Of a stretch of 64,000 nucleotides of DNA, positions 1-64,000 are shown piece by piece. Origin of the DNA: Chrysophaeum taylorii (lineage: Eukaryota > Sar > Pelagophyceae > Pelagomonadales > Pelagomonadaceae). The stretch covers positions 124,001 to 188,000 of the forward strand of contig JAQMWT010000024.1 in NCBI GenBank assembly GCA_029834535.1. The letters run 5' to 3'. The translations under genes were made by a program, and so were the position numbers. The notes under the pieces were generated by a model that saw only the letters and a program-made list of their open reading frames with translations, ran no database searches and had not been told where the DNA came from. Within the stretch, counting starts at the first letter, position 1. Every line of letters starts with the position of its first letter.

Positions 1-1
1 C

Positions 2-247
2 GTCGACACGGCCTCCACCCACGTCGTCTCGGGTATCATCAACGTCGACCAGCAATCACGCGTGCCGTGGCCGGTCCAGATCTTCGACCACCAAGGCAAC
101 CTCCATCAAGTCGAGATGCATCCCGGCAACATGCTCCTCTACGAAAGCGCCAAGCTCCTCCACGGCCGCGTCGTCCCCTTCGACGGCAAATTCTACGCCA
201 ACATCTTTGTCCACTACGCCCCCGAAACCTGGCCCGTCTCGATCTAG
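2..247 (+). CDS. 2-oxoglutarate/Fe(II) oxygenase, C-terminal end (partial)
   Basis: The frame is open from the window edge to a TAG at 245-247, so only the last 81 residues are present. They include HPGNMLLYESAKLLHGR and then PFDGKFYANIFVHY. This matches the C-terminal strands of prolyl-4-hydroxylase-like 2OG-Fe(II) oxygenases: a distal iron-binding His (LLHGR), a following basic residue, and the closing F-x-N-x-F-V-H strand. These enzymes hydroxylate side chains using 2-oxoglutarate and O2. The HxD motif would lie upstream of the window, so activity and substrate cannot be judged. Confidence 0.7.
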   Translation, partial: VDTASTHVVSGIINVDQQSRVPWPVQIFDHQGNLHQVEMHPGNMLLYESAKLLHGRVVPFDGKFYANIFVHYAPETWPVSI

Positions 248-445
248 AAGAGCCTCTAGACCCTTAGGCACACGTGTTTGATTGTGTTCGCGTTGGGAAA
301 GAAAGGAAGGCGCACGTCGTAGGTCCGTTGATAACGCGCCGTAAGATTGAGCGTGCCGCATCGCCGTCCGACTTTATGATGAATGATCAAGTGTCTATCT
401 ACGTCTATCTCCCCCCCCTCTTATGTACAACGACCATCCAAAAAC

Positions 446-461
446 CAGCGTTGGGAATATT
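446..461 (+). repeat. hAT left terminal inverted repeat
   Basis: This 16-bp repeat, cagcgttgggaatatt, is the exact reverse complement of 3543-3558. Confidence 0.8.
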
Positions 462-479
462 CACTGGGCTCACTTCACT

Positions 480-560
480 AGGCTGTTCACTGCATTTGGT
501 TCACTTCACTTCACTTCACTTCACAGAAAATTTTCGTCCGAAGTCCAATGTTCACTTCAC
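480..560 (+). repeat. hAT left subterminal TTCAC repeats
   Basis: Repeated ttcac words run from about 481 to 560, with the densest run at 501-522. Matching ttcac and gtgaa words occur at about 3425-3540 near the right end. They probably served as transposase-binding sites. Confidence 0.55.
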
Positions 561-582
561 GTTCATTAACTTTGGCAGACGG

Positions 583-2954
583 CCAAGTCTGATGAGCGAA
601 GTCGAACCGCGCTACCTGGAGGTGGAGGATAATGTTGACGATGAGGAGGAATTTAAAGGCGGTGTTAACAGAAGGAGGAACTTCTTCACAAGAACGAGCC
701 GATTGCGACGTCGATGTTGTGACGTGGAGCACACCCGGCAACAAAAGTGGACGATCAACCAGAATTTTTCAAGGTGTGGTTGGACTGCGTGCGTCGACTG
801 AAGGAAAATCATCCTGTCCGCGTTGACCAGTGGGAAGGCGACGACGCATGTGTGTATCCGGTGCTGGGAGCACCTCAAGGTGACGAGAGACTTCAAGAAA
901 GGCACGTAGCAGACAGACGACCAAGCCCTCTTGGGGCCGGCCCACTTCAAGGCTGCGCATCCGGAGGAGGATTCGACGAGCTGGGACGTCAACAGCTCAC
1001 CAAGAAACAGAAGACAGACCAAGAAAAGGAGGGCGTTTTTTATGACGGCCGCGGGCGTTGTGGCAGCCTCGAAGGGTAAATCGGATATTACGAGATACTT
1101 CATGGCCATGCCCAGCCAGGCAAAGCACTCTTCCCTGATGATGGCGTTCTCGGCTCGGCACTACGTGTGCACGTCGCAGCGGATTTTTTTCCGAGCGCGC
1201 CTTTGACTGACGACGAAGATCATCGCAACCTAATTGAGGCGTAGTATTACCGCGGCGGTGGCGGCGGGAAAGGCAAGCGCCCTCGTTCATGACTCGAAAG
1301 GCGCTGTTTGATGAATGGGTGGACGCTGAATATCGTTGTTTTGTTGTTCGAATCTTGAAGCACGTCGTTACGGAGTGTTATTTATGAAATGCGGCGGCTT
1401 TCGGCAATCCATTCGCCCCCCAGGTGCTGCATGACGGCGGCGGGACACTCAAGGATAAGAAGTTCAAGCGACAGGCCATTGGCCTTGTATCCTTCATCTG
1501 GCCCGATTGGAATGGCGTTGAGACGGTGTTCCCGCGTGGGCCTTGTTCCAGCTGACGACGGAACAGATTCCGGCACGGTTTCTCTGGTCCGTTCTGTGGT
1601 CGCGGAGCGTGCGAGAATCGATATCGATTTGGCGGCCGCAACCATTGTTCAAGACCGGGCTCCCAATTGGCGTCGCTGAAGATATTTTTGTTGAGGTCGA
1701 ATCGTGTGACATGTGCATGATACCTCAAAAATCTCGGCAGCGGCATGTGGCGACTTGACACGATCCAGAGGCAAGCAGGTGATCAATCCATTCTCAGCTG
1801 GCCAGGAGCTGCTGAACAGTGCCCGCGATGGAGCCAAGTACTTTTCTTACGGCGGCGGCACACGTTTGAAGGATCTGCATGCGCTATTGCCATTACAGCC
1901 GGAGAAATAAATCGCCGAAGCTCAAGCTCGATCTCAATAAGACGAGGTTCCGGGCGCGATACCAACTTATTCGTTCGTTCCTTGCTGCGTATGCACCACG
2001 TGCTCAAACTGTACACGGCTACCAACATTGGACTCCCCTGGACAATCAGTGAGGAGCAATGGGTGGCGTTGGCTGAATTCGAGGCGATTTTTGGTATAAC
2101 GGATGACCCCGTTCGTTGTTTTCGTGCAACACGAACACTTATACCTGGGGGCGTACGCCGCATTGATCAGGCACAACAAGATCGACTCTCTGCGAGCTGG
2201 GACGCTAGAAGAGTCATTGATCTCCCGAACATAAATAACTGCGAAATCCATGCCACGTAAGACTGTCGATGTTGACGACCTCAGCGAGACCGGTAAAATC
2301 TGTCTTGAGCGGGCTATACTCGAATGTGAGCGTCGGTTTTGCGGGAATAATGAAAACTACGTGCGTCACTTCGACTACGAATTCAACGATCGCGAGCTGA
2401 TTGCCTTCCTTCTTGACTTTCGGACTATCAACTGCCGGCACCTGTCGTCCTCCAATCAGAGAGAGCTCGGGCCAGGAAGTTGCTTGCTCACGGAAGAATA
2501 TGTGATTTACGCACACGGACTGCATTCCATTCCACCACGAAAAGGCAAAGACTTCCTCCGAGTCTGCGCCGTCCTCCGTGCGCCTGCCCGCAGTCTCTTG
2601 GCGGCACTCGACGCACCCGGCGCTTGGGACGACGACATTCGTGGCGACGTGCCTTCTTTTGCTATGCCTGAGAACCAGATGCCCGATTTCAAAACGTGGA
2701 GGAGTTTGAACAGGTCTTCACTCAATGGATCAGGCTGTCGAGATCGCTCGACTGGAAAGAGCATTATCCCCGAGCTTGAGGAAAGAAGGATGAAGTCTCA
2801 GCTTCACAACATACCTGGCTCGAGACGTTGGAAAGCTGTATCGACCGAGGAGCAGCATGGGTTCGTTCCTTCCGGACATGGCGAGAGCCTCCTCTACGGG
2901 TTTTTTCAATTGGTACACATGGCGCGCAGCAGAGCTACTGCGAGCGCTGCCTGA
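583..2954 (+). pseudogene. hAT transposase remains (BED finger and catalytic-region pieces)
   Basis: No single frame spans the region, so the gene is broken. One piece near 860 contains CIRCWEHLK and another near 930-975 contains AHFKAAHPEED; together they resemble the Cys pair and the His-x(4-5)-His end of a BED zinc finger. A piece at about 1713-1908 contains VINPFSAGQELL and AKYFSYGGGTRLKDL, which resembles hAT-like transposases. Another at about 2030-2130 reads ISEEQWVALAEFEAIFG, resembling the hAT segment before the C-terminal dimerisation region. A 234-codon open stretch at 2250-2954 follows without a motif I recognise. The element is unlikely to encode active transposase. Confidence 0.55.
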
Positions 2955-3262
2955 GCATTGGGAATCTCGTCCTGACCGAGGGAAAGAAACACGGTCATAT
3001 GCTCGAGACGGAGAAAGTAGTGCCAGCATACTGCGCGTGAACAACAAGAATTTCTTCATTGCGGCGGCGGCCCGGATTAAGTACAGGGACCTCGGACCCG
3101 AGACCGAGTTTTTTTTCAAAAACGCCGGGACACACCACCATGATCCCCCCCCGAAGACTCTTCTTTGGAGATGGAGGTTGATGAGGAAGAACGAGACGAA
3201 GATACCGAGGTCGTCGTTTCGTTCACATGGCCTAAAGTAAGAAACACTGAACCCCATCCACG

Positions 3263-3296
<34 letters not shown>
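3263..3296 (+). repeat. (GTAA)n microsatellite
   Basis: About eight tandem GTAA units lie near the right end of the hAT element. Confidence 0.9.
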
Positions 3297-3542
3297 CCTC
3301 CTTCGCCCCGAATTTTTATTGAACGCGAGTGAATCTAAGAGCACCAGAAGACCTAGGAGACAATAATAGCGCGCGGGAAAAAAACTGACGGGGCGCGGCG
3401 CTGGCGTTAAAAGAAAAAAAGTGGCGTTCACTTCACAAAGAAGGTCCACTCACTTTAATAACCGACGACGACGTGCTCACTTCAAATCGAGTGGCTCTGG
3501 TGAAGTGGTTCACAGCAGTTCACTTGCTCTGAGAAGTGATTA

Positions 3543-3558
3543 AATATTCCCAACGCTG
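3543..3558 (-). repeat. hAT right terminal inverted repeat
   Basis: This 16-bp repeat is the exact reverse complement of 446-461. It is followed by the imperfect 8-bp duplication tcaagaac. Confidence 0.8.
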
Positions 3559-3683
3559 TCAAGAACCCTAATAAAAAAAAACAACTGTCGTGTCGTTTTC
3601 GACACGACCTTCAAAAAAAAGAGAAACCCTAAAGAAGAAGATTCAAATGCCAAGAAGCCCACACGTCAGGCGTGACGACGACG

Positions 3684-5639
3684 ATGTGGTTGTTGGTAGT
3701 TTGGTTTTTGTCTTCTGTGCGTCGGCCATACGACGTAGGGCGGCGGCGGATGTCGTCGTCGGTGCCCGAGGGGCTCGAGGGCGAGGCAATCGAGGAGGCG
3801 AAGGGGGGTATTGGTTATGCGCTGCGGAAGCTGGTGGCCTGGTCGGAGGAGCGCGAGGCGGAATTGCGACGTCTCGAAGCAGAACTCGTCGAGCTCGAGA
3901 CGGAACGAGGGGCGCTGCGGGCCGCGCGGGAGCTCGAGGTGAACGAGCTCGAGGGGGCGCAGAACGCGGCCGAGAAGGCGCGGCGCGAGGTCCGGCGACG
4001 CGAGAGCGGGTTGAGGGAGACGCGGGCGAGGGCGTCGAACGCAGAGTCGTCCGTCGAGGACGCGACGAACGCTGTCAAGGTGTTCCGGGGGTTCGCGGAG
4101 CGCGATATCGCTGCGGCCGAGGAGGCGAGAATCGAAATAGAGCGTCTCGAGGCGTCGCGCGAGGCGGCGGACGAGAGGTTCGAGGCGAACCTCGCGGCCG
4201 CGACGACGAGCCGCGAGGCGCTAAACCGCGCCGAAAAGGGTGGTCGAGGGCTCAGGCGGTTGCTGGGAAAGATCGAGCGGCGGCTCGAAAGGACGCGGCG
4301 GGTCTACGACCGGACGGCGGACGCGCTGCGTTCCGAGGTGGAGAAGGTCGAGTCTTCGGCGGAGGTCGACGTCGCGACGCTCGCAGTTACGGCCGGCATC
4401 TCGGTGGCCTCCGACGACCAGAGAAAACGCAGCTTGACGGAGGAGATGGTCAATGCGCAGGTGGAGATCACCGACGCAACAGTGCGGACGAAGCAAGCGA
4501 CGCGGCCGGTGGCGCCGCTCCCGATCGACGAGGCGACGCCGCGCGTCGAGATGATGGCGAGGCAAGTTGGCGCGCAAGCGCGCGATCAGATAAAAAAGGC
4601 GCGTCGCCTCCAAAACCGCGCCGAGTCGTTGGAGTCGAACCTCGACAACGTGACCTGGCTGAGCGCGCGCCTCTTTCGTCGTCGCTGTCGCGAGAAGAAG
4701 AGCCGCGCGACGACGATCGTTCTCGGAGGCGGCGCCGTTTTTGCTTTTCCCGCTGCTCTGTGGCTGCTCTCGTCTCACAAGAAGTCTCCAAACCAACAAG
4801 ATTATTTTCATGTCGCCGAGAATGCCCGACGCGCGGGGCTCGTGGCGTCCTCGTCGTCTTCTTCTTCTTCTTCTTCTCCTGTGATCGAACCAAAAGCGGC
4901 GGCGCTCTCGACGAACGGTGGTAAAAGAAAACCCTACGACAACCTCGTCGAGCGCGGGAAAGGAGCGCCGGCCGTCGTCAAGGGAGCGCCCCTTTTGCTG
5001 TGGTTGGCCAAATTCGACACGCTCGTGGACGCGAGGGCCGTCGCGAGATCCTCGGACGATGCCGAGCGTCTCCTCGACCGCATGAACCTCGTCGGCGTGC
5101 GCGCGGCAGTCGTGGACGACGGCGGCACGAAAGTCGGAGGCGACCGGCTTCTGGCCGTCGCGCCCTTCGGCGACCACCTCGTGCGCGGCGGCCCGGTTCG
5201 CCTCGATTCAACGTTTCCTGTCTCGAACGTATCCTTCGCCGTCGACACGTGCGCCGCCCTCGGGCTTCCTCTCTCGCTGCCCGCCGACTCTGCTGCTGCT
5301 GCTGCTGCTGCTGCTTCGAACCGCGACGCGACTTTAGTGCTCGAAAGAGCCGACCGCGCCGCGCCAAAACTCATAGACCTCGTCGAGAGGGGGGTCTTGG
5401 TGGGGAAGAACGCCTACCTCGAGATCTCCGGCCCCGTCCCTCGCCTCGCCGATCTCCTGCGAGTCTTCGGCCCCGACCACCTCATGTGGGCCTCGCGCCA
5501 CGACCCCGCGACTATGGACTTGAACGCCTACCTTGCCGCGCTCTCCACGTTCCGCTCCGCCGCGCTCCCCGAACCTGCAGCGGCCGCCATCATGGGTGGT
5601 ACCGCCAGAACCCTCTTCTTCGCCAACGCTACTCTCTAA
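3684..5639 (+). CDS. Coiled-coil, single-TM protein with degenerate amidohydrolase-like C-terminus
   Basis: The frame encodes 651 aa from the ATG at 3684; a second ATG at 3750 is also possible. The N-terminus MWLLVVWFL could be a signal or anchor. Residues ~40-330 are a charged coiled coil with Glu/Arg heptads such as RRLEAELVELETERGALR. A hydrophobic segment (TTIVLGGGAVFAFPAALWLL, ~residue 345) looks membrane-spanning, and a Ser run follows. The last ~220 residues resemble the end of the amidohydrolase_2 fold: LLDRMNLVGVRAAVV, then NAYLEISG, FGPDHLMWASRHDP and AIMGGTARTLFF. The usual N-terminal HxH metal motif is not visible, and the usual GSDxP reads ASRHDP, so this is probably not an active metallohydrolase. 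A triplet repeat encodes a poly-Ala run near 5290. Real gene: high confidence; fold assignment: moderate. Confidence 0.75.
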   Translation: MWLLVVWFLSSVRRPYDVGRRRMSSSVPEGLEGEAIEEAKGGIGYALRKLVAWSEEREAELRRLEAELVELETERGALRAARELEVNELEGAQNAAEKARREVRRRESGLRETRARASNAESSVEDATNAVKVFRGFAERDIAAAEEARIEIERLEASREAADERFEANLAAATTSREALNRAEKGGRGLRRLLGKIERRLERTRRVYDRTADALRSEVEKVESSAEVDVATLAVTAGISVASDDQRKRSLTEEMVNAQVEITDATVRTKQATRPVAPLPIDEATPRVEMMARQVGAQARDQIKKARRLQNRAESLESNLDNVTWLSARLFRRRCREKKSRATTIVLGGGAVFAFPAALWLLSSHKKSPNQQDYFHVAENARRAGLVASSSSSSSSSSPVIEPKAAALSTNGGKRKPYDNLVERGKGAPAVVKGAPLLLWLAKFDTLVDARAVARSSDDAERLLDRMNLVGVRAAVVDDGGTKVGGDRLLAVAPFGDHLVRGGPVRLDSTFPVSNVSFAVDTCAALGLPLSLPADSAAAAAAAASNRDATLVLERADRAAPKLIDLVERGVLVGKNAYLEISGPVPRLADLLRVFGPDHLMWASRHDPATMDLNAYLAALSTFRSAALPEPAAAAIMGGTARTLFFANATL

Positions 5640-5958
5640 AGAGGCATGTATATCCCCCGAGGGCTGCTGCTGCTGGCTGGGCTGTAATGAGCGACCATGG
5701 ACGGAGTGTTGTTGTTTCGTCGTGTGTGTGTTTGACGACGAGATGATGGCTCGAGGCACATCGTCGAGTTGTACTCCGCGATCCAACGGATTTTCCAACC
5801 CTGATGAGAGTAGCCCCGGCACACTCTACTAGTACGTAGCCAAACAAGAATCGCGAGGAATTTAATTGAATTGCCACCCCAGTAGTGAGTGAGTGATATT
5901 GTTTTTGTTTGTATAACAGGGAGAGGAACAAAATTTTTTTCCAGAGGAAAGGACAACA
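5640..5958. other. Intergenic, no gene seen
   Basis: This 319-bp spacer lies between two same-strand genes. I see short simple repeats only, no recognised site. Confidence 0.6.
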
Positions 5959-7537
5959 ATGTTTTTTGGGGCGGCGATCAGCGCATGCGGTGGTGGAGAG
6001 TTCGACGATGCCAAGGAGAAGGAAGAGGTGCAGTTGGAGATGATTCATGATGAGTCGTCGATGGAGGTGCATGATTCGCGGCCCAAGCGGCGGCCGCGGC
6101 GGCGGCGCGTCGAGGAGGTACGCATCGAGAAGGACGAGGTTGGCGGTTTGCGGTCCGAGGTGGAAACGCTGCAGTCCGAGGTGGACACGCTCCGCGGACA
6201 GTTGCTGCTGATGCGTACGTGATGACGATTTGTTTTTATTATTCTGCTCACCAGGGAGCTCGAGCAGCCCGAAGAAGAAGAAGAAGAAGACGCCGCAGCA
6301 GCAAAAACTCGCGTGGAAGGAGGAGGTCGAGGACGACGACCTCGACGTGGAAGGGTATCTTCTAAACGCCGTAGTCACGGGGATCGACGAGCCGAGCTTT
6401 TACCTGCTGTGTTCGACGCGCACCCAAGAGACGCAGCTGCGACCGCAGGAGGGAACGTTCTGGATTATCCTGGCCGTCGGGACGCTCCTGACCTTCATCA
6501 CGATCCTGCTTCCGTTGGCGATGTTGGCGAACTTCTACGAACGAATCGAATTCTTTGATTTCCGTGTCCCGCCGGTGACTCCCGCGGCGAGAGCGGACAG
6601 CCACAAGGCCCTCCTCAAGTTCACTTCGGCCTTTTTGCTCTTCTTTCTGCTCTACACTTCGTTGAGCGTTTTAGACGAGCTCCTCATTTTCCGTTTTTTT
6701 CTGCTGTTGCCCAAGCAAGATGCGTCGTCCTCCTCGTTCCAGGGACATCTGGTTCTTGATCCGAAGAGCCTCATCAACGACGGCCTCAATTTTGCCAAGA
6801 ACCTCATCATCGCCACGACCGACCCCTTGAAGCGACCGGTGCTGCTCATGGGAATCGCTTCCAAATCCGTGTCGCTCGTGACCGTCTTCCAGCTCACCTT
6901 CATCATTTTTCGGACCGAGTTCACCCCTGTCGCGATGATTCTCAACTCGGTGGCCCTCCAGTTTCTGTTGGATGCGGACAAGACCCTCGTGGCGGCGATG
7001 AGGGCGAGTCCCTCGCTCAAGGCGTTTTACGCCAAAGCCGTCACGAGCTTGCGCGAGGAAGCCGAGAAGGCAGTCGACCTGCCGCGCTTCGTCTCGATGA
7101 TTTGCGAGCCAAGAACCCTCACCTCGGCCGAACTCGTGCGCCAGTCGGTCCCGGTCGAATACGCGCAAAATCTGGCCGCGAGATTTCCGCTCGCGCTCTC
7201 GTGGGTCGCGAGAGACGGGGCGGCGGCGCCCGCGAAACAAGAAGAGGAGGCGGAGGAGGAGGAGAACGGGCTCACCGAGCATGAGCGCTTCACCCTCATC
7301 ATCCAAAAGCGTCGATGCGCCCGCTCCGAGCTCTTTCACCGCTACTTCAACCGCTTCATCTACGTCTATGGCGGCACCATCGTCTTCCTCCAGATATTTG
7401 GGAGCGTCGTCTGCGGCTCGACCTCGATCTGCGACTTTATCAACAGCGGGGGAGGCAGTTCCGGCGGCAATTCCCACCCCACACCCATGCCCACCTTCCC
7501 GATACTCACCCTCCCCCCGGCGCTCGCCAATCTCTAA
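5959..7537 (+). CDS. Multi-pass membrane protein of an uncharacterised protist family, one 40-nt intron
   Basis: The exons are 5959-6214 and 6255-7537, giving 512 aa. The join uses a GTACGT donor and a CCAG acceptor, and it links an acidic/basic coiled-coil N-terminus (heptads GGLRSEVETLQSEVDTL) to the membrane part. Hydrophobic segments include FWIILAVGTLLTFITILLPL, LLKFTSAFLLFFLLYTSL, SVSLVTVFQLTFIIF and FIYVYGGTIVFLQIFG. The stretch ILNSVALQFLLDADKTL resembles a motif I associate with large, uncharacterised multi-pass families of algae and other protists. No catalytic motif is visible. The gene converges on the subtilase with 11 bp between stop codons. Function is unknown. Confidence 0.75.
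6215..6254 (+). other. Spliceosomal intron, 40 nt
   Basis: It starts gtacgt, is T-rich, and ends ctcaccag. Removing it joins the coiled-coil exon in frame to the membrane exon across a split Arg codon. Without splicing the first exon meets a stop right after the donor. Confidence 0.75.
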
Positions 7538-7548
7538 CTCGTAAGTAA

Positions 7549-8521
7549 CTACCGCGGCGGCGCCGGGGTCGAGAAGGTCGGGGGTGGTGTCGCGAAGGTC
7601 GGGGTCTCCGTGGGGTTTCTTCCGACTCGCCTTGGTGCTGCGCTGGGTGGCGGGACGGGCGTCGGCACCCCCGTCGGTGCTACTGTTGATTGGGACATGG
7701 CGAGCTCGTAGGCCCCCGCCTCGCCCGCGTCGAGACCCTCGATTTGAACGACGTAGCACCCGGGCTGCTCGAGGAGGATGCTCAGGAGGTCGCACGTCCC
7801 GTCCTGGATCTCGACCAGCGAGTACGCGCACGCGGTCGGAGGATCTGGGATAGCGCACGTCGTGTCCTCGCTCGTTACCCTGGAGTAGAGCCGGAGCACC
7901 GCGTCGAACGTCGCCTCGCAACGAAACGTCACAATAATGTCTTCTTCGGTGACGCTGAAGACGTGGAAATTGTCCGGCGCCTCGAAACCGAGGACGTCCC
8001 GCGCGTCGGCCGTCGACCCAAAGACAGCAGCAGCAGCAGCAGCAGCAGCAGCACTTGATGATGATGATGATGATGACAATAACGAGGTGATCGCGCTGTT
8101 AGAATCCTCGGCTAGAGCGGCCAGGTCGTCGGGGGTGCACGACGAGGACGACGACGACGACGAGGTCGCCTCGCGAACGGTACTCAACGTTAGCACGTAG
8201 GCACCCGCGTTTGCCTCGTAGCCCTCGACGTGCGCGACGTAGCAGCCAGCTTCGAGAGTTAAAGCGAGCTCGCTTTGGAGGGCGCAGAAGTCGTCGTTGC
8301 TGGCGAGCTCGGAGAGACCGTATTCCAAACAAGCAACGGTGTCGCTCTCGCATCTCCCGATGCCCTCTGCTTCGTACAGCCGCAGGAACGTGTCGTAGAC
8401 GGACCCGCACAAGCTCGCCGTCAGGACGGCCCGCTCCTCGATTTCGAAAAGAAAAAAATTGTCTGCCGCGGCGTTTCCGAGGGCGTCGCTCGCGGTCGAG
8501 GTGTCGCCCTCCAGCACGACC

Positions 8522-8554
<33 letters not shown>

Positions 8555-10824
8555 CCGAGGAGGAGTTTAAGGTGCGGGGTGATGACGGGGCTGTCGGAAG
8601 CCGTCGCGAGGGTTCTCATGCTCGGCATCGTAGCCGAGCACGCTCGCGTCGGCGCGGCCGTCGACGGCGCCGGAGTTGGCGGGTTCTGGAGCGTAGGGGG
8701 CGAGGACGGAGCGGCCGACGTTGGTGCCGGGGAGGTCGTGGGGGCCGCCGTGAGCGAAAATCCCTCGTAGAGGTCGTCGGTGCGTTTGAACGGGCCGACG
8801 ACCACCAACGCGAACGGCTGCGGCGACGCGGCGATCGTCGTCGCTTTGACGGCGACGTTCAAGGCGTCGCCCTCCAGAATATCCTCCGCAGGGACGGTCG
8901 TGGCTTCGACGTTGTTTAGATGGTCCGGCGAGTCGTTTAAGTTGTTTGGATAGTATATCTTGCCGTCGGATTCGCGCTTTACGACGACGTCGAGGTCGTT
9001 GACCAAAGCGGGCGTCGTCTGTCCGTAGAGCGCGGGAGCATCGTGCCAGCACAGCACGACCCGCAGGTCTCGTCGTCCAGCGGTCGCCGCCGCCGCGTAT
9101 TCGAACCTATACGCGAAGACGTCGTCCTTTGAAGCGATAGCCTTCATGTTCTCGAAGTTCCCCTCCACAAAAAGCGACGTCGCGTTCGCGTCGAGGACGT
9201 CGTCGACGACGACGAGTCCAAAGCCCTGGTCAAAATTGGGAAAGTTTTCGTTCTGGAGATTCGATTCTTCCCCGAGCAGCCTTCTGCCCGAAGCAATCAA
9301 AACTCCTTTGATCGCCGCGCCCATCGGGACGAACCCGTTCTGGCGCACGCGAACTCCGAGCGGGTAGAGCCCATCTCTAAAGTATTGCGAAGCGAGGGCG
9401 GCCGCGCCGGAGACCGCCGGGGTCGCCATCGACGTGCCCTTCATGGCCGCGAGCCCGCACGAAGCGCGGCCGCTCGACGATGACCGCGCGGACACGACGT
9501 ACTCTCCCGGCGCGACCACGTCGGGCTTGATGCGACCGTCGAACGCGGGTCCTCTCGAAGAATCAAAGCTCACGTCGACGTCGTCGACGACGGCCGTCGA
9601 ACCCACCAGCGAGTCGGTCACGGAATTTCGAAAATTAAGCGTCATGCCAACGGCGACGCAGTTCTTGCTCGCTGGTTGGTTTCCGACTTTGTTAAATCTC
9701 TGGTTTCCGGCCGAAAAAAACACCAGAAAGTCCTGGTGAACGTAGCTGTACTCGTCGATCTGCCTGTTCTCGGTCGTGTAGAAGTCGGCCGACCCCGCGC
9801 CCCACGAGTTGGTGTGGAGCCGCGCGCCGACGCGGTACGCTGGGTCGTACAGATCGGCGTATTCGCTCGGGGGAAATACCAACGACGCGTCCTCGGGAGT
9901 CGCGAGGTCGGCTATTGCAATTTTCGCGTTCGGCGCGATTCCGTCGTACGAAGAAACGTCGTCGTTTTCGTCGTCGTCGAAAATCGCGCGTCCGAGTGCG
10001 GTGCCGGCGACGTGGGTGCCGTGGCCCTCGGCCACGAACTCCCCCGAGTCCCTCAATGCGAAGTATTGTCTGATTTTGCGGTGATCCAAGCTTTCGAAGA
10101 CCGAAACATTATTTTCGTCGAAAGTAACGTCGACGTTAGGGTCGTCGAAGAAGCAGCTCTCGTAATCGAGACCCGTGTCTGCCATGCCCACCACAATACC
10201 GTCGCCGAAGAGCCCTAGGCGGTCATGGAGGGGCGTCACCCCCGGATCAAAACTCTGGATAATCCACTTGACTTCGGCGTTGTCGATGCTCGGGACCGCG
10301 CTCGCGTCGACCCGCGAGACGCCGTCTTCGCGCGAGAGTGCCGCGGCAATCTTTTCGCTCGCGTCCATGTCGGCCCCGCGCACGACGACGACAGTCCTCC
10401 CGACGTCAACGTCGTACGGCAAACCGCGCAGCGCGGAAACTATTTCGTGTCTTCTATTGGGAAAGAACTCGGCCGTCACTTGAAGCGACCTCGCCGTCGT
10501 TTTCGTCGTCGTGTTGACGCGCTTCGTCTCGGGCGTCAAGGCCACGACGGTTGCTTCGCACTCGGAAACGACGCGCGCTGCTGCGTCGCGCGTGCCTTCC
10601 ATCACTACCTGGATCATCTTGCTGCTGCTGCTGCTGCTGCTGTCAAGAACGGTTCGCCCGGGCGATGATGTCCTGCTGCTGCTGCTGCTGCTCGAGAAAT
10701 GGTGGGCTCGAGCGCAGGCGAGGGCCCTTTCGTGCTCGACGCCAACCATCCAGGCCCCAGCGTCGACGCCGACCACCGCCAGACAAAAAACCACCACCAC
10801 CACCACTGTCTTCTTCTTCTTCAT
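7549..10824 (-). CDS. Secreted subtilisin-like serine protease (S8) with PPC domains
   Basis: This is a 1,091-aa secreted peptidase. The N-terminus is a signal peptide (MKKKKTVVVVVVFCLAVVGV, cleavage near VDA-GA). An inhibitor-like propeptide region with several Ser runs follows. The catalytic triad is complete: Asp216 in GMADTGLDY, His268 in GHGTHVAGTALG and Ser465 in GTSMATPAVSGAAAL. The oxyanion-region Asn lies in FFSAGNQ. A beta-sandwich region follows (LVNDLDVVV, ~600). Two PPC-type domains lie at ~775-880 and ~945-1045, separated by Thr/Pro linkers. Poly-Asp and poly-Ser/Ala runs in the tail are encoded by (CAT)n, (CAG)n and similar repeats. It probably digests extracellular or vacuolar protein. 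The start is 128 bp from the divergent gene at 10953. Confidence 0.92.
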
Positions 10825-10952
10825 CGTTACGCTTCTTCGCTTTTTCGTTGCAGTCCTGAGTCATCCGACTTTTCGGGAAACCCGAGAAACCGTCGATTTA
10901 TTAATTAAATAAAACCCTTATTACCCTTTCTTTCTCCAAGGGAGGAGCAGCG
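10825..10952. promoter_or_regulatory. Shared divergent promoter region
   Basis: These 128 bp separate the start codons of two divergent genes that both encode secreted proteins, so both promoters must lie here or overlap the genes. I see no certain TATA box or other element. Confidence 0.35.
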
Positions 10953-11903
10953 ATGACGATATCATCATTTTGGCGGGTCCTCCTCCTCCTCCTCCTCTTG
11001 GCGGCTACGGCACATGGCGAGGAGTGCGGTCTCGAGCCGTTCGACGAGGAGAGCTACGCGGTCGTGGGGGGCCTCGCCGTCGCGTCGTTGCCCGAGAAGC
11101 ACGCTGCGAACTTGATGGGAGTCCTCCGCGAGCCATGCTCGAGCGTCAAGCAGGGTCTGGTGATCATGGGTTTTAAGCTGAAAAACACGGCGGGTCCCCT
11201 CGCGACGCTGATGACGAACATCCTCAACAGCATCGACGCGCTGCGGGTCGCGGAGATGTGGGCTCTGATGCCGCACGAGCCGCGCACCTGGATGCTCAAG
11301 GCGTTCGTTAACTCGTTGCCGTGTCGCGTCGCACCGGGCGCCTCCAAGTGCGACGAGGAGGAGACGAACGCGGTCCTCGCCAAGTTCGAGGAGGCGCGCT
11401 TCGAGTTCACGCAACGACGGCTGGCTGAGGCCGGGCTCGCGCCTTTCCCGGCGGAGGAGACGACGCCGACGGCCGCCGACGACCCCGAGGATCAGGTGCG
11501 GCACGCCATGGATCGCTACGTCAAGCGCCTCGGGATCGATGGTCCGGCGGCGGCCTGGGTGCTCTCCGAGTTCAAGGCGGCCCCCCCCAAGAACGATTCC
11601 AACAAAACTCTTATGGTCGAGCCTTCGTGGTTCGCGGGAATCAGCGCTCGCTGCCGCCTTCGCGCGCACGCCCAAGTTCCCGAGGTCCGGGACGCCGACG
11701 AGACCGCCGAGCTCGCCGACCTCCACGCGGCGACCCGCGTCGCCATGTGGGCCTGGCACTACAAGGACTGCCACAGGGACCGCGTCCTCTCCGCCTTTCA
11801 AGAGCGATTTGACCGACCAGACGACGATCCGACCCCACAAGAAGAAGAAAAAGAAGGACCGACCACCACCGACGACCCACCACCACCGCCGGACGAACTC
11901 TAG
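10953..11903 (+). CDS. Small secreted protein, unknown function
   Basis: It encodes 316 aa with a clear signal peptide (MTISSFWRVLLLLLLLAATAHG, cleavage after HG). The mature part has few, spread cysteines (EECGLEPF, LREPCSSV, LPCRV, SKCDEE, ARCRLR, YKDCHRD), so a few disulfides are possible. It is mostly helical and charged, and it ends in an acidic, Thr/Pro-rich tail without a second membrane segment. I do not recognise a family. It is divergent from the subtilase; an inhibitor or partner role is possible but nothing in the sequence shows it. Confidence 0.8.
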   Translation: MTISSFWRVLLLLLLLAATAHGEECGLEPFDEESYAVVGGLAVASLPEKHAANLMGVLREPCSSVKQGLVIMGFKLKNTAGPLATLMTNILNSIDALRVAEMWALMPHEPRTWMLKAFVNSLPCRVAPGASKCDEEETNAVLAKFEEARFEFTQRRLAEAGLAPFPAEETTPTAADDPEDQVRHAMDRYVKRLGIDGPAAAWVLSEFKAAPPKNDSNKTLMVEPSWFAGISARCRLRAHAQVPEVRDADETAELADLHAATRVAMWAWHYKDCHRDRVLSAFQERFDRPDDDPTPQEEEKEGPTTTDDPPPPPDEL

Positions 11904-12959
11904 CCGCCCTTCATGATTGTCGGTGGACCGGATATATACTGATCGATCACCCACCACCTGGATCGATTTTTTTTTCCCGCGAGGTAGGTAGAGGCTGCGT
12001 GGTGCGATGGTAAAGGGACGCCAGCAGCGTTCGCGAGCGACAGCCCCGCTCAAACTCTTATCGCATCGCATCGACGCCTCCAAGCCACTCGTTCGCAGCC
12101 TCAGCATGTCAGGCAGCAGACGGGAGGTCTCCCCTCCTCGTTTTCGAGCCACCACTTCTCGCTTCCCGTCAGCGACACCACTTCCCACGGCCAGGTGCAG
12201 CGCCGTCGCGTCCTGGGTCTTCCTTCTTTCCTTCGGCATTTTTTTTTTTTTCCACAATACTTATTTATTTATTTGTTTGTTTGTTTTCGAACGCTCATCA
12301 CACGACATACATAACGCGCCTCATCCACGCATGTCAATGCCGCCGCTTGAACGACGTTTTCACCCAAGCGCTCGGAGAAGGCTGTTTTGTTTTTGGCGCC
12401 CTCGTGCATACCAGGATGTCGATCTTTGGACATCTCTTCTTCTTCTATCTACAGTAGAGGCCTTCGCGACATGCGCGGTTTGTATGGAAAAGAGTGACGA
12501 CCCCCTGCTTCTTCCTTCCTTCCGTGTCGCTTTGAACACCATCATCTATCTTTTTGACCACAATGATTTGACGGCGGCAGGACAGAGTTGTGATGTGGCT
12601 ACCCTTCTGCTTTATTCTCTTGTACTCGCCAGGGCTGGCTTTACTGGTGTGGCTGACTCCCCGTCTCTCTAAAAATCCCATCCTTGTTGTTGCTTCTGCC
12701 GTCGATGACATCTGGTTTCCTCGTGTTCTCGCCAAATTTGCCCGCCTCGCCCAGACAAAATAATGGCGGCTTGTTTGGGAGATGCTGCGACCGTCTCCTT
12801 CTCGTGTCTTTATTCATAGCCACACTCTGTCAGCTCCGTGTTTGTTCATTTGAACATTTTTCAGCGCGCCTAGACCACCACCGTAAGTACACGAAAACCG
12901 TGTCCATTATAGGTCAATCACACACACACTCTTTCTCTCTCGAGTGACTGGTTATTGTC
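11904..12959. other. Intergenic before the copia remnant, no gene supported
   Basis: Open frames here (for example 12007-12672) lack recognisable motifs and look like chance. The DNA contains T-runs and (TTTG)n. It may include an upstream part of the retroelement, but I found no terminal repeat matching the DNA at 16.4-17.0 kb. Confidence 0.5.
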
Positions 12960-15900
12960 ACTTGAAGGTTGTGGGCTCATGCACTGTTCTCGAGACAACA
13001 CGGTGACGACGAAAAGGACGCCAGAATGTGCGGCGCTTCCAGACCGGCGTCCAACTTTTTTTCGCAAGAAGTTCAAAATGCCCTCAAAGCACGTCATGAA
13101 GAACTTAAGACCATCATGGTAAACATGGTCACAAAAGATAAAATCTAGTAAAAAATCCCCCCTCGCTGCTACCATTCCGGTGACCCCGCATCTCAACCCT
13201 GACGATGACAACTTCTTCCGGCCCGAGGAGTACTACAGACTTGAATCTGGCCGCCGACGGCCTTCTCAATGGTTTTATCAGCTACCTGACTCCGACGATA
13301 AATCCTGCTCCAAAGTATAAAGGACATAATAGCTGCATCGCGTGGTCCTGCCTGCCAATCAACGCCTTGTGAAAGTTGTCCGGTTGCTCAAGTCGCACGG
13401 TCCTGCCGTCTTAGTGTTCTGCATGATCCACCTTATTCACCACCACGTCGGCTTCTTCCTCAACTTCCTCAAACTCGTGGAGTCACGTGATCCGTCTCTC
13501 TGAGAAAACGATCCTCGATCATGTTGAGATCACGATTTTGAACAGACATTGCTCGTCTCGCATCATCGACGAACCGCACGCCCGTCCGTGGTACCACGCA
13601 ATCGCCCTCGTGTTCCAGCAACTCAGCGAGCTGGACGCGTACCAAGATATCCAGTTCGTTCGGGGCGGCTCCATTCAGCAACTCTATGACTCGCTTCTCG
13701 CACTATCTCGTCGGACCAGGCTCTCACCATCTATTCAGATCGCACTCCTAATCTCCCGCATCGCGTACATCTCGCGGAGTCTCCCTCCGATGATGACAAG
13801 AGTGATCTCGCACGAACGCGCTTTCAAGACCACCAAAGCTTGTCGCCATTTCTGATACTGGCGCTACCTTCAATTTTGGCCACCTCTTATCATTGAGGGG
13901 CCCCGCGCCGACGTCACTCCTGTTAAGATCTCACAGGGTCCCACGTCGGTCGTCGCGGCATTGCACTCTCCCTGCTTGTGGTTGCAGACGCTCGCGACCC
14001 CCGACACGGGACTTGCGCATCTCGCGCCAGTGCTCGAGTTGGTGATGACTTCCGCGAGGACCCGTTCCTCCTGTCATCTGCCGCTGGCCACGTCTTCAAG
14101 AGTGTGCTCATCATCTTCGATGCACCTTCTCCGTGCGTTCCCGACGGCACTCACTCATAAAAGTCACCCGCCCTTGCTGCTCTGCTCCTGAACTATCGAG
14201 AACTTGACGCCGCAGCCGCCGTTTTCACACGCGAGAAATCACCAAACGGGCTTATCCAACCGCCCCTCCGACACTCCCACGAGATCACGAAATTGCGTTC
14301 GTTGATCACGCGTGACACCTTCTCGTTGTCCCGCGATCTCGGTCACATCCAAGCAGTTGACCCCAAACTCCGCAAAATCGTGCGCTCTCCCATCCTCACT
14401 GTTCACGCAACCGTCGGGTGACTCGCCGCGCATAATGAATGCTCTCCATGTCTGCCTCCGGCGACATCAGCGGCACGGCCCCGTGCACTGGCGTTAATTT
14501 GCACCGGAGTCTCAACTGTAGGCTCCTCACTCTTTCGCAACCACACCAGATCTTCTCCGCTAATTTTTTTTTCCCGCGTTGTCTTGGTTGTTTGCGAAAA
14601 GCAGTCGTCCCTCCTTCGACTGGCTCGACGACAGCGTTTCGGTCCTGACATCGTCGCGTGCACCGATGCCACGCTCATTCCTCGGCCCGCTGCGTCTGGC
14701 AAGCTCAAAGTCACGGCCGAGACGTTATTATGCTGTCCACGGAATGCACAACCGCTACCCTGTCTGGAATCTCCTCCTGCATGAAACCAAGCCAACCACT
14801 TCTCCTCGCGGAAAACGCTCTCCCCGCCACGCTCGTGATACCGCGCACCTGCTTCTCCTACTCAGAGATGCTCGTCTAACGTGGATATCCACTCTGGCCC
14901 CTCAGCGCCACGCCTTCTTGACCGCCCAACGGGCACATCGATACTCTGACGATGCAGTGGTTCCTCCACATCCCAGTCACCTGGTGTCGCACGCACGTTG
15001 TCCATCTCTTGCATTGCCACACGCTTCATTCACGCCTGTGACAAGGAGGGTGAGAAAATGCAACACAGAAGGTCCAACACCGTCATCACGCTAGGACTGG
15101 ACAAGGACTTGTGTTCACTGCCTGCTAACAATAATGCAAGCATCATGTCGGCTCTCACATCTTGCACAAAACGCATACATAGTCGGCTATTACGAGAAAC
15201 TTCTCCGACGCCGGAATCAACAACGCTGGTTAATTCGTTGTACGTGCATCACACGATCAACTCGAGTTGACCACGTCAGAGTATAGCCATCTCAAAGCTG
15301 AAGTGAAGTTGTTACTCTCGGATTCTTCACCGGGGTCAGCTGACCATTATGCTGCCAAGGAATCCCGCTGGTCAACATACGCGAGGCGCCTATGGCAAGC
15401 CAGTTACGCTGTGGGGACATGAAGTGTCACAGGTCAACACACATCAGGGATACATCGTCGCTGCCCTGGCGTGCAGACCTTGAGTATCACAGTGAGGCCG
15501 GACATAACGACCATACTCAACCGCGCTTGCAAGGGCATGCATTCGCCTGAACGCTTGCATGTGGTTTGGTTAGAAGTGGCACTTCGGCATGTATACACAA
15601 ACCCAGACCATGGACTGGTTTACAAAGCACAAGGCTCACCTCTGTCATCTGAAATCCTCAAAGTGCTATGCACCAAGCACCCAGAACTTAGGAGGAGCAT
15701 TTCTTCATGCCCCCTAGTAGCATTCAGTGATGCCGACCCCCGAGAAACTCGCCTGCGATCTACGCCTGGTTACTGCGTCTACGTATTCGGCTGCCTTGTT
15801 TCCTGGTCCTCCAAGAGGCAAACCATCACAGCTAAATCAACACTGCGCGCAGAGATCATTTCTCCTGCATCCATCCACCGCAGATGAAGCAGTATGGTTT

Positions 15901-17030
15901 CATACGCTTATGGAATCAGTACCCTTCCTATTTGGGTATTCCACTTGTCACGATGTACCTCCAGTTCCGCTGCTGATTGACAACGAGGGAGCTGTAGCGA
16001 CAGCCAACCACCCAAAGACAACACGACAAACAAAGCACATGGACATAAGAATTTTTCGCATACGCGACTATCGTGGTCACCCACGCCGCCTACGTTGTTT
16101 CTGGTGTCCAACAAAGACGATTTTGGCAGACTTCTTCTCGAAGCTGCTGTCAACCGTGGACTTCCCACGACTCGCACGATTCCTAGTGAACGTGGACTAC
16201 AAAGAACAAAAAGACATAATCACGCACAAAGACGAAGGTTCTTACCTAGTTACTTCGTGTGACGACTTACCTCAGTTCTTGGACACTCTACCGAACCTGC
16301 TCCTCACCGACCTGTATGACGCTCAATCTCTGCGTCCTTACATGGTCAGCGAATGAAGCACGGCGACGTACCAGCGAGTGAGCCACGTGCACCTGCGTAC
16401 ACCACAGCATCACTCGAGGGGGTATTCAGCGCACCTAACCCGTAGTCAGTTAGTGGCCCCTACGTCTCTCGGCCGCCGGGTAGGTACCTGGCGGCGCCCA
16501 GACGGTGAGGCTGGCGCTTGGCCGTCCCCTATAATCGGCTTGCGTCAACGTCCTTCCTTCGACTCACCCCAGTTCCCCTTTCCGCTTAACGCTCTGACCC
16601 TCGCCAATCTAAGCTGCTGTGGCGGTAACCCTTACACCGCCATCCTTACCCCTAGTTCTATCGAGTTCTCTACCCCACTTCCCGTTTACTGGACTCTACT
16701 TCAACCCCTGACGCACGTATTGCAACGCCACCAGGCGTTTCCTCCTTTCAAATCGACTAATCTCAACCATAAATCATTTCACGAGTCTTCGGATTGAAGC
16801 TCGTGGGCAGTTTGAAGGTTGATCGACAGGAAGGAAGCGCTCCTCAACCCGCTCGGCACCCTCGAGACGTCGAGGGCACAGTCGAAGCAGGGTAAGAAGT
16901 CAGCGCGCATAACCCTTTCCTGCTGCAGCTGCTTTAATCAGCGCACGCTCCGCCCTTTAACCTTTGAGTTTACTCCTAAACCCTTTTTGTTCGTGACCCT
17001 TACCCCTCATAAGTGACTCTAGACCTTTCT
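12960..17030 (+). mobile_element. Ty1/copia LTR retrotransposon remnant, broken
   Basis: This is a fossil element. Parts in order: a gag-like stretch (about 13.1-13.85 kb), an aspartic-protease-like stretch with DTGATF near 13.85 kb, a poorly preserved middle, and a copia RNase H region at about 15.6-16.2 kb. The RNase H shows FSDAD, STPGYCVYVFG, SWSSKRQTITAKST and TKHMDIR, the diagnostic order for copia. It is broken, with several breaks, and appears old. DNA at 16.4-17.03 kb downstream of the coding remains may be the 3' LTR or untranslated end, and it shares words with DNA near 26.5 kb. I could not pair two LTRs, so both borders are approximate. Confidence 0.75.
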
Positions 17031-17417
17031 TATCTACCGTTACTACCTTTTAACTATTGAACAGTTCGAATTATAATTTGGTTGAAAAACTAGCCCTCTC
17101 CAAGAGAAGAAGAGAGGGTGTTTGGCTTCGTCGCCATCATTTCTCTGGGGCATACACGCAAGATATTCTAAGATCGGCAAGATATTTAAAGTTTCAACCC
17201 AACATGACTATTTAATTTTTCTATAGTGGTCGGACGGTCGTCGGCCGCTCGGATTTTATTCGATTTGTAGCTGTTGATTCCATCAACAAGATTTTTTGTC
17301 GGACGGACCCCCCAATAATTGTAATAATTGATCCCACCACAAAGTTGCCTTCACTCGCTGAAGAAAATGGGGCTTTTTCGTTGCAGTTTTTGAGAGTTTC
17401 GCGAATCCTGTTGATAG
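17031..17417. other. Intergenic, no gene seen
   Basis: This is relatively AT-rich DNA between the retroelement and the next gene. No recognised feature. Confidence 0.5.
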
Positions 17418-18317
17418 ATGTTCGTCGCGTTGTTCGCGACAGCCAAGGCGTGCGATGCGTGCCGGCGGTTCAACACGCCGACGGGCCTCCTCGTCCGGAC
17501 GTTCGAGTGCCAAGTCCCCGGCGGCGACGAATGGTGGAAACTGCCCTCGGGGGGCCTAGGAAACTGTGTTGGAGACCAAATCTCGAGCGTGGCCGAGACG
17601 CGCGCCGCCCTGCTGCTCCGCAACGACACGCCCAGATCCCCGATGATATCGTCGTTCATGCCCAAAACATTTTCGCCCTTGGGGATCGGCTTCAAGGGCG
17701 CCCGCGCCGCGTGCTGGTCCATCTCTGATCGAGCGAGCGGCCGCGACGCGCGATGGGTAGAAAACAACCAGTGTACCTTCGACACACCTCGTGCCCACGC
17801 CGAGTTCATGATTGGGATACGAATGTGGATGTGCTGGCGCCAAGCGGTCTCCAACAACACCGAGTTTCGCAAGGTGAAGGGCATACCCGACTGGTTGACC
17901 GGGATCGAGCCGTACTACCGCTACCACAATAGTGTAAATTGCTGCGCCGACGACCCTGGTTACGTCCTGGACGTCCAGGCGCACCTCGCCAAGTTTGCGG
18001 CGGGCTTGACCGGAGAGTGCTTGAGATATCCCGATATTCACGACGAGATTTCGTTGACGTGGCAAACGTCCGACGTAGACGCGGTCGTCGTTTTAATGCC
18101 CGCCGCGTCAGCCAAGGTCAAGCGTGATCTCGTTGCCAAGGCCAGGGAGGTCGCCTCCATCATCCACCACATTCAGCTTTTGTCAAGTGATAGCGAGGAC
18201 AACCCTCCGCCGCCGCCCAGTCTCGTAGCTCTCTTTCGTTCTAAAACATCGGACCCCGCTGGCTTCGGGACCTATGTCTGTGGCTGTCTTCCGCCTCGCC
18301 CCCATTCGAATCTCTGA
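17418..18317 (+). CDS. Putative secreted Cys-containing protein, unknown function
   Basis: It encodes 299 aa from the ATG at 17418. The start MFVALFATAKAC is a short hydrophobic stretch with an A-x-A site, so a short signal peptide is possible; an upstream exon cannot be excluded. The protein has many Cys and Trp residues (KACDACRRF, GNCVGDQ, ARAACWS, MWMCWRQ, VNCCADDPGY), suggesting disulfides. It contains conserved-looking blocks (DWLTGIEPYYRYHNS) and a proline run near the C-terminus. I recognise no family. Codon use is like the neighbouring genes, which supports a real gene. Confidence 0.65.
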   Translation: MFVALFATAKACDACRRFNTPTGLLVRTFECQVPGGDEWWKLPSGGLGNCVGDQISSVAETRAALLLRNDTPRSPMISSFMPKTFSPLGIGFKGARAACWSISDRASGRDARWVENNQCTFDTPRAHAEFMIGIRMWMCWRQAVSNNTEFRKVKGIPDWLTGIEPYYRYHNSVNCCADDPGYVLDVQAHLAKFAAGLTGECLRYPDIHDEISLTWQTSDVDAVVVLMPAASAKVKRDLVAKAREVASIIHHIQLLSSDSEDNPPPPPSLVALFRSKTSDPAGFGTYVCGCLPPRPHSNL

Positions 18318-18428
18318 TGCTATGCTTGTCTAGCGAATGTATATGTAACCGAAGCCAGTCTGATGAGGACCTCGTCGTCGTTGTTGTTGCGTGTGCGTTG
18401 GGACATAAATGCCATACCTCAAAGCGCG

Positions 18429-18770
18429 CTAACTAACTAACTAGCTAAGTAAGTAAGTAACTTCAGGCCTCTCCCGAGCATGGGAGCCACCCCGGACCGG
18501 CAGAGGAGCTGGAACGGGATCTCAGAGCGAAATCGCGCAGTTGGGGAGGGGAGGGGCGAGGCGTGTTGATGGCGGACCGCCTCTGCACACGGTCTTGTTT
18601 GTGCGAGGTCGTGCAAAAACGTCGCGGGCCGCGACCGTGTTGGTCCACGAACAATCGACCTGTCCGTCGCGCGTTCTGCTCAACCACGCGAACCCCATGA
18701 TTCCCAGCAGCAGCGCGGACTTCCCCCCCCCCCCCGGGCGCTACCCGTATAGTGCGCTGGCCAAACAAAC
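18429..18770 (-). mobile_element. LINE 3'-end fragment
   Basis: The DNA matches the 3' end of the LINE at 51.1-53.5 kb. It has a TAAC/TAAG-repeat tail (18429-18461), the word ctctcccgagcat then gggagcc, an aaatcgcgcagttgggg-like stretch, and gatggcggaccgcc. It is oriented like the 51-kb copy (minus strand). Only about 300 bp remain. C-runs at 18725-18738 and 18887-18900 follow. Confidence 0.65.
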
Positions 18771-18954
18771 GACGACGTCGAGACTTCAGCAGTCAGTCAG
18801 GTGTCTGCCTTCGTCCAGGAATAAGGTGCCGGTGTGGCGCTGTGCGATGCAACGGCCATTTATCGTTGCGTACAGACAGCGTATACCCCCCCCCCCCCCC
18901 AAAAAAAGCAGTCGCAGTCTCGCAGTCGTAGTCAATAATAATAACCCTTAACAG

Positions 18955-20997
18955 ATGCTGGAGAACGCGATCAAGGCCGCCAAGGCGGCTATCGAGCTGG
19001 AGCACAAGGGAAAGAGGGCGGAGGCGATTTCGAAGTATGTCGAGGCCGCCGACTGGCTGGTGCTGGTGATGAAAAGCGAGGGCGACGATGGTCGGCGCGC
19101 CAAGCTGCGGGAGCGTGCCGAAGAGTACGTCGCGTCGGCGGAGCGCCTGAACAAGGCACCGGCGCCGGTGGCCGCGCGGGCGGAGGTGTCGACGGCGGGG
19201 AATTATTTTAGTGCCGACGATAGGTTCAAGGCGGACGTGGAGCGGGCGAGGTCGTGGATCGCGACGCTGGAACGCAAGGGAGAGAAGTTCGAAGACCCGG
19301 ATTTTTCGACGCCGTTGCCAGGGCGGCGGCCTGCGGAGCTGGGGTGGGAGGAGCTGTTCGCCAACGGCGGGCCCCGGCCCGCGGACGTCGACCAGGGGGC
19401 TCTCGGAGATTGCTGGCTCCTGTCGAGCCTGTGCGTTCTGGCGGGTTTTCCCGAGCTCGTGCGGCGCCTCGTCGTGGGCGCGTCGAAGCGCGCGGGCGCT
19501 TACGTCGCGCGGCTGTGCTACGCCGGGGAGTGGCGTCTCGTGCTGATTGATGATCGTTTCCCGTGCAAGGACGGGAGGCCGGCGTTCGCCCGGTCGTCGG
19601 GGGCGTATTGGGTGCCCGTGCTGGAGAAGGCGGTCGCCAAGCTTTTTGGCAGCTATTCGGAGCTCGAGAACGGCACGGCCGCCGAGGCCCTCGGGGTGCT
19701 GACCGGGCTCCCCACCGAGACCATCGAGGAGCTCCACCTTATCGGGGACCCCTCGCGCCGCGATAGGGACGATATCCGCGACCTCGACGGGCTGTTCGCG
19801 GAGCTGAGCGCGGCGTTCGACGAGGGGTACATCGTGGCGGCGTCGTGCGGCCACGCGAGCCGACCCGAAGCCGAATACGCGCGCACGGGGCTCAAGTTTG
19901 CGCACGAATATGCCGTGCTGCGGGTAGTGAAAGTAGACGCCGCGCGTCTCGTTCAGCTCAGGAACCCGTGGGCCCGGGGCGAGTGGCGCGGACGCTGGAG
20001 CCGCCGCAGCCCGCAGTGGAAGACTGGAACCGGGGCCAAAGTGCTCGCGATCGACACCAATCACGCCATCGCCAAGGACGACGGCGTTTTTTGGATGCAG
20101 CTCGAGGATTTAGTTACTTTTTTTCACGAGCTCACCATCTGCCGGCTCCGCCGCAACTACCACCAGCACCGGCATCGCGTCGACGTGAAACCGCTGCTGT
20201 CGTCGCCGACGACCGCGTTCAGGATCGCGGGCCCGGCCAAAGTCGACGCGTGTCTGCTTCAAGCGACCGAACGCGGGAAAGTTCCAAAAGGGCACCACGT
20301 CATGGCCGACGTCTCCTTGATCGTGTTTCGGGCGCCCTCGAACGACGTGCGGACGTGGCGATTCCTCAAGACGACGCGAAGGGGCGCGCTCTCGCCCATA
20401 ATCGCTGCCGACTTCGACGCCGACGGCGGCTACGCGGTGCTTCCGCTCTGTTTCAATTGGCGCGTCCTCAAGCTCTCGGGCGTCCTGACGGCCGTCTTCT
20501 ACGCCTCGCGTCAGCTTGCCGTGTCGCGCCTCGACCTCGCTCCGAACGACGCGGCTCTCGCGCTGCGCGAGGCCGTCGTTAACGCGCGTCCGGCCCGAGA
20601 CCATTTTTTCTTCGACCTCGACGGCATACACCTGGTCGAGAACAGGCGCAGCGACGCCCGTCTCCACCTCACCCTCACCCTCGGTAGGTCAACCAACTGC
20701 GTATCCTCGCGCCACGGCGGCGTCCTCGACGACGCCCAGCCCGCGGGCGCCTACGCGACTAGGGACATCATCCCCCCCAACTCCTTCATGTTCGTCCTCT
20801 TCCGCGTCCCCTACCGACCCTCCTGGAGCGTCGAGGGCACCTCCCTCAAGTGGAAGTTTATTCCTTTTGTTGCAAACACTACAACAACAACAACAACGGG
20901 AGGAGGGCGCGACGACCACTATCCCCCAATAATTATCGAGCCGGCGAGCCTCCACTCGACCTTCCCGATCCCCCCCTATACCGCCTCCACGTCATGA
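18955..20997 (+). CDS. MIT-domain calpain-like cysteine protease (calpain-7/PalB type)
   Basis: It encodes 680 aa. Residues ~1-67 form a MIT three-helix domain (AIKAAKAAIELEHKG, EAISKYVEAADWL), which in relatives binds ESCRT-III tails. The calpain core follows, with its complete triad: Cys153 in GALGDCWLLSSL, His317 in GLKFAHEYAV and Asn337 in LVQLRNPWARGEW. After ~residue 400 come two calpain C2-like beta-sandwich domains (for example VMADVSLIVFRAPS and HLTLTLGRST). This order (MIT, protease, C2L, C2L) is that of calpain-7/PalB/Rim13, which act with ESCRT on membranes and lack EF-hands. The ATG follows aacag closely, so an upstream non-coding exon is possible. A run of ACA repeats encodes Thr near the C-terminus. 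Confidence 0.9.
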   Translation: MLENAIKAAKAAIELEHKGKRAEAISKYVEAADWLVLVMKSEGDDGRRAKLRERAEEYVASAERLNKAPAPVAARAEVSTAGNYFSADDRFKADVERARSWIATLERKGEKFEDPDFSTPLPGRRPAELGWEELFANGGPRPADVDQGALGDCWLLSSLCVLAGFPELVRRLVVGASKRAGAYVARLCYAGEWRLVLIDDRFPCKDGRPAFARSSGAYWVPVLEKAVAKLFGSYSELENGTAAEALGVLTGLPTETIEELHLIGDPSRRDRDDIRDLDGLFAELSAAFDEGYIVAASCGHASRPEAEYARTGLKFAHEYAVLRVVKVDAARLVQLRNPWARGEWRGRWSRRSPQWKTGTGAKVLAIDTNHAIAKDDGVFWMQLEDLVTFFHELTICRLRRNYHQHRHRVDVKPLLSSPTTAFRIAGPAKVDACLLQATERGKVPKGHHVMADVSLIVFRAPSNDVRTWRFLKTTRRGALSPIIAADFDADGGYAVLPLCFNWRVLKLSGVLTAVFYASRQLAVSRLDLAPNDAALALREAVVNARPARDHFFFDLDGIHLVENRRSDARLHLTLTLGRSTNCVSSRHGGVLDDAQPAGAYATRDIIPPNSFMFVLFRVPYRPSWSVEGTSLKWKFIPFVANTTTTTTTGGGRDDHYPPIIIEPASLHSTFPIPPYTASTS

Positions 20998-21173
20998 TTG
21001 ATGCAGCATGACTTTAGTAGTTAGGATGAAAAAGTTGAAGGTGGCAATTGGACCGAGGGCATCCATGCAACTTTTTTTACCTACATACACACCTTTGGTA
21101 TACCACACGTATCATCATCATCATCATCATCATAATAACCGTCGACAACAACGCATTTACTACTTTTACTAAT

Positions 21174-23834
21174 ATGGCTGCTGCTGCTGCTGCTGCTGCC
21201 GCCAAGGCGATGGCGCTCGAGAGCCCGACGACGACGACGACCAAGGAGGAGTCGATGTCGAGCCAGCCGTGGCTGTCGAGCCGGGACGTGGACACCTCAA
21301 AGCTGGGGACCTTGAAGGGTGTTTTCGTCCCTACCCTCCAGAACATTCTGGGCATCATCCTGTTCGTGCGCGTGCCCTTCATCGTCGGCCACGCGGGCGT
21401 CGGCCAGGCGCTGGCAATCGTCTGGCTCGCCTCTGCCACGACCGTGCTGACCTCGGTGTCGATGTCGGCCGTCGCGACAAACGGCGTGCCCCGCGGCGGC
21501 GGGTGCTACTCTATCGTCAAGAGCAGCCTCGGCGCTCCGTTCGGCGGCGTCACGGGCATCTTGCTCTTTTTGTCCAACACCTTCGGTGTGGCCATGTACG
21601 TCCTGGGCGCGGTCGAGGTGCTCGGGCGACGCTCCGCGTTCGAGGACGTCGACGAACGAGTGCTTGGATTGTCGATTTTGGCGGGCCTCGGCCTCGTGGT
21701 CTTCGTCGGCATCTCGTACATCGCGCGCTTCGCCATTGTCTTTTTGTCGGGCGTATTTCTGTCGATAGCATCGATCTGGCTCGGTGTTATCTTCCGAGGC
21801 GCGACCGACGCCGATCGCGCGGCCGCGGGCGTCTCGGGCTTTTCTGCCGGAAACTTGCGCCACAACTGGGGCCCAGGCTACCAGGACGGCTGGGACTTTG
21901 GGACGTGCCTGGCCGTCTTCTACCCCGCGGTCACCGATCCCCTCGCCGGATCCAACTTGTCGGGCGACCTCCGCGACCCGCAGGCGGCGATTCCAAAAGG
22001 CACGCTCGCGGCCGTCGCGCTCACCCTCGTCGTCTTCACGCTCCAGGTGGTCGTCGTCGCGGGCGCGAGCGGCGAGCGCCGCCCTCTGAGGTCCGACGAC
22101 GGCGGCGCCTTCGTCGTCGCCCTCGCGTGGCCTTTCTCGGAGATCGTCGAAGTTGGCATTCTAGTTTCCACGCTCGGCGCGGGCCTCCAGTCGCTCGCCG
22201 GCGCGCCCCGCTTGCTCGCGGCCATCGGCAAAGACCGCCTCTTGCCCGCCCTCGCTATTTTCGGCACCACCGGCGCCGGAGAACCTCGCCTCGCCCTCCT
22301 CGTCTGCGTCGTCCTCTCGGGCTGCTGCGTGATGCTCGGCAAGCTCGACGCCGTCGCGCCCTTCATCACCCTCTGGTTCCTCACGTGCTACGCCATCATC
22401 AACGGCACCTGTGCGCTCCAGGCCTACGACATGTCGCCCTCCTTCCGTCCGACCTTCAAGTACTACGACTGGCGGGCCTCGCTCCTCGGCGTCCTCTTGT
22501 GCGCCTGCATCATGTTCTCCATCCAGCCCCTCGAGGCCTGCGCGGCCCTCGCGCTCGCCGCCGCTCTCTACAAGTACATCGAGACCCTTCCCTCCTCCTC
22601 CGCCGAACAATTGAGATGCACGCCCCTCGGCGAAGAAGAAGACGAAAAAGACCCGCCACCGACACCACTACTACGAGGCGCCGCCGGCGGCGGGTCTCCT
22701 TTGGACAGCCCCGCGTCGCCGCCCACAGACTGGCGCGCGGGACGAAGATTCAAGCAAGTCCGGAACGCGATCCTGTCGCTCGAGTCCGGGGACCTCGAGT
22801 TCAAGTACTGGCGGCCGTTCGTCCTCTTTCTCTGCAAAATCGACGCCCGCGATGGCGCCTACGTCCCCCAAAAAGGTATGATAAATCTCGTCGCGCAACT
22901 CATGCGAAAGGGTCGCGGCCTCGCGCTCGTGAACGGCGTTCTCGTCGACGACCTCACCGAACGGACGGCCGCGACCGCGGACCGCGCGACGCGACGCCTC
23001 CAGGAGACGCTCCGAGACTACGGAGTAGAGGGCTTCGCCGACATCATCGTCGCGCCCAGTCTCGTCGCCGGACAGCGCATGCTTCTCCAGACGGCGGGCC
23101 TCGGCGCCTTTAGGCCCAACGCCCTTATGCTCGGATGGCCCGACGACAACGATCCCGACGCCTTTTATTCGATCTTGGACGACGCGAAGGCCATTGGCAA
23201 GACCACGTTCATCTGCAAAGCCTGTCACGACTTTCCAACCGAACCTGTCTCCGACTCGGGCCGGATCGACATATGGTGGATCTACCAGCTCTTTCCCGCG
23301 AACGGCCTCCTCCTCTTGCTCCCCTTTCTCCTGCGCAAATCCAAAGTCTGGAAGAACTCCACGCTTCGCCTCCTCGTCGTCTCGGACGACCTCGGCGAAG
23401 ACGACCCGGATATCAACGCCGCACTTCGTCTCATGCTCCAAGCCGGCGGCGTCAAGGCCGAGTGCAAGATCCTCAACGTCGAGATCAAAGACGCCCCGCG
23501 CTACGCCCGCCGCGCTACCATGTCCTCCACCTCCTCGAAATCCACCGACGCCGGCCCCCGCAAACCCCCGCCGCCCTCGAATGGTGGTGCTGCTGCTGCT
23601 TCTTCTGGACTCCCGCAGGTCACCTCCGCCACCTGGGACTCTCCCTCCAAACTCACCACGCTCGTCGCCGACTACTCCAAGACAGCGGACCTCGTCGTCA
23701 TCCCCCTGCCTGACCGTATCGCCGGTCAGTCCGCGACGGACTGGATAAACGCCGTCGACACCCTCATCGAGCCCCTTGCGAGAGTCATCCTCGTCCGCGA
23801 GTCTGGGCAGGAAAAGGTCCAGTTCTTCCAGTAG
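21174..23834 (+). CDS. SLC12-family cation-chloride cotransporter
   Basis: It encodes 886 aa from the ATG at 21174; an upstream in-frame ATG at 21048 would add a poly-Ile run made by (ATC)n and is less likely. About 12 membrane segments span residues ~55-500, starting at GVFVPTLQNILGIILFVRVPFIVG, the signature first helix of the family. The NLSGDLRDPQAAIPKGTL stretch is the conserved ion-binding/loop motif of KCC/NKCC proteins. A long cytosolic C-terminal domain (~560-886) with KFKYWRP-like and LMLGWP-like blocks follows. It carries out electroneutral K+ (or Na+) and Cl- symport, probably for volume or chloride control. Which ions it takes cannot be told from sequence. The N-terminus is Ala- and Thr-rich because of triplet repeats. 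Confidence 0.92.
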   Translation: MAAAAAAAAAKAMALESPTTTTTKEESMSSQPWLSSRDVDTSKLGTLKGVFVPTLQNILGIILFVRVPFIVGHAGVGQALAIVWLASATTVLTSVSMSAVATNGVPRGGGCYSIVKSSLGAPFGGVTGILLFLSNTFGVAMYVLGAVEVLGRRSAFEDVDERVLGLSILAGLGLVVFVGISYIARFAIVFLSGVFLSIASIWLGVIFRGATDADRAAAGVSGFSAGNLRHNWGPGYQDGWDFGTCLAVFYPAVTDPLAGSNLSGDLRDPQAAIPKGTLAAVALTLVVFTLQVVVVAGASGERRPLRSDDGGAFVVALAWPFSEIVEVGILVSTLGAGLQSLAGAPRLLAAIGKDRLLPALAIFGTTGAGEPRLALLVCVVLSGCCVMLGKLDAVAPFITLWFLTCYAIINGTCALQAYDMSPSFRPTFKYYDWRASLLGVLLCACIMFSIQPLEACAALALAAALYKYIETLPSSSAEQLRCTPLGEEEDEKDPPPTPLLRGAAGGGSPLDSPASPPTDWRAGRRFKQVRNAILSLESGDLEFKYWRPFVLFLCKIDARDGAYVPQKGMINLVAQLMRKGRGLALVNGVLVDDLTERTAATADRATRRLQETLRDYGVEGFADIIVAPSLVAGQRMLLQTAGLGAFRPNALMLGWPDDNDPDAFYSILDDAKAIGKTTFICKACHDFPTEPVSDSGRIDIWWIYQLFPANGLLLLLPFLLRKSKVWKNSTLRLLVVSDDLGEDDPDINAALRLMLQAGGVKAECKILNVEIKDAPRYARRATMSSTSSKSTDAGPRKPPPPSNGGAAAASSGLPQVTSATWDSPSKLTTLVADYSKTADLVVIPLPDRIAGQSATDWINAVDTLIEPLARVILVRESGQEKVQFFQ

Positions 23835-24156
23835 TAGTAGGTAGGTAGGTAGTCTTCTTCTAAAATTTTATTCCACATGATTGATTGATTGATTGATGGC
23901 GGCCCTTCAACAACAATTATTTCATCTTCCTTCTTCTGTGGCAAAAAAGAAAGATTCATCCATCAGCGGCAAGATTTATTTTTTTTTTCGGTGTCGGTGG
24001 TGGTCTCGTATGAAGAGTTTTACCACTCACTCACTCACTCACTCACTCACTCACTCACTCACTCCTCTCGAGACAAAAACTGAGGGGAATAAAAGAAAGT
24101 TCAACCCACCCCCCCTCTAGGTCAGTCACAGCAGCATACCGGCCTCGGTTGTCGGA

Positions 24157-24212
<56 letters not shown>

Positions 24213-24250
24213 AAAAAGTATTGTAAGCGTGTGGCAAAGAAGTTAGATAG
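23835..24250. repeat. Intergenic with microsatellites
   Basis: (CACT)n runs at 24024-24064 and (GAAA)n at about 24155-24216. Short (GATT)n and (GTAG)n runs lie near 23835-23895. No gene is seen. Confidence 0.85.
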
Positions 24251-25258
24251 ATGCTGCTGCTCCCGTGCTGCGAGTCTGGGGCCGAGTCGTCGTCGGACCT
24301 AGAGGCCACGAGGACGTCCGACGATACGTCTCAAGGCAGGAGAGAGAGCCTGCGACCCACAATCACGCGGCAACGGAAGTTTCGACTCCAGAAGGAGCGC
24401 GAACGGGTCTTGAGCCTCGCCCTCGAAGAAAGCCACAACGTGTCGAACGAATTCTGGTCGAGCGTGCGGGAGCACCCCCCAGCGCACTGGCCCAAGGTGG
24501 TCGCCGTGGTCACGTACTACGCGCTGGGATGCGCCTTTTTCTGTCTTCACGAACGATTCTCGGTGCTCGAGACGTGCTATTGGTTGACGGTCACGGTCAC
24601 TACCGTGGGGTACGGCGACGTTGCACCAACAAGCGATGCGGGGCGGGTGGTGGGGATAATCTTCATCTTCGTGGGACTCGTGGTGATCTTTCCCATCATG
24701 TGTGCCACGGGCATCCAACTCATAGAGTCGTTTTTCCCGAAGCATCGCGTCGTCGATTCTGTCGGTTTGCTTCTTCTCCCGCTCGCTGTTGTCTTCTTGT
24801 TCTTTTGGGTCCAGGAGGTACGTTATGGACAGTGGTCGCACGTAGACGCGGTCTGGTGGAGCGTCTCGACCGTCACGACCGTTGGGTTTGGGGACCTCGA
24901 GTTTTCGAACGCAGTTCGCTGCCAAATATTTTTGACCGCGTTTATACCCGCGTCGGTCGTCGCCGTGAGCGCCGCCATTACTAACCTCGCGAGCGCGCGG
25001 GAGACGTTGCGGGCACGGAAAAAGGAGGCCGCCTTGTTGAAGAGGTTCGACTCGGGCCTTCTCAACGCCCTCGACGACAACCAGGACGGCAACGTCGACA
25101 AAACAGAGTATGCCCTCGGCATGCTCCGCGCGATGGCTCTCGTCGATCCGAAACGACTCGAGCGCTACTACGATAACTTCGCCGAGCTCCAGCAAAAGCA
25201 GCAGAGACAAAAGCCCCTTATCGTCGCCGACGACGACGACGACGACGACGTCCCCTGA
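24251..25258 (+). CDS. Two-pore K+ channel with one EF-hand (TPK type)
   Basis: It encodes 335 aa. There are two pore loops, each with a canonical K+ filter: TVGYGD at 118-123 and TVGFGD at 210-215. Each sits between two hydrophobic helices (four TM helices in total). A C-terminal EF-hand has a complete loop, residues 275-286 (D-D-N-Q-D-G-N-V-D-K-T-E), so Ca2+ probably gates it. Plant TPKs have one or two EF-hands and lie in the vacuolar or plasma membrane. The cytosolic N-terminus is Ser/Arg-rich, without an obvious 14-3-3 motif. An acidic poly-Asp tail ends the protein. A (GAAA)n repeat lies 35 bp upstream. Confidence 0.92.
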   Translation: MLLLPCCESGAESSSDLEATRTSDDTSQGRRESLRPTITRQRKFRLQKERERVLSLALEESHNVSNEFWSSVREHPPAHWPKVVAVVTYYALGCAFFCLHERFSVLETCYWLTVTVTTVGYGDVAPTSDAGRVVGIIFIFVGLVVIFPIMCATGIQLIESFFPKHRVVDSVGLLLLPLAVVFLFFWVQEVRYGQWSHVDAVWWSVSTVTTVGFGDLEFSNAVRCQIFLTAFIPASVVAVSAAITNLASARETLRARKKEAALLKRFDSGLLNALDDNQDGNVDKTEYALGMLRAMALVDPKRLERYYDNFAELQQKQQRQKPLIVADDDDDDDVP

Positions 25259-25280
25259 GGATTATATTTATATAAACCAC

Positions 25281-26177
25281 CTACCTACCACATCTACGCG
25301 ATCGTCGTTTCTTTTCGAGGGTGGAGAGGCGCGAGGTGAAAATGTGGTTCGCGTGCTCGTACAACATGAGGTCGTTGTGGTTCAAATACCTCAGCCTGGC
25401 AACGAGGTGCGCGTTCGCTTCGAGGTGCTGGGCCGTGCGCTGGTGCGTTCCGCGCCTATTCGCGTCCGCGTCGACGTCGCTCCACCCGAACGTCGCCTCC
25501 AACACCCTCCCCGCTTCCCCGAACCGTTCGACGATCAGGATCGTGTCGAACAACTCGAGTCTCTCCTTGGCCATCTCGAGCGCCGCGGTCGAATTCAAGC
25601 TAGAGACGACGTCGTCGTTCTTCTCTCGAAACGGGTCCAACCCCAAAAACCGCCCGCGACACGATGCTCGAAACATCGCGCAGAACACGAGGCGCGTCGT
25701 TGCGAAATTGATCATTCGAGGCTCGGTCGCGCACGCGGCGAGCTGCGGCAGCGCCTTGGCCGAGCCGCAGTGGCTGAAGACCCGCGCGACGGGCTCGCGC
25801 GCGACCGCGATCAGGTGCGCGCGAGACGGAAGCTCGTAAGGTAAATACCATTCGTTCGCCCACATATCGACCCTTTCGCGCCGGGCGTACGCGATGGGGT
25901 CGCCCCACAACGCCTCCGTCGCGTCGACGCGCGACGGGTTGCAGTTCTTGCCGAAGAAACTCGACGCGTCCGCGCCAACCTTGGCGACCGGCGTGCACAG
26001 CCCGTTTTTCCGGACGATAGCGCACACGGTGGTCCCAGCCGCCTTGTGAATGTGCCACAGGTAGATCGGCCGCTCCAGGCACCGCGGCCACTGCTGCGGT
26101 TCGCACGACCGGTGGCTCGCTTTGTGATGCGCCGCCCCCGCGACGATTACAAGGAGTACGCCTGCTACGATCATCAT
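25281..26177 (-). CDS. Golgi-type carbohydrate sulfotransferase
   Basis: It encodes 298 aa. The N-terminal hydrophobic stretch (MMIVAGVLLVIVAGAAH) is a type II signal anchor. The PAPS 5'-phosphosulfate-binding motif is clear: YLWHIHKAAGTT at 39-50. The 3'-phosphate motif follows as AVAREPVARVFSH. The C-terminal segment (NHNDLMLYEHANHIF) resembles the end of the heparan-sulfate 2-O/galactose-3-O sulfotransferase fold. The enzyme would transfer sulfate from PAPS to a sugar hydroxyl in the Golgi; the acceptor is unknown. It converges on the TPK channel (stop codons 22 bp apart). Confidence 0.85.
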   Translation of the reverse strand: MMIVAGVLLVIVAGAAHHKASHRSCEPQQWPRCLERPIYLWHIHKAAGTTVCAIVRKNGLCTPVAKVGADASSFFGKNCNPSRVDATEALWGDPIAYARRERVDMWANEWYLPYELPSRAHLIAVAREPVARVFSHCGSAKALPQLAACATEPRMINFATTRLVFCAMFRASCRGRFLGLDPFREKNDDVVSSLNSTAALEMAKERLELFDTILIVERFGEAGRVLEATFGWSDVDADANRRGTHQRTAQHLEANAHLVARLRYLNHNDLMLYEHANHIFTSRLSTLEKKRRSRRCGR

Positions 26178-27402
26178 ATCCTTCCGCCTCGACTGAATTA
26201 TACTAATAACAACTGACTACCCAGGAGCCAACCCAACGCAGCGCTATCAACCACCACCTACGGCGGCGGCGGCATATAATATTCTTCTCTCATCGATTGT
26301 TGGTCCTCCTCGCCCACAACACAACCGAGAGATTATCTGCCTCTTCAAACAATCCCCAAATAGAGATCTGACAAGTCCAGGCCAGTAAGTTCACCTAGTC
26401 ACAATCTCTAACCCTAGTAAGTTCAGGTCTGGTCCCAGTAAGTTTCATATAAGGTCACCTGGTCAGTAAGTTCACCTAGCTCACACCAACTCCTTTGAGC
26501 TCGTCGCTCCGCCAATCTAAGCTGCTTTGATCCGCACGCGCCGCCAACCTTTGAGTTTACTCTAAAAACCCTTTACTCTGAAAACCCCAGTAAGTTCACT
26601 TGGTCCCAGTAAGTTCACCTGGTCACTAAGTTCACCTAGTCCCAATCTCAAACCCCAGTAAGTTCACCTGGTCCCAGTAAGTTCGCCTACAGTGCGCGTG
26701 TAGACGCCGGGAGGGGGCTTATCGGTATTGCGCAGCACGTGTGGGGTAGGGTGGAGTCGTCGACTCAGAAGAGGATATCCTCGGGGTTGCCGATCGACAG
26801 AGAGCCACGTAGAGCTGGACGTGGCAGAAGACGGGCTTCGCCAAGAGGACGCCGACCTCGCGGGGCGTCTAGCCCTGGCTCTTGGTGATCGTTTGGCGTC
26901 GGCGGGCCTTACGGGATACAGGTTGGAGGAGCCTCGGTGACAACGACACGATCGATCATGTATCTGGTACCGTTGCAGTGGCCGTGCGACGGGTCGAGGT
27001 TGCGAAGACTTTAAGCTCGCGATCAAAGTCAGCATGCCGTTGGTTGTCAGGGAGTTGAAAACTCTACTGTAAAGAGCGAGGCGTCGTCTTCCGACCCAGC
27101 CTAGTCGGCCGAAAAGAACTCCGACGCCTCGTCTCCGGGAAAAAAAGGCCGCGGTCATGCGCGCGTTGTCAGCATCGACAACATCGTTTCGACGGGGCGT
27201 GAGAATGGCGCGCTGAAAGAGCCGCCGCGGGTCGTGGAAATAGCCTGCGAGGTCGCCGTAGACGGCTTGGAGGATCACTATCTGGCTCTCGCGCCTACCT
27301 GATCCTGACTCTCGCGCCTACCTGATCCTTACCCTAAATCGAGGGACAGACAGACAGACAGACAAACATCTGTCGATTAGTAGTTAGGATGATGTATGTA
27401 CC
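26178..27402. other. Intergenic with repeats, no gene supported
   Basis: Contains the tandem array at 26380-26690 and a GC-rich stretch at 26.7-27.3 kb with open frames on both strands that I cannot assign. A small (GACA)n run lies near 27345. No gene is supported. Confidence 0.5.
26380..26690 (+). repeat. Interrupted tandem repeat, ~18-bp unit cagtaagttcacctggtc
   Basis: About nine degenerate copies of (c)agtaagttcacctRgtc occur in two clusters (26380-26485 and 26588-26690). They flank a segment (about 26505-26580) containing ccaatctaagctgctt and aacctttgagtttactc. The same two words occur at about 16606-16622 and 16958-16975, downstream of the copia remnant's coding remains. The array is probably derived from a related retroelement end. 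Confidence 0.65.
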
Positions 27403-28518
27403 CTAGGCGGCAGGAACAGGTCTCTGCTTGTTGACGAGGCGCGTGAGGTGCGCGACGCGCTTCGCGAGGCGCTCAGTCTCCCGGCGGCCGTCTTCCCGCG
27501 CCGCGCGATATCTATCCCCGCGCGACCGCGCGTTGGTCGCGTCGACGACGGCCGCGTCGCGCGCCGCGGTCGCCGCGTCGAGTCGGCGGCTCAAGGCTCG
27601 CTTGCCGTCGAGCTGCTGGTCGCGCGCCTTGATCATCTCGCGGAGCGCCGCCTCGAGCGCGGCGCCGCGGCGGCGCTCGAGGTTGAGAGCGGCTCGCGAG
27701 GCCGCGGCGGCCGCCGTCTCGGCGTCGAGTTCGCGCTCGCGAAGACCCAGCGCGGCCTCGGTTGCTTCGTGCCGACCCACGGCCTCGTGCACCCGCGCCT
27801 CGAGCGCCGTCGCCCGCTCGTTCCGCGCCTCGGCCGCCTCGGCCCGCGCCTCGCAGCGACGCTCGAGCGCGCGCGACTCGTCTTGGGCGTCGATCAGAGC
27901 GGCCGTCGTCGCGTACTGGAACTGCGTGCGCTCGCGCACTTGCGCGCGCGCCACCTCGAGCTCGGCCTCCTTTGAGATCTCGGTCTCGGTCAAGCGCGCC
28001 TCCGCCTCCCGGGCGCGCTTCTCGTGCTCGAGCCTCGACAGCGTCGCCGCCGTAATCTCGCGGTCGGCGCATCGCAGCGCCCCCCGAAGCCGCTCGTTCT
28101 GGGCCATGGTGCGCCGCACGCGTCGCTCCGACAGCACGCTCTGCCGCCGGATTTCCTGCTTGAGAGCCTCGTTTTCGTCGAGCAACTCGCGCGCCTTGGC
28201 GTCCGACGCCTGGAGCGCTAAGAGCACCCGGCGGTTCTGCCGCGTCGCCAGCCGCATCGCCTCGTCCTTACCCTCGAGCTGACTCTGCGCGACCTTGAGC
28301 TCCCGCATCTCGTGCTCGCTCTTCTCCAGCGCGCGCTCCAGCTGCCGCACGCTCTTCTCCTTCGCACCGAGGGCCCCGGTCAGCTCTTTGAGGCGAGCCT
28401 CGACCTGGCCCAAGGACGCCTCGAGCTCAGAGTTCTGCGCAGTCAGCAGCCCCACCTCCTCGTGCTTGGCCTTCAACAGCCCCTCGTAGCACGCGCGCGC
28501 GCGGGGGCCGCCTTCCAT
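27403..28518 (-). CDS. Long coiled-coil protein
   Basis: It encodes 371 aa from the ATG at 28518; an in-frame extension to 28587 starts at a non-ATG codon and is less likely. Nearly the whole protein is a charged coiled coil with Leu/Ala heptads (LLTAQNSELEASLGQVEARL, RLKELTGALGAKEKSVRQLE) and a high Ala/Arg/Glu content. There is no membrane segment or catalytic motif. Such proteins usually act as filaments or scaffolds (basal body, cytoskeleton or Golgi tether). It starts 193 bp from the divergent CNG channel. Confidence 0.75.
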   Translation of the reverse strand: MEGGPRARACYEGLLKAKHEEVGLLTAQNSELEASLGQVEARLKELTGALGAKEKSVRQLERALEKSEHEMRELKVAQSQLEGKDEAMRLATRQNRRVLLALQASDAKARELLDENEALKQEIRRQSVLSERRVRRTMAQNERLRGALRCADREITAATLSRLEHEKRAREAEARLTETEISKEAELEVARAQVRERTQFQYATTAALIDAQDESRALERRCEARAEAAEARNERATALEARVHEAVGRHEATEAALGLRERELDAETAAAAASRAALNLERRRGAALEAALREMIKARDQQLDGKRALSRRLDAATAARDAAVVDATNARSRGDRYRAAREDGRRETERLAKRVAHLTRLVNKQRPVPAA

Positions 28519-28711
28519 CTCGTGATCGACCAGCAGCAGCACCAGAGTATAGGAGGAGGAAGGAGTATCTTTCTTTTTGTATCTCACAATAATAAGAAGA
28601 AGAACAACAACAACAACGACCGTTATTTTTTTAGATAGAAAAGATAGAATATCTGAGAGATAGATATTACTAGAAGAAGGGTCCAGGATCGAAGAATTAC
28701 GTGGTGCTGCG

Positions 28712-30868
28712 ATGTTGCGGCGTGTGCGCGACGACTCCTCGTCGGCGGCGGCCGCGTCGTCGTCGTCCGACTACTACCTGGATGATGTCCCGTTCCAAAC
28801 AACCTCCGTCTTCTTCGTCGAGGACGACGACGACGACGACGAGGAGAACGAGTTTTTTGAGGACGAGTGCTGTCCTCTGCTTCAACCCGACTCGCGGTTC
28901 CACTTTTGGTGGGACGTCGCGCAGGGCGCCGCCCTCTGCTACGTCGCGACAATGGTCCCCGTGCGCATCGCCTTCGACTTCCCGGCGATGGGCATCATGC
29001 TCTGGCTGGAGTTTATGATCGACATTCACTTTATCTTGGACGTCGGGCTCAACTTCTTCACTACCATCCACAAGCGAATCGGGTTCGAGGTCAAGGTCGT
29101 CACCAACCGCCGCCAGATCGCCCTCCATTACGTCAAGACCTGGTTTTGCATCGACCTCGTCGCCTGCCTGCCGCTAGGCTACGTCGCCATGTTTCTCGCG
29201 AAAAAACCGTGGAAGGCTATCGCGTGCGCCTTCGCGCCGCCCTCGGGCTGCGGCCGCCCCGTCGAGCCGCACCGCGGCATCCAGAGCGGCTACGTCGTGC
29301 GCCTCGTCAAGCTCGTCCGCATCTTCCGGCTCCTCAAGCTGATGAGATTGGCCCGGCTCTCGCGTCTCGTCGACAAATACCAGGACGAGCTCATTTACGT
29401 GATGGGCTTCATCTCGGGCTCCAAGCTCATCTTCACGCTCATTTACGCATCCCACTGGATGGGCTGCGCCTACGCGCTCGTCTTCAAGTTTGACGACGAA
29501 AAAACTGTATCGGAGCGGTACGTCGCGTCGATCTATTACTCCATGCAGACGATCACGACCGTGGGCTACGGCGACATGGTCTCCGACGAACGCGGCGGCT
29601 CGACCATCAAGGCACGCTTGTTTGCGATCGTGTGCATGGGCATCGGCGGCCTCATGTTCGGCTGGCTCATCACCAACGTCCTCAATGCCCTCTCTCCCGA
29701 ATCCCACGAGAGAAAACACAAGGAACTCCTGCACGGGATCATGGGCTACCTGCGCGTCAACCGCGTCCCGCTCTCGACGTCGCGGAGGGTCCTGACGCAC
29801 GTCAGGAAGCAAAATAGCCGCCAAAACGCCGACCGCGAAATGCTGAGCCATCTGCCGCACCAACTCCGCGTCGAAATTTTTGATTTTCTCTACAGACAGA
29901 ACCTCGTTTCCGTCCCGCTCTTCCACGGCGCTACCACAAAATTCATCAACCATATCTGCGTCCGGGTCATGCCGATCACCTTCCTCGCCGGTGGCCATAT
30001 CTATAGCCGGGGCGACGTCGCAGAGGACGGCCTCTACATCCTGAGCGCGGGCGACGTTGTCCTCCGATACTCCCAAAATGCCCGACCCCGTCTGCCGCCG
30101 CCGCCGCCGCCGCCGCAGATAACCACGCCGAGCCCTGCAAACTCGACAATCTCCGATGCTGCTCCTTTGAACTCAAAACACTTCACAAAAAAAGCCCCGC
30201 TGACGCCGGGTCAAACGCTTCGCCGGCGCCGCCGCGAGTCCGTCACCATCACCACCGCCACCCTTACCGCCGGCGACGTTCTCGGCGAGGCGGTCGTCTT
30301 CGGCCACGCGCGTCGGACAGAGGACGCAATCGCACGAACCACGGCCTCCCTCATGATGATCCCGACGACCTCGGTACAGGCCGCCCTCGAGCTCGATCCT
30401 AACGTCGCTCGACGCCTCTTCAAGCTCTTCATCGACCGACTCTCGAACGACCCTCGCACCTTCGCCGAGGTCCAAGCCGCAATCGACGTCGACGCGATCG
30501 CCCACGCCCTCGACTCCGACAACCCCCAGCACCTCGCCGACGTCGTCGTCGCCTACCGGCGTCCTTCGGTAAGTCGCGACGACCAGCAACAACAACCACC
30601 ACCACCACCGCCACAAACCCGTTTCTTCGCCAACGCGACGACCACGCCCGTGACCGCGAAGAGCGTGCTCCACACCGTACATGCGCAGCACGCGGAGCTT
30701 ATTAATCTCATCGCAAAGCTCGGGGCCGATATCGCCGACCTCAAGGCGCGCTCTCGACGACCAGTCAGTTCTTCCTCCACTTCTTCTGAGGACCCACCGT
30801 TTCAAACCCCAGCAACTCCGAATCACAATACTCCCCGGGCAGCGACCTACCTCACCGTCGGGAGGTAG
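28712..30868 (+). CDS. CNG/EAG-type K+ channel with split cyclic-nucleotide-binding domain
   Basis: It encodes 718 aa. An acidic N-terminus leads into six TM segments. S4 is rich in basic residues (VVRLVKLVRIFRLLKLMRL, ~195-213), so it should sense voltage. The pore filter is canonical, TITTVGYGD (280-288), so it is K+ selective. A C-linker (SPESHERKHKEL..) and a cyclic-nucleotide-binding fold follow. The fold is interrupted after LSAGDVVLRYS by a ~70-residue Pro/Ser/Thr and basic insert, then resumes at LTAGDVLGEAVVFG. The GE of the phosphate cassette is present; the following Arg pair reads HARRTED, so cyclic-nucleotide binding is possible but not sure. The C-terminal tail is a low-complexity region with a short helical segment. 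Confidence 0.9.
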   Translation: MLRRVRDDSSSAAAASSSSDYYLDDVPFQTTSVFFVEDDDDDDEENEFFEDECCPLLQPDSRFHFWWDVAQGAALCYVATMVPVRIAFDFPAMGIMLWLEFMIDIHFILDVGLNFFTTIHKRIGFEVKVVTNRRQIALHYVKTWFCIDLVACLPLGYVAMFLAKKPWKAIACAFAPPSGCGRPVEPHRGIQSGYVVRLVKLVRIFRLLKLMRLARLSRLVDKYQDELIYVMGFISGSKLIFTLIYASHWMGCAYALVFKFDDEKTVSERYVASIYYSMQTITTVGYGDMVSDERGGSTIKARLFAIVCMGIGGLMFGWLITNVLNALSPESHERKHKELLHGIMGYLRVNRVPLSTSRRVLTHVRKQNSRQNADREMLSHLPHQLRVEIFDFLYRQNLVSVPLFHGATTKFINHICVRVMPITFLAGGHIYSRGDVAEDGLYILSAGDVVLRYSQNARPRLPPPPPPPQITTPSPANSTISDAAPLNSKHFTKKAPLTPGQTLRRRRRESVTITTATLTAGDVLGEAVVFGHARRTEDAIARTTASLMMIPTTSVQAALELDPNVARRLFKLFIDRLSNDPRTFAEVQAAIDVDAIAHALDSDNPQHLADVVVAYRRPSVSRDDQQQQPPPPPPQTRFFANATTTPVTAKSVLHTVHAQHAELINLIAKLGADIADLKARSRRPVSSSSTSSEDPPFQTPATPNHNTPRAATYLTVGR

Positions 30869-31089
30869 ATAGATTGGCCCCGCACGCAACCAATCTGCAG
30901 GTCGCGACGACGACGACTGTAGATATCTAGGTAGGTAGGGCTGCTGCTCCCCTTCACAGAGTAGAAAGAAAAAGAAAGCAAGCACGTTTGTCCTTTTTTT
31001 TCCGCTGCAGGCAGGCAAGGCAGCACCATTTCGTGTGTACATTTAAAAAAGTTTTGCCGATCATTGTTTTTGCATCATCATATTGTCCT

Positions 31090-31260
31090 TCGACTCCCCC
31101 TCGGCGTAGGTTGGCACCTATTCGCCTCCCGAGCGGGCCGGTTGGCAGCCGGAACGTTCGCAGTGGGACGGGGTATGGCCGGGGGCGAAGACGGAAGGTT
31201 ATCGACGAGTTGGTTGTCAGTCACATCGCCGTCTCCTCGTCGCATGGCGACAAGCTTGAT
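31090..31260. repeat. Dispersed repeat, copy 1
   Basis: Matches 50880-51060 in the same orientation: both contain tggttgtcagtca, then ccRcgtcgcatggcgaca, preceded by a G-rich stretch. On the minus strand both can read AMRRG..D-TDN. The family is unknown. Confidence 0.55.
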
Positions 31261-31299
31261 GGTCACTCTCCGCCGACCGACCTTTCGGCGCTCCTCGTC

Positions 31300-31385
31300 T
31301 ACAGGCCCGTGATTCCGGACTGGCTCCTGTCGGTTCGGCCTGGCTCCCATGCTCGGGAGAGGTCTGAAGTTAGTTAAGTTAGTCC
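31300..31385 (+). mobile_element. LINE 3'-tail fragment
   Basis: Contains ggctcccatgctcgggagag followed by gtctgaagttagttaagttag. This is the reverse complement of the LINE end at 51.12-51.18 kb and of the fragment at 18.43 kb. The TTAG-like tail marks the element's 3' end. Confidence 0.65.
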
Positions 31386-31663
31386 CCCTCACAACATGTG
31401 TTATGTTTAACAAGGCAGGGGCTGCGCTTTTCGTCTCAACTTGAAGCGCATATGGGCATATGGTCGTCGTCGTCCTATAGCACACACTACTACAAAAGCA
31501 GCAGCAGCAGCCCAAGGTTGTTGTCGTCGTGCGTTCGGTAAACCCCTGCGCCAGCACACTTCAAGGTATCCTTATATATCTTGATATGTCGGTCATCCAT
31601 CCATCTTAGGACACTATGATGATGATGATGATGTTGCGGCGTCTCAGTGTTTGAGGTGGCAGA

Positions 31664-34600
31664 ATGGAGGGGGGAGAGGAGGAGGAGGAGGATGAGTCAA
31701 GCCGCGGGGTTGGTGCCCGGAGCACGGTGGACGACTTTGGCGACGAGGACGGTTTGAAAATCGTGGAATTCTTAACGGCGTTTGAGAATCAAGAGCCAAG
31801 TGTCGAGGAGCAACTTCTCTCAGCATCGCGCAGCGACTCTCAGCATCGCGCGCTTGTGGTTGAGGACGGGTTGGCGGTGCCGCGGGAGGAGGTGAAGAAT
31901 AAGTCAACGGCGGAAGAGGAGGAGGAGGAGACGCGAGAGGTCGAGGAGACGGCCGCGCCGCCCTCGAAGAGGCCAAGGTTTGGCGCCGCCAAGGTCGCAC
32001 CCCAAGAGATTGACGAGTACCTCGGCGACCACGGGTCTCTTCTTTTTCGGCAAAACGACGAGTCGGCCGCCGGCGCGAAGAACGACGAGGCGACGGCGTT
32101 TTTTCGTCGGGCAAAACGACGCGGGCGCGAAATTTTAGGAATGGTCGGCCAGGTCGTCGGCGGCGCTTTCTTCAAAATACTGCATCCGAGAGCGATGCTC
32201 CACCCCGAGCAGAAGAGAATATTGGTGAAGAACCCCGCGCAACGGATCTCGCGACGGAGGCACCTCGAGCACGCGGGGTTCGCGCACGTGCGGTTCGACC
32301 TCAAGCTCCGGTACGAGGAGGAAGTGTCGAGCTGGTGGGAGAAACCGATCGACCACGAGGGTGACTTTGGACGCGCGTGGTTCAACGCGCGCGTCGCCCT
32401 CCAAATTTACTCCGTGTTCCGATTTCCGTACAGGCTCGCGTTCGGGCCGTCGCTGAAAGGAAGCGTGCCGCTCCGGCACGCGGTGGGGGGGGGGTCATTC
32501 GTTTTGCGCGAGGTCGCCGACTATTACTCGGACCTCTTGCCCGACTTGTTCTTTCTCGCGGACATCTGGGTAAACATGTTCTCGACGTTTATACCGCTCG
32601 ACTCGGACGAGGTCGTGACCGACGCGGCCGAGATTAGAAAAAGATACGCGAGAAGGGAAAAGATACTGAAGACGTCGATCCCGAGTCTCTGGCTCGACAT
32701 GGCGGCCATTCTCCCACTCCACGTCGCCTGGAACATCCCGGGAGTCCCGGAGCTCGCGATCCAAATCGCGAGCGTCCCGCGACTCGCGCGCGTCGTCAAG
32801 CTCTTCGAATGGTTTGGCGAGATCGAGTTCGACGCGCACGTCGATTTCCGCGTGGTCGCCCTCTGCAAGTTCTTGCTCATGATGTTTGGGATGGCCCACT
32901 GGGTCGGGTGTTTGTGGTGGCTGTTCGCTCGACTCCGGAACTTCGACGAAACGACGTGGGTCGCCAAGTTCAACTTTGCCTTCAACCGCCACGCCGACGA
33001 TTCGACCTCGCGAGTTTCGAGGTATGATGTTCCCGGAGACAGCTGGCGCAACTACCAGCACGCCTTGTACTGGGGCTTCAATTCGATGACAGCGTTTGGC
33101 TACTCGGACGTCATCCCCGACAACGGACCAGAATGCGTGTTCGCGACGACCCTGTGTCTCGTCCAGCTCATGTACAACGCCTACATCCTCGGGACGCTCT
33201 TTCGGTGCGCGCTCAAGCGCGACGAAAAGTCTGAAACATACCACAAGACGATGAAGTACATCGAAAATTACGCCGACGCGAGGCGCCTGCCCTCGGAGCT
33301 CGTCGCGCGCATGAAACGCTACATTCAGTTCGTCGCGAGCCGCGAGACGGCCTCGCACGAACACGTCCTCCAGCGCATGCCACCAACGCTCATCGCGAAG
33401 ATCGCCAAGTGGCAACACCGGAAGCTCCTAGAGTCCACAAAAATATTCAAGGGCGTGCCCGAGCAGTATCTCACGCTCCTGCTCGTTAAACTCCGCTCGA
33501 GGTACCTCCAGCGCGGCGACATTCTCTTCAAGTACGGCGACATGGCCCACGAGCTCTGCTTTATCCAGTCGGGAATCATCGAAGAATTCGAAGACGACGC
33601 GCGACGCCGCCCCATTCGCTCCGTCTCCGAGGGCATCCTCGGCGAGCTCGCCTTTTTCATGGGCATCAGCCAGCCCTGCTGCGTCTCGGCCTCGACGCAG
33701 ACCGACGTCGTCCTCCAGAGCATATCCTCAGAGGACTACGAAGATCTCCTCGCCTCCTACGCCGAGGGACATTCGATCACCACCGAGAACATAATGGCCG
33801 AGTTCAATTTGAGCCGCAAGGACGACGACGCCGCCGCCGCCGACGCTAAAAAAAAAGACACCACCACCACCACCGCCACCACAACCGCCAACGACCCGGG
33901 GGCGAGCGGCGGCGACGACCACCGCGAGCGCGTCCGACTCTCGCTCGCGGCAACCCTCAAGCGACGCCAGGACGACGCGCTCTCTGTCGCGGTCGACGCG
34001 GCCTCGGAGGGCGACCTCGAGACGATACGTCGCATCGTCCAGCAGGGACTCGACGTCAACACGGGCGACTACGACGGCCGCACGATGCTCCACCTCGCCG
34101 CGGCCGAAGGTAACGTCAAAGTTGCCCGGCTTTTGATAGACGAAGGCGCGGACGTTGCGTGTTTTCCCGAGGACGACCACGAGCTCCTCACCTCCCAGGG
34201 CTTCATGTCGCTTTCCCAGCTCGAAGCCTGCGACAACCCCCTGCTCCTCGACTTCGCGACCTACGATCCGCGCACCGAGCACCTTCTCTACGAAAAACCC
34301 CTCCATCTCGTCGTCAACCCGCCCGCCGAGAATCGCAAACTCGTCGCCTTTAGCCTCGACGGCGATCCCTCGATCAGTCTCTGCGTGACGCAGGACCACG
34401 ACATGTTCGTCAGACTCGGCGACGCCGACCTTTTTGCCAAAATCCCCGCCGCAGACCTCCTCCTTCTTCCACCACCACCACCAACAACAACAACAACGAC
34501 CGACAGCAACGCCGTCGTTACGATGCTCGGCTACGCGCGCGAGGGCGTCTCGTTTCCTTCGGAATCGCCTTCTTCTTCTTCTTCTTCTTCTTCTTCTAAA

Positions 34601-37600
34601 ATCGACGACCTCTTGCAGAGGCTGGGCCTCTCGACCGACCAGCAAAGAGCCGCGTTTCTCCGGCTCTCTGGCTTCTGGCTCTTTGATTGTGGCGGCGGTG
34701 ATAGCCTCGACAACATGGACGACGACGACGTCGTTAGCTTCAAAGCGCACGACGACAGGTCGGATCACTTTCTGAGCGAGAACTTGAAGGAGGTCGGCGT
34801 CGAGCACCGGCGGCGGCGGCATAAAGACGCCACTCGTCGTCGTCGTCGTCGTCCTGATTGCAGCAGCAGCACTTATGAGGTCCTCGACCCGAGATGGTCC
34901 AAGAAGTGCTTCGAACGCGACCTTCTGTGGGACGTCGTCGCGCGGCTCGGGAAGGACGACGCGCGCCACGTGCTTTGTAGGAGCGTCGCCGCCGCCGCTT
35001 CCGACGACGACAATGGTAAAAGAAGAAGTTTTTTTTCGACGCGGTGTCCGAGGCTCCGGGACGAGATCGTCCAGCTCGCGCTGCACGCGGGCTACGCCGC
35101 GTCGTTCGAGCAACGCGAAGCAAGTTGGAGGGTAGACTTGAGCGACGACCGAGCTTTCGCCGAGCCAAAGCTGCGGCGAGGCACGCTCGACATCGCGCCC
35201 GCGACCTCTTTTTCTTCCATAGTCGGATTGAGAAGAAGAAAAAGGACGTGGTGTGCTCGGATGCCGCGCGGGTTCGTCGTGGTGCGGCGCGTCGCGACCG
35301 ACGCTTCGACGGGCCGCGTCGTGCGCGCCTCGCGGGCCACCATTCAAGGAAATTGCGTGGATAGGTGGAAGCAGTCGCCTTTGCACGACGCGATTCAAAA
35401 CGACCACCAGCAGGTCGCGCAGCTCCTGGCGACGCACGGAGCCGACCTCGTCTACGACGATCCCGCGGGCGTTTTGTGCAACCTCGTCGCCTCCGAGGAC
35501 TTCGACGGGCTCAAGAACAACATCACCTTCGGCGCCCCGCCAAACGCGGCCGACTACGACGGCCGCACCGCCCTGCACCTCGCGGCCTTTGAGGGCAACT
35601 CGAACTTTATTTCGTGGTTGATCCAATCCAAGGCGAACGTGAACGTGATGGATCGATGGGGAAATACGCCGCTGGTAGACGCGGTCAAAAACCTCCACGA
35701 ACTCCCGGCAAAGATATTGTTCGAGTCGGGGGCTTCGCTGACGCACGACTACGCGTGCTCGCTCCTGTGCGACGCCGCGTTGCGCGGGGACGCGCCCTTT
35801 TTGCAACTCTTGCACGAGTGCGGCACGCACGTCCAGGACTGCGACTACGACCAGCGCACGGCGCTGCATCTGGCGGCTGCCGAGGGCCAGCTCGTGTCCG
35901 TCGACTTTTTGATCTTCGCCAAGGCCGACGTCACCTTCGAGGACCGCTGGGGTAACTCGCCCATCGACGACGCGATCCGGTGCGGCCACTTGGAGGTCGC
36001 GCGGCTGCTTCAGGGCGTCGGAGGCAAACCCAAGGTCTCGTTGACCGAATCCCAAGAGGCCAACCTCAAAGCCGTCGAGCTGACGGTCGTCAGGGAGCAA
36101 ATTCGAACAAAGGTCGACGCGCAGCAAAAGACGAGACGATTGAAGCCCCACATCCGCGATCTCGTGAAATTAGTCCAGCGCGAACTCGCGACGGCCGACG
36201 TTCAGTTCGCGCGCAAAATCGAAAAGCTCGAAAAGCTCTCCGCCAACGCGATGCACAAGGGCGGCCACGAGGCGATGGTCGCGTCCAACAACGCGACGCC
36301 AGACGAGGCCTTTAGCATGCCGGAACTCATGCTCGACGACGCCGACAACGCCGCTCGCCAGGCGGGCAAGTTGCAAGCCGAGTCGGACTGCTCGGACGAC
36401 GACGTCGCCGTTGGCGGCGGCGGCGGAAATTACGTCCCCAAAGGATTTGCGATGCGCCGCTTTTTGGGCCTCGACGACCTCGACAAGGACGACGGCAAAC
36501 CGCCGCCGCCCTTCACGTCGGTGTGCGGAGAAGATGAGGACGAGTTCTTTGCTTCTGACGGCGGCGGCGGCGACGACGACGTCGTCGTCGGAGCGGCAGC
36601 GGCAACCGCAACCGCAACCGCAACCGCCGCCGGGCCGAGCAGCAGCATCAAGGAGCAGAAACCCAAGTCGTCGTCGTCGTCGGCGGCAGCAGCAGCAGGA
36701 CGGCGGTTATCGGATGCCGACGATGAGGAGCGGCGACGACGGCGGTTCTCGGAAGGGAGCCATTGCAGCGGCGGCGGCGGCCTTGTCGTCGTCGTCGAGA
36801 GAGACGAGGAGAAGTGTGGTCCGGCGTCGCGGGTCCGCGAGTCTCTGGATACGAGGCCTTTCGCTGGAAAACAAGAGGAAGAGGAGGCGGGGCTGCACCC
36901 TCTGGTGGTGCTGGAGCGAAACACGATCGCGAACTCGGGTCGCACTGGTGTCGACGCGAAAGCTCTGGCCGCGCAGCAATCACAAAAATTCACGTCGTTC
37001 AACCAAATCATCCTGTTGTTCCCGACGATCGAGAAGGGATTCGAACTCCTGCGGTCTCGGTTCGAGGAGCGCAAGGTGAAGGCGATTTCGAAGGACCAGA
37101 TGATCCCGTTTTTGCGCGAAGACCTCGAGATGGCCGACGTGACGACGAAGGAGGTCGGGGACCTGTTTTTGACGATGGAGGGAGAAGGCGCGGCGGGCGG
37201 CGGTCCCGCGGAATCGCTCGACTTTCTGCAGCTCGTGCTCGCTCCGACGTTTCCCAAGTTGGTGGAAAGAACGTCGGAGGACGCGCGGCGCGAGGGGCGC
37301 GAGAAGATCTACTGCGACTCGCTGAAAGCGTCGTTCTCGATCATAAACGCGGCCTTCGAGCTGCTGGATACGACGGGGAAAGGCCAGATATCGATCCAAG
37401 AATTGAAGAACGCCGTGGGGGGCGAGCTGAAATTCGGGGACGAGCTCGTGACCTTGTTCGCGCGCCAGCTGGTGATTCGGCGCTTGGATTTTATGGTCTC
37501 TTTGCTGCGGTGGCTCTCGATCATAGACGAGGACGAGCTCGACACGCTCGACGACGCCGAGTGCGAGGCGGCGGGGGTCATCCGAAGAACAATGGCTGCC

Positions 37601-40600
37601 GGAGGAGGTGGTCCTCCCGAGTCGGGCGAGCCAAAACCATCATCAAACGACAAAAAAAACCGCGGCAGCAGCTTGGTGGACGCGGCGGCGGCGCGAGGAG
37701 GAACGAACGGGATTTTACAACAACGACGAGCAAACAGTAGTAGTGGCCGCGAGGACGACATCGCGAGTCGCGGGCTCGCGTTGGTTGCGCGACGCGTGGG
37801 AAACGCCGCCGCCGCCGCGAAGACGGCGGCTCCGGCGTCGGGGGGCGCGACAACTTACGGTAGTAGTAGTAGTAGTAGTCTAGCGAACGAGTTCGGTCTC
37901 GCCGTGCGATTCGCGTCGATGATCGCGAGAGAACGACGATCGGTGTTGGCGTTCGTGGAAGAGATGTGGATAACGCTGCGGTTCATGATGCAGCCGCGCA
38001 AGTACCGCGACGTCGAGGTGTGGCTCGTGTCGACGTGTTCGAAGGAGAACGTCGTGTACGTGTTCAACGACATCGACCGCGACTTCTCGGGGACGATCGA
38101 CGTCGACGAGTTCGAGACGTTCGTCGATAGGACGGCCAAGTCCGCGATCCCGAGATATAAGGTGTACGAGGCGTTCCACAAACTGTCGGACGACGGGGTG
38201 ATCACGCTCGAAACCTTCAAGGAGATGTGGGAACTGTGCTCGAAAAAACTCGACGGGATATTTTTTCTCGAGAGTTCGCGATTGTTCAGCGTCGCGCGGA
38301 TCATGATTATCCCCGGCAGCTTCTACGATTGGGCCCTCGACATGCTTCAGATGGTGAGCGCTGTCTACGCGTGCGCGACCGTGCCCTACGATATCGCGTT
38401 TTACGAGACGCGGTCCCTCGTGATGCGGACGGCGGTGCTGTTGCCTATGTACCTGTCGGACGGCGTGCTGTGGCTGAGCATCTCGCGGCGGTTTCTGACC
38501 GCGTACAGAAACAAGCACCAGAAGCTCGTCACGAGTCTCGCGAAGATCCGCAAGCACTACTACAAGCACGATCTCGTCTACGACCTCGCCTCGGCGCTGC
38601 CGTTGGACCTGGTCTTGTGGCTGGCGAAACGACCGCCGTTTCGAGGGATCTTGTGGAGTCGACTTCCGCGACTCTTGAGGGTGCGCGATGTCTACAGGTA
38701 CCTCCGCGCTCGACGATCCGAGCTCAACGAGATCCGGGGGGAGCTGGATTGGCTGTGCGTCACCTTCGCGCTCTGCCTCCACCTCCTCGCGTGCTTCTGG
38801 CACTACTTGACGAGCAACGAGAGAAGCGACAACTACCAGCTGAGGTACCGCGGCGGCTCGGCCCCCTACGACGGCTACGGCTCCTTTCAGTCCGTGGCGG
38901 GGGAGGGTACGTCTGCGGCGGCGGCGGCGGCGGCGTCAAAAGACAGCAGCAGCGGCGGCGGCGTCGAGACGTACTTTTTGTCGTTGTATTGGGTGACGGC
39001 CGTGCTGACGGCGATGGGCGCCGGCGATCTGCATCCCGCGACGGGCGAAGAAAGGTGGTTCACCATCGTGCTGATGGTCCTGAACTTGAGCGTCCTCGCG
39101 TACGTCCTGGGGATCGTGTCGTCGTTGTTCATGAGCGCCGACGAGCGCCTCGTCAAGCTGCGCGAGGAGATCGCCGCGTCGAACGCGTTCATAGAAGCCA
39201 GGAATCTCCCGAAGACGCTCGAGGACGAAATCCGGTCTCTAAGCGACTTTCGCGCGTCGTCCTCGAGACTCTCGAGCGGCGGCGAGTCCGACGGCAACGA
39301 CGTGTTTCGCCAGCTTTCGAAATCGCTCCAGATTGAAGTCGCGAGCCACATATCCCGCGGATTGATAGAGCAGTCGCGATCTTTCAAAAATACGGGCACG
39401 AATTTCCTCGACCAACTTTCGACAATGCTCGGCGAGGTCACCGTGCTGCCAGAGACCGTGCTCTTCCGCAGGTCGGACCAGGCAAAGACCCTATATCTCG
39501 TCTCGAGCGGCCGCGTCGACCTCTTCGAAGACGATTTCGAATCATCGTCGACCTTCAACAACAACAACAACAACAACGCGAATCACGACGACGCCACCTC
39601 GCAAAACCTCGTCTCGGTCCTTCCCGGGGTCGCCGTCGCCCCGATCCCTTTTTTCTTCAACGTCAGGCACACGTGTTCGGCGCGGTCCTATTCCGTTGCC
39701 TCGAGTCGCCTCTTCGCGCTCGATCGCGACTCGTATCGACGCCTCATCAAGCTCTATCCCGACGAGGAGGAGACGATCAGCCACAACGTCCTGGACGACG
39801 AGGAGGCGGGCAAGTCGTCGGGCTCGTCGGTGGGGGGCAGCTCGGTGGCCTCGGGCTCCTCGGGAAAAGGGGGCGGGGGTTCTTCGCAGGCGTCGGGAAA
39901 TTCGAGCGGCCCCGACGATGGTGCCTCCGCGGCGGGATCGGCCGTTGGCTCTGCCGCGGGGGGCAGCAGCAGCCAAGTGATCGACGGCGGCGGCGGCGGC
40001 GACGACGCCATCGAGACAATCCACAAGGCGATCCAAAAGGCGAGGTCAAAAAAAGAAAAGGAGCGCGTTGCCGCGCGGTGCGCGGCCGCGTCCGAAGGTC
40101 GACTCGAAGACCTCAAGCAGATCGTCGAGCAGAGTCGCACGACCTCGGTCGATGCGGGCGACTACGACCTGCGAACTCCGATGCACCTCGCCGCCTCGGA
40201 GGGACACAAAAATGTTGTTCTCTGGCTGCTCGAAAACGGAGCCTCGGTTAACGTCCGCGATCGTTTCGACAACACGCCCATGCACGATGCGCTTCGACAT
40301 CGCCACGACACGATCGTCGGGATATTGAGGGAGGCGGGCGCCCAGCTCGAGCTCACCGAGGCCGACACGGCCGGCGCCTTGTGTCAGGCGGCCTTCAAGA
40401 ACGACCTCGTCGAGATTCGGAGACTCGTAGAGAACCACGCGGATCCAAACTGCTTTCCCGTGGACGACCACCAGCTCCTCACGAACCGGGGCTTCCTCTT
40501 TCTCGACGACGTCTTGTCCTACCAAGGCGACGACCTCCTCTTCGCGAGCTACGACGCCGACTCGGCACAAATCATCTACGAGCGCCCGATCCGCGTCAAC

Positions 40601-43600
40601 GCGAGCACCTCGCGCACCTTCGAGATGGTACAATTCGAGGATAGCCGCGTTTTCGCTGGGAACGACGCTCCTCCTCCTCCGCAAGGAACGGCCCCGCGGT
40701 GGTCCCTCGTCGCGACGCCCGATCACGACGTCTTCGCGAGGGTCGTCGTCGTGGCTGGAGAAGAAGATAACCACCACCACCACCAGCAGACCAGCGGCGG
40801 CGGCGGCGGCGGCGGCGGCTTAACAAAGCGCAAGGCCCGGGAGCTCGTGATGCAACCCGCCGCCGACGCCGCTGCTGCTGCTGCTGCTAAGACGGTCGTC
40901 ACCTTCCTCTCCCGCGCGACGAGGGGCGTCGTGGTCCCGGAAGAAGAAGAAGCAAAGGCTTTGGCGGCGGCGGCGGGTCGTCGCAATAACGATGACTTCT
41001 TCGTGTTCGCCACCAAGTTTGGCATGGTCGACGCGCCAAAGAAGAAGACGGCCTTTCTCGAGCTCTACGGCTTCTGGCTCGCCAACGGGTTATTCGAGCA
41101 CGGCGCCAATCGTCGTCGCGGCGTTTTGAAGTTTTATGAAAAGAAGAGGTGAGAGTTTTCGAGATTAGATTTTGGATCGCGCCCTATTCATCATCATCTC
41201 TCGCAGGATCAGCGACTACGAATTCGTGAGATCACGCCTGGTGGCGCTCGACGTGACGTGTTGGCACACCTTTCCGAGCAACGAGTGGTGCATCTCTGAT
41301 CCCGCTTGGACCGAGCTATTTCTCGTCGACGACGCCGGGATGGGTAGTAGGAATAGTGCTTCCCGCGGCGCGATCAAAGCCGCGGCGTGCGGTCTCGAGT
41401 CAACGCAGAAGCAAGTCTACCAGGACCTTCGTGAGCAACTGAGAGCCAGCAAATCTTTGTCGCGCGTGCATATCTACGATCCTACGGCGCCTCAATTTCT
41501 TCGCGAAATTCTCGGTCGCGACGCTTACCCGAGAGTCGTCGGACGTCTGGTCGATCCTCGCGTCCATTATTTGGAACAAGTCGAGCAAACGATCACCGCG
41601 CAGCTTGCCGCCCGCGGTCTCCTGCCGCCATTCCATAGCTCCGTCCCGATTGCGGTCGGTATCGCGTGGTGTAATATTCAGCTTGGGGCTTTCGACGACG
41701 ACGACGACGATAAACAACTCGAGGAGCGCGTCGGAATCATCGCTTCGAGTCTGTGGCAGCCATTCCGCGCCGAGTTCAATCGCGTGTTCGAAACAAATTT
41801 TGGTGGTGGTGGTGGTGGTATTCACGCCGAGCAGGAGCTCGTCTTTGACCTCGACGCTGCCCGCGCCGCCTTGGGGATTAGTTCAAAGACGACGACAGCA
41901 GTCTCGCGGGATCCTGGTTCTGAGGACCAACGAGAAAGCAGCCTCCATCGGTCCACGGAAAACCACTTGGACACCAGCAGCACCAATTTATTTTCGGTCG
42001 GCAAAAAATCCCTGTTTCCCTGGGTGCTCCGCCTCGATCAATTTGAATGTCAGAGCGTCATTCGCGGCCTATTCGCGGCGGCAGGAAAAGAAGACGTCGA
42101 AGCAAAACTCGGAGAGAACGTGCTATACATCGCATCGTCTGCGAGGTTCCGCGACGAGGTGGTTCATCTTTGCTTGCATGCTGGCTACTCGGCGCGGGTA
42201 GTGAGCAAAAGCCACGGTTGTTGGTGCTGGCAAGTTGCGTACGCGTCCGAGCTGAGCCAAAACGAGGAGCCGACGGTTCGGGCGGAACGAGACGTCAAGC
42301 TCGTCTCGTACGCTGGTCGCGTGTGGTGTGCGAGCATGCCGCACGGCTTCGTGATCGTGCGACGCGTACATCGCAACCCGGAGGACGGAGTCATCACCAC
42401 AGCCTCCGTTCCAACCATCCAAGGAAACTCTGGCGATTACGACCACAGGACTGCCCTTCATATCGCGGCCTCGGAGGGCCACGTCGACATCATAAAATAT
42501 CTCCTAAGTCGGCACGCGGACGTCAACTGCGTCGACCGTACGGGCGGGACGCCGCTGAGCGACGCGATCCGCCACAAGAGGCGCGAAGCCCAAAAGGTAC
42601 TTCGCGACGCGGGGGCGACGGTGCAGCACGACGACGACGCCGCCGCCGAGCTCTGTCGACTCGCCTCGGAGGGCGAGCTCGACGAACTCCGCGTGCTGGT
42701 CGACAACGGTCTCGACGTCAACCTCGGCGATTATGATTCTAGGAGAGCCCTGCACCTCGCGTGCTGCGAAGAACGGCTCGCGGTCGTCGAGTATTTGCTC
42801 TCGCGTCCGGAGATCGACGTCAACGTGGTCGACCGCTTCGGAGGCACGCCGCTCGAGGACGCAATCCGCGAAGGTCGACACACGGTGGCCCTGTTGCTCC
42901 AAAAGCACGGGGCGCTGCGCGCGCATCACCCCGACCTCAAGCCAAAGTACGATCGAATCGAGCAAGTCCGCCGCGAGCGCCGCGCGGCGCACGAGAAACT
43001 CGAGGTGGCACAGGAGGCCGAGCACACGGCCGTCGCAGCCCTCGCCGACACGCTCCGCGACCTCGTCAACCCGCTCTCCTCCCAAAACAAGCAACTCCAA
43101 GAGCAGATGCAGGCGCTGATACTGAACGCGCACCCTAAAAATTGGCGATCGCGAAAAGCGATCGAGGCCGGTCCCAAGCTCAACGTCGAGGACTGCTGCA
43201 GCGACGTCTTTTTGGGGGCGTTCCGGAAATTCATGAAGCACGAGGAACACGCCGAACACATGCTCGACTGCTATCTCGCCTGCACGACCTTCGAGGCGGA
43301 CCCGAGCTTCGAAGCAGTCGAGGAATTGTTGACGAACTATGTAGGGAAAGGCGCACACCGCGAAATCGTCACCGCGCCGAAATTCGTCGTGCCCGTTCAG
43401 ACTGCGTTGGAAAAGCAAGGACGCGCGCGACGCCCGCCGCCGACGCTCTTAAATGCCATCATCACCGAATTGGAGACTAAACTCGGCCCGTACCTCCAGC
43501 GATTCTACCGCTCCTCGCAATTCAAGGAGGTCATCAACTCAAAACTCGGTCGCATCTGGCGCATCACCAGCCTCTGCCGCATCGTCGGGGACTCGGCCGA

Positions 43601-43841
43601 CGACATGATCACCAACGTCCTCGCGAATACCAAAAAAATTGCCGCGGGAGACGCAATCACCCACATCTTCGGCGAACGTAACGAGCGTGTCGCACAATTG
43701 AACGCCGCCATCGACAACCACCTCGACAAGCTCACATCGATCAAGAAGTTTGTCATCGAGCTTTCTATTGGCCACAAGGTCTTGTACGAGAGATCCCAGC
43801 GCCGGCGTCGCATCCTCGGCGGCGTCGGCGGTGACGCCTAG
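31664..43841 (+). CDS. Giant tandem cNMP-type ion channel, ankyrin, EF-hand and RGS protein with two inteins
   Basis: The exons are 31664-41148 and 41207-43841, giving a 4,039-aa precursor. Domains in order: acidic N-terminus; 6TM channel module 1 (~240-545); cyclic-nucleotide-binding fold 1 (~590-705); ankyrin repeats (~770-1480) interrupted by intein 1 (833-1230); coiled coil; Ser/Gly/Ala low-complexity linker; EF-hands (FELLDTTGKGQISIQE; FNDIDRDFSGTIDVDEF); 6TM module 2 (~2210-2490); binding fold 2 (~2575-2690); ankyrin repeats (~2800-3750) interrupted by intein 2 (2930-3569); coiled coil; RGS domain. If both inteins splice, a 3,001-aa protein results. It should sit in a membrane and couple voltage, Ca2+ and G-protein signals to ion flow. 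One open frame of 9.5 kb argues against a pseudogene. Domain bounds are approximate. Confidence 0.88.
32373..33770 (+). other. Channel module 1: 6TM, pore and binding fold
   Basis: S4 is weakly charged (SVPRLARVVKLFEWF). The pore helix and filter read NSMTAFGYSD (473-482), where canonical channels have TVGYGD. S6 is followed by a C-linker typical of CNG/KAT channels (YIENYADARRLPSELVARMK). The binding fold keeps RGDILFKYGDMAHELCFIQSG and LGELAFF. The usual Arg-x-Ala of the phosphate cassette reads QPCCVSAS, so nucleotide binding is doubtful. Confidence 0.8.
34160..35353 (+). other. Intein 1 in the first ankyrin array (398 aa)
   Basis: Residues 833-1230. It starts at Cys1 (CFPEDDHELLTSQGF, block A). 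Block B is VTQDHDMF with Thr77 and His80 (intein numbering). A LAGLIDADG-type core follows: FLRLSGFWLFDCGGGD (block C, from ~1000) and FFSTRCPRLRDEIVQLALHAGYAA, the strand-helix typical of DOD homing endonucleases. Block F reads RTWCARMPRGFVVVRR. The end is ATIQGN, then extein Cys (+1). The C-terminal Asn and +1 Cys needed for splicing are present; the penultimate His is Gly. Splicing joins GADVA to CVDRWKQSPLHDAI, a complete ankyrin repeat that aligns with the later repeat KADVTFEDRWGNSPIDDAI. A bare Hedgehog-type Hint domain would not leave a resumed repeat like this. Confidence 0.88.
38300..39750 (+). other. Channel module 2: 6TM, pore and binding fold
   Basis: S4 is Arg-rich (LPRLLRVRDVYRYLRARR). 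A Gly/Ser/Ala insert lies in the turret before the pore helix. The filter reads TAMGAGD (2449-2455): the Tyr of GYG is Ala. The binding fold keeps the beta-roll (VLPETVLFRRSDQAKTLYLV) but lacks a GE-x-A-x(n)-R-x-A cassette, so it probably does not bind cyclic nucleotides. Confidence 0.78.
40451..42428 (+). other. Intein 2 in the second ankyrin array (640 aa, contains an intron)
   Basis: Residues 2930-3569 of the precursor, 1,920 coding nt after removal of the intron at 41149-41206. It starts CFPVDDHQLLTNRGF (block A). Block B is ATPDHDVF (Thr89, His92). The endonuclease core includes FLELYGFWLANG (block C), KKR-ISDYEFVRSRL across the splice junction, EWCISDPAWTELFL, RLDQFECQSVIRGLFAAAG (block E) and IASSARFRDEVVHLCLHAGY. 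A ~170-aa insert between blocks C and E is unassigned. Block F is RVWCASMPHGFVIVRR and the end is PTIQGN before extein Ser (+1). Splicing joins HADPN to SGDYDHRTALHIAASEGH, a normal ankyrin repeat. It resembles intein 1 block by block, so the two are paralogues. Confidence 0.87.
41149..41206 (+). other. Spliceosomal intron inside intein 2, 58 nt
   Basis: It begins gtgaga and ends ctctcgcag. Removal splits an Arg codon (ag|g) and joins two frames into a continuous endonuclease-core sequence. Unspliced, translation stops two codons into the intron. No other intron is needed in the gene. Confidence 0.85.
43180..43560 (+). other. RGS domain at the C-terminus of the giant channel
   Basis: The order FRKFMKHEEHAEHMLDCYLA, then YVGKGAHREIVTAP, then LGPYLQRFYRSSQF matches the helices of the RGS fold (F-x-x-F, the E-x-L-x-F/Y helix, and the final L-x-x-x-x-Y-x-x-F-x-x-S). 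RGS domains speed GTP hydrolysis by G-alpha subunits, so the channel could end or read a G-protein signal. The assignment is by pattern only. Confidence 0.65.
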
Positions 43842-44091
43842 GGCTATTTGTTCAATCACACAATTTTTTTTCGATGTGTGCTCTTGTGTGTTGTTATTAT
43901 GATCACTTTTGTTGGGATTCATTCACCTCGTGTGACATCCACGGTATATCGTGATGATGCTGATGTTGAGGGGAGGAAGTGCGACTAGTACCTGGAAGGT
44001 AGGTACTGGCGATGTATGTCCACCGGGGGCGCCATGTATGGGGAATTCGTGAAAAAAAAAGAGGCCATTCATTGATTTTTCGTGAAGAGCG

Positions 44092-44127
<36 letters not shown>

Positions 44128-44269
44128 GATGATACTTCGCAGCGGCGCAGTCGCCTGGCCCTCCCATAATATGTCGCAGTCAGCCATTTACTCTAAATCC
44201 TCGCCAGGCCGTTGTGGCTATAGCTGTCTTCTTGCCTCGCAGACTCTGCGGTCTCCACCTCACCCCGGC

Positions 44270-44306
<37 letters not shown>

Positions 44307-44840
44307 CTGAGGCACCCTTCCGAGTGAGTGAGCCTAAGTAATAATTAATTTGTGTGATCCACCACGCAAAAAAAAAAGCATGTTTGTTTGTTTGTTGGAT
44401 AACGTAGGTAGACGCTCTAGACCTAGACTTCTTCTTCGGCGAAATGAATGACTGACCCAACGGAGGCAGACAGACAGACCCGCTCAGGGGCTTTTGGTAC
44501 TAAGACGATTCTCCATTATAAGTTATTTTATTGAGCTATAATGAACTTGCATTGGTTTTCTGATGTGCAACAACCGAGTATTTCGTCGGCTAGAGGCAGC
44601 AGCATCACGTCGGCAATTTTTTTTTATGAGGCACGGAAAACGACGTGTTGCGCGCCAAACTCATTGCTGTTGAGGCAGTGTTCCTCGCGGCCGCGCTGAG
44701 CGCGCGGATTGGCCTGGCCTGGCCTGCCCAGCGAGTCGTCTGCAGATGAAAGCATCGTAGAACTGAAAAAAAAATATGCCGCAACAACAACAACAACAAC
44801 AACGAAGTGTTGAAGGAAATAAATAAATAAACAAGGGAAA
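43842..44840. other. Intergenic with simple repeats
   Basis: (CTG)n at 44092-44127, (CTAT)n at 44271-44306, a TTTG run near 44382, and (CAA)n near 44781-44801. No gene is seen. Confidence 0.7.
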
Positions 44841-45013
44841 AGTCAAGTTTCCAACCACCATGTATGTTTGGTCACCGTAAATCCCCAACAAGTTTGGTCA
44901 CTTAAGTTTAGTCAATCCGTATCTTGGCTGACTAAACTTATGCTTGAGGAAAGCAAGGATAGGGCTCGCTGACAAAACAAGGTCCGCTGTGATCAAGCAT
45001 TTGGAGGTTCTGC

Positions 45014-48000
45014 ATGTCGCGTCGTGACTCCGTAGCGTCCTTCGACTTCGACACGGATGACGAGGAGGTCGATATCGACGAGGGCTTCGCTCAGGTCGAG
45101 CGGGACCGTGCTGGTATCACGCTGACGTCGGGCGACGACGACACCAAGAACGGCAAGCGTGGCCTGACGAAGGTTAACGACTGTGACAGATCGCCGCGTA
45201 CGCTGTCGCAGCTCAGAATGTTCAAGCACCACGTTTCGCTGCTTTCACGCTACCCGACGAAATCCGAATTTAGTATGTGCGTTCGGGAAGAGGCCGAGTT
45301 GCAGCAGAAGATGGTCGACACGGGGGAAGCAACAGCGTGCATAACATGATCAATACCGCGACGGCGTTGTCGTTCAAGTGTAAAGTAGAGGGCTGCGGCT
45401 TCTTTAAGCGCGCTGCTCGTCGTGATGGGCTTATAGACTTCGTCGTCACGCATGATGAACCTCACACAGGAGTTTTTACACCGACGAAAACCCAGCCCAA
45501 GTCGAACTACCGCGCAGAGCACTTCTTAGAGGCCGTGACGACCATCATCAAGAAGGGCTCTATGGAGAGCAAGTCAGGAGGCACTACTCGGAAAGGCGTC
45601 TGGTAGATGTCCACAACAACGTCATCAAGGAAAGGCTCGATGAGATGACGAACCGTGAGCATACACTCTCATCCGTCGAGAACATCTAGCTCAAGTCATC
45701 CTAGCGCTCTTGGGAAACGAGGAGAGGAACGCGGTATCAGCGGTGTCTTGCGCAGGTCTTGTTTGTGGCTGTTGTCATGCGAGGAGGTGCATGTGTGTGA
45801 TCAAACTTGTAATGTTCTGACCAAACTTTGTGACAAAACTTGTGACTGTATGACCAAACGTGTGACTTTATGACCAAACTTTTGACTTGGTGACCAAACT
45901 TGTGACTTAATGATCAAACTTATGTTCGTGTGATCAAACTTTGTGATTAAACTTGTAGCTTTCTGATCAAACTCTTTTGGTTTCGTGACCACACTTGAAA
46001 ATCGTAGCTTAGTGTGTTAGTATACTTCGCCACATCTACATTCACGTGTGTGCATCAAAGTCACACTTGTCATTCTCTTAGGCGGAGTTGCACGCTTGCC
46101 AGCGCGCGTTGCGAGCCCACGGTCATGCGGTTAAGTTGTATGGCGCGAAACAAGGAGATCTCCTGAAGGTATTCATGAAGAGGCTCAAGTCTGAGCACAA
46201 GTCGGAACAAGAGTTCAGGCATGGCTCCGACAGGAGCCGGTACAAGAGCTTAGACCTCAACGACTACAAGATCCCTGAAACGCTGCAGTCACCTGCCTTG
46301 GCTGATAGGAAGTTCTTCTTAGGTTATGTCGTCGTGTCGAAACCCGCCATACGCATGATGAATGCGGGCCTCCTGCGCCGGCAGGCGTTTATTGACGGCG
46401 TTCACTGCCTCGACAACCAGGTGATGATTTCTGTGACCGGCCGTGATGCCAACAACCACCTCGTGATGATATCCACTTCGTGGTGGAACATGACCGAGTC
46501 TGCGGAATCGATCGGCAAGGTCATTAAACTGACCGTCGAGAACATCCCGCACAGAAACTGTCAGGGATTCGTCATAGTACAGGACTTCCAAAAGGGAAGC
46601 CTCATAGCGCACGTCACCGTGAGTGACCTCGCTAGCACCATTTGATTCCTCGTCTAATTCCGATTCCTGCGCAGCATACGCCCGAGGCCGACGCCTTCTC
46701 GTGCAGTAAGTCTTTGATGAACTGTTTACTCTTCGTGAATACGTCCTATTCACAGTGAACCACGGCAGCGAGAACATCGCAAAGATCGCGGAATCCGGGG
46801 ATGCCGCTATCTTTCGTCGCTTTGTTGAGGCGCCTACGAAGGCGGCCAGCGACGCTTTTCATGCCGAACTTTCTCCCAAGGCCCAGCGTTGGGTGAGTCA
46901 TAATCTCCTCGTGGCATTGAGTTTTCTGGCACTACAGGTTGCCAGTCGGCGCGAATATGCGCGAAAGCATCTGAACGATCAGGAAGCAGACACCGTCACA
47001 GTGTTAGACGGGCCCAGGGCACTCTTTGGCACGAGTACGAACAACCCGGCGGAGGCTTTCAACAAGAAGCACATCAACGCGAGGTTATGCAACGGACCCA
47101 AGTCCCTCCAGACCTTGTTCGCTGAGCAGGCAACGACCTACGCGGATACGAGCGCAGCGGCCATCCGGTGCGCAAAAACCGGCGAGAGGCTCACGTGAGT
47201 CTTCCTCGTGTTCGGATGCAAATTGTTGCGTCATTAGTTTCGTCTTGTCTTCGATCAAAATAGCGTGTTTTCGGCCAATAATCTCAAGGGTCTCAACCAT
47301 CTCAAATACGTACGGGCCTACGGGCCTTTGTCTTTTCAGATCACACTCCCGTTGTTATGTTCACACTTGTCGGGTTGTTCTATGTGATATCTAAGCGTGA
47401 ACCGTAGGCCCAACTACAATAATGATGCCCAAGTCAAGGTTGCAAAAAGCAAGACCCGGATAACAAGAGTTCAGCCTTACGGCGGCGGCGCTGGGGCCAA
47501 TAAGGGGACGTTCTTGGTGTATGTCAAAGGTGACAACAATCAGCAACTTACGTCCGTCGTTGTTATCGGGCAGAAGGGATACGTGAATTTTGAAGATTCG
47601 GAGCAACTCGACGTACTTTCCTGTAGCTGTGGCAACTACGCGTTCTCTCGCTTGCCGTGCGTTTGCATGATTGGAGCTCAGATAGCTCGCGGTGAGCATG
47701 CTGAGGATCTCTATCCACTTTGGACCACGACGCAGCGTTGGGAAAATCAATATCGGGTCGGGGGGGTGTTTCCGATTCTCAACGCAACGGAAATTGAGTC
47801 GGCGCAAGGAGAAATTGAAGCCGAATGCAAAGAAGCTGGTGAGGAGTTTGAGCCTTGGCTGCCATCCGCGATCGGGCCCCGACGGACAGGCAGGCCAAAG
47901 ACCGACCAACGCCAAGAATCCTCGCTGCGGAAGAATACGGGGTCGGGGTCAAAGAAGGACCGGAAGCGAGCACGAAAAGAAATGGCCAAGACGTTCGCCG

Positions 48001-49182
48001 GGTTGGACCCAGAAGGAACTGCAGCCCGGGTCGCCAGTAAAAAGCGGAGGAAAGGAGGCCGCAAAGCAACCGAGCCTCCCGAGCCTAACGAGCCTCCCGC
48101 GTCTACCGAGCCTCCCGCGTCTACCAAGCCTACCGAGCCTCCCGCGTCTCCCGCGTCGACCGAGCCTCCCGCGTATACCGAGCCTCCCGCGTCTACCGAG
48201 CCTCCCGCGTCGACCGAGCCCCCAAACAAGCAGCAGAAAGAGTCGTCTACAAGCTCGTTTCCTCCCTGGTGGCCAACAGACAAAGAAGCGTGGGACCGTG
48301 CGCGCGCCGAGCTCACCACCACCCTCAATATGCTTACGGCGCGCGGAAGGAGTTTCAAATCAGTCCGGGTGATGGCTTCGGATGTGCCATATCCCGCTGC
48401 GCAGCCTAAACACTACGTTCCTGGAACAGTCACCTACGCCAGAAACAAGTTCGCCGTCACGTACGACAACGGGGACGATACGGAGCGATATGATGCGAAC
48501 GACGAAGACAAGGGAATCCTTGCCGAGCTGAGTATGGGGTACTTCTTACCTTTCGAGAACGATTCGGTGCGATATTTGAAGCCGAGTTCAATGATGTGTG
48601 TTTTTATGGGAGTGTCCAAGAATGTTTGTAGCAGCGAGCTCGTGTGACCCCACGGTCCTATCGGGCATGTACACCCAATGCACTCGACACGGAAACAACA
48701 GGCTTCGTGCAGGAATCCAATCAATCAGGACGGCCTACGCGTGCTCCACCGGCCGGAAAGCCTCGCTCCAAGAAAAGGACCCAGTGCGCCATGTTCTCCG
48801 CTCGTTCAACAAGGCTCACAGGTGACTTGTTTATTTCCAAGCTCCCGCGTCGACTTCAAATCCATGGTTCATTAACGCCCGGGGGCACTTCGACATAGCC
48901 GTGTGGTTGCCTCGACAAGACCGCCGACGACAACCTCCACAACACTATCAAGAGGCACCCTCCTTAGAACCTCTGATGCGCGCTCTCGACCCTGAATCGA
49001 TTCGCAAAGACGCTCTCCCTCTCGGATTTTGGGATCCAGAATGGGGTGATCCGTGTCACGCTGACCATTTACCTTTGTCTTTTGGCGTCTGCCTCTTGCC
49101 GAAGAATGGCGGACGACCACGGCAACAGCACCATGGTGAGTCGCGGTATGGGATGCTCCTACGATGGAAGGTGCGAGAATAG
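45014..49182 (+). CDS. MULE transposase gene with several short introns
   Basis: The gene runs in order: acidic N-terminus from the ATG at 45014; a zinc-finger-like piece (LSFKCKVEGCGFFKR..H..H, ~45390-45465); MULE transposase core (~46082-46618) with FIDGVHCLDNQVMIS, the usual first Asp, and DANNHLVMIS; the TSTNNPAEAFNKKH segment near 47030; a SWIM finger near 47600 (CSCGNYAFSRLPCVC, whose last ligand is Cys, where His is usual); a Pro/Glu/Thr repeat (EPPASTEPPAST) near 48100; and basic AT-hook-like pieces near 48730 and 49100. Likely introns: 45655-46081, 46619-46674, 46706-46754, 46894-46938 and 47195-47407, all GT-AG. The exact first and last exon joins are unsure. It looks recently active. 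Confidence 0.65.
45799..45992 (+). repeat. Tandem array of tgaccaaactt units inside a transposase intron
   Basis: About ten degenerate ~16-20 bp units of tgaccaaacttgtgactt lie within the predicted intron 45655-46081. The unit is the same word that makes up both element ends. Confidence 0.75.
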
Positions 49183-49439
49183 GCCCAGCTTAACCGCGTC
49201 AAGCCGTGGGAAACTGCTGGCGAGGCCGCGCGTCGCAGCCCTCAATATGCGAAGCTCCTTGCGTATCGCCGCGCTGCCTTAGGATCTCCTTCTAAGGCGG
49301 TCATGGGGGGGTGTCCATGCCGCGCGTGTAACGCCACGGTAGATTCTGGCTGCAGCACCTAGCTTTCGTTTTAAAAGCATTTTCGCACCAAAAGCGCTCA
49401 CGCGCCCCCTTAAAAAGCCTCCTTAAGTTTGATTTAAAA

Positions 49440-49690
49440 GGCCGAAGTTTGGTCAATACTGTGGAAGTTTGAGGAGTAGTGACCAAACTTGTTGACCAAA
49501 CTTACAAGGAAATTAGTCAAACTTGAAGGGTTGATTGATCAAACTTAATGCAACTTCGGAGTGACCAAACTTAACTGACCTAACTTCTATGGAAAGTGAC
49601 CACACATGTGAGTTTTCCTTAATCATACATCAAAATCGAGCAAACATGAGAGAAATTCACCAAACTTTTTGACCAAACTTGACGGATCCC
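49440..49690 (+). repeat. MULE right-end array of tgaccaaac words
   Basis: Multiple direct and inverted gaccaaactt / aagtttggtc words occur here. They mirror the left-end words at 44866-44935. Confidence 0.6.
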
Positions 49691-50217
49691 AATAAATAAA
49701 TACACCGGCGGTCGACGGCACCCTGCTACGCGAGACCGACCACCAGAATTCCTTCTCGTCAAACCCCAAATAATTAATTAACTTGGTCTGGTTTGTGCGC
49801 GTTGATCTCAGTCAGAGACGGCGTCGATGCTATGTCTGGGTATTGTTTGTTTCCCCTCAACTAGAAGCGACTCCTCATAGAAATACCCCCCCCCCCCGAA
49901 ATAGGAAGGGTAATAATGATGATGAAAAAGGCCACGAAACGATGGTGGTAGCGTATTCGTTTTTTTTTGGTTTCCGCCAGCGCAGACGAAAAAAAGCAAG
50001 GTTGTGCGTGTTTTGTTTGATGTGAAACGGGGTGCAACTCGGGGGACGAGTTTTCGAAACGTTTCGGAGCTTGGTGTGGAATCGTGACCGGCATGGAGCA
50101 CTCGGGGACGACGATCCTTGATGAGTGCCCCGGGCGTGCTTGGTGGATTCGAATGCGGCTTCCTGCTGGCGCCGACGCTGCAGGAATTCGTCAAAATAAT
50201 GCCCTTCTACAGCTGAG
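49691..50217. other. Intergenic, no gene supported
   Basis: Contains a C-run near 49885 and a T-run near 49961. Open frames here show no motif. Confidence 0.5.
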
Positions 50218-50812
50218 ATGAGCGGATCGGGAAAAAAATTCGATAACGGGCAGTCGAGCCGCGAGACTTGGAAGAGCTCCGCAAAGACGTCGGCGTGCCA
50301 CGCCGACTTTTACGCTGGCCTTCGCCGAATCTCGCCCATCCTCAACGGATCGTTCGAGATTATTGACAAGATGCCCAGGTACGTTTTTTAGGTTCCGCGT
50401 CGAGCGCCGGGCGTTCCGGTCGGTCGTCGTCGCGCGGAAGACCAAGGCCTACTCCAATCCTGGGCCCAGCATCTCGCCGGAGGCGGAAGAATCCCGAAAA
50501 ATCCGTCAGAGTTTTACGACAAGACCGACGAAGAGTACCGTCTGGCTCGCAGAGAGTACCCCGACCGCGTCCTCGACGTACAGTTCGACGAACAACTCGC
50601 AACGACACCGAACACTACAATAAGCCTCGTTTTTGACTTTCCTCGGCGAGTGGGTACCCAACTACTTGACGCTCGACAACTTCAACGCCTAATTCGCTCG
50701 GTTCGGGTCCCCGCTGATACCGCCTTTCCTGATCCGTGGACCGATCTAATAAACCTCCGCACATCGGAGGGAGGACACGCGCGCCAGGGTTGTGCATTTA
50801 CTCATCAATGAT
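50218..50812 (+). CDS. Possible unrecognised gene or gene fragment
   Basis: An ATG at 50218 opens a frame with coding-like composition (SACHADFYAGLRRISPILNG) up to a stop just after 50385, at a GTACGT donor-like site. A second frame from about 50394 reads FYDKTDEEYRLARREYPDRV and DPWTDLINLRT and stops near 50811. The two could be exons of one gene, but no clean acceptor is evident. No family is recognised. Confidence 0.3.
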
Positions 50813-50879
50813 TTCTTTACTTTACCTATTTTACTTTACTGTACTGTTGTGCCAAAAGCGACGGTAAGGTAGAACTTTT

Positions 50880-51060
50880 ACGTTACGAAGTCCGTTCGGA
50901 CCCAAGTGTTGAATCATCGACACCAGTCGATGGCTGGGCCAACAAGCCTGTAGACGATGTCTGCGTGGGGCGGGCGCAGAAGGGGAAAGGTTGGCGACAA
51001 CAACGACGAGGAGATGGTTGTCAGTCAAATCGCGGTTCCCGCGTCGCATGGCGACAGGCG
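50880..51060. repeat. Dispersed repeat, copy 2
   Basis: Matches 31090-31260 in the same orientation (tggttgtcagtca and cgcgtcgcatggcgaca). It again lies next to a LINE 3' end. Confidence 0.55.
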
Positions 51061-51120
51061 TCAAATCTCTCTTTTGCTACGGCGTTGGGATCAATCAATC
51101 CGCCTGCTATTTTTTTCGTC

Positions 51121-53520
51121 CTAACTAACTAACTAACTAACTAACTTCGGACCTCTCCCGAGCATATGGGAGCCAGGCTGGACCCGGTCCAGGACCCGGT
51201 CCAGGGCCCGGTCCAGGATCACAGAGCAAAATCGCACAGTTGGGGTAGAGGCGAGGGATGAAAAGGCGTTGATGGCGGACCGCCACTGCGCGCGGTCTTG
51301 TGCGAGGTCGTGCCACGAGTTGAAGGGGATGTCGCATTTCCGGCGGAGGCGCCTTGGCGAGCGTCCTCCCGTACGTCATCTGCGGAGCCCCCGGTGGGGG
51401 CTTGGAGCGGACCCAAGACGAGAGTATCTTGCGAAGGATTCGGGAGAAGGGCATGCGGGCGACATGACCGGCTCCGCTGGCGGCGCGCGACGTAGACGTC
51501 GTTGGACTCGAGGCCGAGGCGCCGTAGCAGGATCTCCGTTGAGATGTGGTGGAGCCAGGTATGCTTCCGGGTCACACGACGCGGGCGCACTGCGCGTGGA
51601 AGCACCGCAGCCGGCGGAACAGGACCTCGGTGAGGCACCACGAGGATTCCGCACCGCGAAGGAGGACGGCCAGGACGAGCGAAACGTAGACGAGGCGCTT
51701 GGCGCGAGCAGAGACGGACTTCGAGGCGAAGATGCAGTCCCGCAAGGCACCGAAGGCCTGAGAAAAACGCCTTCTTGATCCGCGCGTCGACGTCTGAGTT
51801 GTCGCGGCAGTCGCGCGAGAGGACCGAGCCGAGGTGCTTGAACTGGTCGACGACCGGTATGAAGCGGCCGCGCCCGAGCTCGATGTCCTCCGAGAGGTCC
51901 GTGTCGTCGAACGACCGACTTTGGGTCGCCGTACAGGCGTGTGCCGGGCGAGCGACGAACAGCATCTCCGTTTGGGACGCCGCCTTCGTGTGTCGGGTGC
52001 CGCAATGCACCTCCATACCCCAGGCGTCGCAGTCGCAGTGTTCGACGAGGCGCGGTGTCTCGCTGGCGGCGATGCGGCGTTCCCAGAAGAGAAAGGCGAC
52101 GTCGTCGGCGTACGCCGACTCATCGAAGGGAAACTCGTCGTCGCGAGCGGACCAACCCCGGTTCGTCGTCTGAAAGCCCTCCCGCGTACGGTAGACACAC
52201 GGGGCGCGGGCCATGGCGTCGTCGAAACGACGTCGTCAGTGCCGCCACGAACAGCACGAACAGGACGGGGCCGAGGACGTCGCCCTGCTTGACGCCGATG
52301 ATCGAGTCAACCGAGGCAACGACACCGCTGACCGAGAAGTGGACCTGGATTCGGTGGAGGCCCTTGTTGATGACTTCGACGAGGCGGGACGCCGAACTTC
52401 ATGAGCACCTCCCATTAGAGAAGCTCTCTCTCAGGGGATGCGGTCGAACGCCTTTAACGAAATCGATGAACAGTACCGACGAGTCCTGACCGTGCTCACG
52501 CCGCTTCTTCAGCGCCAGCTTGAGCGAGAAGGTGGCGTCGGAGGTACCGCGCTCGGGTCAGAACCCACGTTGGGACTCGTGATCGAGGGCCTCGCAGATG
52601 ACGCCGAGTCGCGCACGGACGATATTCGAAACGATCTTCTGCGAGACCTCGAGCATCATGATCCCGCGGTAGTTTCCCGGCAGGGAGAGGTCCCCCTTCT
52701 TGGGGAGAATCCCGAGGTGGCCTACGTCCCACTCGGCCGGCTGGACTTCGGACTCCCAGAACTCGAGGACTACACGCTCCAACAGGGGGAGCGTGCGAGC
52801 GTCGGTGGCGAGCGCCTTCCAGACCTCCGCGCGCGGGCCCGATTCGCCGGGCGCGGTGCAGTTCAGCTGACCAACGGCCCGTTTTATCTCCTCCTGCGTC
52901 GGTGGTTCCCCGAGTTCCGGACGGATCGGCAACTGGTCAACGTCGTCGTTGATCACGGTGGGGTCGTAGCGAGCTCGTCGACCGTAGAGCTCCTCACGAA
53001 GTGAGTGCGCCGCCTCGAAAAACACGTCGGCGGCGTTCGTTCTCCTCCTGTGGCGACGAGCACCTCCTACCGTCGGCCTTCGACGGTCAGCTGCACCTGC
53101 CTAGCCAACGTGGTCTTCGCGAGACTCTCGCGTCGGAGCCGTCCGACCGTGTTCCAGTACTTTGAGGTGCCGCCGAGCGACTCGCTTCCCGGGGCGTCGA
53201 GTCCGTCGCGCAGACGAGTAATCCATCGCTCTTTCGCCCGTGCTACGGCGAGCCGCGACTTGATCGCCCGAAGGTCGTCGAGGACCGTGGACGCCGAGCG
53301 AAGACGGCGCCGGGCACCGAGCGAGAGCACAAAACGCGCGGAGGGAGGTGCGTCGCTCGATCTCAGAGGCTGGAGCTCTTCCGCCGCCGCGTCCTCAAAC
53401 CATCCGGGTCGGAGGCGTCGGATCTTCGGCAGCAGCAAGGCGTCAGAGGCCGAGGCCGCCGCCCGCGCAAGGCAGGAGTAGGACGGCGAGCCCTGGTCGG
53501 CGTCGGGTACCTCGTCGGTG
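51121..53520 (-). mobile_element. LINE (non-LTR retrotransposon), 5'-truncated, decayed
   Basis: Reverse transcriptase is encoded on the minus strand. A fingers region at about 52558-53025 contains LGILPKKGDLSLPGNYRGI. The palm contains SAYADDVAFLF with YADD at 52101-52112, followed by FKHLGSVLSRD, the usual LINE motif after the palm. A C-terminal region has TWLHHISTEILLRRL and near 51.4 kb a SWVRSKPPPGAPQMTYGRTL block. Upstream of the RT only a short region with LRPGWFED is present and no endonuclease is seen, so the copy is 5'-truncated. The RT lies in more than one frame, so it is not functional. The 3' end carries a (TTAG)n tail (51121-51145, read on the minus strand). The 5' limit lies about 60 bp from the DOT1-like gene and is approximate. 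Confidence 0.8.
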
Positions 53521-53582
53521 GCGTTTTTTCTTTCGTCCAACCGAAGGGGATAGTAGAAATATACTGTTGCCGCGACATTTGA

Positions 53583-54773
53583 ATGATGAGGACGACGTCG
53601 AGGAGGAGAAAGAGGGAGGAGGGGGAGGAGATGGCGGCGGCTCTCGAGTTGTCGAGGCAGAGTGAGGCCGATCGGAAGCGACGGGAGGAGGAGGCGTTCG
53701 AGGCGGAGGTCGCCCGTGCGATGGCCGAGTCGCGGCGCGAAGAAAGATGTCATCCTCCTTATCCTTTGAAAATAGAGTTTCCTCTCCTCGGAGTGTCCGA
53801 GTTCGTGGGGCTGTGGAGGGGCGTCGAGGCGCGTATCGGTCACGCGACGTCGGTGATGGAGAAGAGCTCGTTGGTGAAGGAAGGGAACGCGCGCGTGTCG
53901 TCGCGATCGCAGGAGAAGGCTCAGTACGGCAGATTACTGTTCGGAGCGACGCAAAAGGTGATAGAAATCCTGGACATCAAGCGCGACGAGACCTTTGTGG
54001 ACATCGGGTCGGGCATCGGGAACGTTGTGATGCAGGTCGCGTGCACGGTCGGGTGCGCGTCGCGAGGGCTCGAACTCATGCCCGACAGAGTTTTCGTCGG
54101 ATCTCGAATCCTGACGGACCTCGAGTACCTGGTCTCGGAGCGAGGCTGGGGGATGGGCGACTGCGATTTCAAGCAGGGTAATCTGACGCACGAAAAAAAG
54201 TACTGCGACATCGCCGACGCGGCCTTCGTTAACAACTTCGAAGAGGTGTTCGGGGCGAGGAGCGCGAAAACGGGTTCTGACTCTCTCGATCGCCACGTAG
54301 CCTCGATCTTCGCGGCGATGCGACCGGGCTCGAGGATGCTGACCCTCGAACCCTTGACCTCTCTCGGCTTGTCGCGCAAGGAAGCGAACCTTCGACGCAA
54401 AGACAAAAAAAACGATTTGGCATCCTTTTTCGAGGTGTCCGAGCACTCGCTCTCGCCTGCCCGATACGAGTGGCACGACGAGGATGTCGAGCCCGTGGCG
54501 AGCTGGTCCACCAAATCCTCGGAGATCACCGCCTACCTCTACCTCAGGACCGAGCAGCACTCCGAGGACGGCCCGATGTACCTCTGCTCGAACCACCGGT
54601 GCCAGGGTTTCGTCGCGCCCACGCTCGCTCTAGACGACGAGACTCGCATGCTCGTCGATCGGTGCGTCTACTGCGACACGCCCCGCCGCATCCCGCGCCA
54701 ATCATCATCATCATCATCATCATTATCCGGGAGGAAGCGCGCCGCCGCCGCCGCCGCCGCCCCCCCGAGTTAG
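53583..54773 (+). CDS. DOT1-like histone lysine methyltransferase with N-terminal UIMs
   Basis: It encodes 396 aa. Two ubiquitin-interacting-motif-like helices lie at ~14-29 (EEMAAALELSRQSE) and ~36-52 (EEAFEAEVARAMAESRRE). The SAM-binding fold follows: VDIGSGIGN (139-147, motif I, Asp140), Glu164 in RGLELMPDRV, and FVNNFEEVFG (216-225, the DOT1 N-N-F motif). A C-terminal CxxxxC...CxxC pair (CSNHRC, CVYC) could bind zinc. DOT1 enzymes methylate H3 Lys79 on nucleosomes and are stimulated by H2B ubiquitin; the UIMs suggest direct reading of that ubiquitin. The tail holds Ser and Ala runs encoded by triplet repeats. The gene converges on the next with 8 bp between stop codons. Confidence 0.85.
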   Translation: MMRTTSRRRKREEGEEMAAALELSRQSEADRKRREEEAFEAEVARAMAESRREERCHPPYPLKIEFPLLGVSEFVGLWRGVEARIGHATSVMEKSSLVKEGNARVSSRSQEKAQYGRLLFGATQKVIEILDIKRDETFVDIGSGIGNVVMQVACTVGCASRGLELMPDRVFVGSRILTDLEYLVSERGWGMGDCDFKQGNLTHEKKYCDIADAAFVNNFEEVFGARSAKTGSDSLDRHVASIFAAMRPGSRMLTLEPLTSLGLSRKEANLRRKDKKNDLASFFEVSEHSLSPARYEWHDEDVEPVASWSTKSSEITAYLYLRTEQHSEDGPMYLCSNHRCQGFVAPTLALDDETRMLVDRCVYCDTPRRIPRQSSSSSSSLSGRKRAAAAAAAPPS

Positions 54774-54781
54774 TAGTGAAG

Positions 54782-55849
54782 TTAAGAAATTTCGAGGCGC
54801 GCGAGGACCGCGGCGAGGTCGAGGGTGCGAGGGTGGTTCGCGCCGTGGGTTCGTTGCGAACGCCGGTAGGTATCGCGAAGGAGAGCAATCCCTCGCCCTT
54901 TTCCCGCCGCCGCCGTCGCAAGGGAAGTGGCAAAGTTCCGAGCCACGGCGAGCGTCTCCTGATGGTCGGGCCCGAAGACGCGTCTCCGCCTCGCGAGAGC
55001 GTCCTCGAAGAGTGCCTCGCTTTCTTCCGATGGCGCGAGGGTCGCCGCGAGCGAGCTCTCGGCGGCGAGCGTGAGGTCGTGGTCTTGTCCGAGGCACCGC
55101 TCGCTCTCTCCGAGAGCTTCGCGACCAACCTTTTCCGCCTCGATCGTTTCCCCGAGCGTCCTCAAGCAGTCGGCGTACTGGATTCTCGCCTCGATACCCG
55201 GTATCCCCCCAACCGGAGCCCCGCGGTAGAGGGCACAGGCCTCCCTCGCGTTCCCGGCGCCGGCCAGCAGACTCGCGAGCGCAACGGTAGCCATGTGCGT
55301 TCTCTCGTGGTTCGCGCCAAAGGTTCTCGAAAAAACTTGGCGAGATTTCCGCGACAAGCCGAGGGCTTCGCGGAGGCATCCGTGGCTGCGCAACCGCGCC
55401 GCCAGGGACGCGGAGGCGTAGGCCTCCTTCACCTCATCGCCACAGCACTCCCGCCACATTTGGGCGCAGAGCGCGAGCTCGAGACCGCCCGCGTACAATT
55501 GCTTGCACGTCTTGCAAACCAGCCACGCCTCGCTGTCCATGCCCCCTGGGAGCGCCCCCGGCGACGTCCGCGCGACCCGCGTTGCGCACGCGACGTGTAC
55601 CCACCCCGCGTCCCCGCGACACGAGCACCCCCCGTGGCTCGACGTCTCTTCCAGGCATACCCAGCACTGGCCCATGCTCCGTTTCGGCTCGAACCGCCGC
55701 AGGCACCCCGCGATGGCCGCTTCGATGCGACACGCCTCCTTGTGCCGCGGCCACTCGGCCTTCTGGCACTCGATGCTGCAAAACGACCACGCCGAACACC
55801 TTCCGCACCGCTTCCGCGTCATGGCTCCGCACACAACACAAGCCTTCAT
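54782..55849 (-). CDS. MYND zinc finger, RING-variant-like and TPR protein
   Basis: It encodes 355 aa from the ATG at 55849; the frame extends upstream only with non-ATG codons. The MYND finger is complete: CVVCG..KRCGRCSAWSFCSIECQKAEWPRHKEAC. A second Cys/His cluster follows (CWVCLEETSSHGGCSCRG..HVACATRVARTS..CKTCKQLY), resembling a RING-variant or similar zinc domain. The C-terminal half has TPR repeats of the kinesin-light-chain type (GANHERTHMATVALASLLAG; LGQDHDLTLAAESSLAATLA; FGPDHQETLAVARNFATSLA; HGANHPRTLDLAAVLARL). It is probably a protein-protein adaptor. Families with this layout are numerous in algae and mostly uncharacterised. Confidence 0.85.
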   Translation of the reverse strand: MKACVVCGAMTRKRCGRCSAWSFCSIECQKAEWPRHKEACRIEAAIAGCLRRFEPKRSMGQCWVCLEETSSHGGCSCRGDAGWVHVACATRVARTSPGALPGGMDSEAWLVCKTCKQLYAGGLELALCAQMWRECCGDEVKEAYASASLAARLRSHGCLREALGLSRKSRQVFSRTFGANHERTHMATVALASLLAGAGNAREACALYRGAPVGGIPGIEARIQYADCLRTLGETIEAEKVGREALGESERCLGQDHDLTLAAESSLAATLAPSEESEALFEDALARRRRVFGPDHQETLAVARNFATSLATAAAGKGRGIALLRDTYRRSQRTHGANHPRTLDLAAVLARLEIS

Positions 55850-56030
55850 ATTATCATCATCAGAATCTAGGACGCCCGCCGGCGAAGTCAATAAATCAAT
55901 CAGCAACAACAACGGTTCTATTAATTAATTAATAATATCCGTTGGTGGTAAGTGTGGTGGTGGTGACACACACCCCCCCCTCTTAGCAGTCGACATTTAA
56001 AGACAGAACATTCTTGCCACGACGCCTCTG

Positions 56031-56042
56031 ACAGACAGACAC

Positions 56043-56093
<51 letters not shown>

Positions 56094-56095
56094 GG
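56031..56095 (+). repeat. (ACAG)n microsatellite abutting a start codon
   Basis: About 15 tandem ACAG units end directly at the ATG at 56096, so they form the 5' leader of the gene. Confidence 0.9.
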
Positions 56096-57445
56096 ATGTG
56101 GTTGTTGTTGTTGGCGGTCGCGAAGGGGAAGGAGGTGGTGGACCAGTTGGTAGCCATCCCTCCCCGCGACTGGGTGTCGAGCATCATGTCGCCCTCCGAG
56201 GGCCAGCCGACCGTCGTGCCCCTCGATGCGGAGGCGGGTTCTTTAGTGGTTGGGGACCTGTTCGCACCCTTTGTGGACGAGGGTTTCGCCAGCCCTCCCT
56301 ACATGGTGCTCCGCGCGAACGGCGAGGAGTACTCCTCGAGCCTCGAAGGGCTTGAGGTCGACGATGTGGTGGAACTTTTGGTGGACGAGGCGGTCAGCGC
56401 GGTTCTCCGGATCGAAAAGCTCCCGTCGGTGCCGCGGATATACCGGAATGTTCTGGGAGAGGCATTGGGGATGGTCGAGAAGGGCGAGTGGACCGCCCAC
56501 GTCTACATTGGGGCCGACGGGTCTTCGGCGCTCTCAAACCATACGGACGTGACGGACGTGGCGGTGTATCAGTTGTCGGGCGCGAAAGATTGGCTGAGGT
56601 GTGACGGCGACGGCGACAAGGCTTCCAAGTGTGCCCAGTACGACAAAGCAGAGATGGAAAACCTCGGCGGATGCGCGGCTCACAAGCTCGAGACCGGGGC
56701 TGGAATGTTCGTGCCGAGGCGGACCGTGCACGGCGCGAGGTCCGCGGGCGGAGTCTCGGCGCACGTCACCGTCGGCATCCCCGACGACGACGCCCGGCGC
56801 CGTCTCTTGTGCTCTACCTCCTCGTCGGGCTCCTGCCCGGCGGGTACCTACGGTTATTACACTGCCTCCTCCTGCGACACCTCCTGCGACAGCTGCTGCG
56901 ACTCGACGGGATGCGACTGTTCTTGCGACTACTACGGCTGCGACAGCTGCTGTGACATCGTCCAGTGCGACTGCAGCTGCGACTCGAGTTGCGACTATTG
57001 TGGGGGTTGCACATCCTGCTCGGCGGGGACTTACGCCCCCGTGAGCGGCTTGAGCTACTGTTATACGTGTCCTTCGGGTCGTACCTCTTCGACCGGCGCC
57101 ATCTCCTGCTACGACTCGGACGATAAGAAGAAGAAGAAGAAGGGTGATGACTCGAGCGTTGTCATCATCGCCGTCGCCGTCGCCCTCTTCGTCTTCCTCT
57201 GTTGCTGCATCGTTCCCTTGATAGTCTGGTGCTGCTGCGTGCGGAACAAGGACCGGAAAAACCCGCAACGCGTCGAACTCGCGACGGTGGAGACCGGCAA
57301 AAATGATACTGTGGTAGAAGTCACCGTTCCCGAAGGCGTTGCTCCGGGCCAGCAAATCTACGTCGACACCCCCGACGGCGAGCGCGTCGAGGTCCGCGTC
57401 CCCGACAACATGGGCCCGGGCTCCACCTTCCAAGTCACGTTTTAG
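56096..57445 (+). CDS. Membrane protein: JmjC/cupin-like lumenal domain, Cys-rich stalk, TM, cytosolic PG-repeat tail
   Basis: It encodes 449 aa. A short hydrophobic N-terminus (MWLLLLAVAKG) may be a signal peptide. Residues ~110-228 resemble a cupin_4/JmjC-type oxygenase: NHTDVTDVAVYQLSGAKDW (HxD, 149-151), LETGAGMFVPRRTVHGA (distal His212) and SAHVTVGI. A Cys-dense stalk follows (~240-340, for example SCDTSCDSCCDS and GTYAPVSGLSYCYTCPSG, like GCC2/ephrin-receptor repeats). A poly-Lys run precedes a TM helix (VVIIAVAVALFVFLCCCIVP, ~355-375), then a Cys cluster that could be palmitoylated. The tail has VTVPEGVAPGQQIYVDTPDG and VRVPDNMGPGSTFQV, a repeat seen in many algal proteins. The three iron ligands look complete. 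Topology is inferred. Confidence 0.7.
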   Translation: MWLLLLAVAKGKEVVDQLVAIPPRDWVSSIMSPSEGQPTVVPLDAEAGSLVVGDLFAPFVDEGFASPPYMVLRANGEEYSSSLEGLEVDDVVELLVDEAVSAVLRIEKLPSVPRIYRNVLGEALGMVEKGEWTAHVYIGADGSSALSNHTDVTDVAVYQLSGAKDWLRCDGDGDKASKCAQYDKAEMENLGGCAAHKLETGAGMFVPRRTVHGARSAGGVSAHVTVGIPDDDARRRLLCSTSSSGSCPAGTYGYYTASSCDTSCDSCCDSTGCDCSCDYYGCDSCCDIVQCDCSCDSSCDYCGGCTSCSAGTYAPVSGLSYCYTCPSGRTSSTGAISCYDSDDKKKKKKGDDSSVVIIAVAVALFVFLCCCIVPLIVWCCCVRNKDRKNPQRVELATVETGKNDTVVEVTVPEGVAPGQQIYVDTPDGERVEVRVPDNMGPGSTFQVTF

Positions 57446-57491
57446 AAGAAGAAGAAGAAGAAGAATCAGCACGCTTCGATTATTTGTTTGT

Positions 57492-60400
57492 TCATTCTTC
57501 TTCGAGAAGAAAGTTGACGGGGCAGATGCCGTCGTGGACGCAGGCGAGGGAGTATCTCGCGCGATCGTTGTAGCGGTTGAGGTACTGGTGGTACCGGACT
57601 CGGGAGGCGGGGATCGGGGCGACGCGGGGGTCGAAGTCTCCAATTATAAGAGGGTCCTCGAAGGTGGAGTGCTTCGGGAAGGGCCCACCGAAGTCCAAGT
57701 GGGAATCCAACATCATAGCATCAAGTTCCGAGTCGAAATCTCCTTCTACCGCATATATCAAGCCCGAGGTGTCCATAAAGTCCGGCGTCAAAGGAGACGC
57801 GGCAACGTAGTGTACTCTTCGCGTTTCGACGATCTCAAGGATGCCGACGCGGTCGTCGGGCAGAGTCGCGTGGACCGGATTGTCCTCGACGTTGGAGCAA
57901 TTCCGGCGGTCTTGCGGCACCCGAGTCGTCGCGAGGTCGGCGTCGTCCAAACGAATATAATTCTCCTCGTGCAACCCGCAGGTACCGTCGCGGTAGTTTG
58001 CGCTCCAGGGCTGCGCTCGAACGGCCGGGACAGAGTTTGGCCGCCAGGCGTTATTTTTTGGATCAAACGGATCCTTGAACCTCGACGCGATGCCGACGGC
58101 TCCGCGACGTTCGGAGTATCCCTGCCCGAGGATGAGCTTGTAGTGGTCGCGGGGGCACGTCGCGCCGTTTTCGCCCGTCGATTGTCCCCGCGGCACCGAA
58201 TAATTTTTCGACGGGTCGACCCTGTCGACGCACAAGACGAGCCACGGCTTGTCTTCGAGCCGCCATCGCTGGAGGTAAATGTCGTGGTAATCGTCGTATT
58301 CGCGCTGGTACTTGCCGCGGTGATACGACAGCGCGAAGTCCCGTTCCGTTGATGATGATGATGACGACGACGATGATGATGCCACCATCTCCCACACCGG
58401 ATGCATCTGGGGAGCGGGCATCACGTATTCGACTTGCGTCGCGTACTTTCGAGCCAGGACCGCGCCCGAGGAGGAGGAGGAGGAGGAGAAGGAGGAGGAG
58501 GAGGAGGAGGAGGAGGAGGAGGAGTCGGGCCGGCGCCACGCGACCTGGTCGCGCGTCTCGTTTCCGTCCGGGTAAAACGACCTTCGGAAGGTGAATGGTC
58601 CCGAGGGGTGCGAGGCCGTCGCTATGCCCGCGAGCGCGAGCGATCCGTTCGCATCGTCCACGCCCATCCACATCACCAGTTCCTCGGGTCCTCTCAGAAC
58701 GCGCGGTCGCGACGCGACGAGACCCGCACTTCCCGAACACCCGTAGCCAGCTTTCGTGCCGTGAGGAGTCGCGTAGCCGTCGCACCCGGGGAGCCACGCG
58801 TCCCGCGGGTGGACCATGTCGGTGAGGTTGGCGTAGTGGAGGACGATGCCTTGGCGCTTCCACTCTTTGAGGTCGGACGTCCAACACGCGCCGATACCCC
58901 CCAATAACGCGTCGTCGTCGTGCTCGCCGTACCAGAAGGACGATTCGAACAGGGCCCCGGCGTTGAGGGTGGTCTCGCGTGTCTTCGAGATTGTGAATTC
59001 TTCTTCTTTCAAGTGGCCGGCGCCGTCGAACGGCACGAGACCGCCGTTCGCGTGCTCGTACACTTCTCTTCGGCTCGCGTGATTGTCGTGGCGCGTCATC
59101 GGGTGAAAAGTAGTGGTGGTGGTGGCCGGAACCGCGTCGACGAGACGTCGAGGAGGAGGCCGGTCGATGCCCCGGCGCGTCGCGGCGGGGCACCGGAACC
59201 GCCTCGCGAAGTCGGGGCCTAGGTACACCTCGTCGAAGCGCGCCGAGCCGGAATCGAAGACGTAGGCGCCCGCGAGACGCACAATATTTCCGCGGAGTGG
59301 GGCGTCGTCGGCGCGCAGGATATCGTCGACAAACACGTCGTAGGTGTGCGATTCCCAGTCGAGGGAAATGTCGATTTTGTACCAGCGATGCGGCGTCGCG
59401 TTCTCTCGGAGGAGGAGGAGGTCTCTCGCTTCCGCGACGTCGCGGAACCCGGACCCGTGGACGAGCTTCTTTTCCTTCGTCAGGAGGACACCGAGGAGGA
59501 AAGAATCTTCATTTTCCTTCAACGCCAGCATGGCGCTCCCCTCGCCGTCGCTGCGCGCGTAGAACGACGCGCGCCCCGGCCGCCCGGGGGGGTCGAGCTC
59601 GTACTCGGGGCCGCTCGGGATTAACGACGACGACGACGATCGCACGGCCAGCGATCGCCCCGTGCCCACGGCGCCTCCTTCCTCGATCTCGAAGCTCGAG
59701 TCTTCCTTGTCGAACGCGAAGTACGCAGAGCCAGAGATGCCGTTTCGATCCTCGTTCGCGCACGTTCCGCCGCCGACGTCGACGATCGGTTTACGTCTAC
59801 AAGTCGTCGCGTAGACGGCAACGCGGCCGCCGCCGCCGCCGCCGCCCGGCTCGCGCAGCCCCGAACCGCCGTTTCCCCCCCGCGCCGAGAGCTTGGAATT
59901 CTCGGCGACCCGCAGCACGCCGCCCGCGGCGAGCACGATCGAGCCGCCCGAGCCGCCGCCGCCGCCGAAGAGGTGAGACGAGTGCCCCGGCTCCGCGTCG
60001 ACGGAAATCTGAGCGCCCGGGCCGAGCTCGATGTCGTTGACGGCGACGATCTCTATGGCGCCGCCCCCCGCGCCGCCCCGCGCCGGGACCGCTAACCCCG
60101 GCTCGAGCCTCGCCTGAACGAACGGGTGCGAGTAGCCCGCGGCGCCGCCCGAGCCGCCCACGAGTTCCAGGACCTCCGGCGCCCCGTACGCCGCGCCCAC
60201 GCCCCCCGTCGTCCTTGCAGCTGCTGCGGTATCGTTCCACACAACGTTGTCGTCGTCGTCGTCGAGGGGCCAGAAGAAGTGGTCTTCGAGCGAGGCGTTC
60301 ACAATCTGTCGGCCTCGTCCTCCCGATCGCTGCCTGAAGACGACGCCGGCGCCGTCGTCGCCCGAGGCGGGGCCGCCCCCGCGGCCGCCGTGGCCCGCGC

Positions 60401-63167
60401 CGGCACCGCCGTAGGAAAGCGAAAAGGAAGAAGATCTGTTGAGGATGGCGAGGTGGTCCCGAAAAACAGCGCGGCCGTAGGTGCGGCGCACGGTCACGGT
60501 CGCGTCGACGCCCGTCGCGTTCGAAACAGCCTCGAGCTCGGGCGGTAATTTATTTTTTGCGCCGGCGCGCGGATCCGTCGGCGCGACGGGCGTCGGGTTG
60601 TCGGCGAGGGTGACGATCGTCAGCGCCCACACGCGACCCCCGGCGTTCGAGGGACCCGAGGCGCAGAGCCCGTCCTCGCACGCCCTCCCCCCCGATCGGC
60701 TCGACGCCGCCGCCACGACGTCTGGGAAGTCCTCGACAACCGCTCGGGCGACATCCCGCGAATCGACGTCGACCGCGAGGGATCGGGAAAGGTGCTTATC
60801 GCGCCACCGTAGCGCGAACGTGCCGCCGATGACGTTCCCGCGCCGCTCGCGGAACGCGGATCCCGTCGCCCCGACTCCCGTCAGGCCTTTCGCGTCGACG
60901 CCTAGCACCGGAACCTCGTAGGTTGCCGTCAGGAAGGTGACGAGCCAGGCCCGCGAGTGGTCGTTCGAGCCCGGAACAACCGTCGCGCGCACGCGGCCGA
61001 CGCCGGGGGGCGCCGAAAAGAATATGGACGACGCCTCGTCTCGGCGATTCAAGTCCTCGGAAATCGCCGTCTCGACCTCGAGGCTCGTGGCGCGCGCCGA
61101 CAAATCCCGCGTTGTTCGCGCAGCACCTCTAAGGTTGAACGAACCGCCTACCGTCTCGCCGACGGCGGCCGTCACGTTGAGGACCTGGATTTCGGGAAGC
61201 ACGGCGGCCGCGGTCTCTATCGTGCGGAGATGAACGCGGACCGACGGCGACCCCGGACCGTTGACGTTCGTCGACGCGACGTCCGCCTCGACCGGCACGT
61301 CGCGCGGCGCGTCGGAGAGCGCGTCCGAGGAGAGCCGCGCGATCGAAAACCCACCCGGAAACCCGCCGAGGGTGCCCGGCCGCGCTACGAGGCTCGCGTT
61401 CACGTACGCCGAGCTGCGCGACGAGAGGACGAGAGAACGCTGGCCGACGAGCGTCACGTTGACCTCTGAGCCCAACGAAATAGAATCAAAGGCGAAGACG
61501 GCGAGCTCCTGGCCGGCATCTCGCGTCACGACCTCGCCCGTGGCGTTGATCGCCCCGCGTAGCTCTAAAGACGACGTGTTGAAGAGGAGCGAGCACGCCG
61601 CGACTCCTCCTCTGCACTGAGAAGCCTCGAGGTTGCGGAGGACCGTCGCCTCGTGCTCGAGCTTGCGGCGGATGTCGTCTTCGCGGCCGACCATCAGCCT
61701 TTTGACGTCAGCACGTGCCCTCGCCCCGTCGGCGTCGAGGAGCGCCGTCTCGCGGTGCTCGACGACCCACGCGAGGTCGGATTCGACGTTCGCGACCAGC
61801 GCACTTTGGAGCGCGACCTCGGCTTGGAGCTGCTCCCGATTCAAGACGAGGCCGCTGTTCCACTCGTCGCGGCACGCCTGCCTCTCGTGGCACCATCCGT
61901 AGGGATCGATCGTCCGGACGCGCGGGCCGATTTGATCGATCGAAAACGGGTCGACGCCACCTCCAACACCACCGAGGAGGAGGAGGGGGAGTCTCTTTTT
62001 GAGATTCCACCAGCCGAATGTTCCGGCGCGCCAGTCCTCGAAGTTTGCCCAGAGCATGGCCTCGACGTGGAGACCGCCGCCAAACATCTGCGTCGTGTGG
62101 TACGACGTCGCGGACGCCTGGTCGTAGTGAACGTAGCCTCGAGCGCAACGCTGCGTCGCCTTGCACCGTTCGTACGCGTGGAGCGGCGACCCGAATCCCA
62201 AAAAAGGGAGCGACGAGTTGGATCTCGCGGCAGCATACGGGATCGCCTTGCTCGACTCGAGCCGCCGACGCCCCGTGCCGACCCCCGAGACGCCCCACGC
62301 GGCGTCGACCTTGACGGTGACGTTCCCGTCGTACAATTCCGACGTCAAGTTCCCGACTTGGGCGAGGAGTCTCCCCACGGCGAACACCACCGTCGGCGCC
62401 TCGAGGGCCGGGAATATACGAAAGTGGGCGAGGACGCTGTCGGGGGCGGCCGGCCGTACGAATAACACCTCGACTCTCTCGCGAGATACGCCGACCGCGC
62501 GCGAAACGTCTTCTTCGAAGTACCGCTCCCATTCGCAATACGCCGACTCTTCTTCTTCTTCTTCCTGCTCATCGCACCACCGCGACGCTCCGAGCACCAC
62601 CTGGTCGTCCCTCACGAGCTCCTTGCCGACGACGCCAATCGAATACATCAGCCGCAGCGACGCGTCCCAGTCCAGCGCGACGACGCCCCACCGCGCGTCG
62701 AGGGCTGCCGTGACGTTGCCCCGAAAAAGCCTCGACCCCTTGACTTGGGCCTGGCGCGTGAGCTCGCGAACGACGCTCGCGACCGGCGGCTTGCCTTCCA
62801 GAATGCGGAATCGCACCGTCGTGCTCGTCCAACGCCACGAAAAGTGCGTCGCGCCCTGCGTCGTGTTCAGCACGAGCACCCGGTTTGCCGCCGACACGTT
62901 GAGCGCCGCCTGCAGGTCGAGCACAAACTGCGTGACGAAGGTCTCGAGGGCAATCGTCGACCCCATCGCGATGCCGCCCAACAGCTCGCGCCCGGGTCCG
63001 CCGAGACTCGAGAAATCGATTTTCACGGCCAAATCCACGTACGACGGGTCCTCCCACGTCGTCGTCCTCCTCATCTCATCCACGCGCCGCGCGAGGGTGT
63101 CGTCCTGGAACGGCGACACGCCCTCTGTCCCAATCATCAGCATCCAATGAAACCACCACGCCAACAT
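57492..63167 (-). CDS. Giant secreted protein with duplicated N-terminal domain, Gly-rich region, LamG-like and GH43-like domains
   Basis: It encodes 1,891 aa. A signal peptide is likely (MLAWWFHWMLMIGTEGVS). Two copies of a ~130-aa domain follow, ending NVTAALDARWGV and NVTVKVDAAWGV. Repeats of the type VGGSFNLR..T..LSARA..LEVETAI..W-VTF occur at ~700-900. A Gly-rich beta-rich stretch lies at ~915-1120 (GGSGGAAGYSHP, GGGGSGGSIVLAAGG). A concanavalin/LamG-like domain lies at ~1195-1315 (HRWYKIDISLDW, YDVFVDDI). The C-terminal part resembles a GH43-type beta-propeller: HANGGLVPFDG, FWYGEHDDD, CWTSDLKEWKRQG. Ser runs from triplet repeats interrupt it. Many N-glycosylation sites (NVT, NAT, NSS). 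Probably binds or trims extracellular or cell-surface glycans. It is one uninterrupted frame. Confidence 0.78.
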   Translation of the reverse strand: MLAWWFHWMLMIGTEGVSPFQDDTLARRVDEMRRTTTWEDPSYVDLAVKIDFSSLGGPGRELLGGIAMGSTIALETFVTQFVLDLQAALNVSAANRVLVLNTTQGATHFSWRWTSTTVRFRILEGKPPVASVVRELTRQAQVKGSRLFRGNVTAALDARWGVVALDWDASLRLMYSIGVVGKELVRDDQVVLGASRWCDEQEEEEEESAYCEWERYFEEDVSRAVGVSRERVEVLFVRPAAPDSVLAHFRIFPALEAPTVVFAVGRLLAQVGNLTSELYDGNVTVKVDAAWGVSGVGTGRRRLESSKAIPYAAARSNSSLPFLGFGSPLHAYERCKATQRCARGYVHYDQASATSYHTTQMFGGGLHVEAMLWANFEDWRAGTFGWWNLKKRLPLLLLGGVGGGVDPFSIDQIGPRVRTIDPYGWCHERQACRDEWNSGLVLNREQLQAEVALQSALVANVESDLAWVVEHRETALLDADGARARADVKRLMVGREDDIRRKLEHEATVLRNLEASQCRGGVAACSLLFNTSSLELRGAINATGEVVTRDAGQELAVFAFDSISLGSEVNVTLVGQRSLVLSSRSSAYVNASLVARPGTLGGFPGGFSIARLSSDALSDAPRDVPVEADVASTNVNGPGSPSVRVHLRTIETAAAVLPEIQVLNVTAAVGETVGGSFNLRGAARTTRDLSARATSLEVETAISEDLNRRDEASSIFFSAPPGVGRVRATVVPGSNDHSRAWLVTFLTATYEVPVLGVDAKGLTGVGATGSAFRERRGNVIGGTFALRWRDKHLSRSLAVDVDSRDVARAVVEDFPDVVAAASSRSGGRACEDGLCASGPSNAGGRVWALTIVTLADNPTPVAPTDPRAGAKNKLPPELEAVSNATGVDATVTVRRTYGRAVFRDHLAILNRSSSFSLSYGGAGAGHGGRGGGPASGDDGAGVVFRQRSGGRGRQIVNASLEDHFFWPLDDDDDNVVWNDTAAAARTTGGVGAAYGAPEVLELVGGSGGAAGYSHPFVQARLEPGLAVPARGGAGGGAIEIVAVNDIELGPGAQISVDAEPGHSSHLFGGGGGSGGSIVLAAGGVLRVAENSKLSARGGNGGSGLREPGGGGGGGRVAVYATTCRRKPIVDVGGGTCANEDRNGISGSAYFAFDKEDSSFEIEEGGAVGTGRSLAVRSSSSSLIPSGPEYELDPPGRPGRASFYARSDGEGSAMLALKENEDSFLLGVLLTKEKKLVHGSGFRDVAEARDLLLLRENATPHRWYKIDISLDWESHTYDVFVDDILRADDAPLRGNIVRLAGAYVFDSGSARFDEVYLGPDFARRFRCPAATRRGIDRPPPRRLVDAVPATTTTTFHPMTRHDNHASRREVYEHANGGLVPFDGAGHLKEEEFTISKTRETTLNAGALFESSFWYGEHDDDALLGGIGACWTSDLKEWKRQGIVLHYANLTDMVHPRDAWLPGCDGYATPHGTKAGYGCSGSAGLVASRPRVLRGPEELVMWMGVDDANGSLALAGIATASHPSGPFTFRRSFYPDGNETRDQVAWRRPDSSSSSSSSSSSFSSSSSSSGAVLARKYATQVEYVMPAPQMHPVWEMVASSSSSSSSSSTERDFALSYHRGKYQREYDDYHDIYLQRWRLEDKPWLVLCVDRVDPSKNYSVPRGQSTGENGATCPRDHYKLILGQGYSERRGAVGIASRFKDPFDPKNNAWRPNSVPAVRAQPWSANYRDGTCGLHEENYIRLDDADLATTRVPQDRRNCSNVEDNPVHATLPDDRVGILEIVETRRVHYVAASPLTPDFMDTSGLIYAVEGDFDSELDAMMLDSHLDFGGPFPKHSTFEDPLIIGDFDPRVAPIPASRVRYHQYLNRYNDRARYSLACVHDGICPVNFLLEEE

Positions 63168-63431
63168 GCTCGTCCCTATTAAGAATTGATAGACCTAGAG
63201 AATAATGTCCTAGTACCTTGAAAAAATAAATGTCCTCCTAGCTTCTTCGCGATATATCTAAACCCGAGGTCGAGGCCTTCGCGTCGGAGAGGACGTCGGG
63301 GGGCACGCGAAGCTGCAAAGCGTCGTAACGACAAATTCGAGGCAACAATTGCGACGGCGAAGGAAGAGGCCGTCGAGGAGCCGACGAAATAATCCAAGCT
63401 CAAAAGCTCTGCCACCTCGAGTGTCAATCAG
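63168..63431. other. Intergenic, no gene supported
   Basis: A short spacer upstream of the giant secreted gene, likely holding its promoter. No element is certain. Confidence 0.4.
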
Positions 63432-64000
63432 ATGGCGCTTGAAAATTCGCCGCTGCCCAATTTGAGGATAGCGGCTCCGATCGAGGAGAAACGCGCCTGT
63501 CGCAGATGCCTTTGGGACAACGTCGGAGCCCTAGAGGCGCTTGTAAAAAAGGTCATCGCCTCGCACAAGACGCTATGCGATGCTGGGAGACGCGACTGCC
63601 GGGGAAGTGGCTCGTTCGCGCACGATATGGGAGTCCTCGAAGAGGCGCTATTGATCTCGGCGATGACGAGCGCGCGATGCCGGATGCTTCCCCCCTCGAC
63701 GGCGGCTTTGAGCCGGCGACGGCACTATGGTGGGCCGATTGTTGCGCGAACATGAATCGGGCCGACGAGCCGCCGGAGAGGGTCTTCGAGGAGGAGCCCG
63801 GTGATGCCTCGGCCAAGGGCTTACCGGCAGAGCGTCCAGAATCTCGCCAGCAGACTACCGCCTCCAGAAGTTTGTCGAGGGTACGCGACCAAGACAGCGG
63901 CGAACAGCGGGAGTTGCTGTCGAGTATCGAGCGCTGCCGCGCTAAATGCCATCTTCGCGTCGGTGGCAACGCGTCTGCAGACGTCCGCGAAGAAAGTTCT
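63432..64000 (+). CDS. Possible partial gene at the window edge, unknown
   Basis: An ATG at 63432 (after aatcag, which could be an acceptor) opens a frame with EKRACRRCLWDNVGALEAL and HDMGVLEEALLIS, stopping at 63755. A second frame with an ATG at 63752 stays open to the window edge (83 codons, NRADEPPERVFEEEPGDAS). They may be exons of one gene. No family is recognised, and the minus strand is also open here (63553-63969). Confidence 0.3.

Follow-up and report, generated by a model that had tools for sequence, protein, structure and literature searches.

A candidate intein in an ankyrin repeat of an algal ion channel and its relatives in the same nuclear genome

Nuclear inteins are reported to be scarce and to lie mostly in a few housekeeping genes, mainly of fungi (PMC5784728). 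In the window – a 64,000-nucleotide stretch of the Chrysophaeum taylorii genome (contig JAQMWT010000024.1) – a gene for an ion channel carries a long in-frame segment in the middle of an ankyrin repeat. Is this segment, which we call intein 1, a protein-splicing intein, or does it have another explanation? The comparisons described below lead us to favor the former, at a probability of roughly 0.87.

The interrupted channel gene

The host gene is organized as follows:

31664..43841, + strand: host gene, a tandem double ion channel with CNBD, ankyrin, EF-hand and RGS-like regions
31664-41148 and 41207-43841, + strand: host exons
32525..33193, + strand: first Ion_trans domain (Pfam PF00520, residues 288-510)
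33500..33760, + strand: first cyclic-nucleotide-binding domain (Pfam PF00027, residues 613-699)
33974..34159, + strand: N-extein, ankyrin repeats to ...LLIDEGADVA (Pfam Ank_2/Ank_4, residues 771-831)
38336..39145, + strand: second Ion_trans domain (Pfam PF00520)

Host matches to RGS (22.5 bits, cut-off 23.9) and to a second CNBD (20.3 bits, cut-off 27.5) fall below the Pfam thresholds. The open reading frame at 31664..41152 (+) runs for 3162 aa, and the precursor of 4039 aa would shrink to 3001 aa once both of its inteins were removed. The parts of intein 1 are:

34160..35353, + strand: intein 1, 398 aa (host residues 833-1230), in frame, splitting one ankyrin repeat
34160..34192, + strand: CFPEDDHELLT, which we take to be block A, including Cys1
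34388..34399, + strand: block B TQDH (intein residues 77-80)
34652..34699, + strand: degenerate LAGLIDADG-like motif 1, AFLRLSGFWLFDCGGG
34964..35011, + strand: degenerate LAGLIDADG-like motif 2, RHVLCRSVAAAASDDD
35249..35290, + strand: block F-like WCARMPRGFVVVRR, its Trp-Cys invariant in 13/13 family members
35339..35353, + strand: block G TIQGN with the C-terminal Asn
35354..35356, + strand: Cys, the +1 residue

An earlier note had described a segment with Cys1, TQDH, a block F-like stretch and a C-terminal Asn before Cys, and all of these are present, the C-terminal stretch reading WCARMPRGFVVVRR...ATIQGN and then Cys. Its LAGLIDADG-type core was overstated: two degenerate motif-like stretches, chosen by eye and with a regular expression, can be pointed to (a relative has AFLRLYGFWLGDGSLC for motif 1 and RAILRGYCMADGWKVG for motif 2), but intein 1 matches no LAGLIDADG profile. 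A LAGLIDADG endonuclease has two motifs with acidic residues; both are degenerate here, and judged from the sequence the endonuclease of intein 1 looks dead. The reading frame has 0 stops across the segment and the other two forward frames have 7 and 11, but one antisense frame is open as well, so that an open frame by itself says little.

With intein 1 removed, the flanks read GADVA-CVDRWKQSPLHDAI. This junction aligns without a gap to the uninterrupted paralogous channel L048 (...GADVSAVDRFGRTPLMEAV...), bearing out the proposal that excision rebuilds the repeat. The suggested alignment to homologous channels likewise gave two paralogues, L048 and L050, that lack the segment.

A second member of the same family interrupts another ankyrin repeat of the host:

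40451..42428, + strand: intein 2, 640 aa after intron removal
41149..41206, + strand: predicted GT-AG spliceosomal intron, 58 nt, inside intein 2

Removing the predicted intron leaves a single stop-free frame to 43841. Intein 2 ends in GN followed by Ser, and the two inteins sit in the same repeat register (ADVA/CVD versus ADPN/SGD). The joined sites, 42 nt each, agree at just 16 positions and the two inteins are not sisters in the family tree (weak support), so we do not claim that one was copied from the other's site.

Related insertions at nine sites

Across the 70.8-Mb genome, intein 1 matched a relative at E 1.3e-15, and in all we identified 13 copies plus one remnant. They occupy nine sites: the two ankyrin repeats of the channel, three in dynein, and one each in kinesin, protein phosphatase 5 (PP5), a UBR box and CDC27. 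Against N- and C-part family profiles built from the other 11 members, with both window inteins left out, intein 1 alone scored 68.2 and 92.6 bits; the best of 1000 shuffled versions reached 3.7 and 8.5 bits, and the host stripped of its inteins scored 0.1 bits against the N profile and was not listed for the C profile.

The residues expected of an intein are conserved across the family. Cys1, the N-terminal nucleophile, is found in 13/13 members and TxxH in all 11 whose N part extends to block B (two Walker-B-site N parts are cut before it). The C-terminal Asn is likewise present in 13/13, followed by Cys in 12 and Ser in one. The penultimate residue is Gly in 12/13, including intein 1, and His in one; a penultimate His is usual in inteins, not universal. 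Only 6/13 members are single intact open reading frames, the C330 kinesin member counting among these only from its second N-terminus, and three P-loop-site dynein inteins each have one in-frame stop, which may reflect an intron or decay. The CDC27 member, at 220 aa, is without a core.

The relatives interrupt their hosts exactly before a conserved Cys, and the hosts are intact without them. Removal restores a conserved host at the channel and at seven non-channel sites; six joined-flank queries covering these seven matched solved proteins (PDB) across the junctions:

dynein-2, two sites in a single query: E 1.2e-78
CDC27: E 3.5e-66 (match row only, residues 1-189)
PP5: E 1.7e-61
kinesin KIF19: E 9.8e-40 (N flank from C110, C flank from C330)
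dynein linker: E 3.7e-23
UBR box PRT6: E 1.4e-18

Paralogues without the insert exist here too: 7/20 dynein rows cross both sites, two of these with TGA, and 40/42 kinesin rows cross theirs. In a comparison of the relatives C111 and C183 dynein (NG86, a single gene pair without a significance test, not including intein 1), dN/dS was 0.07 for intein codons 1-60 at the P-loop site, 0.23-0.39 in other intein stretches and 0.05-0.11 in the exteins.

Public profiles see little of this family. Intein 1 matched no Hint, intein or LAGLIDADG profile in Pfam or NCBIfam, an outcome that the earlier note had named as grounds for rejecting an intein and that formally counts against it. The objection carries little weight in our view, since this genome's canonical RtcB intein also stays below cut-off (14.4 bits with TIGR01445; unlisted at E 1). 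Among the 13 N parts, two matched TIGR01445 and only that of PP5 exceeded the cut-off (24.8 bits versus 24.5, over all 83 positions of intein_Nterm; 24.4 bits in the genome scan, or 24.6 with its neighbours). No member matched a C-terminal intein profile. The family consensus matched nothing in NCBIfam and, in Pfam, only an unrelated DUF3701 (E 0.0093) and LAGLIDADG_3 (E 0.027), both below cut-off; one of six members matched LAGLIDADG, at E 0.085. Neither family profile nor consensus matched PDB entries, which says little because a profile of two canonical inteins retrieved 12 rows there, none an intein.

Profile-profile comparison of the family with two of this genome's canonical inteins gave no signal. 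When the canonical set comprised five inteins, three of which were entered by hand, the N part scored above all 100 column-shuffled controls, but by aligning block A of this family to block B of the canonical set, and the C-part score was reached by 16/100 controls; we discarded both likenesses. Scans of viral, phage and prokaryote collections, seeded by short exact peptide patterns that can miss distant relatives, returned no family member, and a viral-contig scan that used the RNA polymerase intein as query likewise found no relative.

Splicing and its alternatives

We favor an intein in intein 1 because its relatives sit before a conserved Cys, one of them exceeds the TIGR01445 cut-off and uninterrupted paralogues exist; family membership and host restoration add to the support. 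Extrapolating from known intein chemistry, for the reaction as for its efficiency, the channel mRNA would be translated through intein 1, after which the Hint-type ends would fold together. Cys1, helped by the TxxH of block B, would attack the upstream peptide bond, the acyl group would pass to Cys+1, the C-terminal Asn would cyclise, and the repeat halves would be joined as ...GADVA-CVDRWKQSPLHDAI....

The strongest competitor, though an unlikely one, is that the segment entered as an intein and now splices poorly, the channel working or failing with the insert retained. Its divergence fits decay – it is 35-45% identical to the other 12 members, and its tip branch is the second longest in the family tree – as do its poly-Ser and poly-Pro stretches, degenerate endonuclease motifs and penultimate Gly. 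However, Cys1, TxxH, Trp-Cys, Asn and Cys+1 are all retained in an intact open reading frame, the Gly is common to nearly the whole family, and a partial Emiliania huxleyi virus intein is reported with a TGN end (PMC1635734).

Considerably less probable is cleavage without ligation by a Hint domain of the Hog-like or bacterial-intein-like type, leaving two channel parts. Hog and Vint Hint domains occur across protists (PMC2362128), but the inserts here fall at conserved sites within individual folded repeats and motor domains, with a C-terminal Asn and Cys/Ser+1 throughout, and a cut with no rejoining would disrupt the P-loop region of dynein and the motor domain of kinesin. A Hedgehog/Hog domain is a C-terminal autoprocessing domain after a signalling part; intein 1 is internal, with exteins on both sides.

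We give almost no credence to removal from the mRNA as an intron: spliceosomal introns occur in this genome, with one predicted inside intein 2, but no GT-AG cut equivalent to exact excision was found in the ten of 13 members tested, at intein 1 the repeat is not restored by any in-frame GT/GC-AG pair within 24 nt, and the segment is both conserved and protein-coding. The idea of an ordinary conserved domain belonging to the channel family, which the absence of a profile match to intein 1 does not contradict, is just as implausible given related segments in unrelated proteins and the two paralogous channels without one.

Possible spread and role, and comparison with known inteins

The family may have spread within the genome by LAGLIDADG homing, and paralogous dynein genes, like paralogous kinesin genes, carry copies at matching sites. 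Intein 1 itself was probably inherited vertically, since its endonuclease looks dead; it would have been retained because any loss short of a precise one would harm the host.

A speculative and rather doubtful extension is that one intein clade proliferated through the algal nuclear genome and that splicing is a shared post-translational switch, for example redox or metal dependent, delaying maturation of the hosts together. It names insertion sites at nucleotide-binding, active-site and repeat positions in flagellar motors, a cell-cycle subunit, a phosphatase, an N-degron E3 and the channel, and invokes both Cys1 and the invariant block F Cys. For the Prp8 intein, the response of splicing to oxidant, copper and zinc has been examined (PMC6805012).

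Most of the 13 copies, which occupy nine sites of a single photosynthetic eukaryote, escape intein profiles. This suggests that families of this kind may have been overlooked in surveys, and that a nuclear genome can be colonised by spreading inteins. With channels, motors and a phosphatase among the hosts, it becomes possible to test conditional splicing in the signalling and motility of eukaryotes, and intein 1 and the CDC27 copy are small enough for direct testing.

The earlier note knew of no intein in a channel. In the literature searched, including sources available in part, we found one exception: a tentative intein in the oomycete channel-type protein PKDRR B, proposed to explain an anomalous apparent mass, in which the authors say many canonical features are absent (PMC7399828). 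It too lies in a eukaryotic ion-channel-type protein; as described there, HDS in place of GN before Cys/Ser sets it apart. For the dynein, kinesin, PP5, UBR and CDC27 hosts we found no inteins in the literature covered, which excludes preprints and most subscription papers. The Emiliania huxleyi virus intein, similar to RPB2-b inteins, also has Gly before its terminal Asn (PMC1635734), a likeness of ends, and its host is an RNA polymerase. By eye, a family Cys near block F position 4 resembles that of class 3 inteins. Those need no N-terminal nucleophile (PMC7765530), and with Cys1 invariant we rejected this identity.

Known nuclear inteins (Prp8, VMA1, RNA polymerase, ThrRS, GLT, CHS, eIF5B) share with this family in-frame insertion at conserved sites, Cys1, block B TxxH, a terminal Asn before Cys or Ser, and a variable LAGLIDADG core with mini-intein versions. 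The family differs in its hosts – channel, dynein, kinesin, PP5, UBR E3 and CDC27 – and in that intein profiles miss most members. As an example of several inteins per genome, a 2018 survey gives three in one fungus (PMC5784728), against 13 related copies here. The fungal GLT and CHS inteins, a case of transfer within a genome, are likewise akin to each other although their nuclear host genes are unrelated (PMC5784728); they involve two host genes, the present family nine sites in six kinds of host protein.

A probable intein (intein 1) and its host channel

The earlier note described a 398-aa segment interrupting an ankyrin repeat, and its boundaries hold exactly: residues 833-1230 correspond to 34160-35353 within an open frame spanning 31664-41152 (+). 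As described there, intein 1 opens with a cysteine (CFPEDDHELLT), carries TQDH of block B at residues 77-80 and ends in asparagine (WCARMPRGFVVVRR...ATIQGN) immediately before a cysteine. Joining the flanks yields the repeat GADVA-CVDRWKQSPLHDAI. A paralogous channel that lacks the insert, L048 (C21:157034-157447), matches these joined flanks with no gap at the junction; a second, L050, also aligns to them but leaves a gap of one residue directly ahead of the junction. A sister repeat within the same channel protein reads HADVNCVDR, with a natural cysteine at the +1 position.

Features of the host channel gene
34160-35353 (+): intein 1, 398 aa, in an ankyrin repeat
40451-42428 (+): intein 2, 640 aa, same family, in a later ankyrin repeat of the same channel
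41149-41206 (+): predicted GT-AG intron, 58 nt, inside intein 2
43841 (+): end of the host gene, which has one predicted intron and encodes a 4039-aa precursor without internal stop

Pfam assigns the host two Ion_trans domains, one cyclic-nucleotide-binding domain, EF hands and ankyrin repeats; a second cyclic-nucleotide-binding match and an RGS match fall below the cut-off. Both window inteins interrupt the same repeat register (ADVA/CVD for intein 1, ADPN/SGD for intein 2; slashes mark insertion points). The frame of intein 2 is intact once its predicted spliceosomal intron is removed – an intron inside an intein.

A family of insertions across the genome

With intein 1 as query, we found at least 34 matches on at least nine contigs of the assembly that contains the window (70.8 Mb in 697 contigs). 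Other members used as queries hit these contigs again and otherwise gave two matches elsewhere, at E 0.42 and 0.83. By their flanks, these matches were assigned to 13 inteins and, in a kinesin gene on contig C552, a remnant with stop codons.

Insertion sites of the family
Channel: two ankyrin repeats of the window host
CDC27: tetratricopeptide repeat
UBR: UBR box
Protein phosphatase 5 (PP5): SAPNY/CD
Dynein linker: HMRK/CFDN
Dynein after the P-loop: VFN/C, three genes
Dynein Walker B: GAWG/CFDEFNR, two genes
Kinesin: LGN/C on contig C110; contig C330 with a clear C flank

Joined flanks of the seven non-channel sites (six queries) match solved proteins across the junctions, where the kinesin query combines the C110 N flank with the C330 C flank and the CDC27 match, taken from a table row, covers residues 1-189. 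Insert-free paralogues exist for dynein, where 7 of 20 matches cross both sites (two of these with a TGA), and for kinesin, where 40 of 42 matches cross the site, the other two being the occupied genes; filled and empty sites therefore coexist.

The start of the C330 kinesin intein is ambiguous because two intein N-termini (L035 3587 and 4291) precede a single C-terminus, perhaps a partial duplication. The C552 remnant, an intein C-terminus with stop codons adjoining kinesin sequence (L041, about 4900-5120), is a dying copy. Dynein-2-like genes on contigs C111 and C183 (L033, L036) carry two inteins each, separated by a 24-residue extein; a spliceosomal intron apparently stops one base short of the intein at their Walker B site.

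In a tree of the 13 members (186 columns) the two window inteins are not joined; support is 100 for two C111/C183 pairs and 15-71 otherwise. Searches of viral, phage and prokaryote collections yielded no relatives. The genome encodes dynein-2 and axonemal-type dyneins and gave 71 chlorophyll-binding protein matches, one of which in turn matches solved proteins, fucoxanthin chlorophyll a/c proteins among them; together these point to an alga with flagella and chlorophyll c as the probable source. Next to the host, at 28712-30868, lies a single ion channel with a cyclic-nucleotide-binding domain, whose listed matches include neither ankyrin repeats nor an intein. By Pfam, other window genes encode a subtilase (7552-10824, -), a calpain with MIT domain (18955-20994), an SLC12-type permease (21048-23831), DOT1 (53583-54770) and JmjC (56096-57442).

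Conservation, decay and alternatives

All 13 members have Cys1, a Trp-Cys pair in the block F region and asparagine as last residue, 12 have the penultimate glycine, and TxxH occurs in all 11 whose sequence reaches block B. The +1 residue is cysteine in 12 members and serine in one. Against two profiles built on the other 11 members, intein 1 alone scored 68.2 and 92.6 bits, and 1000 shuffles of it reached at most 3.7 and 8.5 bits with the family profiles.

The profile search suggested in the earlier note returned nothing for intein 1 against Hint, intein or LAGLIDADG profiles. The PP5 member exceeds the cut-off (24.5 bits) of the intein N-terminal profile TIGR01445, whether scored alone (24.8 bits, equal to the genome's canonical RNA polymerase intein) or when the genome was scanned (24.6 bits with neighbours). 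The CDC27 member scored 18.4 bits, under the cut-off, and the genome's canonical RtcB intein only 14.4. By their flanks, these canonical inteins lie in an RNA polymerase second-largest subunit (L043 1501-3204, contig C398) and in RtcB (L045 1501-2931, contig C548). Further tests on the family (PDB, NCBIfam, a C-terminal intein profile, profile-profile comparison with canonical inteins) were negative or unconvincing. The family consensus matched LAGLIDADG_3 at its second motif; with E 0.027 this match stays below the cut-off and ranks behind an unrelated one to DUF3701. By eye, the acidic residue is absent from one or both LAGLIDADG motifs in all 10 members with both motifs readable. The LAGLIDADG-type core proposed in the earlier note is only partly borne out, as both motif-like stretches of intein 1 are degenerate. 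From sequence, we conclude that these segments very probably form a divergent intein family whose endonucleases, that of intein 1 included, have decayed.

Any one member may be a decayed, non-splicing copy. A single intact ORF is present in 6 of 13 members, counting C330 from its second N-terminus and including a 220-aa copy without the core. The three P-loop-site dynein inteins each have one in-frame stop mid-intein (L033 5003, L036 4705, L037 9174), which may reflect an intron or decay; neither of the two Walker B members nor the C110 copy can be read through in a single open frame, presumably owing to introns. In a single pairwise comparison (C111 vs C183, no significance test), dN/dS was 0.07 over the first 60 intein codons at the P-loop site, like the exteins (0.05-0.11), and 0.23-0.39 over the remaining intein stretches. 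A Hint domain might instead cleave without joining, but this would destroy the motor-domain hosts. RNA-level removal was rejected: across ten members, GT-AG ends are absent from every cut that would equal precise removal, and for intein 1 no GT/GC-AG pair close by restores the repeat.

Comparison with known inteins

A 2018 survey of eukaryotic inteins names Prp8, VMA1, RNA polymerase subunits, ThrRS, GLT, CHS and eIF5B as the nuclear hosts most often seen; for multiple inteins per genome, its example is a fungus with three (PMC5784728). The earlier note knew of no intein in a channel or an ankyrin repeat. The ankyrin part stands: our literature search, which covered ankyrin repeat, dynein and kinesin by name, found no report of an intein in any of them. 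The channel part needs qualifying: for the oomycete channel-type protein PKDRR B, one paper tentatively proposes an intein to explain its apparent mass, a candidate that lacks many canonical features according to its authors (PMC7399828). As far as checked, the family, its hosts and its copy number are new; the intein chemistry is of a known kind, and splicing by these copies is predicted.
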